This document shows, one piece after another, positions 1 through 26,566 of a stretch of 26,566 nucleotides of DNA. Position numbers and translations under genes: made by a program. How positions within the stretch are numbered: the stretch's first letter is position 1; each line of letters opens with the position of its first letter. This DNA is from a virus. A model generated the notes under the pieces. That model had not been told where the DNA came from. It ran no database searches and saw only the letters and a list, made by a program, of their open reading frames with translations. The DNA lies in IMG/VR virus record IMGVR_UViG_3300046007_010801, positions 1 through 26,566 of that record; one strand, 5' to 3'.

Positions 1-380
1 AATATCATCTATTCTCAGACCAATATGAATATGCTGGTACTGCTGACTTAATTGTAAGATTTCAAGATAAATTATGGTTAATGGACGTTAAAACATCAAA
101 CTCTATCCATACTTCATATAACTTACAGTTAGCTGCGTACGCTAAAGCATGGAATGAAACACATAATGAGAAAATTGAAGAAGCAGGCATTATATGGTTA
201 AAAGCAGCTACTCGTGGAGCAGCTAAGGATAAAGTACAAGGAGCTGGTTGGCAGTTGAAAAATATCGGAGATATTGATGATAATTTCAAAATGTTCCGCC
301 ATGTATATGAACTTTATAAATTAGAAAACCCAGAAGCTAAACCATCCACAGAAACACTACCAACAGTAATTAAGTTGTAA
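1..380 (+). CDS. PD-(D/E)XK nuclease, RecB/Cas4-like, C-terminal part (5' end outside window)
   Basis: This is the end of a gene that enters from the left; the first complete codon is at base 3 and no stop precedes the ATG at 81, so that ATG is internal. The visible part contains an AGTADLIV segment (the Asp of the PD motif), then LMDVKTS (D-x-K, the catalytic pair) and QLAAYAKAWNE, which matches the QxxxY motif of RecB-type nucleases. The family cleaves DNA with Mg2+, and phages use such enzymes in recombination or in trimming DNA ends. The last 50 residues are charged and have no motif I recognise. The fold is clear from the order and spacing of the motifs; the exact role cannot be told because the N-terminus, where a helicase or other domain could sit, is missing. 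Confidence 0.8.
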   Translation, partial: YHLFSDQYEYAGTADLIVRFQDKLWLMDVKTSNSIHTSYNLQLAAYAKAWNETHNEKIEEAGIIWLKAATRGAAKDKVQGAGWQLKNIGDIDDNFKMFRHVYELYKLENPEAKPSTETLPTVIKL

Positions 381-382
381 TC

Positions 383-390
383 ATATTTAT
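383..390 (+). promoter_or_regulatory. ATATTTAT motif, candidate late promoter
   Basis: The octamer lies just after a stop codon and ends 6 bases before the ATG at 397. It is one of twelve copies placed in front of genes in this window. With a normal -10 to start spacing, the transcript would begin at or next to the ATG. The promoter role is inferred. Confidence 0.45.
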
Positions 391-396
391 CTGTGT

Positions 397-2091
397 ATGG
401 TAACTATTAAAGAAATATATAATGAACTAGTCGAAGCGGCTAGTCCGTCAGCTGTGGCGTATTTTCCTGGGAGTTTTAAACCTCCCCATAAAGGTCATTT
501 TAACGCTGTTAAAAGCTTAGCATCTCGTCCATTTGTTACACAAGTGGTTGTTATAATAGGTCAAAAGGAAAAAAACGGTATAAACGCCAACATGAGTAAA
601 GACATTTGGAATATATACTTAAAAGCGCAACCTAATCCTAAAGTTAAGGTTAGAATAGCTAGTGATGCATCTCCTGTTAAAGATATATTTGATATTTTAG
701 ACAAGGATTTAAATAAAATTGCTTATGTAGCTGCTACTATGAGTGATCCTGATGATCAAGGATATGTTGAATCTTTAACTAAAGCGTTTGGTGATAGAGT
801 AAAACCACTTAATGTTGAAGAACAAACATTAGTTAATGGTCAAGTACTAACAAGTGATCAAATTCTTGCTTTAGTAGGTGAATTAAAACAATATGACTCT
901 CAGCTTAAAACAGCTGATAAAGGTACTACAATATATAGCAAAGCTAGAAATGGATACTTAAATACATTAAACAAACTAAAAGCATGCTTCCCAGAATCAG
1001 TAATCCAAAAAGGATTATTTGATGATGTAGTTAGAATCTTAGGTGTTGATTTGTTTAGTCCTGATGAATTACAAGAAAATATATTCTCAATTGGATGGTG
1101 GAGTGATGTGTTAAAAGAAGAAGAATATAAACTTGACGTTAAACCTACAGTTAAAGCTAAAGATGTTGACCCTAAAGAACTAAAGAAAGGTATTGCAGTT
1201 GAGAAAGAACACACAACAGATCTTAAAACTGCTAAACGAATAGCTTTAAATCATTTAGGTGAAGATCCAAAATACTATACTAAATTAGCTAAAGCTAAAT
1301 TAGAAGAAGAACAAAACGGTAACTTAGACTCTATAAATGATTTTATAAAATTTGCTGTTGATACTTTAGAATTACAACAAGTACCTAAAATAACTTTTAC
1401 AGATGATGAGGAATTAGCTAAGCAAATGCATTCATTAGGAATGTATAAACCTCAAACAGATGAGTTATTAGTTGTACGTGGTAATAGAATGATAGCTGAT
1501 GTTTTAAGGACATTAGCTCATGAATTAGTACACCGTAAACAAAATGAATTAGGACAACTTGAACCTGGGTCTGGAGCTACTGGATCACCAGTTGAAAATG
1601 AAGCTAACGCTGCCGCTGGTGTTTTATTAAGATTATATGGTGCTAAAAATACTGATATATATGAAGCTATAAAATTAAATGAAGTAGGTGAAATTAGTAA
1701 TCCATTTGATTGGAAATATGATTTTGCTGATGATGATGGAAACTATTTTTACTCATTTAATTCTCCCCAAAACAAATACTCAGTAGGCATCAGTTGGAGT
1801 GGAGATGACTCATACGAAGTATTATTTAATACTGAAGGTGAGATGGGTCAAGATACAGGTGAAGGAGTAGCTATGAGAGTATTATCCACTGTAACAGCTA
1901 TAACACTTGATTTTATAGATAGAATTGATCCTGAAGAAGTTATTCTTAGACCTATACAAACTAAAAAAGCAGGTGATAAAGTAGATACAAGACGTTTTAA
2001 TGTTTATGGAGCTTATTTAAGAAAAAATTTGCCTTCTGGCTATAAATTAATAACTTTAGGAGATACATACCGCATGATAAAAAATAGATAG
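397..2091 (+). CDS. Nucleotidyltransferase / DUF5661-like / HExxH metallopeptidase fusion with head-targeting leader
   Basis: A 564-residue multidomain protein. Residues 1-13 (MVTIKEIYNELVE|A) look like a capsid-targeting leader with a gp21-type cut site. Residues about 20-165 are a cytidylyltransferase-type domain: PGSFKPPHKGH carries the HxGH nucleotide-binding motif (H31, H34). Residues about 255-303 resemble DUF5661 (ELKKGIAVEKEHT, then HLGEDPKYYTKL). Residues about 310-425 contain LAHELVHRKQ, an HExxH zinc motif (H375, E376, H379), with ENEA near 400-403 as a likely third ligand, so a zincin-type peptidase. Residues about 430-564 match a C-terminal domain I recall from marine phage proteins, function unknown. 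Further LxE-type sites (DVLKE near 241, KLNE near 429) fall between domains, so the protein might be cut into parts in the prohead. Substrates of both enzyme domains are unknown. Confidence 0.75.
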   Translation: MVTIKEIYNELVEAASPSAVAYFPGSFKPPHKGHFNAVKSLASRPFVTQVVVIIGQKEKNGINANMSKDIWNIYLKAQPNPKVKVRIASDASPVKDIFDILDKDLNKIAYVAATMSDPDDQGYVESLTKAFGDRVKPLNVEEQTLVNGQVLTSDQILALVGELKQYDSQLKTADKGTTIYSKARNGYLNTLNKLKACFPESVIQKGLFDDVVRILGVDLFSPDELQENIFSIGWWSDVLKEEEYKLDVKPTVKAKDVDPKELKKGIAVEKEHTTDLKTAKRIALNHLGEDPKYYTKLAKAKLEEEQNGNLDSINDFIKFAVDTLELQQVPKITFTDDEELAKQMHSLGMYKPQTDELLVVRGNRMIADVLRTLAHELVHRKQNELGQLEPGSGATGSPVENEANAAAGVLLRLYGAKNTDIYEAIKLNEVGEISNPFDWKYDFADDDGNYFYSFNSPQNKYSVGISWSGDDSYEVLFNTEGEMGQDTGEGVAMRVLSTVTAITLDFIDRIDPEEVILRPIQTKKAGDKVDTRRFNVYGAYLRKNLPSGYKLITLGDTYRMIKNR

Positions 2092-2094
2092 GTT

Positions 2095-2565
2095 ATGAAA
2101 TACACAATATATTGTGACATGGATGGCGTACTTGTCAACTTTGTCCAAGGTTATAAAGAGTTAACAGGGATAGATACTTCCACTTATGTTCAAGGTAATG
2201 CTAATTTTTGGGCTCCTGTAGACGCAGAAGGTGCAGCTTGGTGGGCTAATTTAGATTGGATGCCTGATGGTCCTAATCTATGGAATTATATTAAAAAATA
2301 TAACCCATATATTTTATCATCTCCATCACGTAGTAACAGTTCTAGAGTAGGTAAGGATGCTTGGTGTAAAATCAACATACCAAACCAATATAGAAAACTA
2401 TTACTTTATCCTAGACATGAAAAACAAAAATTTGCTGGCCCTAATCATATACTAATTGATGATATGGCTGAAACCATTAAGGAATGGAATAATAAAGGTG
2501 GTATAGGCATACTTCATAAATCAGCTGCTACTACTATATTCACACTTAAAACTCTTGGATTATGA
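2095..2565 (+). CDS. HAD-superfamily 5'(3')-deoxyribonucleotidase-like protein
   Basis: A 156-residue protein starting 3 bases after the previous stop. The N-terminus has YCDMDGVLVNF, the HAD motif I DxDGxxx(D/N) with nucleophile D8 and acid/base D10. Motif II is probably ILSSPS (residues 73-78), the basic motif III residue lies in HEKQKFAG (109-115), and motif IV is ILIDD (119-123). This set and length fit the 5'-nucleotidase C family, which removes phosphate from nucleoside monophosphates, including small phage members. A role in nucleotide pools during DNA synthesis is plausible. It ends in a 4-base ATGA overlap with the next gene, so the two are likely translated together. The superfamily is sure; the exact substrate is not. 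Confidence 0.82.
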   Translation: MKYTIYCDMDGVLVNFVQGYKELTGIDTSTYVQGNANFWAPVDAEGAAWWANLDWMPDGPNLWNYIKKYNPYILSSPSRSNSSRVGKDAWCKINIPNQYRKLLLYPRHEKQKFAGPNHILIDDMAETIKEWNNKGGIGILHKSAATTIFTLKTLGL

Positions 2566-3137
2566 GTGAAACTAACTTAAAACGTGAATTTTCCAAACGT
2601 GATGTTCAACGTATGAGAAATATCATCACTGGTAATACTGGTGGTGCTACTGGTGTTCAAGCTGGTTATGAAAAACAACAAAACGAACATATTGAAGGTG
2701 ATATATGGGAAGAAAATGGTCGTAAATGGACTATTAAGGATGGTATTAAAAAGACAATGTCTAAACTTAGCCACTTTAAAAAATTAACACTACTACCAAT
2801 AGCTTGTCCTACCTGTTCCCAGCCCATGAAGAACACAGAGTACAATAAAAAAATGTATTCTATACATAAGATGTGTATTGATTGTGTAGCTAGAATGGAA
2901 ACTAAGTATAAAATAGAAGGTAAATATGAGAGTTACGCTAAAGGTATACTGAACGCTAATAAAAATAATGAGCTTGATGACTTTGAAGCAGCTGTACAAG
3001 ATTGGCTAACTTCACAAAATGATACGTTTGTTTCTGAAGCAGGCGATATAGAGTCATGGAAAGGTGGTAAAATAAGCGAGCTTGAAATTAAAAACATCAA
3101 AGAATACATAGCTAAGTTACGAGCAACAGAATTATAA
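2562..3137 (+). CDS. Conserved phage protein with a four-cysteine zinc-binding motif
   Basis: A 191-residue hydrophilic protein that overlaps the previous stop by 4 bases. The N-terminal half (KREFSKRDVQRMRNIITG, then GYEKQQ and GDIWEENGRKWTIKDGIK) resembles a protein family I recall from large marine and T4-like phages, with no assigned function. The middle has C82-P-T-C85 and C105-I-D-C108, a CxxC...CxxC pair about 20 residues apart that should bind one zinc ion. The C-terminal part is helical and charged, with no recognised domain. A nucleic-acid-binding role is possible because of the basic N-terminus and zinc knuckle, but nothing in the sequence proves it. Confidence 0.65.
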   Translation: MSETNLKREFSKRDVQRMRNIITGNTGGATGVQAGYEKQQNEHIEGDIWEENGRKWTIKDGIKKTMSKLSHFKKLTLLPIACPTCSQPMKNTEYNKKMYSIHKMCIDCVARMETKYKIEGKYESYAKGILNANKNNELDDFEAAVQDWLTSQNDTFVSEAGDIESWKGGKISELEIKNIKEYIAKLRATEL

Positions 3138-3154
3138 TCTTTGGCACCCTATTT

Positions 3155-3162
3155 ATATTTAT
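3155..3162 (+). promoter_or_regulatory. ATATTTAT motif, candidate late promoter
   Basis: This copy sits in an extended T/A tract between two genes and ends 21 bases before the ATG at 3184. The gap between the genes is only 46 bases. The promoter role is inferred from the repeated placement. Confidence 0.45.
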
Positions 3163-3183
3163 ATAGGAATAATTCTAGCTTAA

Positions 3184-3582
3184 ATGGAAGTAACAGTAAT
3201 AACTAAAAATAGCCAACCAATGGCTGATTTTGTATCAACCTTATTGGAATCTCGCAACCAAGCCCATGTATTTCATTGGCAAGTTCAAGGTGAAGGATCA
3301 GATGCTAGACATAGAGCATTAGAAACATACTATGATGAAATTGTTGATTTAATTGATGAATTAGTTGAATCATATCAAGGTCGTTATGGAATACTACGTG
3401 GTTATAAAGGTAACGCTGAATATCTTGAAAATCAAAGTGAATTAAAATACTTTGAAGCACTTTGCATGTATGTTGAAAAAAATCGCGGCTCATTACCTCA
3501 AGACTCATACATCCAAAACCAGATTGATGAAATAGTAAAGTTAATTGAAATAACTAAGAATAAACTAATAAACTTACGTTAA
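3184..3582 (+). CDS. Ferritin/Dps-like helical phage protein (DUF5856-like)
   Basis: A 132-residue, mostly helical protein. The segment QAHVFHWQVQGEGSDARHRALETYYDEIVDLIDELVESYQG (residues about 26-66 in two stretches) matches a small phage family, DUF5856-like, in which the HWQ, ARHRAL and DELVE elements resemble the two-helix core of Dps/ferritin-like proteins. Candidate metal ligands are H28, H31, H43, E47 and D51. Ferritin-like proteins bind iron or protect DNA from oxidation, but a distant phage member may not keep this activity. The stop overlaps the next start by one base (TAATG), linking it to the small-protein cluster downstream. Family membership is judged from motif memory, so the function is tentative. 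Confidence 0.6.
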   Translation: MEVTVITKNSQPMADFVSTLLESRNQAHVFHWQVQGEGSDARHRALETYYDEIVDLIDELVESYQGRYGILRGYKGNAEYLENQSELKYFEALCMYVEKNRGSLPQDSYIQNQIDEIVKLIEITKNKLINLR

Positions 3583-4319
3583 TGAGATTAGTTGATATAT
3601 TAAAAGAAGGTCTAGAAGATCATGCTAAATATGAACTAACCAAAGCTGGTTTGTTTGATAAAGATTCTGACTATGGTGGAATGATAGGTAAAGCTGTTTT
3701 AGAACTAACCCAAACATTTGCTAAACAAGGTCATAGTGGTATGAGTGCCGCTTGGGTTAGAGAATTATTTAATAAACTAGCTAATTATGAAACATTAACT
3801 CCAATCACTAACGAAGCTGAAGAGTGGAATGATATTACTGAATATAATGGTAATGGTAAACAATTATTCCAAAATAAACGTAATCCTGCTGTCTTTTCTA
3901 AAGATGGAGGTAAAACATGGTATAATGTAAATGAAAAGACTATTAAAGAAGGAATTAAAATAGGTCTTACTCAATATAAAACATTACTTAAAGAAGAAGA
4001 AAATCCAATAGTATATAAGATAAAGGGTATTCTTGTTACCAACACTGAAATACGTGGACAAACTGATATTTTATCTGATATTCGTTCTTTATCAGGTATC
4101 ACAATTGTATCAAGCAAAGAATTACGCCCTGACGCTGAAGTGACAGATAATCCTTATTTTTATTCTGAATTGAGTGTTAAGATTGATCCACATCCTTATT
4201 TAGGTAAAGGTGGATTTGGTAGAACTAATCTAGAAAATCTAATTAAAGCTATTAACCGTATTCAAGGTGTACGTAATTTTAAAATTACATCTAAAGTAAC
4301 ATCTGCAAAACCATACTAA
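3582..4319 (+). CDS. Two-domain protein with capsid-targeting leader; predicted head-packaged
   Basis: A 245-residue protein starting inside the previous stop (TAATG). It begins MRLVDILKE|G, a clear gp21-type leader. Residues about 13-115 (HAKYELTKAGLFDKDSDYGG, QGHSGMSA, EEWNDI, FQNKRNPAVF) match a domain common in T4-like phage genomes with no known activity. A second domain (about 141-240) with the look of a small alpha/beta fold (VYKIKGILVT, then ILSDIRSLSGITIVSS) follows. Between the two lies KTLLKE|EE (residues 133-140), another (L/I)xE-type site, so the two halves could be separated during head maturation. Its place among several proteins with the same type of leader supports a packaged internal protein. 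The biochemical function is unknown. Confidence 0.6.
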   Translation: MRLVDILKEGLEDHAKYELTKAGLFDKDSDYGGMIGKAVLELTQTFAKQGHSGMSAAWVRELFNKLANYETLTPITNEAEEWNDITEYNGNGKQLFQNKRNPAVFSKDGGKTWYNVNEKTIKEGIKIGLTQYKTLLKEEENPIVYKIKGILVTNTEIRGQTDILSDIRSLSGITIVSSKELRPDAEVTDNPYFYSELSVKIDPHPYLGKGGFGRTNLENLIKAINRIQGVRNFKITSKVTSAKPY

Positions 4320-4594
4320 TGAAACTACTTAAACTCATACAAGAACTAGAAAAACCAACTCAGATATACTCCCCAGGCTCTGAACCAGAGAAAACATCTG
4401 GCGGTAAAGAATCTGAGATATTACCTAGTGGTGAAGTAGTATATTATGATAATATTAGATTATCTAATTTAACTAAAGCACTTAAAAAAGAAATTAAAAA
4501 ATTTGACACGAGAAATCCTGGCAAAATAAAAAATATTTCTGGTATTAATAGAGCATTAGATCAAATTACAGGTATACTTAAACAAGCTAACTAA
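4319..4594 (+). CDS. Small protein with capsid-targeting-like leader
   Basis: A 91-residue protein, translation-coupled to both neighbours through TAATG junctions. It starts MKLLKLIQELE|K, similar to the other leaders in this cluster, although the residue after the proposed cut is Lys instead of Ala/Gly, which makes cleavage less certain. The rest is polar and lysine-rich, with a Ser/Gly/Pro linker (residues about 17-40) and a C-terminal helix. I do not recognise the family. The position and leader suggest a head-packaged small basic protein. Confidence 0.5.
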   Translation: MKLLKLIQELEKPTQIYSPGSEPEKTSGGKESEILPSGEVVYYDNIRLSNLTKALKKEIKKFDTRNPGKIKNISGINRALDQITGILKQAN

Positions 4595-5205
4595 TGGACT
4601 TAAGAGATATAATACACCAAATAGATGAAACTCAAGACATTCATGGTCCTAAGTTATCATTAAATGAAAATAAAGCTAATTTATCTGAAGGTCTTCAATA
4701 TCATATTGATAATGATCTTCAACTAATTGAAAATATATACCGTCCATTATCTATTAATTATTTTGCTTTATTTCGTGAAGCAAGACAATTATATAATGAT
4801 GGTAAAATATTAGTATCAACTGCTGATAGAGAATTACTTGAAACTCAAATAGGTGAGTTTGGAGAATATAATGGGATTAAAGTTCCATTAGACTATATCA
4901 TAACAGAAGGTGAGTTGGAAGAAGAAAAAAAAGTACAACTTGGTAAACCAAAACGTGGTGGTTCTAAAAAGTTTTATGTATTTGTTAAAGATCCTAAAAC
5001 TAAACGTGTTAAAAAAGTATCATTTGGTATGGCAGGTGGTGGGTTAAGAGCTAAACTTAATAACCCACAAGCACGCCGTGCCTTTTCTAATCGCCATAAT
5101 TGTCCTCAGAAAAAAGATAGAACTAAAGCTTCATATTGGAGCTGTCGTTTACCTCGTTATGCAAAACTATTAGGATTTAAAACAACATTTAGTGGATATT
5201 GGTAA
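4594..5205 (+). CDS. Predicted head-packaged protein with basic C-terminal phage domain
   Basis: A 203-residue protein joined to its neighbours by TAATG. It begins MDLRDIIHQIDE|T, a variant leader. A middle domain (about 33-101: EGLQYHIDNDLQLIENIYRP, then GEFGEYNGIKVPLDYI) recurs in marine phage proteins from memory. Then comes IITE|GELEEEKK (102-112), a good (L/I)xE|G site, followed by a basic domain (117-203) with GKPKRGGSKKFYVFVKDP, RRAFSNRHNC and SYWSCRLPRYAKLL. This last domain is frequent in T4-like phages and, being Lys/Arg-rich, could contact DNA inside the head. Cleavage at E105 would release it as a separate peptide. Domain order is visible; functions are unknown. Confidence 0.6.
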   Translation: MDLRDIIHQIDETQDIHGPKLSLNENKANLSEGLQYHIDNDLQLIENIYRPLSINYFALFREARQLYNDGKILVSTADRELLETQIGEFGEYNGIKVPLDYIITEGELEEEKKVQLGKPKRGGSKKFYVFVKDPKTKRVKKVSFGMAGGGLRAKLNNPQARRAFSNRHNCPQKKDRTKASYWSCRLPRYAKLLGFKTTFSGYW

Positions 5206-5432
5206 TGATTAGTTTAATTCAAATATTAAAAGAAGGAAAAATCGAATACCCTGCTGATCATCAGCCTGGTATGCGTGTGACTAAAGGTGGTTCAATGTGC
5301 GCTAATTGTGAATATTGGATCGCTGAAGGTAATTTATGTAATAACCAATATTGGCTCCAATGGAATGATGGCGATGAGCAAGTTCCATACCCCGCCGATG
5401 AATATTGCTGTAATTGGTGGCATGCTAAATAA
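5205..5432 (+). CDS. Cysteine-rich, possibly Fe-S (HiPIP-like) protein with capsid-targeting leader
   Basis: A 75-residue protein. The ATG at 5205 overlaps the previous stop as TAATG and is preferred over an in-frame TTG at 5199, because it puts MISLIQILKE|G at the N-terminus, a leader like those nearby. The mature part has C32-A-N-C35, C45, C68 and C69 (EYCCNWW). A CxxC pair followed by two spaced Cys and an aromatic end is like high-potential iron-sulfur proteins, though spacing differs and a zinc site is also possible. An injected metal- or cluster-binding protein would be unusual. The gene and leader are well supported; the cofactor is a guess. Confidence 0.6.
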   Translation: MISLIQILKEGKIEYPADHQPGMRVTKGGSMCANCEYWIAEGNLCNNQYWLQWNDGDEQVPYPADEYCCNWWHAK

Positions 5433-5438
5433 ATTAAC

Positions 5439-5702
5439 ATGAGTCAACCATATACAGACTTATTAGTTACAAGTGAATATATAATTAGGGAATTTGATGA
5501 AAACATTGACCCTATAGAATTAATGTGGCATCGAGATGATGAAAATAGAACAATAGAAATAATTGGGAATACTGATTGGATGATACAGTTAGAAGATAAA
5601 TTACCAACTTCAATGAATAATCCAATATTTATCCCTAAACATGCGTGGCATAGAGCCATAAAAGGAACAGGTAATTTAAAACTTAAAATATATAAATGTT
5701 AA
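5439..5702 (+). CDS. Cupin-like small phage protein
   Basis: An 87-residue protein with WHRDDENRTIEIIG, TDWMIQLEDKLP and IFIPKHAWHRAIKGTGNLKLKI. The arrangement of short beta strands with WHRD early and WHR late recalls small cupin-type phage proteins, whose paired His residues can bind a metal. The family recurs in marine phages, but I know of no proven function. It has no leader of the (L/I)xE type, unlike most of its neighbours. It overlaps the next gene by 7 bases. Confidence 0.6.
   Translation: MSQPYTDLLVTSEYIIREFDENIDPIELMWHRDDENRTIEIIGNTDWMIQLEDKLPTSMNNPIFIPKHAWHRAIKGTGNLKLKIYKC
5625..5632 (+). other. Intragenic copy of ATATTTAT
   Basis: An exact copy of the proposed promoter motif inside the cupin-like gene, about 64 bases before the next start (5696). 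It may be chance in AT-rich DNA. It is listed because it is the one exact intragenic copy I noticed. Confidence 0.25.
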
Positions 5703-5893
5703 ATAAAATGTTAAACACTATTAATTCACCTGAAGCTAACGCGGCTGGGGTAATTACAACATGCCTGACAGCACTTAATAGTTTCTTTCAGATGTTTAAT
5801 CCTGTATTAACAGGTATATTTTATATAGCATCTATAGCATGGTTAGCTGTTCAAATATATTATAAAGTAAAAAACAAAAATAAAAATGGGTAA
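5696..5893 (+). CDS. Small membrane protein, holin candidate
   Basis: A 65-residue protein with one strong membrane segment (VLTGIFYIASIAWLAVQIYY, about 37-56), a weaker hydrophobic segment before it (about 17-34), and a Lys/Asn-rich C-terminal tail. Size, membrane segments and basic tail fit a class II holin, the pore that lets the endolysin or proton-motive-force collapse end infection. No endolysin is visible in the window, so the call rests on topology alone. It overlaps both neighbours by 7-8 bases. A second ATG at 5708 is a possible alternative start. Confidence 0.5.
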   Translation: MLNKMLNTINSPEANAAGVITTCLTALNSFFQMFNPVLTGIFYIASIAWLAVQIYYKVKNKNKNG

Positions 5894-6347
5894 AGAATTA
5901 GTTCGCGCCTTAATTACTGAAACAGTAAAAGATCGCATTAAACAAATTAAAGAAAAAGCTGAAGCTAGTAAAACAGCACACGCTAAAGACGTGGTTAAAA
6001 TCCTAGAAGATGAAGCTAAAGTACTTGATAAATTAGCTACTGCTGTTAAAAAAGAATATGACAAGCATGACTTTGGTGAGTTAAAGAAAGAATTAGATCG
6101 TCTTGAATCATTACGTGATTCTAAATTGGCTAAGGCTGAAGCTTTAAAGAAAAAGCACATGGCTGGTGAGAAAAGCGATAAGAAAAAGAAAATTGAAGAA
6201 AAACTAAAACCTAAAATGGGCGCAGGTGCTTATGTTAAAGATTTTGAAAAATCTAAAGCTCCACAGTTCAAAGGTAAGTCTAAAGAGAAAAAACAAAAAA
6301 TGGCTATCGCCGCTTATCTATCAGCTAAGGGTGAGAAGAAAAAATAA
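5886..6347 (+). CDS. Lys-rich coiled-coil protein with possible capsid-targeting leader
   Basis: A 153-residue, very basic, alpha-helical protein. It begins MGKELVRALITE|T, ending in an ITE site. Residues about 15-105 are a long charged helix or coiled coil; the C-terminal part (GAGAYVKDFEKSKAPQFKGK, then KEKKQKMAIAAYLSAKG) matches a short module that I recall at the end of many T4-like and marine phage proteins. The strong positive charge would suit a DNA-neutralising internal head protein. It overlaps the holin-like gene by 8 bases and joins the next gene through TAATG. The function is unknown. Confidence 0.6.
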   Translation: MGKELVRALITETVKDRIKQIKEKAEASKTAHAKDVVKILEDEAKVLDKLATAVKKEYDKHDFGELKKELDRLESLRDSKLAKAEALKKKHMAGEKSDKKKKIEEKLKPKMGAGAYVKDFEKSKAPQFKGKSKEKKQKMAIAAYLSAKGEKKK

Positions 6348-7144
6348 TGATTAACCTAAAAGACATATTAGTTGAAGCTCTACTTGAGAAAAAAGCAGAC
6401 AGATGTAAACGCATAGCTGATAGACGCTATGATAAACCATCAGCTTATAAATCAGGAGCTATAGTAAGATGTCGTCAAGGTAAAATTTGGAAAGACCTCA
6501 AAGAAGATGATTTAGAAGAAGCTAAACAAGTTGGTATTTTATATCACTGGACATCATTAAAAAATTTAGAAGATATAATTAAAACTAATACCATACGCCC
6601 CGCCTATTCTGAGTTTGATGATGAAGATCAAGGGGTTTCTTTAACTCGAAGCAAAAACAAACATCAATTTGGAATATCTGAAGCAGCAGATTGTGTTATA
6701 GTTTTAGATGGAGATAAATTATCTAATAATTATAAAATTAAACCATATAATGATTTAGAAGTAGCTCAGTATGATGATTTTGGTGTTTTTGATGAAATGG
6801 AAGAAAGATTATTAGGTTCTATTAAAAATTTAAACAAATATGTAGTAAAAATCATACTGTATAAATCAGATCCTAAAATTGAATCTTTATTAAAAGAAAA
6901 AAATATACCCTACGAATTAAATTTAAATGAATCACTACATAAGTGGTTTTCAAGAAAAGGAGGCGCTGGCAAAGAAGGTGGTTGGGTTGATTGTAATACA
7001 TGCCGTAAAGTAGATGGTAAAACTAAGTGTAAACCTTGTGGTAGAAAAGAAGGTGAAAAACGAGCTAAATACCCGTCATGTCGACCAACACCCGCAGGAT
7101 GTAAAAGACCAGGCAAAGGTAAAACTTGGGGTAAAACAAAATAA
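6347..7144 (+). CDS. ADP-ribosyltransferase-like protein with capsid-targeting leader
   Basis: A 265-residue protein. N-terminus: [11 protein letters not shown], a textbook gp21-type leader. Residues about 15-48 ([27 protein letters not shown]) match a short Cys/basic module common in phages. Residues about 62-172 have the order LYHWTS (65-70), VSLTR (97-101), VIVLDGDKL and EMEERLL (150-156), which resembles the H/R-S-E pattern of ADP-ribosyltransferase folds, with E150-x-E152 or E153 as candidate catalytic Glu. LNLNE|S (191-196) then separates a C-terminal Cys-rich basic module ([29 protein letters not shown]). T4 packages its ADP-ribosyltransferase Alt in the head, so a packaged enzyme of this type makes sense. 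The ART assignment rests on motif order only. Confidence 0.6.
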
Positions 7145-7145
7145 T

Positions 7146-7469
7146 ATGAAATTACTTAATATACTTAAAGAAACTTTAGATCCTGTTGGTAAAGAAGACA
7201 GTGATATAAATAATGATGGTAAAGTAGATAAAACTGATAAGTATTTATCTGCTCGTCGTAAAGCTATATCTAAAACTATTAAAAAAGAAGGTGAAGACCA
7301 TGAAGTGTCTATGGCTCAAAGTAGTTTAAAAGTAATAATTCAATCCGCCCAAGAATTAATGACTAAAATGGGTCAAGAAGAAAAAGATATACCTGGATGG
7401 ATTCAAGATCACATCACTAACGCTGAGAATTATATTAATCAAGCTAATAAAGGATACCACGAACTATAA
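7146..7469 (+). CDS. EF-hand-loop protein with capsid-targeting leader
   Basis: A 107-residue protein. The ATG at 7146 is chosen over in-frame upstream starts that would run deep into the previous gene, because it follows that gene's stop by one base and gives [10 protein letters not shown], a typical leader. Next is a 12-residue loop with D20, N22, D24, G25, D28 and D31, matching the D-x-(D/N)-x-D-G pattern of EF-hand or dockerin calcium loops, followed by a helix ([14 protein letters not shown]). The C-terminal half ([23 protein letters not shown]) matches a helical module I recall from marine phage head or hypothetical proteins. Calcium binding is likely from the loop; the role is unknown. 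Confidence 0.65.
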
Positions 7470-8557
7470 TGGATAATAAAAATATATTAAGAAGTTATTT
7501 AGCTACTGAGCTAAAAAAGTCATTCAGCGAGGTTGAAGATGATACATTAGACACTGTTGATGATACTGTAGATGATGTTGAAACACCTACTGAGCCTGAA
7601 CCTACTCCTTCTCCTGAGCCTGAAGAAGAACCAAAATCTCCTGAAGAAAAAGCGTTTGAAGAGAATCCATTAGAATTTATTCTAAACAAATATCCATCAT
7701 TAGATGAAACTTTAATCACTCTATTAACATCAGATTATAGAGATTATATTACAGGTATTTATATTATTGCTCCTAAACCAACTAAGTTTAAGGTTGTATT
7801 ACATAATAATCAATCGTTTTACTTAACTTATATGGGTAAAACATATGAGGCTACTATATCAGGCAAACGTTATTACTTAATTGGATTAGGTGATATTCAA
7901 AGAGCCACAATGGCTTTATCTAACTTATTAACATTAGGAGCTCCTAAAGACGGACTTGAAGGACCAGCTGATGTTATGACTCCAACAGCTGAAGAAAAAG
8001 GCAAAGAAGAAAAAGGAGCCGCAGCACCAGAAGAAAAACCAGCTGGTGGTGAAGGCGAAGAAGTAGAACTTAAAGAATCAACTATGAATATTCAAAACGA
8101 AGCTGTTAGAACAGCTGAAATTAGCGAAGGTGATAGATTCACAGTAGCTACAGACATGGGTAAGTTTAAAGCTGGAGACAAAGTAACTGTTGATAGCATT
8201 GAAGCTTATGGTAATGATGTTAGAATTTATATGTCTACTGATAGTGGAACTAAAGATTTTATTATTGTAGATAGAAATGATGACTCAATTGATTTAGATT
8301 ACTCTATTGATGAATCAGACATATATGGTATAGCGGGTGATCCTGAAAAAGAATCAGATATGAAAGCCGCTAAACTAGGAGCTGGTAAAGAAAAAGTTAA
8401 GAAAGCAGTAGTTGCTTATAAAAAACTACTTAAGAAATATAAAGAATTAGACCGCACTGATCCTAAAAAAGCAGCGGTTTCAAAGCAAATGGTAACTCTA
8501 GTAGCAGCCACCAAAAAACAGTTTGGTGTTGACTTAGAGACAATTGCTTCAAAGTAA
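7469..8557 (+). CDS. Acidic/Pro-rich multidomain phage protein, function unknown
   Basis: A 362-residue protein joined to the previous gene by TAATG. Residues about 22-65 are an acidic linker with repeated Pro-Glu. Residues about 66-155 (NPLEFILNKYPSLDE, then DYITGIYIIAPKPTKFKVVL and SFYLTYMGKTYEATISGKRYY) match a compact domain that recurs in T4-like phages. A second linker rich in Glu, Ala and Gly follows (about 165-200), then a beta-rich segment (GDRFTVATDMGKFKAGDKVTV, given in part) that looks like a small barrel, and a Lys-rich helix at the end. LATE near residue 14 could be a cut site, but this is weak. It is likely structural or head-internal; no enzyme motif is seen. Confidence 0.5.
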   Translation: MDNKNILRSYLATELKKSFSEVEDDTLDTVDDTVDDVETPTEPEPTPSPEPEEEPKSPEEKAFEENPLEFILNKYPSLDETLITLLTSDYRDYITGIYIIAPKPTKFKVVLHNNQSFYLTYMGKTYEATISGKRYYLIGLGDIQRATMALSNLLTLGAPKDGLEGPADVMTPTAEEKGKEEKGAAAPEEKPAGGEGEEVELKESTMNIQNEAVRTAEISEGDRFTVATDMGKFKAGDKVTVDSIEAYGNDVRIYMSTDSGTKDFIIVDRNDDSIDLDYSIDESDIYGIAGDPEKESDMKAAKLGAGKEKVKKAVVAYKKLLKKYKELDRTDPKKAAVSKQMVTLVAATKKQFGVDLETIASK

Positions 8558-8612
8558 GTTTGGCTAACCGATCTAGATTAGCTATCATTATCTTAATTTT
8601 ACGTATATCGTT

Positions 8613-9392
8613 ATGATAGAAAACAAAAAGAAACGACTATTCTTTGACATAGAGACTAGTCCAAACATCGGCTTTTTCTGGTCAGCTGGTTATAAGCTAA
8701 ACATTCCATACTCAAACATTATAAAAGAACGTGCTATCATCTGTATCTGCTACAAGTGGGAAGGTGATGATAAAGTATATTCGTTGAATTGGGATAATAA
8801 CCAAGACGACAAGAAAATGTTAGAAAAGTTTATGACAGTTGCTAATGAAGCTACTGAGTTAGTGGGCCACAATGGTGATAGATTTGATCTACCATGGATC
8901 AGAACACGTTGCCTATACCACAGAATACCTGTATTTCCTACTTACACTACAATTGACACATTAAAGCATTCACGCTCTAAATTCAGATTCAACTCAAATC
9001 GCTTAGATTATATATCTCAGTTCTTGAAAGTTGGTGAAAAATTAGAGACAGGATTTGACTTATGGAAAGATATTGTACTAAATAAAGACAAGGAAGCGTT
9101 AGAAAAAATGATTACATATTGTAAGAATGATGTGGTTATACTTGAAAAAGTATACCATGAACTTTCAAATTATGTACCTCATAAAACACATTATGGTGTA
9201 TCTAATGGTGGTGAAAAATATTCATGTCCTGAATGTGGTTCAAATGATTTGCGCTTTTCACAACGTCGTTATACAGCAGCTGGTACACCACGTATTCAAT
9301 TACAATGTAATGAATGTCATAAGTATCATACCGTGTCTAATACAGCATATGAAAAGAAATTAGCTGCTGAAGACGCCGCTGCGGAATTATAA
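8613..9392 (+). CDS. DEDD-type 3'-5' exonuclease with C-terminal zinc ribbon
   Basis: A 259-residue protein of the RNase H-like/YprB exonuclease group. Motif I is FDIETS (D12, E14), motif II is GHNGDRFDLPWI (D89, D92 region), and motif III is YCKNDVVIL (Y169, D173), giving the DEDDy set that binds two metal ions. The C-terminal part has CPECGS (C205, C208) and CNECH (C232, C235), a zinc ribbon likely to contact nucleic acid. It probably degrades or proofreads DNA, separately from any polymerase. It follows a 55-base gap with no ATATTTAT motif. Confidence 0.85.
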   Translation: MIENKKKRLFFDIETSPNIGFFWSAGYKLNIPYSNIIKERAIICICYKWEGDDKVYSLNWDNNQDDKKMLEKFMTVANEATELVGHNGDRFDLPWIRTRCLYHRIPVFPTYTTIDTLKHSRSKFRFNSNRLDYISQFLKVGEKLETGFDLWKDIVLNKDKEALEKMITYCKNDVVILEKVYHELSNYVPHKTHYGVSNGGEKYSCPECGSNDLRFSQRRYTAAGTPRIQLQCNECHKYHTVSNTAYEKKLAAEDAAAEL

Positions 9393-9400
9393 GTCATTTA

Positions 9401-9408
9401 ATATTTAT
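9401..9408 (+). promoter_or_regulatory. ATATTTAT motif, candidate late promoter
   Basis: This copy lies in the 23-base gap before the gene at 9416 and ends 7 bases before its ATG. It belongs to the short-gap class. Confidence 0.45.
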
Positions 9409-9415
9409 CACTGAT

Positions 9416-9757
9416 ATGGCAACACAAACACTTAAACAGCAATTAGTTAACGAGATAACAGTTGACTTACTTAAAGAAGAAGCAGTTGATATTTCTCGTG
9501 AAGAACTAGTACAGAAAATTAAAGACACTAAAGGTGCTTACTTCACTGTAACTTTTATTAAGAAAGATGGTACAGAACGTACAATGAATGCTCGTTTTGG
9601 TGTTACTAAGTACTTAAAAGGTGGTTCATTACCTTATGATCCTATCTCTAAAGGCTTACTACCAGTATTTGATCAAAAAACAGGTGAATATAGAATGATT
9701 AATACTGCTACTTTACTTTCAGCTAAGGTTAGTGGTGAAGAATATAAAGTGAAATAA
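9416..9757 (+). CDS. SH3-beta-barrel (WYL_2/DUF2693-like) phage protein
   Basis: A 113-residue protein. After an N-terminal helix (ending LLKE|EA at residue 21, a possible gp21 site), it has KGAYFTVTFIKKDGTERTMNAR (given in part), GVTKYLKGG, GLLPVFDQKTGEYRMINT and a final beta strand. This pattern matches the small SH3-barrel family often annotated in Bacteroidetes phages and in crAss-like phages (WYL_2/DUF2693). The activity is unknown; barrels of this type often bind nucleic acid or protein partners. The presence of this family is a weak hint of a Bacteroidetes host. Confidence 0.65.
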   Translation: MATQTLKQQLVNEITVDLLKEEAVDISREELVQKIKDTKGAYFTVTFIKKDGTERTMNARFGVTKYLKGGSLPYDPISKGLLPVFDQKTGEYRMINTATLLSAKVSGEEYKVK

Positions 9758-9763
9758 CATAAC

Positions 9764-10108
9764 ATGAAAATCCAACTTAATGAAATTAAAAGAATGCAGC
9801 AATTAGCTGGTATTTTAAAAGAAGAACAAGATATTGATTATTTTAGTCCTGATAGAACTCGAGGAGGATATGAATATGCTCAATATTGGGATGATGCTAA
9901 TAATGAATTAGAGTTAGGATTTGATGAAGATAAAGATCTTTTAGATATAGCTAATAACGCTGATGAACCGTGGCAGAGAGCTTTTGCTAATCAAGTAATT
10001 AAAGATGCAAAAACAAAAATTGATTCCTTTTTTGGAAGTGCAATACAGGAATATCAACTTTTTAAAAATATAGTTAAAAAAGCATATGAAGATAACAATC
10101 CTTTTTAA
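9764..10108 (+). CDS. Small acidic protein with scaffold-like capsid-targeting peptide
   Basis: A 114-residue protein. Residues 1-20 contain EIKRMQQLAGILKE|E. The segment IKRMQQLAGILK (residues 8-19) repeats the scaffold C-terminus (IRRMQQLAGIIK, residues 346-357 of the protein at 22164) with only two conservative changes. The rest is acidic with WDDANNELELGFDEDKDLL and ends in a helix. I do not recognise a domain in it. The shared peptide strongly suggests recruitment into the prohead, followed by cleavage after LKE. It is the last gene before a structured non-coding region. Confidence 0.6.
   Translation: MKIQLNEIKRMQQLAGILKEEQDIDYFSPDRTRGGYEYAQYWDDANNELELGFDEDKDLLDIANNADEPWQRAFANQVIKDAKTKIDSFFGSAIQEYQLFKNIVKKAYEDNNPF
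9785..9820 (+). repeat. Copy 1 of the MQQLAGI targeting peptide coding sequence
   Basis: These 36 bases match 23199-23234 at 31 of 36 positions by eye, including synonymous sites. The encoded peptides differ only at Lys/Arg and Leu/Ile. Confidence 0.8.
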
Positions 10109-10237
10109 TTAAACATACAGAACAGATTCATTGCCTGTTCGCCTCATTAGAGGTTCTATATAAATTAGGAGTAGTGGCCCACCCAAAAGGTGGGCCATCT
10201 CTTTGGCCTACTAAGATTAAATAGTTAATTTTAGAAT
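10109..10237 (+). other. Structured non-coding stretch
   Basis: This 129-base gap has no convincing gene. It contains a possible hairpin GAACAG...CTGTTC followed at once by CCTC-ATTA-GAGG, then a strong hairpin at 10175-10197, with a second pairing option AGTA...TACT plus GGCC...GGCC that would include bases up to 10212. It may be a terminator region, a small RNA or a leader for the gene at 10238. I tested it against a tRNA layout and it does not fit. Confidence 0.5.
10175..10197 (+). terminator. Strong hairpin, likely terminator or attenuator
   Basis: A perfect 9-base-pair stem (TGGCCCACC with GGTGGGCCA) and a CAAAA loop. The downstream TCTCTTT is a weak T tract, so it may be a leaky or conditional terminator. 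Confidence 0.6.
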
Positions 10238-10732
10238 ATGAATATCTTTTATATCCACTCAGACCCAATCTTAGCTGCTAAGGATTTATGTGATGATCAT
10301 GTTCGCAAAATGCAAATTGAATCAGCGCAAATGCTTTGTACTACTCATTGGGCTTTAGGGCATGAAGCACCATATAAACGTGCTCATTTTAATCACCCAT
10401 CAACTAAATGGGTTAGAGAATCAATCCAACATTATAGATGGCTTGTAGAACATGGTTTAGAAGTATGTCGACAGTTTACTTCACGCTATGGTAAACATCA
10501 TAAAACACAAGATGTACTTGAATGGTGTAAATTAAATGAACCAAGTATTCCTGACATTGGTTTTGCTCCTCCTCCACAATGTATGCCTGAAGAATATAAG
10601 AATATAGACACAATAGAGGCATATAGAACTTACTATATTCAAGATAAAATAAAAATTAAACAATTAAATTGGAATAAATTAAATAATAAACCAGAATGGA
10701 TAAAAAAATCGTCATTGTTGGCGCTGGCGTAG
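10238..10732 (+). CDS. Pyrimidine-dimer DNA glycosylase-like protein
   Basis: A 164-residue protein beginning MNIFYIHSDPILAAKDLCDDHVRKMQIESAQML (given here to show the motif D9-P10, D19-D20-H21 and E28-SAQML in short form), followed by NHPSTKWVRES, HYRWLVEHG and TSRYGKHHKT. This layout matches a phage and bacterial family I associate with pyrimidine-dimer DNA glycosylases (T4 DenV/PF03013 group, distant), which cut DNA at UV-damaged sites. The catalytic N-terminal Thr of DenV is not obvious, so the activity is uncertain. Its C-terminus overlaps the next gene by 37 bases in another frame. Confidence 0.5.
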   Translation: MNIFYIHSDPILAAKDLCDDHVRKMQIESAQMLCTTHWALGHEAPYKRAHFNHPSTKWVRESIQHYRWLVEHGLEVCRQFTSRYGKHHKTQDVLEWCKLNEPSIPDIGFAPPPQCMPEEYKNIDTIEAYRTYYIQDKIKIKQLNWNKLNNKPEWIKKSSLLALA

Positions 10733-12027
10733 CAGGTATTAACACAGCAACTAAATTAGTAGATAATGGATATCCTGGTGAGTTAATCACCATTATAGAC
10801 AAAGGAAATGACCCACATAATCGTCTACCAGAAGAGGTAATGACTGGTATGCTTGGCGCTGGTGGATGGAGTGATGGTAAATTAACATATCACACATCAA
10901 TTGGTGGTCAATTAGCTAAGTATTGCGGTGAGGAAAAAGCAATGGAGTTGATGAAACAAGTAGTAGATAACTTTACTCGTTTCCACCCTAAGCCAGAAGA
11001 AATCTTTATGTCTGACCCACAAGAAGAACCTGAATTTATTAAACCGTATTTTGGTTTGAGAATGTTTCCTGTATGGCACATTGGATCTAATTTCTTACAT
11101 GAGATTGCTAAAACATGGTATCAATATTTGTTAGATAAGGGTGTTAAGTTTAAATGGAATACTGAAGTAACTAAGATTGAATTTGAACAAAGTAATGTTT
11201 ATATATTAGATGATCCTAACTCTGAAATTGGTGGTTGGATGAACTATGATGAATTAATATTTGCAGTAGGTAAATCAGGTATTGATTTTGCTCAAAAATT
11301 AGCTGATGACTATAAATTACCTAATGAACCTAAATCAGTACAAATTGGTGTTCGATTTGAAGCACCACAAAAATATTTTCAAAAACTAATTGATGTTAGT
11401 TATGATTTTAAATTATACCAGAAATTTGATAATGTATCTTTAAGATCGTTCTGTACTAACAATAATGCTGCTTATGTAGCAGTAGAAGAAACTTATGGTG
11501 ATGTTAGTTATAATGGTCACGCTAAGAAAGGTGAAGAATTTAGAAATGATATGACTAACTTTGGTATCTTAATGGAAATTAAGGGTATTGAAGATCCATT
11601 TAAATGGAGTAGAGATGTAGTACAAAAACTACAGAAGGATGGAAAAGGATTATATTATTCACCAAAAAATACTCGTCAACCTGGATTAACATCAGAAGGA
11701 ACAACTGTATCTGCTTACCCTGTAGATAATTTAGTTAGATTTTATGAAGTATTAGGACAATATGCTACATACATTCATGATTTTATATTATCAATGAATA
11801 AAGTATTTGAATTTGGTGATGATTGGGGAATGTATATTCCTGAGGTAAAGTACTTATCACCTGAACCATTAGTAAACTACCATAATTTGTCATTAACAAC
11901 TTATCCAAATGTTTACTTTGTAGGAGATGCTTTAAGTGCTCGTGGCATCACAGTATCAGGTGCACATGGTATTTATGTAGCTGAAAAATTAATTCAAAGA
12001 AGTCATCTTGAAGAATTAACTCAATAA
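10696..12027 (+). CDS. FAD-dependent oxidoreductase (COG2509-like)
   Basis: A 443-residue flavoprotein. The N-terminus KIVIVGAGVAGINTATKL carries the GxGxxG dinucleotide-binding motif of a Rossmann fold, followed by TIIDKG at the end of the second strand. MLGAGGWSDGKLTY resembles the second conserved block of the COG2509 FAD-dependent dehydrogenases, and VYFVGDALSARGITVSGAHG near the C-terminus is the usual FAD ribityl-binding GD motif. Full-length domain order suggests an active enzyme. The substrate is unknown. Such enzymes are uncommon in phages and this one could be an auxiliary metabolic gene. It starts inside the previous gene (37-base overlap), so the two are probably expressed together. 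Confidence 0.8.
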   Translation: MDKKIVIVGAGVAGINTATKLVDNGYPGELITIIDKGNDPHNRLPEEVMTGMLGAGGWSDGKLTYHTSIGGQLAKYCGEEKAMELMKQVVDNFTRFHPKPEEIFMSDPQEEPEFIKPYFGLRMFPVWHIGSNFLHEIAKTWYQYLLDKGVKFKWNTEVTKIEFEQSNVYILDDPNSEIGGWMNYDELIFAVGKSGIDFAQKLADDYKLPNEPKSVQIGVRFEAPQKYFQKLIDVSYDFKLYQKFDNVSLRSFCTNNNAAYVAVEETYGDVSYNGHAKKGEEFRNDMTNFGILMEIKGIEDPFKWSRDVVQKLQKDGKGLYYSPKNTRQPGLTSEGTTVSAYPVDNLVRFYEVLGQYATYIHDFILSMNKVFEFGDDWGMYIPEVKYLSPEPLVNYHNLSLTTYPNVYFVGDALSARGITVSGAHGIYVAEKLIQRSHLEELTQ

Positions 12028-12077
12028 TTTTTAAGTTTGGATTATTAAAATTATATTTTTACCTTTATAAAAATTCA

Positions 12078-12320
12078 ATGCGTATGGCAAAACAAAACTT
12101 AGAACCTGTAAGAAAATTAAAGAAACCGGATGGAACAACAGTTTATATGTTAAATAATAAACTACATAATTGGGAAGATGCAGCTGTAATCCATCCAGAC
12201 GGCAAAAAAGAATATTGGTTATTTGGATTTCAATATACAAAAGATCAATTTATAGACCGTAAACGTGATGTGAATGGTGTACCACCCGCTAAGGATCCCA
12301 AATATGACACTCGTCTCTAA
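12078..12320 (+). CDS. Small hypothetical protein
   Basis: An 80-residue protein, or 78 residues if the second ATG at 12084 is used. It contains KLHNWEDAAVIHPDGKKEYW (residues 28-47), a pattern like the short repeats LHxxDGPAxxxxDGxxEYxxxG found in some phage and bacterial proteins. The rest is charged and ends in a Pro/Lys-rich tail. No function can be assigned. Confidence 0.55.
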   Translation: MRMAKQNLEPVRKLKKPDGTTVYMLNNKLHNWEDAAVIHPDGKKEYWLFGFQYTKDQFIDRKRDVNGVPPAKDPKYDTRL

Positions 12321-12323
12321 CTA

Positions 12324-12331
12324 ATATTTAT
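12324..12331 (+). promoter_or_regulatory. ATATTTAT motif, candidate late promoter
   Basis: This copy fills most of the 15-base gap and ends 4 bases before the ATG at 12336, the shortest spacing seen. Confidence 0.4.
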
Positions 12332-12335
12332 ATTC

Positions 12336-12854
12336 ATGAAAATAGGATTATGTGGAACAATGAGTGTAGGTAAGACAACGCTAGTTAAAGCGTTATCTGA
12401 ACTACCTCAATTTAAAGATTACCATTTGGCGACTGAACGTAGTAAATATCTACGTGACTTAGGTATTCCTTTAAATACTGATTCTACAGTTAATGGTCAA
12501 ATAATATTTTTAGCTGAAAGATCTGCTGAATTATTACGTGATAATGTACTAACTGATAGAACAATATGGGACGTATCAGCGTTCACTATGTTAGCTAAAT
12601 CAATAGATACTGGTTTTAAATCAACATTAATTAACACCGCTATGATATTAAAAGATCAATATGATGTGGTTTTTTATATTGATCCTGCTGGAACTGTTAT
12701 TGAAGATAACGGTGTTCGTGAAACTAATGTTGAGTATAGAGCTAATATAAACCAAGAAATATTGCGTCTACTAGCACTACATGCTCCTAAAAAATTAGTT
12801 GTTCTTAGTGGTCCCACTGAAGAACGAGTTAAAACGATTTTAGAACATATTTAA
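12336..12854 (+). CDS. P-loop NTPase, nucleoside/nucleotide-kinase-like (AAA_28/NadR-like)
   Basis: A 172-residue protein. The N-terminus KIGLCGTMSVGKTTLVKAL has a Walker A motif (G7-x4-GKT). LTDRTIWDVSAF (about 72-83) carries the DRxxxD element seen in deoxynucleoside and thymidylate kinases, and VVFYIDPAG gives a later core strand. This fits the AAA_28/NadR kinase group, which phosphorylates nucleosides or related ribosides. In a phage, a role in nucleotide or NAD supply is plausible. The substrate cannot be read from the sequence. Confidence 0.75.
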   Translation: MKIGLCGTMSVGKTTLVKALSELPQFKDYHLATERSKYLRDLGIPLNTDSTVNGQIIFLAERSAELLRDNVLTDRTIWDVSAFTMLAKSIDTGFKSTLINTAMILKDQYDVVFYIDPAGTVIEDNGVRETNVEYRANINQEILRLLALHAPKKLVVLSGPTEERVKTILEHI

Positions 12855-12861
12855 TATTTAT
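12854..12861 (+). promoter_or_regulatory. ATATTTAT motif, candidate late promoter
   Basis: This copy overlaps the last base of the previous stop codon and ends 15 bases before the ATG at 12877, in the long-gap class. Confidence 0.45.
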
Positions 12862-12876
12862 ACAAAACAACATATC

Positions 12877-13851
12877 ATGGCATTTGATTTTCAAAAATTC
12901 ATTCTCGAACATAGACTAAAAACTAAAGTCGAATTAAGCGAGATGGCACGTGTAGCTGCGGTGGCTTTTAAATTAGCACCTGACTACGAAAGTAAACTAA
13001 TGAACGTTAAAATAGGCGCTGCTCATAAAGCAATGATCGAGTACTTAAAATCTAAAGAAAATGAACCTCATACAGTAGGTGATATTTCACGAGCAATAGG
13101 CAAAGATTCAGCTTCTATTAACCAACCATATTTTAGAGAAAACTTAGTTAACGTTATCTTTGAACCAGTTCCTATTGGAGCTGCTACTACTAAACCAAAA
13201 GTAGAAGATGAAAATGATGTGTTTGTTGAACCTCAAGATATCCAATCAGGTAAAAGATTATCTAAGATAATTGATCCTGAAGATATGGTGTTAGGTAGTG
13301 ATATTGAAGATGATCTTGAAGCTGGTGTTTTATCATTTGGTCCTGAAGGTGGTGATGAAGAAGAAGAACCATCTGCTTCTGACATTGAAAAAGCTGAGCC
13401 TGCTGCTCCAACAGGTGCTAAAGGTAAAGCAGCTACATTCACACTTGATAATGATCGTTTACTTCAGAAACTAATCAATTCATATGCTGCTTCTAAAACT
13501 AAAGTTAAAGAAGCTAAAAGTAGTGAAGACATAGGTGGTATGTCAAGTAAAGATATTAAAATGTCAGACAAGAAAAGTAAAGAAGCAGCTGCTGCTAAAC
13601 TACCTGAACTTGTACAACAAATAGTTGATAAAATTAAAGCTGAAGATCCTGACGTACAAGAAGCAATATTAGATATTTTATCTAGTAAGTTTAGTAGTGT
13701 TGGTTATTCTTCATTATATAAGAGAATAGCTAAAGAAGTAGGAGTTAAAGCTAAAGACACTTCAAAAGAACCAGAAGTAGATAGTGAAGAAGGAGAAGAA
13801 GATTTAGCAGAAGCAATAAATGAATTAGTTAAGCAGTTAAATAGTTTATAA
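12877..13851 (+). CDS. Low-complexity phage protein, possible internal head protein
   Basis: A 324-residue protein. It begins MAFDFQKFILE|H, which weakly resembles the targeting leaders. Residues about 25-100 form a helical domain (AAHKAMIEYLKSKENEPHTV, then ISRAIGKDSASINQPYF) that could be a winged helix. The middle (about 105-185) is acidic and Pro/Ala-rich, and the last third is helical (LPELVQQIVDKIKAEDPDVQ, then YSSLYKRIAKEVG) with an acidic tail. No named family is recognised. It joins the next gene by TAATG. Its position just before the terminase operon fits a structural or lysis-related role, but this is a guess. Confidence 0.45.
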   Translation: MAFDFQKFILEHRLKTKVELSEMARVAAVAFKLAPDYESKLMNVKIGAAHKAMIEYLKSKENEPHTVGDISRAIGKDSASINQPYFRENLVNVIFEPVPIGAATTKPKVEDENDVFVEPQDIQSGKRLSKIIDPEDMVLGSDIEDDLEAGVLSFGPEGGDEEEEPSASDIEKAEPAAPTGAKGKAATFTLDNDRLLQKLINSYAASKTKVKEAKSSEDIGGMSSKDIKMSDKKSKEAAAAKLPELVQQIVDKIKAEDPDVQEAILDILSSKFSSVGYSSLYKRIAKEVGVKAKDTSKEPEVDSEEGEEDLAEAINELVKQLNSL

Positions 13852-14525
13852 TGAAAAAATATATATTACCTATCCTTATTCTTTTATTGTTATGTTGGAT
13901 AGTGTTTGATAAAGTTAAAGACTTTGGTTTAAGTACTGAGTTCACAGCTAAACAAGATAGTTTAGTTCATGCTGTTGATAGTTTGAAATTAGAAATTGCT
14001 AAAGATGATGCTGAAATTGATTCTTTAGATGTAGTAGCTGTTGAATTACAATATAAAATAGATCACCAAAAAGCTAAAGTTAAAACTATTGTTGAGTATA
14101 TTGAAGTAGAAAAAAACAATATTGATGGTTTTTCTAATCCTGAACTAGTAAGTTCATTTAACAATCGCTACCCAGCAGACACAATTACTAATCCACTATT
14201 AGTAGCTCAACCAGTATTAGTTAGCGCTGCTAAGGATTTAGTAGAATTAGATGGTGCTAAACAAATCATTGTGTTAAAAGATAGTTCAATAGCAACATTA
14301 GAATCTCAAGTAGCGGTTAAAGATACAATAATATCTAAGTATGTTTCTAAAGAAAACAACTATAAGAATATTATGAATAACCAACAAACACAAATCAAAG
14401 ATTGGAAGTTTCAATATAGTGCGTTACAATTAGAAAATACTAAATTAAAAGCTAAAAATAAATTCACTAAAATAGGCGCTGGTTTAATAACTGGTGGTTT
14501 AATATATTTAATGTTAGCAAAATAA
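13851..14525 (+). CDS. Membrane-anchored coiled-coil protein, spanin-like candidate
   Basis: A 224-residue protein. The N-terminus KKYILPILILLLLCWIVF is a signal-anchor segment. A long periplasm-type helical region with repeated SLxxEI/VK patterns follows, and the last 20 residues (FTKIGAGLITGGLIYLMLAK) form a second hydrophobic stretch. Rz-type inner-membrane spanins have an N-terminal anchor plus coiled coil; a second C-terminal hydrophobic segment is more like a unimolecular spanin or a protein spanning the envelope. A strong terminator follows. The lysis role is inferred from topology only; a structural or tail-associated coiled-coil protein is possible. Confidence 0.4.
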   Translation: MKKYILPILILLLLCWIVFDKVKDFGLSTEFTAKQDSLVHAVDSLKLEIAKDDAEIDSLDVVAVELQYKIDHQKAKVKTIVEYIEVEKNNIDGFSNPELVSSFNNRYPADTITNPLLVAQPVLVSAAKDLVELDGAKQIIVLKDSSIATLESQVAVKDTIISKYVSKENNYKNIMNNQQTQIKDWKFQYSALQLENTKLKAKNKFTKIGAGLITGGLIYLMLAK

Positions 14526-14530
14526 GCCCC

Positions 14531-14552
14531 GCTATAGTCTCAGTATTATAGC
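14531..14552 (+). repeat. Hairpin upstream of terminator
   Basis: A 6-base-pair inverted repeat (GCTATA with TATAGC, 10-base loop) directly before the terminator hairpin. The same two-hairpin layout is seen at 21975-22031. Confidence 0.5.
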
Positions 14553-14558
14553 TCTGAA

Positions 14559-14587
14559 GTCTAGCCCCGTAAGGCTAGACTTTTTTT
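14559..14587 (+). terminator. Intrinsic terminator before terminase
   Basis: An 8-base-pair perfect stem (GTCTAGCC with GGCTAGAC), a CCGTAA loop and a run of seven T. It ends the upstream transcript before the head operon. The loop is identical to that of the terminator at 22001. Confidence 0.9.
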
Positions 14588-14589
14588 AT

Positions 14590-14597
14590 ATATTTAT
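14590..14597 (+). promoter_or_regulatory. ATATTTAT motif, candidate promoter of the head operon
   Basis: This copy comes immediately after the terminator T run and ends 15 bases before the terminase ATG at 14613. A transcript for the head genes must start near here, which makes this one of the best promoter candidates. Confidence 0.6.
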
Positions 14598-14612
14598 ATA
14601 CAACAATTGTAT

Positions 14613-16199
14613 ATGAGTGAACAGCAAAATATAAAAGAAATAATTAAACAGGAGTTTGTTAAGTGCGCTCAAGACCCTGTTTATTTTATGAAAAAATACT
14701 ATTGGATCCAACACCCACAACGTGGTAGAATCCAATTCAATCTATACCCATTCCAATCAGCTGTATTAAATCAGTTCCAAAAAAATCGTTATAGTGTAGT
14801 TAATAAATCAAGACAATTAGGTATCTCTACTCTAGTATCTGCCTATTCTCTTTGGTTAATGTTATTTAATAAAGACAAAAACATACTTTGTATTGCTACT
14901 AAGCAGGAAACTGCTAAAAACATGGTTACTAAAGTAAAGTTTGCTTATGACAACTTACCCACTTGGTTAAAAGTAAAATCAGTAGAAAATAACAAACTAT
15001 CTCTTAAATTAACAAATGGGTCTCAGATTAAAGCAGTTGGTGCTACAGGTGATGCAGGTAGATCTGAAGCCGTATCTTTACTGTTACTAGATGAAGCTGC
15101 ATTCATTGAAGGTATAGATGAGATTTTTGCTTCTGCTCAACAAACCTTGGCCACTGGAGGTCAATGTATAGCTATTTCTACTCCATATGGTACAGGTAAC
15201 TGGTTCCATAGAACATTCACTGGAGCTGAAGCTGGATCAAATGGTTTTATAGCTATAAAATTACCTTGGACTGTTCATCCTGAAAGAAACCAAACTTGGA
15301 GAGATGAACAAGATGCTATTCTAGGAATTAGAAACGCCGCTCAAGAATGTGATTGTGACTTTAGCACTTCAGGTGATACAGTAGTTGAACCTGATATTTT
15401 AAATTGGTATATTCAAACATACCAAGCAGATCCTATTTTAAAAGGTGGTTTTGATGGTAACTTATGGCGTTGGGAATTTCCTGACTATACTAAACAATAT
15501 ATGGTAGTAGCTGACGTTGCTCGAGGTGATGGTAAAGACTATTCTGCATGTCATGTTATTGATATAGCTGAAGCTAAACAAGTAGAAGAATATAAAGGAC
15601 AACTTGGTACTCGTGATTATGGTCATTTACTTGTATCAATAGCCACTGAATGGAATAACGCTTTATTAGTGATTGAAAACGCTAATATAGGTTGGGATAC
15701 TATTCAAACTGCTATAGATAGAGGATACCAAAACTTATTCTACTCTTCTAAATCAGACACTTCTAATATCACAATGGAAAATTTTTTAAATAGAAGTGAA
15801 AATAACTTAGTACCTGGTTTTACTAACTCAACAAAAACTAGACCACTTGTTGTTTCTAAACTAGAAGCATATATGAGAGAACGTGCTTGTATTATTCAAT
15901 CACGTCGTACATTAGAGGAATTAAGAACATTTATTTGGAAAAATGGTAAAGCACAAGCCAATGATGGATATAATGATGACCTTGTGATGGCATTTGGTAT
16001 TAGTATGTTTTTACGTGATACTGCTTTAAAATTTAATCAAGCGGGTATGGACTTAACACGAGCCTCACTTGGAAGTATAGGTAGATCTAATTATATTTCC
16101 TCGCCTTCCGTGTTTACACCAACTCCAACGGGTCCACAAAACCCATACCAAATGGATATTGGTAATAACCAAATGGAAGACATATCTTGGTTGCTTTAA
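14613..16199 (+). CDS. 17: Terminase large subunit (T4 gp17-like)
   Basis: A 528-residue packaging motor. The ATG at 14613 is preferred over an in-frame TTG at 14607. The ATPase has Walker A KSRQLGIST (65-73), a variant in which the Lys lies before the SRQ instead of in GKT, Walker B LLLLDEA (156-162, D160, E161) and coupling motif ISTPYGTG (188-195). The nuclease domain has VVADVARGDGKD (D301), LLVIEN (E355) and a later NDDLVMAF acidic cluster, the three-acid site of the RNase H-like headful nuclease. The enzyme pumps DNA into proheads through the portal and cuts the concatemer. The length is somewhat shorter than T4 gp17 (610), as in many marine relatives. It heads the head operon and no small terminase subunit is visible nearby. 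Confidence 0.95.
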   Translation: MSEQQNIKEIIKQEFVKCAQDPVYFMKKYYWIQHPQRGRIQFNLYPFQSAVLNQFQKNRYSVVNKSRQLGISTLVSAYSLWLMLFNKDKNILCIATKQETAKNMVTKVKFAYDNLPTWLKVKSVENNKLSLKLTNGSQIKAVGATGDAGRSEAVSLLLLDEAAFIEGIDEIFASAQQTLATGGQCIAISTPYGTGNWFHRTFTGAEAGSNGFIAIKLPWTVHPERNQTWRDEQDAILGIRNAAQECDCDFSTSGDTVVEPDILNWYIQTYQADPILKGGFDGNLWRWEFPDYTKQYMVVADVARGDGKDYSACHVIDIAEAKQVEEYKGQLGTRDYGHLLVSIATEWNNALLVIENANIGWDTIQTAIDRGYQNLFYSSKSDTSNITMENFLNRSENNLVPGFTNSTKTRPLVVSKLEAYMRERACIIQSRRTLEELRTFIWKNGKAQANDGYNDDLVMAFGISMFLRDTALKFNQAGMDLTRASLGSIGRSNYISSPSVFTPTPTGPQNPYQMDIGNNQMEDISWLL

Positions 16200-16202
16200 A
16201 AA

Positions 16203-16210
16203 ATATTTAT
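16203..16210 (+). promoter_or_regulatory. ATATTTAT motif, candidate late promoter
   Basis: This copy lies in the 27-base gap between terminase and portal and ends 16 bases before the portal ATG. Confidence 0.45.
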
Positions 16211-16226
16211 AACATATACTACATAA

Positions 16227-18143
16227 ATGGCTAATAATTCACTATTTGGTAACCTACGCAGACTCTTTTCAACTGACGTTATTATACGTAATGTTGGTGG
16301 TAATGAGTTAAAAGTGATGGATACAGGACGTATCCAATCAATGGGTGTACTACAAACAAATGCTCTTGTTGATAGATTCTCAAAAATATATACAACCTCT
16401 GGTGCTGGCGTATATAATCTAAACAACGTATACAACTACCAGACACTTCGTGTACAACTATATACAGACTATGAGGCGATGGATACAGATGCTATTGTGG
16501 CGTCTGCTCTTGATATTATAGCTGATGAAAGTACATTAAAAAATGAACACGGAGATATATTACAGATTAAATCATCTGATGAAAATATTAAAAAAATATT
16601 ACAAAACTTGTTCTATGATGTGTTAAACATTGAGTTTAACTTATGGACTTGGATTAGAACAATGTGTAAGTACGGTGACTTCTATCTTAAATTAGAAATA
16701 GCCGAAAAATACGGCGTATATAACGTCATACCTTTCTCAGCTTACTCAATTATACGAGAAGAAGGTACTGACCGAGAAAACCCAACCTATGTGCGTTTTA
16801 AATACGATCCTACTAGCGTAGCTGGTACAACTATGGGTTATGGTAGTATGCCTTTACCATTACAAAACAATGATATCTATTTTGAGAACTATGAAATGGC
16901 TCACTTTAGATTACTAGGTGATATTAACTACTTACCTTATGGCCGCTCATATCTTGAACCAGGCCGTAAATTATTTAAGCAATATGTTTTAATGGAAGAC
17001 GCTATGATGATTCATAGAATCATGCGCGCACCTGAAAAACGTATTTTCTATATGAACGTTGGTTCTATACCTCCACATGAAGTAGAAGGATACATGCAAA
17101 AGATGGTGTCTAAAATGAAAAAAACACCATATATTGATCAATCAACAGGTCAATATAACCTTAAGTTCAACTTGATGAACATGATGGAGGATTTTTATAT
17201 TCCTGTTAGAGGTAATGACCAATCAACTCGTATTGATACTACAAAAGGTTTAGAGTACAATGGTATTGAAGACGTTAATTACTTAAGAGATAAGTTATTC
17301 GCTGCTCTTAAAGTACCTAAAGCGTTTATGGGTTATGAAAAAGATTTAACTGGTAAAGCTACATTAGCCGCTGAAGATATTCGTTTTGCTCGTACAGTAG
17401 AACGTATCCAAAGAATTGTTGTTAGTGAATTAACTAAAATTGCTTTAGTACATTTATATACTCAAGGCTATGATGGAAGTAATTTGACTAACTTCGAATT
17501 ATCATTAACTACTCCATCAATTATATATGATCAAGAAAAAGTAGCGTTATTGAAAGAAAAAGTAGCGTTAGCTAAAGACATATTGGATGCTGAGTTATTA
17601 CCAACTGATTACATTTACACTGATATACTTCATTTAAGTGAGGATCAATTCCAAGAATATCGTGACTTAATTGCTCAAGATAAGATGCGTAAGTTCCGTA
17701 ATCAACAAATTGAAAATGAGGGTAATGATCCATCAACTAGTGGTCAAGCCTTTGGTACTCCACACCAACTAGCCGTGGCTTATGGTATGGGTAGAAAAGG
17801 TATGAACCCTGAAGAAATACCAACAGGATATAACGAGAAAAATCCAAATGAGCCAACTCATTTACCTGGTCGTCCTCAAAAATCTGATTCATTTATTAAC
17901 AAACAAGATGATCCATTAGGTAAAGACCGTTTAGGTACTAAAGCTTATCAAGCAGGTAACGATCAAGAAGACGGAACTATCCGCCCTTCATATAAAGGCG
18001 GTTCACCACTCGCGTTAGAATCTACAGCTGTGTATCTAAAAAATAAAAAATCACTAGAGCAAATGCCATTTAGCCGCAAAGTGAATTTATTTGAACATGG
18101 TGATATGTTAGATGAGAACAATATCCGCGATGAAATTAAATAA
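16227..18143 (+). CDS. 20: Portal vertex protein (T4 gp20-like)
   Basis: A 638-residue protein. Typical gp20 features are the N-terminal YEAMDTDAIVASALDIIADE block, the middle FRLLGDINYLPYGRSYLEPGRK block with EDAMMIHRIMRAPEKRIFY, and DQSTRIDTTKGLEYNGIEDV followed by the LFAALKVPKAFMGYEKDLTG clip/crown region. (Each block is quoted separately.) It forms the dodecameric ring for DNA entry and neck attachment and starts prohead assembly. The C-terminal 140 residues are polar and disordered-looking, with Gly/Pro-rich stretches. In T4, genes 18 and 19 lie between 17 and 20; here terminase and portal are adjacent. Confidence 0.95.
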   Translation: MANNSLFGNLRRLFSTDVIIRNVGGNELKVMDTGRIQSMGVLQTNALVDRFSKIYTTSGAGVYNLNNVYNYQTLRVQLYTDYEAMDTDAIVASALDIIADESTLKNEHGDILQIKSSDENIKKILQNLFYDVLNIEFNLWTWIRTMCKYGDFYLKLEIAEKYGVYNVIPFSAYSIIREEGTDRENPTYVRFKYDPTSVAGTTMGYGSMPLPLQNNDIYFENYEMAHFRLLGDINYLPYGRSYLEPGRKLFKQYVLMEDAMMIHRIMRAPEKRIFYMNVGSIPPHEVEGYMQKMVSKMKKTPYIDQSTGQYNLKFNLMNMMEDFYIPVRGNDQSTRIDTTKGLEYNGIEDVNYLRDKLFAALKVPKAFMGYEKDLTGKATLAAEDIRFARTVERIQRIVVSELTKIALVHLYTQGYDGSNLTNFELSLTTPSIIYDQEKVALLKEKVALAKDILDAELLPTDYIYTDILHLSEDQFQEYRDLIAQDKMRKFRNQQIENEGNDPSTSGQAFGTPHQLAVAYGMGRKGMNPEEIPTGYNEKNPNEPTHLPGRPQKSDSFINKQDDPLGKDRLGTKAYQAGNDQEDGTIRPSYKGGSPLALESTAVYLKNKKSLEQMPFSRKVNLFEHGDMLDENNIRDEIK

Positions 18144-18148
18144 TATAC

Positions 18149-18156
18149 ATATTTAT
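18149..18156 (+). promoter_or_regulatory. ATATTTAT motif, candidate late promoter
   Basis: This copy is in the 37-base gap after the portal gene and ends 24 bases before the ATG at 18181. Confidence 0.4.
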
Positions 18157-18180
18157 AAGTAGTGTACACTATATTGAATT

Positions 18181-19041
18181 ATGAAAATTAAACACTCAAA
18201 GTTTAAAAATACTGGCATCTTGTTCGAACTATTAGTTCGTCAAATTGCGTCTGATACTTTAGCTAACGCTGACTCAAAAGCCGTTAGAATAGTAAAACGC
18301 TTTTTCACTAACAGTGAGCTAGCCAAGGAACATAAACTTTATCACACAATTGTGACCGCCCCAAGATTAAGTGAAGTAAAAGCCAATACTCTTGTAACAA
18401 CAGTACTTGAACAAAGTAAAAAATTAAATAAAGAGCAATTAGGTAAAGAAAAATACAACTTAATTAAAGAAATTAAGAAACATTATGACTTGGAAAGCTT
18501 TTTTAAGTCTAAAATTACTAATTATCCTGTACTAGCAGCCACATACACATTATTTGAGTCTTCAAACAACGATAGCTTTATTGAACCTAAACAAATCGTT
18601 ATAAATAAAATTACTCTTCTTGAACATATAACTAAAAAACCAATAGCCAGCGCTAAACCAACTGCTGAAACTATTGAAGAACAGTTCATGAAAGAAGATA
18701 AAAATGTTCGTCTTTTAGCATATAAAATGCTAATTGAAAAGTTCAATAGTAAGTATTCTAACTTATCAAATAAACAAAAGAATGTATTAAAAGAATACAT
18801 TAATAATATAAATGATACAGCTAAACTTAAAGAGTTTATTAATGAAAACTTAACAATAGCTAAGAAAGAATTAAATACTCTTAAGTCTAAAATTAATGAT
18901 AAAGTAATTGAAATTAAATTAACTGAAATTATTAGTTTTATTAAGCCTATTCCTTCTAAATCAACAGTTAAGGATGATCATATAGTTTCGTTACTACAAT
19001 ATTATCAGTTAATAGACGAAATTAAGAATACAAATGAATAG
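18181..19041 (+). CDS. Conserved T4-like head-cluster protein, unknown function
   Basis: A 286-residue Lys-rich helical protein directly after the portal. The N-terminus (MKIKHSKFKNTGILFELLVR, then QIASDTLAN and VKRFF) matches a protein that I recall in the same place in marine T4-like phages, with no named function. No enzyme motif is seen. In T4 the space between portal and protease holds core genes 67 and 68, so it may be a core or assembly protein, though it is much larger than gp67. It overlaps the next gene by 8 bases. Confidence 0.55.
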   Translation: MKIKHSKFKNTGILFELLVRQIASDTLANADSKAVRIVKRFFTNSELAKEHKLYHTIVTAPRLSEVKANTLVTTVLEQSKKLNKEQLGKEKYNLIKEIKKHYDLESFFKSKITNYPVLAATYTLFESSNNDSFIEPKQIVINKITLLEHITKKPIASAKPTAETIEEQFMKEDKNVRLLAYKMLIEKFNSKYSNLSNKQKNVLKEYINNINDTAKLKEFINENLTIAKKELNTLKSKINDKVIEIKLTEIISFIKPIPSKSTVKDDHIVSLLQYYQLIDEIKNTNE

Positions 19042-19522
19042 AGAAATACTAGAAGCATTAGTTCAAGAAGTATTAGATGAAATGTCTATGACTGGAACTG
19101 GTGCGTCTGTAACTCCTGGTACTGGTGAAGGTGTTGCTACAAAATATGCTTTTGCTAAAAAGAAAGACGGTAATAAAATCGCTAAAGACTATATCAAAAC
19201 ATTTGGTGGTTCTTTAGCTTCTTCTGTTCCTAATCGTGCTTCTAAAGCTATTGATTATAAAAAACTATTCCAAGAAAATTACGCTCGTTTTAGAAATGAA
19301 ACTAAAACAAGAAATAAACCAGAACATTTCCATCAAGCAGTTAAAGCTGTAAAAAAGCGCGCTATGGAAATTAATAAGTTATATGAGTACATGGAGCGTT
19401 TAAAAATGGAATTAAGTGAAGGTGATGAAAATATTAAGTTTAAAAAGTACACTGAGAAAGCTTTAAATCAAATTAAAGCTATCATTAGTGATTTAAATAA
19501 AAAAGTTAAAAAATTAAAATAA
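19034..19522 (+). CDS. Head-cluster protein with protease site and capsid-like TGTG/PGTGE motif
   Basis: A 162-residue protein. It starts MNREILEALVQEVLDE|M, which ends in an (L/I)xE site at residue 16. Residues 19-32 (MTGTGASVTPGTGE) closely match the mature N-terminus of the capsid protein in this window (QTGTGGTFTPGTGE, residues 62-75), which also lies just after its predicted cut site. The remainder is a Lys-rich helix (coiled-coil-like from about 80). It may be a core or internal head component that docks like the capsid N-terminus. Its position between portal and protease corresponds to T4 67/68. The motif match is visible; its meaning is inferred. Confidence 0.6.
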   Translation: MNREILEALVQEVLDEMSMTGTGASVTPGTGEGVATKYAFAKKKDGNKIAKDYIKTFGGSLASSVPNRASKAIDYKKLFQENYARFRNETKTRNKPEHFHQAVKAVKKRAMEINKLYEYMERLKMELSEGDENIKFKKYTEKALNQIKAIISDLNKKVKKLK

Positions 19523-19523
19523 A

Positions 19524-19658
19524 ATGGCTAAAGCAAAGTCAGCGAGTAACAGCCAAAAAACAACTTTTGGCAAACGCAAAACAGGACCCGGTTCTGGACA
19601 AAAATCATATAACAAACACACTCCGCGCCCTAAAACTTATCGTGGACAAGGCAGATAA
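19524..19658 (+). CDS. 44-residue basic head-cluster protein
   Basis: A short gene one base after the previous stop, running from an ATG to a TAA in 44 codons. The protein is Lys/Arg/Gly-rich (MAKAKSASNSQKTTFGKRKT, ending TYRGQGR) with no hydrophobic core, so it is likely disordered and able to bind DNA or acidic scaffold. Small basic proteins with the same FGKR...YRGQG pattern occur, from memory, at this position in marine T4-like phages. Its stop overlaps the ATATTTAT motif in front of the next gene. T4 gp67 is a similarly small core protein but is acidic, so equivalence is not claimed. Confidence 0.7.
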   Translation: MAKAKSASNSQKTTFGKRKTGPGSGQKSYNKHTPRPKTYRGQGR

Positions 19659-19665
19659 TATTTAT
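19658..19665 (+). promoter_or_regulatory. ATATTTAT motif, candidate late promoter
   Basis: This copy begins on the last base of a stop codon and ends 4 bases before the ATG at 19670. Confidence 0.4.
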
Positions 19666-19669
19666 TAGC

Positions 19670-21334
19670 ATGACAACATTAGAATTATACCGTAAACATA
19701 AAGCTGGCGAAGTATCTCGCGAGAAGTTTTTATATGAAGTAAGACGTGATAATAATATCCCATGGGTATTAAACACTACATCATATGATGATGCTATTAA
19801 GATCCTTAAAAACAAAAGTATTATTAGTGAAGAATATGATGGTGGACCTGAAGATTTAGCTAAAATGGCTAAAGATGAAGACAACACAGCTACACTAACA
19901 AGTGCTGAAGTAGTTAAACTATCAGCTAAAGCAGGACAAATAGTTCCAGATGCAGAAGCTGATTTAAATGATTTAGCTTCAGCTTACGGTGATAAAGTAC
20001 CTAAACGTAAAGTAATAGATCTTTTAGCTAATTATGATATTACATTCGCTGACCTAAGAAAAGTTAAAGCATCAAAAGAAAAATGGTTATCTATGGATGA
20101 CTTGATGAATAGAGGATATCTTGAAGAAGATGAAAATCTTGAAGAAACATCTCCTCAAGATGCTAAAGCAGTTGAAGATGCTATTAATACAGGTAAAATA
20201 GATCCTGAAAAAGTAAAATCAGCAGCTGAAAAAGCAGAAAAAGGTGACCCAACTGATTTAGCTTTACTTATGCTTAATGCTGGAAGATTATTTGAAGCTA
20301 AAAAAGGTAAGAAAAAACAACCAAAAGAATTACATATAGATGTAGCTAACCCATATGAATATCGTCATGGTATTCAACATGAGTTAACTGAAATGGATGA
20401 TTATAGTGCTGAAGCACTTGAAAAAGCTAAATCTAAAGTATTAAAGAACTTAGCTAAAGATCCATTATTTTATTCTACTTTACTTAACCAAAAACAATCA
20501 CCTTACAAATTCAAAGCACCTGAAACTGACAAACCAGGAATGCAGGCTAACGCTGATGGTACTTTAAAGAAAGGTGCTGGTAAAGTTGAAAAAGCAAACG
20601 TTAAAGATACTCAAGGTAAAAAAGAAGAAGGATCTAAACATCCTAAAGGTGTTAAAGAAATGACTATGACACCTAAAAAAGCCAAAGGAATTAAAAAGAC
20701 TATGGCTGTACCTGGTAAAGAAAAAACTATTAAGCTAAAAGAAGGTATAAAACTTATGGATTTTTTTTTAGCCGAAGATAGAGCAATGTTCGCTGATGAA
20801 CCTGCTGATGCTGAAAAATATAAAATAAAAAAAGATCTTAAAGGTAAAATAGTACAAGCCACTAACGATGAAGGTGACACATTCAGCATGAATGATGAAG
20901 CTATAGCAATTGATAATGGACAAAAAATTAAAATAGCTGGTTTTGAAGAATCTCAAGGTAAAGTAAAAGCATTATATAACGCTGGTATGTTTTTCTCATC
21001 AATTGATATCGATGGATTAAAACCAGTAAATAAAGGATTTAGACCTGGTGTTGATTTAGGTAAATCATTTGAGAAATTTAAAGGTATCAAAGAATACATT
21101 AAGTCTAAACTTAAAACAGAAGATGCTGCTAAAGACAATCAAGCAAAGCAAGCAGCAATTGTCGCGGCTGGTAAAGAATTAGATGCTTTAAGAAGTCAAT
21201 TAAGTGGAATCAATAATGATACCGGTTTAAACCCAGACGAGAAAAATAAAAAGAAAGCGTTCTTACAATCAAAAATAAATGATGCCACTAAAAGAGCAGC
21301 AGATTTAAGATCAGGAAAAGTAACATACCCATAA
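19670..21334 (+). CDS. Large prohead core-type protein with several predicted protease sites
   Basis: A 554-residue, highly charged protein just before the protease. The N-terminus (TLELYRKHKAGEVSREKFLY, then EVRRDNNIPWV) resembles one seen in marine phage core proteins. LNAGRLFE|AKKG (E209) is a strong gp21-type site, followed by a DUF5661-like domain (about 227-275: NPYEYRHGIQHELTEMDDYS, then NLAKDPLFYSTLL). Residues 280-360 are Lys-rich and disordered; MDFFLAE|D (363-370) is another site; then a beta-rich domain (about 378-460) and a C-terminal helix. A run of nine T (20761-20769) sits in the reading frame. The protein is probably cleaved into several peptides during maturation. The role is inferred from place and cut sites. 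Confidence 0.6.
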   Translation: MTTLELYRKHKAGEVSREKFLYEVRRDNNIPWVLNTTSYDDAIKILKNKSIISEEYDGGPEDLAKMAKDEDNTATLTSAEVVKLSAKAGQIVPDAEADLNDLASAYGDKVPKRKVIDLLANYDITFADLRKVKASKEKWLSMDDLMNRGYLEEDENLEETSPQDAKAVEDAINTGKIDPEKVKSAAEKAEKGDPTDLALLMLNAGRLFEAKKGKKKQPKELHIDVANPYEYRHGIQHELTEMDDYSAEALEKAKSKVLKNLAKDPLFYSTLLNQKQSPYKFKAPETDKPGMQANADGTLKKGAGKVEKANVKDTQGKKEEGSKHPKGVKEMTMTPKKAKGIKKTMAVPGKEKTIKLKEGIKLMDFFLAEDRAMFADEPADAEKYKIKKDLKGKIVQATNDEGDTFSMNDEAIAIDNGQKIKIAGFEESQGKVKALYNAGMFFSSIDIDGLKPVNKGFRPGVDLGKSFEKFKGIKEYIKSKLKTEDAAKDNQAKQAAIVAAGKELDALRSQLSGINNDTGLNPDEKNKKKAFLQSKINDATKRAADLRSGKVTYP

Positions 21335-21335
21335 C

Positions 21336-21968
21336 ATGAGCAAACAAGTTTTAATAGAATATTTTGCGTTTAAACCATCGCCTAAATCATTACATGAGGC
21401 TAAAACAAGCCGTGATGGAAACTTAATAGTTGAAGGTGTAGTACAGCGTGCTGATGCTACAAATGAAAACAGAAGAGTTTACCCTAAACCGGTACTTGAG
21501 CGTGAAGTAGAAAAATATATATCTGGCCCTATCGCTGAAAACCGCGCTTTAGGCGAATTAGACCATCCAGACTCATCAATCATTAACCTTAAAAACGTAT
21601 GCCATAATATTAAAAAATTATGGTGGGATGGTGATGATTTAATGGGTAGTATTGAAGTATTACCTACACCTAGTGGTAATATATTAAAATCGTTGTTTAT
21701 TAACAATATTACCGTGGGAATTTCGTCTAGAGGAATGGGTTCAGTAAAGCCGTTGGGTGAAGGAACTGTCGAAGTTCAAGACGATTTTGAGTTATTATGT
21801 TGGGATTTCGTTTCAACACCATCAACTCAAGGTGCATTTATGCGCCCTGTTGGAACAATGAATGAAAGCTACAACCCATCAACCAAAACATACACCAAAT
21901 ATACCAAAGTGAACCAATTAATCTCAGAAATTATTTGCTCTCAGACAGGTATATGTTGCATAAGATAA
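21336..21968 (+). CDS. 21: Prohead core protease (T4 gp21-like)
   Basis: A 210-residue serine protease of the herpesvirus-assemblin-like S77 type. GELDHPD carries the catalytic His (H77) and VGISSRGMG carries the catalytic Ser (S130 or S131). The surrounding NLIVEGVVQRADATNENRRV block and CWDFVSTPS are conserved in this family. It is built into the prohead core, becomes active after assembly, and cuts scaffold, capsid and internal proteins after (L/I)xE before DNA packaging. It starts one base after the previous stop and a terminator follows. It is the enzyme expected to process the many (L/I)xE leaders in this window. Confidence 0.93.
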   Translation: MSKQVLIEYFAFKPSPKSLHEAKTSRDGNLIVEGVVQRADATNENRRVYPKPVLEREVEKYISGPIAENRALGELDHPDSSIINLKNVCHNIKKLWWDGDDLMGSIEVLPTPSGNILKSLFINNITVGISSRGMGSVKPLGEGTVEVQDDFELLCWDFVSTPSTQGAFMRPVGTMNESYNPSTKTYTKYTKVNQLISEIICSQTGICCIR

Positions 21969-21974
21969 TACCCC

Positions 21975-21997
21975 CTCTGTAGATAGGTATCACAGAG
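21975..21997 (+). repeat. Hairpin upstream of terminator
   Basis: A 6-base-pair inverted repeat (CTCTGT with ACAGAG, 11-base loop) right before the terminator, repeating the layout at 14531-14587. Confidence 0.5.
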
Positions 21998-22000
21998 CCG

Positions 22001-22031
22001 ACCCAGCCCCGTAAGGCTGGGTTTCATTTTT
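22001..22031 (+). terminator. Intrinsic terminator after protease gene
   Basis: An 8-base-pair stem (ACCCAGCC with GGCTGGGT), a CCGTAA loop and a T-rich tail with one interruption. The AGCCCCGTAAGGCT core is identical to that of the terminator at 14559. Confidence 0.88.
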
Positions 22032-22052
22032 TTCGCTTTGTGATATCTTTAT

Positions 22053-22060
22053 ATATTTAT
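22053..22060 (+). promoter_or_regulatory. ATATTTAT motif, candidate promoter of scaffold-capsid operon
   Basis: This copy follows the terminator by about 20 bases and lies 103 bases before the scaffold ATG, so it would give a long leader, unlike all other copies. Confidence 0.55.
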
Positions 22061-22072
22061 ACACATCCCCAT

Positions 22073-22093
22073 ATAGGATCATCAATATCCTAT
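22073..22093 (+). promoter_or_regulatory. Leader hairpin 1 of scaffold-capsid transcript
   Basis: An inverted repeat ATAGGAT / ATCCTAT with a 7-base loop. It would lie near the 5' end of the transcript, where it could protect the mRNA. Confidence 0.45.
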
Positions 22094-22116
22094 CACAATA
22101 TAATTACAATCCTTAT

Positions 22117-22137
22117 ATTACTTTTCTAATAAGTAAT
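22117..22137 (+). promoter_or_regulatory. Leader hairpin 2 of scaffold-capsid transcript
   Basis: An inverted repeat ATTACTT / AAGTAAT with a 7-base loop, ending 11 bases before the Shine-Dalgarno-like AAAGGAG. Confidence 0.45.
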
Positions 22138-22147
22138 CAAGTCAAAA

Positions 22148-22154
22148 AAAGGAG
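22148..22154 (+). promoter_or_regulatory. Shine-Dalgarno site of scaffold gene
   Basis: AAAGGAG, with 9 bases to the ATG at 22164. It is the only well-placed strong site of this kind I saw; most genes here have only A/T-rich leaders. Confidence 0.7.
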
Positions 22155-22163
22155 AAATTCAAA

Positions 22164-23237
22164 ATGACAAATCAAGAATTATTTAAGCAAGCAATTGCTG
22201 ATGCTAAAGCTGTTCGCGACGCTGCAGTAGCAAACGCAAAAGCCGCTCTTGAAGAAACTTTCACTCCTAGGATTATGGCTATGCTTTCTACCAAATTAAA
22301 TGAAATGGAAGAAGACTTAGAAGAAGATCTAGAAGAGAAGAAAGTTGAAGAAGGAGACATTGAAGAATACGGTGATGAACACGCTGTATCTGCAAAAGAC
22401 GCTTTAAAAGACAAAAAAGAAGGCGTTGAAGAAGAAGGTTATGAAGCCGGAAAACAAAAACCTGAAATTGAAGAAAAGGTGGAAGAAGAAGGCTACGAAA
22501 TGGAAGAAGGTGACCTTGAAGAAATTGACCTTGACGAAATCTTAGCTGAACTAGAATTAGAAGAAGGCGAAGACATGGAAGAAGCTAAAAAAGAAGATTT
22601 AGACGAAGCCGTGGAAGAAGATTTAGAAGAAGGCGATGACATGGAGGAAGCTAAAAAAGAAGAAGAAGATACTGTTGAGGAATTAACAGTAGACGAACTT
22701 AAAGACATTATCCGTGACGTTGTTTCTAGCGTAATGGGTGGTGGCGAAGAAGCCGGCGAAGAAGAAGTTGGCGGAGAAGAAGATGAAGAAGAAGCTATGG
22801 AAGAAATTGTTGACTTAGAAGAAGTTTTAGCTTATCTTGATGAAAATAAAGATAAAGACGAAGACGACGAAGAAAAAGACAAAATTAAAGAAGAATTAGA
22901 CGAAGCAATTCAAGTTATTAAGACTTTAAAACAAGAACTTAATGATGTTAATTTGTTAAACGCTAAGAATCTTTATGCAAACAAGCTTTTCAAAGCAAGT
23001 TCATTATCTGAAGCTCAAAAAGTAAAAGTTATTAGTTCTATTGACAAAGCTAAAAATGTTAAAGAAGCTAAGACTATTTACGAAACTTTAAAAGAAAACT
23101 TTAGCGCTAAAAAATCAAGCATTAAAGAATCTATTGGTTTCGCTTCAAAAGCAGCTGGTGTTGCACCAAAACAACCAATCGTTGAAGGTGATTCTGCAAT
23201 TCGTAGAATGCAACAATTAGCTGGTATTATAAAATAA
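22164..23237 (+). CDS. 22: Prohead scaffold core protein (T4 gp22-like)
   Basis: A 357-residue, extremely Glu-rich protein, as expected for the main scaffold of T4-like proheads. After an N-terminal helix (AIADAKAVRDAAVANAKAAL) comes a long acidic region (about 47-250) with an internal duplication of LEEG(E/D)DMEEAKKE, then a Lys-rich helical C-terminal part. Many (L/I)xE sites are present, consistent with degradation by the protease at maturation; IVE|G lies 15 residues before the end. The last residues, IRRMQQLAGIIK, recur as the targeting peptide of the protein at 9764. It is placed between protease and capsid exactly as in T4, and the strong ribosome site fits a protein made in many copies. 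Confidence 0.9.
   Translation: MTNQELFKQAIADAKAVRDAAVANAKAALEETFTPRIMAMLSTKLNEMEEDLEEDLEEKKVEEGDIEEYGDEHAVSAKDALKDKKEGVEEEGYEAGKQKPEIEEKVEEEGYEMEEGDLEEIDLDEILAELELEEGEDMEEAKKEDLDEAVEEDLEEGDDMEEAKKEEEDTVEELTVDELKDIIRDVVSSVMGGGEEAGEEEVGGEEDEEEAMEEIVDLEEVLAYLDENKDKDEDDEEKDKIKEELDEAIQVIKTLKQELNDVNLLNAKNLYANKLFKASSLSEAQKVKVISSIDKAKNVKEAKTIYETLKENFSAKKSSIKESIGFASKAAGVAPKQPIVEGDSAIRRMQQLAGIIK
22557..22663 (+). repeat. Internal duplication in scaffold gene
   Basis: Two near-identical 41-base copies (22557-22597 and 22623-22663), 66 bases apart in phase, encode LEEGxDMEEAKKE twice. It probably arose by in-frame duplication in the acidic region. Confidence 0.75.
23199..23234 (+). repeat. Copy 2 of the MQQLAGI peptide coding sequence (scaffold C-terminus)
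   Basis: These 36 bases directly precede the scaffold stop codon and match 9785-9820 at 31 of 36 positions. Confidence 0.8.
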
Positions 23238-23267
23238 CAAACAAAACAAATAAAAACTTATTAAAAA

Positions 23268-24899
23268 ATGAGTACTGTTCAATCATTAATCGAATCTGCT
23301 AACCCATGGCAGTCTATGCAATCTGACGCTCAGCGTCTTGCTGGAAAATGGGGCAAGTCAGGTTTGTTAGAAGGTCTTAAAGAACAAGACAAAACAAACA
23401 TGGCGACAATGCTTGAAAACCAAGCAAAACAATTAGTAGTAGAAGCTTCTCAAACAGGTACTGGTGGTACATTCACTCCAGGTACTGGTGAGCAATGGGC
23501 TGGTGTAGCGTTACCGTTAGTACGTAAAGTATTCGGTCAAATCGCTGCTAAAGAGTTCGTTTCTGTTCAACCAATGAGCTTACCTGCTGGTTTAGTGTTC
23601 TATCTTGATTTCCAATATGGAACTAACAAATTACCTTTCTCTCAAGGTAACTCTATTTACGGTACACCAAGTGCTAACTTCGGTAACTTAGCTGAAGGTG
23701 GTTTATATGGTGCTGGCCGTTTTGGTTACTCAACTAACCAATTCTCAGCTTCAAACGCAACTGTAGCTTCTACAGCTACTGCTACTTGGGCTGAAGTTGA
23801 TTTTGATTCAGCTGTATCTGGTACTGTACAAGCATCAAATATGGTTAAAATCACTTTCGCTACTGGTTCTATTAGTTCTAACCTTGATGTTAATGGTATC
23901 CGTGCTTTTGAATTAAGTGGTTCAGCTGTTGTATCTCCTGTTACAACTTTAACTCAATTCACTTCTATTGATGGTGGTAACCTTAGCTTCTTCGTTAGTG
24001 GTTCTAACAAAGCTGCTGTTGACGCTGTAACTGGTTCTATCACTGTATTCTACAACAAGAAAACTGCTGATAATGCTCGTGGTGATTTTGAAGATGGTCA
24101 ATCATATTCTACACCAAACGCTCAAAGTGCAACTTCAATCGCTATTCCTGAAATTAACGTTCAGTTAAGAAGTGAAACTATTGCTGCTAAAACTAAAAAG
24201 TTAAAAGCACAATGGACTCCAGAATTCGCACAAGACTTAAACGCTTACCAAAACTTAGATGCTGAAGCTGAATTAACTTCTATGTTATCTGAGTACATTT
24301 CATTAGAAATCGACTTAGAAATCTTAGATATGTTAATCCAAAATGCTCCTACTTCTGAAGTTTGGTCTGCAAAAGTTGGTAACCAATTAGATGCTTCTGG
24401 TGTTGCTTTCCAAAGCAATACAAGTGGTGTTTACTACACTCAAATGACTTGGTTCCAAACTTTAGGTATCAAATTACAAAAAGTATCTAACACAATCCAT
24501 CAAAGAACTTTAAGAGGTGGCGCTAACTTCATGGTTGTAAGCCCTGCAGTTGCTACTATCTTAGAATCTATTCCTGGATTCGCTGCTGATACTGACGGTG
24601 CTGCTGATACTATGAAGTATGCATTCGGTGTTCAGAAAGTTGGCCAATTAAACAGCCGTTACAAAGTTTATAAGAATCCTTATATGCTTGAAAACGTAAT
24701 CTTAATGGGCTTCCGTGGTAACCAATTCTTAGAAACTGGTGCCGTTTATGCTCCATACATTCCATTGATCATGACTCCATTAGTGTACGACCCAGCTACC
24801 TTCACTCCAAGAAAAGGTATCATGACTCGTTACGCTAAGAAAATGGTTCGTCCTGAATTCTATGGTATCGTTAAGGTTGCTGATTTAAACATTGTCTAA
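23268..24899 (+). CDS. 23: Major capsid protein (T4 gp23-like)
   Basis: A 543-residue HK97-fold capsid protein. Residues 1-59 are the propeptide, with a predicted gp21 cut at QLVVE|A (after E59), close to the T4 gp23 cut after residue 65. The mature N-terminus has TGTGGTFTPGTGEQWAGVAL, followed by PLVRKVFGQIAAKEFVSVQP and MSLPAGLVFYLDF, strongly conserved in gp23. A Ser/Thr/Gly-rich insert (about 165-275) probably forms the surface insertion domain. ETIAAKTKKLKAQWTPEFAQ and the C-terminal TRYAKKMVRPEFYGIV are also typical. It forms the hexamers of the head. It is 30 bases from the scaffold stop with an A-rich leader and no Shine-Dalgarno site, and a strong terminator follows. Confidence 0.96.
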   Translation: MSTVQSLIESANPWQSMQSDAQRLAGKWGKSGLLEGLKEQDKTNMATMLENQAKQLVVEASQTGTGGTFTPGTGEQWAGVALPLVRKVFGQIAAKEFVSVQPMSLPAGLVFYLDFQYGTNKLPFSQGNSIYGTPSANFGNLAEGGLYGAGRFGYSTNQFSASNATVASTATATWAEVDFDSAVSGTVQASNMVKITFATGSISSNLDVNGIRAFELSGSAVVSPVTTLTQFTSIDGGNLSFFVSGSNKAAVDAVTGSITVFYNKKTADNARGDFEDGQSYSTPNAQSATSIAIPEINVQLRSETIAAKTKKLKAQWTPEFAQDLNAYQNLDAEAELTSMLSEYISLEIDLEILDMLIQNAPTSEVWSAKVGNQLDASGVAFQSNTSGVYYTQMTWFQTLGIKLQKVSNTIHQRTLRGGANFMVVSPAVATILESIPGFAADTDGAADTMKYAFGVQKVGQLNSRYKVYKNPYMLENVILMGFRGNQFLETGAVYAPYIPLIMTPLVYDPATFTPRKGIMTRYAKKMVRPEFYGIVKVADLNIV

Positions 24900-24928
24900 G
24901 TTAGCTGACTTATAACAGTCATAAAATT

Positions 24929-24961
24929 GAGACTCAAGCGCAAGCTTGGGTCTCTTTTTTT
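24929..24961 (+). terminator. Intrinsic terminator after capsid gene
   Basis: An 11-base-pair stem (GAGACTCAAGC with GCTTGGGTCTC, one T-G pair), a stable GCAA tetraloop and seven T. It ends the scaffold-capsid transcript. Confidence 0.93.
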
Positions 24962-24969
24962 ATATTTAT
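24962..24969 (+). promoter_or_regulatory. ATATTTAT motif, candidate late promoter
   Basis: This copy directly follows the terminator T run and ends 5 bases before the ATG at 24975. New transcription must start here if the gene is to be expressed after the terminator. Confidence 0.5.
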
Positions 24970-24974
24970 ATTAT

Positions 24975-25229
24975 ATGATTATATTTGAAGAAATACCATG
25001 GTTCCAATTCCAACGAATACCAAGTATCAACAAACTTCCTTTACAAGAGCAAGTTCGCAAATATAGAGAATATATGCTTGATTTACACTATGCTAGAGAA
25101 CAATGGATGGTTCAACAGCATGAAGGAAAATCAAGAACAATTATTTCTCAAGACTTTCTTCAACAAGAAGATTTATATTATATCTTACAAGAAGATGGAT
25201 CTAAAATATACGTAACAGTCGAAATATAA
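24975..25229 (+). CDS. Small hypothetical protein after capsid gene
   Basis: An 84-residue protein. The ATG at 24975 is preferred: a longer in-frame start at 24927 would lie on the terminator stem. It begins MIIFEEIPWFQFQRIPSINK and is rich in Gln, Glu and Tyr, with no domain I recognise. Its position between the capsid and a fibre-like protein suggests a small structural or assembly protein. The gene itself is supported by the upstream motif and the 4-base gap to the next gene. Confidence 0.6.
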   Translation: MIIFEEIPWFQFQRIPSINKLPLQEQVRKYREYMLDLHYAREQWMVQQHEGKSRTIISQDFLQQEDLYYILQEDGSKIYVTVEI

Positions 25230-25233
25230 TTTT

Positions 25234-25899
25234 ATGCCCGATTTACCAATATCAGGACTACCTGAACTTTTAACACCATCACCAACAGATGTATTCGCTA
25301 TTGTTAATAATAGTATAACTAAAAAAACTACAGTACAAGCTATAGGTACTGCTGTATATAATCAAATTTCACCAGTATTAGTAACTACTAGTTCATTTAA
25401 TAATTTTACTCAATCGTATAATAATACTACTAGTTCATTTGGTGTTACTCCTTATTATGGCTCATTTTTTCATACAGCATCTATAAATCTTTCTGTAACT
25501 AATACCTTATACTCAGCATCATTTAATACAACAGATTTTTCTAATGGAGTAAGTATTAGTGGATCTAATCAAGATAAAATTAAAATAGCTAATACAGGAA
25601 TTTATAACATTCAATTTTCAGCACAATTTGATAAAACAAATAGTGCTAATGCTACTGTTTATGTATGGTTAAGAAAAAATAATACTGATATTCCTATTAC
25701 TAATACTGGTTTAACATTAGGTGGTGGTACAAATGACGCCTCTGTAGGTGCTTGGAATTTTTTCGTATCAGCTTCTTCTAATGATTATTATCAATTAATG
25801 TTTGGTGCTACAGATGATAATGTACGGATATTATATAATGTTCCTCCAATAGGTCCTGCTGTACCATCAATTATATTGACAGTTAATAGAGTAGGTTAA
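25234..25899 (+). CDS. Fibre/appendage-like protein, possible C1q-like beta domain
   Basis: A 221-residue, Ser/Thr/Asn-rich protein. The N-terminus (LPISGLPELLTPSPTDVFAI, then VNNSITKKTTVQ) is the attachment type seen in many phage tail-fibre and appendage proteins. The C-terminal half (NTGIYNIQFSAQFDKTNSAN, then YVWLRKNNTDIPITNTGLTL and a final IILTVNRVG strand) resembles a C1q/TNF-like jelly roll, which usually trimerises and binds receptors. Placed just after the capsid gene, it could be a head fibre or a short tail fibre. No chaperone is seen. The class is likely; the location on the particle is unknown. Confidence 0.6.
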   Translation: MPDLPISGLPELLTPSPTDVFAIVNNSITKKTTVQAIGTAVYNQISPVLVTTSSFNNFTQSYNNTTSSFGVTPYYGSFFHTASINLSVTNTLYSASFNTTDFSNGVSISGSNQDKIKIANTGIYNIQFSAQFDKTNSANATVYVWLRKNNTDIPITNTGLTLGGGTNDASVGAWNFFVSASSNDYYQLMFGATDDNVRILYNVPPIGPAVPSIILTVNRVG

Positions 25900-25906
25900 T
25901 ATTTAT
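25899..25906 (+). promoter_or_regulatory. ATATTTAT motif, candidate late promoter
   Basis: This copy begins on the last base of the fibre gene stop and ends 15 bases before the phoH ATG. Confidence 0.45.
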
Positions 25907-25921
25907 ATTAAATACAGTTAC

Positions 25922-26566
25922 ATGCGTGAACCTAATCGTGAAAGAAAAAACGATATTAAGATTATTAATGCCGTTCAGTTAAATGAAGAGCAAAAAGAAG
26001 CAAAGAGATTAATCGTTGAAAATCAAATAGTGGTTATAACAGGTAGAGCAGGTAGTGGTAAGTCATTAGTGTGTGCTCAAGCCGCGTTAGATTTCCTTAA
26101 GAAAAAACAAATAGAGTGTATATATAATACACGCGCCGCTGTTGAAGTAGGTAAGTCATTAGGATTCTTACCTGGTGATATTAATGGTAAGTTTGACCCA
26201 TATATGGAAGCTTTACTAGAAAATTTAAATAAATGCTGCTCTGATAAAAAAGAAATCGCCAAACTAGTCGAAGAGAACAAAATTAAAGCATTACCAGTCC
26301 AGTTCATCCGTGGTAAAACCATTGATGATATATTAATTGTTGAAGAAGCACAGAACTTAACCAAAGGTGAAATGCTAGCTATATTAACACGCTTAGGTAA
26401 AAGCGGTAAAATTGTCATTAATGGTGATAATGAGCAAACTGATATTAAGTCAGTTACCGGTGAAATTAATGGTTTAAGTTATGTTATTGAATTGTCTAAA
26501 AAAATCGAGGAAATTAAGTGGATTAAATTGAAAGAAAACCACCGCTCTGATTTGGTAGGTAAATCT
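25922..26566 (+). CDS. phoH: PhoH-like ATPase (3' end outside window)
   Basis: An open frame of 215 codons that runs off the right edge. VVITGRAGSGKSLV gives Walker A (GRAGSGKS, residues 41-48), ILIVEEAQNL is Walker B, INGDNEQTD is the sensor-like motif with the expected Asn/Asp, and LKENHRSDLVGKS ends with the family's Arg. The block PVQFIRGKTIDDILIVEEAQ is diagnostic for PhoH, a common gene in marine and T4-like phages. PhoH is an RNA helicase-related P-loop ATPase; its role in phage infection is not settled. Confidence 0.93.
   Translation, partial: MREPNRERKNDIKIINAVQLNEEQKEAKRLIVENQIVVITGRAGSGKSLVCAQAALDFLKKKQIECIYNTRAAVEVGKSLGFLPGDINGKFDPYMEALLENLNKCCSDKKEIAKLVEENKIKALPVQFIRGKTIDDILIVEEAQNLTKGEMLAILTRLGKSGKIVINGDNEQTDIKSVTGEINGLSYVIELSKKIEEIKWIKLKENHRSDLVGKS

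Follow-up and report, generated by a model that had tools for sequence, protein, structure and literature searches.

The DNA analysed here, referred to below as the window, is the whole 26.6-kb stretch of the virus record IMGVR_UViG_3300046007_010801 from IMG/VR. Its head gene cluster is of the T4 type and comprises the genes for the large terminase (gp17, gene 14607), the portal (gp20, gene 16227), a prohead protease of the T4 gp21 type (21336..21968, + strand; Peptidase_S77, PF03420, 8e-31), the scaffold (22164..23237, + strand) and the major capsid protein gp23 (23268..24899, + strand; PF07068, 1.3e-76). By terminase identity, the nearest sequenced isolates are Flavobacterium phage immuto (59.5%) and Microcystis phage Mel-JY01 (50.9%), and a flavobacterial host is therefore likely for this T4-like environmental phage. 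A preliminary description of the window had listed a series of otherwise unrelated proteins with short N-termini ending in (L/I/V)xE, and had interpreted these as capsid-targeting leaders of proteins that are packaged in the head and injected with the DNA. All of the N-termini that it named were located on the sequence, each with an ATG start. Following its definition of a leader, (L/I/V)xE ending at residues 8-20, such sites are present in 18 of the 33 window genes, where internal windows of the same proteins predict about 7, and in 11 of the 17 genes within 397-9764, where they predict 3.0; neither count was reached in 100,000 simulations.

The genes concerned all lie on the + strand. Predicted payloads are encoded by 397..2091 (a polyprotein; leader MVTIKEIYNELVE, 397-435), 3582..4319 (leader MRLVDILKE, 3582-3608, then a Tad3 domain and a second domain), 4319..4594 (leader MKLLKLIQE, 4319-4345; a relative in another locus begins MIKLLNILSE/LEKPQQIYSPG, where the slash follows the glutamate of the site), 5205..5432 (leader MISLIQILKE, 5205-5234), 6347..7144 (a polyprotein; leader at 6347-6376), 7146..7469 (leader MKLLNILKE, 7146-7172; DxNNDGxVD module), 9416..9757 (WYL_2 Sm-like domain, Pfam PF10902, 6e-6; leader MATQTLKQQLVNE, 9416-9454) and 9764..10108 (leader MKIQLNEIKRMQQLAGILKE, 9764-9823, resembling the scaffold tail). 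The protein encoded by 12877..13851, with the leader MAFDFQKFILE (12877-12909), may be a payload or a core protein. Gene 4594..5205 encodes a probable payload with a basic C-terminus and the weak leader MDLRDIIHQIDE; most relatives lack its N-terminal site, and internal (L/I)xE sites are kept in relatives. Gene 5886..6347 encodes a possible payload with the leader-like N-terminus MGKELVRALITE, for which no family support was found among relatives. Since (L/I/V)xE is a weak motif that arises by chance in 16-21% of internal windows, individual candidates, 5886 and 4594 among them, may be spurious. The product of 19034..19522, with the leader-like MNREILEALVQE and the counterpart MKKSQIVKAVQEVLEE in immuto, is encoded among the head genes between portal and protease, the position of T4 gp67/gp68, and is probably a core protein rather than a payload. 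In the originally proposed payload list, 19034 is therefore reassigned, and 4594 and 5886 are weak. Leader loss is also seen: the 5'-nucleotidase-like protein of 2095..2565 (+ strand) is leaderless in the window, and its relatives are leadered or fused into a polyprotein, and the leader of 7469 is degenerate, its relatives having one.

The presence of a gp21-like protease and of a capsid protein with the same type of site had been part of the initial proposal, and both are borne out. The window protease and T4 gp21 have the motifs GEL(D/N)HP and G(I/V)SSRG in common, and an S77 protease is also encoded in five large relatives. The capsid protein contains an N-terminal SLIE/S and the maturation site QLVVE/A (VVE at 23436-23444), the counterpart of FLTE/A in T4 gp23, and both sites are kept in relatives. 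With the same tools, the T4 cargo proteins yielded leaders similar to those of the window in site and length (MKTYQEFIAE/A in ipII and ipIII, MELITELFDE/D in alt), and the cleaved T4 vertex protein gp24 yielded MAKINELLRE/S. The internal proteins of T-even phages are diverse defence proteins with only a capsid targeting sequence in common, and this sequence packages foreign proteins into T4 heads (PMC3012670). T4 gp21 trims propeptides of 10-20 residues off the internal proteins (PMC5694885).

Leader sites are concentrated around the head genes in relatives as well. In the complete genome of immuto, they occur in 20 of the 31 genes of the pre-head block, which takes in the head genes and what lies upstream of them, versus 32 of 185 elsewhere (Fisher p=2e-7), the latter rate being close to the internal background. 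Strict leader patterns on three other large contigs gave 23 of 140 genes near the head cluster versus 6 of 383 elsewhere (p=1.7e-9). For loci chosen on their terminase alone, the N-terminal rate was 0.35 versus 0.16 internally upstream of the terminase, 0.54 versus 0.21 from the terminase to the capsid gene, and 0.12 versus 0.14 past the capsid gene; gene starts in relatives were first-ATG calls. Four recurrent leader classes were distinguished, with the classes and their regular expressions defined after inspection of the data: A (RMQKLAGIITE), B (MIKLxDILxE), C (FDLKKFLxE, to which the leader of 12877 belongs) and D (MKKSQLRxIIKE). A tblastn search of phage records with the bare leaders matched immuto alone, so the isolates do not show how widely the leaders are spread, and a search of the relatives with gene 397 returned no match, its patterns being over-specific.

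The leaders are conserved at the protein and not at the DNA level. Among 72 class B examples, selected by a pattern that included positions 4, 7, 8 and 10 with positions 2, 3 and 6 outside it, conserved sites show almost no change at the second codon position, and third positions vary; the DNA upstream of class B genes is not conserved. The same leader is shared by payloads that are otherwise unrelated, and one payload may carry different leaders. For instance, the ADP-ribosyltransferase (ART) payload is preceded by class A in one locus (L129), class B in five (L098, L115, L118, L122, L124) and class D in two (L117, L121). Where domains are kept in related phages, the leaders are mostly kept with them: in 7 of 8 members of the 12877 family, 5 of 6 of the 9416 WYL_2 family (class A or B/D) and 4 of 4 of the 5205 family, counted only in small clean families, as single-linkage clustering over-merged others (137 and 216 members). 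Homologues without a leader do exist, namely 2095 in the window and several relatives of 4594. Genes interleaved with the payload genes almost never have a leader in relatives (portal 0/60, protease 0/34, 18181 0/47, 12336 0/65, 12078 0/57, 13851 0/46, 2562 0/26, 10696 1/44), and the terminase (5/82) serves as a guide to the false-positive rate. The residue after the glutamate (P1') offers no clear-cut evidence, as A and S are slightly enriched there, but so are E and I.

The scaffold protein of the phage has the C-terminal tail RRMQQLAGIIK (23202-23234), which corresponds to the class A leader type RMQQLAGILKE; the preliminary description had missed this identity. Occurrences of the class A peptide fall at protein termini in 47 of 51 cases: 23 are at the N-termini of payloads, 24 at the very C-terminus, nearly all of the latter in the scaffold gene that directly precedes the capsid gene, and 4 are internal among more than 400,000 positions, a contrast whose p-value is inflated by the non-independence of homologous genes. 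An (L/I/V)xE site lies shortly upstream of the tail in all 24 C-terminal cases (in the window PIVE, with IVE at 23178-23186), so the protease could separate the scaffold tail from the body of the protein. Over the shared peptide, the 9764 leader and the scaffold end are identical at 28 of 30 bases, which only hints that the scaffold end was copied to 9764 as DNA, since codon bias could explain the identity. Because the class A leader is the C-terminal tail peptide of the scaffold, class A cargo probably uses the docking site of that tail.

A number of payload genes appear to encode polyproteins that have such sites where their domains join, a feature also absent from the preliminary description. 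A search of the mature leadered proteins against the full protein set gave 81 internal domain starts; in 68 of these, (L/I/V/M)xE lies no more than 8 residues from the start, versus 25.5 expected. The homologues are not independent, and the p-value of this count is inflated. The product of 6347 consists of a DUF5872 N-terminal module ending at an LEE junction (to 6520), an ART-like domain (6521-6931), an LNE junction and a WVDCNTC module (6932-7141). Elsewhere, each of these parts is encoded separately with a leader of its own, and other inserts occupy the same place in relatives. The only nearly invariant column in the ART alignment is E58, just before the ART domain, and in all cases seen an E precedes the domain, both after a leader and after another domain. 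An AlphaFold2 model of 6347 has pLDDT values of 80-93 in the ART core and disordered junctions, and the top Foldseek matches of the central domain are DarT and KptA/Tpt1 (probability ~1.0, E-values 8e-4 to 3e-2). By this model and these matches, the domain contains a DarT/KptA-like ADP-ribosyltransferase fold, which the preliminary description had not mentioned; its sequence identity to DarT and KptA/Tpt1 is low, and it is placed in neither family.

The Tad3 domain of 3582, likewise overlooked before, spans residues 11-123 (Pfam PF25185, 1.1e-32, 112.8 bits with a cut-off of 27) and covers positions 3-110 of the 119-position profile. The domain also occurs in phages of other kinds. Leaderless homologues, from other phages and two viral contigs, start with MGLIEHAK, MSLKEFAK or MSLSNHAR, and these starts align to GLEDHAK, directly after MRLVDILKE in the window. 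The phage homologues examined thus lack a leader whereas 3582 has one, and by this alignment the 3582 leader is a nine-residue addition ending at the predicted cut, the cleanest single case in the set. After residue 138, an LLKE junction leads to the second domain, which is a separate leadered gene in four related loci (L104, L105, L117, L119). From the name of its Pfam family, 3582 is a predicted blocker of Thoeris (type I), a bacterial immune system; a literature search covering journals open without subscription found no paper on Tad3 with Thoeris.

Other payloads also appear enzyme-like, in line with what had been proposed. The product of 397 has a nucleotidyltransferase-like domain, a weak assignment based on a Pfam match of 0.0028, the HxGH motif and the annotation of its immuto relative, together with DUF5661 and a metallopeptidase-like region; its relatives are leadered in three loci (L096, L107, L110) and start directly at the domain in four (L067, L131, L133, L136). 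A sample of 93 leadered proteins of relatives gave matches to zeta toxin/AAA kinases, WYL_2 proteins, a PDDEXK nuclease, a 5'-nucleotidase and DUFs, most of the sample being unmatched. No homology of the payloads to T4 IPI-III or Alt was detected by Pfam or PHROG, and the ART fold of 6347 is nearer to DarT/KptA.

Taken together, the protease, the capsid sites, the T4 controls and the enrichment support capsid targeting as the best explanation of the leaders, and we consider it highly probable that the (L/I/V)xE N-termini are T4-style prohead-targeting propeptides feeding a modular injected arsenal. Built on leaders, their conservation and position, modularity, junction sites, the protease and the scaffold-tail identity, all read from the sequence, this interpretation predicts packaging, cleavage, docking and injection. 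A payload made late would be recruited by its leader into the prohead scaffold core, the S77 protease would cleave after the glutamate to free the mature payload inside the head, and the mature payloads would enter the next cell together with the DNA. Leader types would be interchangeable between payloads, and the same protease would split multi-domain precursors where their domains meet. With less assurance, though on balance favouring it, we propose that a scaffold docking peptide was copied onto payloads, that the head protease cuts it off both scaffold (IVE/...RMQQLAGIIK) and cargo (RMQQLAGILKE/...) and splits polyproteins into separately delivered effectors, and that this constitutes a modular loading code in a large T4-like group.

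The same features could be read as those of prohead-core or scaffold modules, in which case the proteins would be packaged and cut but would act in head assembly and not be delivered. The similar sites in 19034 and at the capsid N-terminus, and the identity of class A with the scaffold tail, agree with this; however, the domains are of enzyme-like or counter-defence-like types (Tad3, ART, nucleotidyltransferase-like, zeta-toxin/AAA, PDDEXK, 5'-nucleotidase), the payload set varies between phages, and Tad3 occurs without a leader in unrelated phages, which makes head assembly an improbable sole role. Still less probable is that the leaders are amphipathic N-terminal helices with another function, such as membrane, chaperone or tail docking, and an incidental glutamate. 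Leaders such as MIKLIDILKE are indeed amphipathic, but E precedes the ART domain in all cases seen, junction sites are enriched, and leadered genes are grouped around the head genes rather than the tail genes; the final E is also invariant in class B, where it was selected for. The motif is short and common, as would suit chance combined with conserved 5' DNA or misannotated starts, yet the codon pattern, the enrichments and the interleaved negative-control genes leave this hardly credible, and the window simulations with the class B codon pattern rule out chance or DNA-level conservation as the source of the leaders.

T4 IPI-III and Alt already exemplify the principle of prohead targeting and delivery, and as far as the searched literature shows, the size of the set, the leader classes, the scaffold mimicry and the polyproteins are new. 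No paper on such leaders in this phage group was found in journals open without subscription, and no docking partner of T4-type internal proteins was found in the literature searched. The entry of internal proteins into T4-type proheads has been linked to a short leader, and the identity of a leader with the scaffold tail now provides a specific docking candidate. The leaders also provide a search key to dozens of mostly uncharacterised proteins that are probably delivered at infection, including a Tad3-family counter-defence protein, and could serve as a model for removable tags that bring proteins into phage heads. Both T4 and the window phage combine leaders of about 10 residues ending in (L/I)xE, an S77 protease and diverse payloads, with an ADP-ribosyltransferase and counter-defence proteins among them, but the window phage has far more genes with leaders, four leader classes or more, payload genes clustered upstream of the head genes, scaffold-tail identity and polyprotein payloads. 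The polyvalent proteins (Iyer et al. 2017, PMC5512222) are similarly multi-domain conflict proteins, some with ART domains, predicted to be packaged and injected; in the portion of that account consulted, neither prohead-protease junction sites nor T4-type leaders were found. In the phiKZ-like phages SPN3US and phiKZ, a head protease strips propeptides from ejected proteins, and two SPN3US paralogues have identical N-termini (PMC5694885); those propeptides are mostly longer than 100 residues, with AxE or SxE sites and a family S80 protease, whereas the leaders of the window phage have 9-20 residues and end in (L/I/V)xE.

Payload genes, whose products are predicted to be packaged in the head and injected, are not restricted to a single block, because a few leaders of class A (matching the scaffold C-terminal tail) and class C (FDLKKFLxE type) are located far from the head genes, at positions 1803 and 25470 of the related-phage locus L085 and 12061 and 13178 of L152. 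Within the payload block of the window, the leaderless product of 8613-9392 is a PolB-type 3'-5' exonuclease/RNase H-like protein carrying a zinc ribbon. The product of 7469-8557 has a degenerate leader and several internal (L/I)xE sites (VELKE, EISE); its relatives in L105 and L117 do carry a leader. The 19670-21334 protein may be a further precursor with cleavage sites, as a leader-like stretch, EGIKLMDFFLAE, is located internally. Among terminase N-termini (window gene 14607 and relatives), those of 5 of 82 relatives resemble leaders (e.g., MSDLKQIIREEYLKC), a similarity that is probably due to chance.

At the DNA level, the scaffold gene (22164-23237) at its 3' end and the payload gene 9764-10108 at its 5' end encode the shared peptide RMQQLAGI(I/L)K with segments that agree at 28 of 30 bases, hinting that this segment was copied between the two genes. 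The DUF5872 proteins (L094:3168-3974, L095:2880-3491, L096:8001-8894, and window 6347-7144) differ in the insert that they contain at a common position. (L/I)xE sites lie on either side of the insert, an arrangement that looks like a cassette with an exchangeable payload.

Follow-up and report, generated by a model that had tools for sequence, protein, structure and literature searches.

A candidate head-packaged polyprotein combining a nucleotidyltransferase-fold domain and a gluzincin in a T4-like phage fragment

Our study examined IMG/VR record IMGVR_UViG_3300046007_010801, a fragment of a T4-like phage whose whole 26,566-base stretch is referred to here as the window. The fragment encodes a terminase, a portal, a gp21-type protease, a scaffold-like gene and a gp23-type head protein. 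The open reading frame (ORF) at 397-2091 runs uninterrupted from ATG to TAG and holds the domains listed in Table 1. A sequence-only reading had described it as an HxGH nucleotidyltransferase (NT), a DUF5661-like domain and an HExxH zincin fused behind a head leader, and had allowed for a frame error joining separate genes. Such an error was ruled out and the fusion was found intact, as relatives encode the domains in this order within a single reading frame; in locus L088 one ORF carries NT, zincin and DUF6934 domains, without DUF5661, and a nucleotidase gene comes next. The mean AlphaFold pLDDT was 91.5 for residues 1-310 and 90.6 for residues 301-564, with alignment rows from phage records left out of the structure-prediction input. 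The WW linker was a low-confidence stretch in these models (pLDDT 51-55, residues 231-250). Downstream, the HAD nucleotidase gene lies in frame with the ORF, with only TAG and GTT between them. Read-through or reassignment of this TAG was considered and set aside, as TAG also terminates ORFs at 10732 and 19041; the codon is assumed to be an ordinary stop, with read-through possible.

Table 1. Features of the ORF at 397-2091 and of associated genes in the window (a slash marks a putative cut)
Feature	Position	Strand	Size or basis
Whole ORF: leader, NT, DUF5661, gluzincin, DUF6934-like domain	397..2091	+	564 aa
Leader, residues 1-13, MVTIKEIYNELVE/AASP, predicted amphipathic helix with LVE/A end	397..435	+	site statistics, model
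HxGH (HIGH-superfamily) nucleotidyltransferase (NT) domain, residues 18-222	448..1062	+	PPAT/NadD fold
HKGH motif, residues 31-34	487..498	+	conservation in relatives
Second NT motif, degenerate, LTSDQIL	847..867	+	alignment to relatives
Linker LQE/NIFSIGWWSDVLKE/E, internal leader-like peptide, residues 225-241	1069..1119	+	peptide recurrence
DUF5661 domain, residues 252-299	1150..1293	+	PF18905 E 9.4e-12
Phi-x-E site LEE, DUF5661-zincin linker	1300..1308	+	motif scan
Predicted gluzincin-type metallopeptidase, residues 313-423	1333..1665	+	HMM of relatives; Wss1, selecase likeness
HELVH zinc motif, residues 375-379	1519..1533	+	conservation
Third zinc ligand E400	1594..1596	+	conservation
Linker LNE/VGE/, residues 427-432	1675..1692	+	motif scan
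C-terminal DUF6934-like domain, residues 436-558	1702..2070	+	via relative L047
HAD 5'(3')-deoxyribonucleotidase gene	2095..2565	+	phrog_2643 E 2.9e-25
gp21-type prohead protease, proposed processing enzyme	21336..21968	+	Peptidase_S77 E 8e-31; phrog_207
gp23-type major head protein	23268..24899	+	phrog_138

The NT call was upheld by the HxGH motif and by the fold. Residues 17-220 superposed on PPAT/NadD enzymes (Z up to 14.5, rmsd 2.8, 153 aligned), Foldseek matched the NT model to NadD with an E value of 3.6e-5, and the Pfam family CTP_transf_like matched residues 22-60 under its cut-off (E 0.0028). The motif histidines are not lost in most homologues, with H31 kept in 42/50 relatives and H34 in 49/50. 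The domain thus shares fold and motif with HIGH-superfamily nucleotidyltransferases (PPAT/CoaD, NadD and NadM), from which it differs in its weak sequence similarity, its fusion to a protease and the lack of their second motif. Relatives read (I/L)S(G/A)TxVR there (SSTQVR at the equivalent place in L088), and the arginine is present in 43/51 aligned sequences; the window copy has L157. This degeneracy had been overlooked in the sequence-only reading. As LTSDQIL does not fit the pattern (I/L)S(S/A/G)Txx(R/K), the window NT was not classed as an active adenylyltransferase, and its nucleotidyl-transfer activity may be low or absent.

The DUF5661 domain scored 45.5 bits against a Pfam cut-off of 27, which confirmed the earlier call. 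The same domain is embedded in a DUF2213 protein from the head region of Vibrio phage VPs20 (L005:3395-4663), the gene for which sits between the terminase and capsid genes, and the window gene at 19670-21334, between portal and protease, holds a possible divergent copy. DUF5661 may be a head-core domain; a limited open-access search found no literature on it together with phage. A fourth folded domain, also overlooked earlier, occupies the C-terminus. PF22028 (DUF6934) gave no reported match on the window protein, and we infer the DUF6934-like assignment through the homologous domain of L047, which matched PF22028 at E 1.4e-6 (28.8 bits, cut-off 27). The nearest fold was the DNase I-like subdomain of RNase E (Z 10.0), and GNAT folds matched likewise (Z about 8). 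An RNase E-like nuclease was rejected, as the positions that we take to be the RNase E catalytic aspartates had no counterpart when judged by eye. Given the GNAT match and the missing aspartates, no function was assigned to this domain.

The zincin is predicted, from its motifs and relatives, to be a gluzincin-type metallopeptidase and a protease. The H, E and H of its HELVH motif (H375, E376 and H379) were kept in 83/83 relatives, so the metallopeptidase call survived the possibility that the motif is lost in homologues, and the third ligand, E400, was present in 84/84 sequences. The domain thus combines HExxH with a downstream Glu ligand, as in gluzincins. A core of about 110 residues is held in common with minimal gluzincins (selecase) and Wss1/SprT-like proteases (Z 8.4 against Wss1; Foldseek TMt 0.55 against selecase), whereas by sequence the window zincin belongs to a nearly virus-specific family. 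Relatives were missed by a single-sequence scan of viral contigs and recovered by alignment-based queries; there were at least 561 confirmed matches in viral contigs compared to 6 in 84,980 genomes, all 6 of which come from MAGs. In one further fusion (L154:4518-5642), ParB_N (E 9e-7) and DUF6934-like domains accompany a zincin.

Relatives were examined for the pairing of NT and zincin. In a sample of 64 distinct loci gathered with the NT alone, the zincin being ignored, the zincin was part of the same ORF in 28 and was encoded by the adjoining gene in 34, while 2 loci were truncated by the contig end, so that all 62 testable loci showed the pair. Seeding with the zincin gave 84 loci, including the window and three phages, in which the NT was fused in 34, adjacent in 16 and not detected in 24, with no room for it in 10. 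Distances between NT sequences and between zincin sequences were correlated (Spearman 0.69, 75 pairs, null maximum 0.14), as expected under co-inheritance, and coupled split genes overlap by about 16 nt. NT and zincin are therefore an obligate pair, beyond random assortment. Around them the architecture is modular, with at least 13 module combinations in several orders (NT-ZN, NT-ZN-HAD, ZN-HAD, HAD-ZN, ZN-NT, NT-ZN-CTD-HAD and others). The same parts, sought as separate genes, were indeed found as adjacent genes or in other fusions, and roughly half of the zincins are encoded on their own, with or without an NT alongside. The HAD 5'-nucleotidase is a frequent third module, fused or adjacent, and is fused to NT/zincin ORFs in L008-L013. 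A described phage offers a counterpart: the 908-aa protein of Flavobacterium phage immuto (MW353176), annotated as an NMN adenylyltransferase, carries an HxGH NT and an HExxH zincin in one ORF with a 5'-nucleotidase next, as in the window, but additionally has a pol-beta-like NTase at its N-terminus and a second HExxH, and no DUF5661 was found in it.

Giant ORFs (1,300-2,000 aa or longer) have the NT at the start and the zincin mid-protein. Those of L028:573-5435, L059:2805-8603, L046:4269-7163 and similar loci have a NadM-like HxGH start, a central zincin and a C-terminal KxDG ligase-like region (REKTDGQALAISW), and end in GTFAPLNQILGIF. Microcystis phage Mel-JY01 has NT and KxDG without a zincin.

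The leader and the linkers carry sites of the kind cut by a T4-type prohead protease. T4 gp21 cleaves after L/I-x-E (PMC9026906), and our scan used a slightly wider phi-x-E, with phi as L, I, V, M or F. In the window protein, sites occur at the leader end (LVE13, which also fits the narrower (L/I)xE form) and in the linkers (LQE 225-227, LKE 239-241, LEE 302-304 and LNE 427-429). Among 61 distinct NT leaders, 47 have a phi-x-E with Glu exactly at residue 13, compared to a mean of 2.0 and a maximum of 8 in 500 shuffles. Non-redundant domain linkers contained a site in 51/51 cases against 35 expected, with 121 sites in total against 58 expected; these leader and linker counts overstate significance against shuffles, since the sequences are related, and some linker sites are contributed by zincin C-termini (EIFE/DIYE). 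The record itself encodes a gp21-family protease (Peptidase_S77), and its gp23-type head protein has a presumed cleavage site, LVVE59/A, that resembles the leader site. The motif part of the proposed head leader with LxE linker sites thus stood, for LVE13 and all linkers, while packaging itself is something that we infer.

Leader-like peptides were also found apart from the NT. The WW linker peptide opens an ORF in each of L019, L025 and L039 and lies inside 18 ORFs, a pattern suggestive of the fusion of a second gene along with its leader. In L020, L034, L045 and L048, the zincin ORF and an unrelated DUF5661-bearing neighbour share a leader of about 25 residues, which aligned with scores of 55-101 against shuffle maxima of 27-34, whereas the bodies aligned at chance. 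This leader class (GSKERLFEMMxRVNxLNE) is distinct from that of the window. Within the window, 16/34 N-termini have a phi-x-E at the leader position against 6.5 expected, that of the Tad3 homologue at 3582-4319 among them. The genes at 4319, 4594, 5199, 6347 and 7149 form a run of unrelated small genes with leaders alike; the last is listed as starting at 7014, and its true start is probably 7149.

Taken together, this evidence suggests that the ORF at 397-2091 encodes a T4-type head-packaged payload polyprotein, a reading to which we give a probability of roughly 0.6. It is favoured by the modular shuffling, by phi-x-E in every linker and by leader-like peptides both internal and on unrelated genes. 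The amphipathic N-terminal leader would be a capsid-targeting sequence that carries the polyprotein into the prohead core; in T4, the first 10 residues of IPIII are enough for head targeting (PMC9026906). The gp21-type protease would remove the leader after LVE13 and cut the linkers at phi-x-E, so that the four modules (NT, DUF5661, gluzincin and DUF6934-like) come apart within the head. Like T4 Alt and internal protein I, these would be ejected along with the DNA and take effect immediately in the host cell, with the NT and gluzincin as the obligate functional core and the other modules and the neighbouring 5'-nucleotidase as exchangeable parts. Their role would most likely be host takeover or counter-defence in nucleotide- or NAD-type signalling. 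A bolder version, in which the linkers double as targeting leaders that the prohead protease cleaves and the NT-gluzincin pair is one counter-defence machine of aquatic T4-type phages, is tentative and on balance doubtful.

Of the two options offered by the sequence-only reading, the payload polyprotein is thus preferred, and an enzyme that nucleotidylates and cleaves a target keeps some force, since the NT-zincin pair is obligate. In that form the NT would attach a nucleotide to a putative host target, either a protein or a small molecule, which the gluzincin would also cleave, hence the inseparability of the two domains. The pairing in 62/62 loci, fused or split, the correlated distances and the overlapping genes all suit such a machine, but the degenerate NT motif of the window copy and the 24 zincin-seeded loci with no NT detected nearby do not, and we consider it quite unlikely. 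It is unlikely, too, that the protein is a self-processing polyvalent protein whose zincin cuts its own chain before or after injection, with the gp21-type protease of little matter. All zinc ligands are kept, the zincin is a hub domain of polyvalent proteins and autoprocessing has been proposed for DdrB of phage P1 (PMC5512222); against this stand the many zincins encoded as separate genes and the gp21-type motifs in the linkers.

The leader itself is open to another reading. The helix of residues 4-15 was modelled with high pLDDT and packed beside the NT, so E13 may be structural and the N-terminal helix part of the NT fold. Such a helix, together with the PPAT/NadD fold, the adjacent or fused HAD 5'-nucleotidase and the leaderless zincin genes of split NT/zincin pairs, would fit an unpackaged cytoplasmic multi-enzyme of nucleotide or cofactor metabolism, with an NMNAT/PPAT-like NT, a deoxynucleotidase and an accessory protease. 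The leader and WW peptides on unrelated proteins and the placement of motifs at linkers speak against it, an obligate protease partner is hard to explain for a metabolic enzyme, and we regard this reading as improbable. A leaderless split zincin may nevertheless act in the cell instead of being packaged, and gene 397 does not adjoin the head gene cluster. Very improbable is a degenerate NT retained for a structural or scaffolding role in the prohead core: the change of R to L157, the altered S/T motif and the DUF5661 copy in the VPs20 DUF2213 protein point that way, whereas the retention of HxGH and all zinc ligands, and of the arginine by relatives, points away.

The payload polyprotein resembles two known systems. 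As in the T4 internal proteins and Alt (PMC9026906, PMC3012670), a short N-terminal leader ends in L/I-x-E, a gp21-family protease is encoded in the same genome and diverse bodies stand behind similar leaders; the window protein differs in its several enzyme domains and internal leader-like linkers, and its virion location is predicted from sequence. As in the polyvalent proteins of phages and conjugative elements (Iyer et al. 2017, PMC5512222), which combine disparate domains with a recurrent zincin and are expected to be injected with DNA, the window ORF has at least two disparate domains including a zincin. It differs in its T4-type setting, gp21-type sites and obligate NT-zincin pair; in the portion of that paper covered by the terms searched, an HxGH nucleotidyltransferase was not found. 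The parts are known, and within a limited open-access literature we found no description of a capsid-leader polyprotein that has leader-like cut sites within it and is built on an obligate HxGH NT-gluzincin core. If correct, our reading would bring together the capsid-targeted internal proteins of T4 and the injected polyvalent proteins, as effector polyproteins that the capsid protease matures and that seem common among environmental T4-like phages. A leader plus phi-x-E linkers would serve as a sequence rule for finding injected effectors, and the target of the obligate enzyme-protease pair is open to testing.

The counter-defence reading draws on neighbouring genes and on the precedents of T4 IPI and Alt (PMC3012670, PMC5512222). 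The gene at 3582-4319 encodes a homologue of the type I Thoeris inhibitor Tad3 (PF25185, E 1.1e-32) that carries an extra 9-residue leader, MRLVDILKE, where most of 11 relatives begin directly at the domain; a limited open-access search found no literature on Tad3 with Thoeris, and PADLOC returned no matches. Matches of the gene at 6347-7144 to ART-HYD1 (E 0.017), KptA (E 0.019) and DUF5872 (E 0.001) were all under the cut-off. At 12336-12854 lies an AAA_28 kinase (E 5e-11) that resembles the kinase part of NadR and could pair with an NMN adenylyltransferase.
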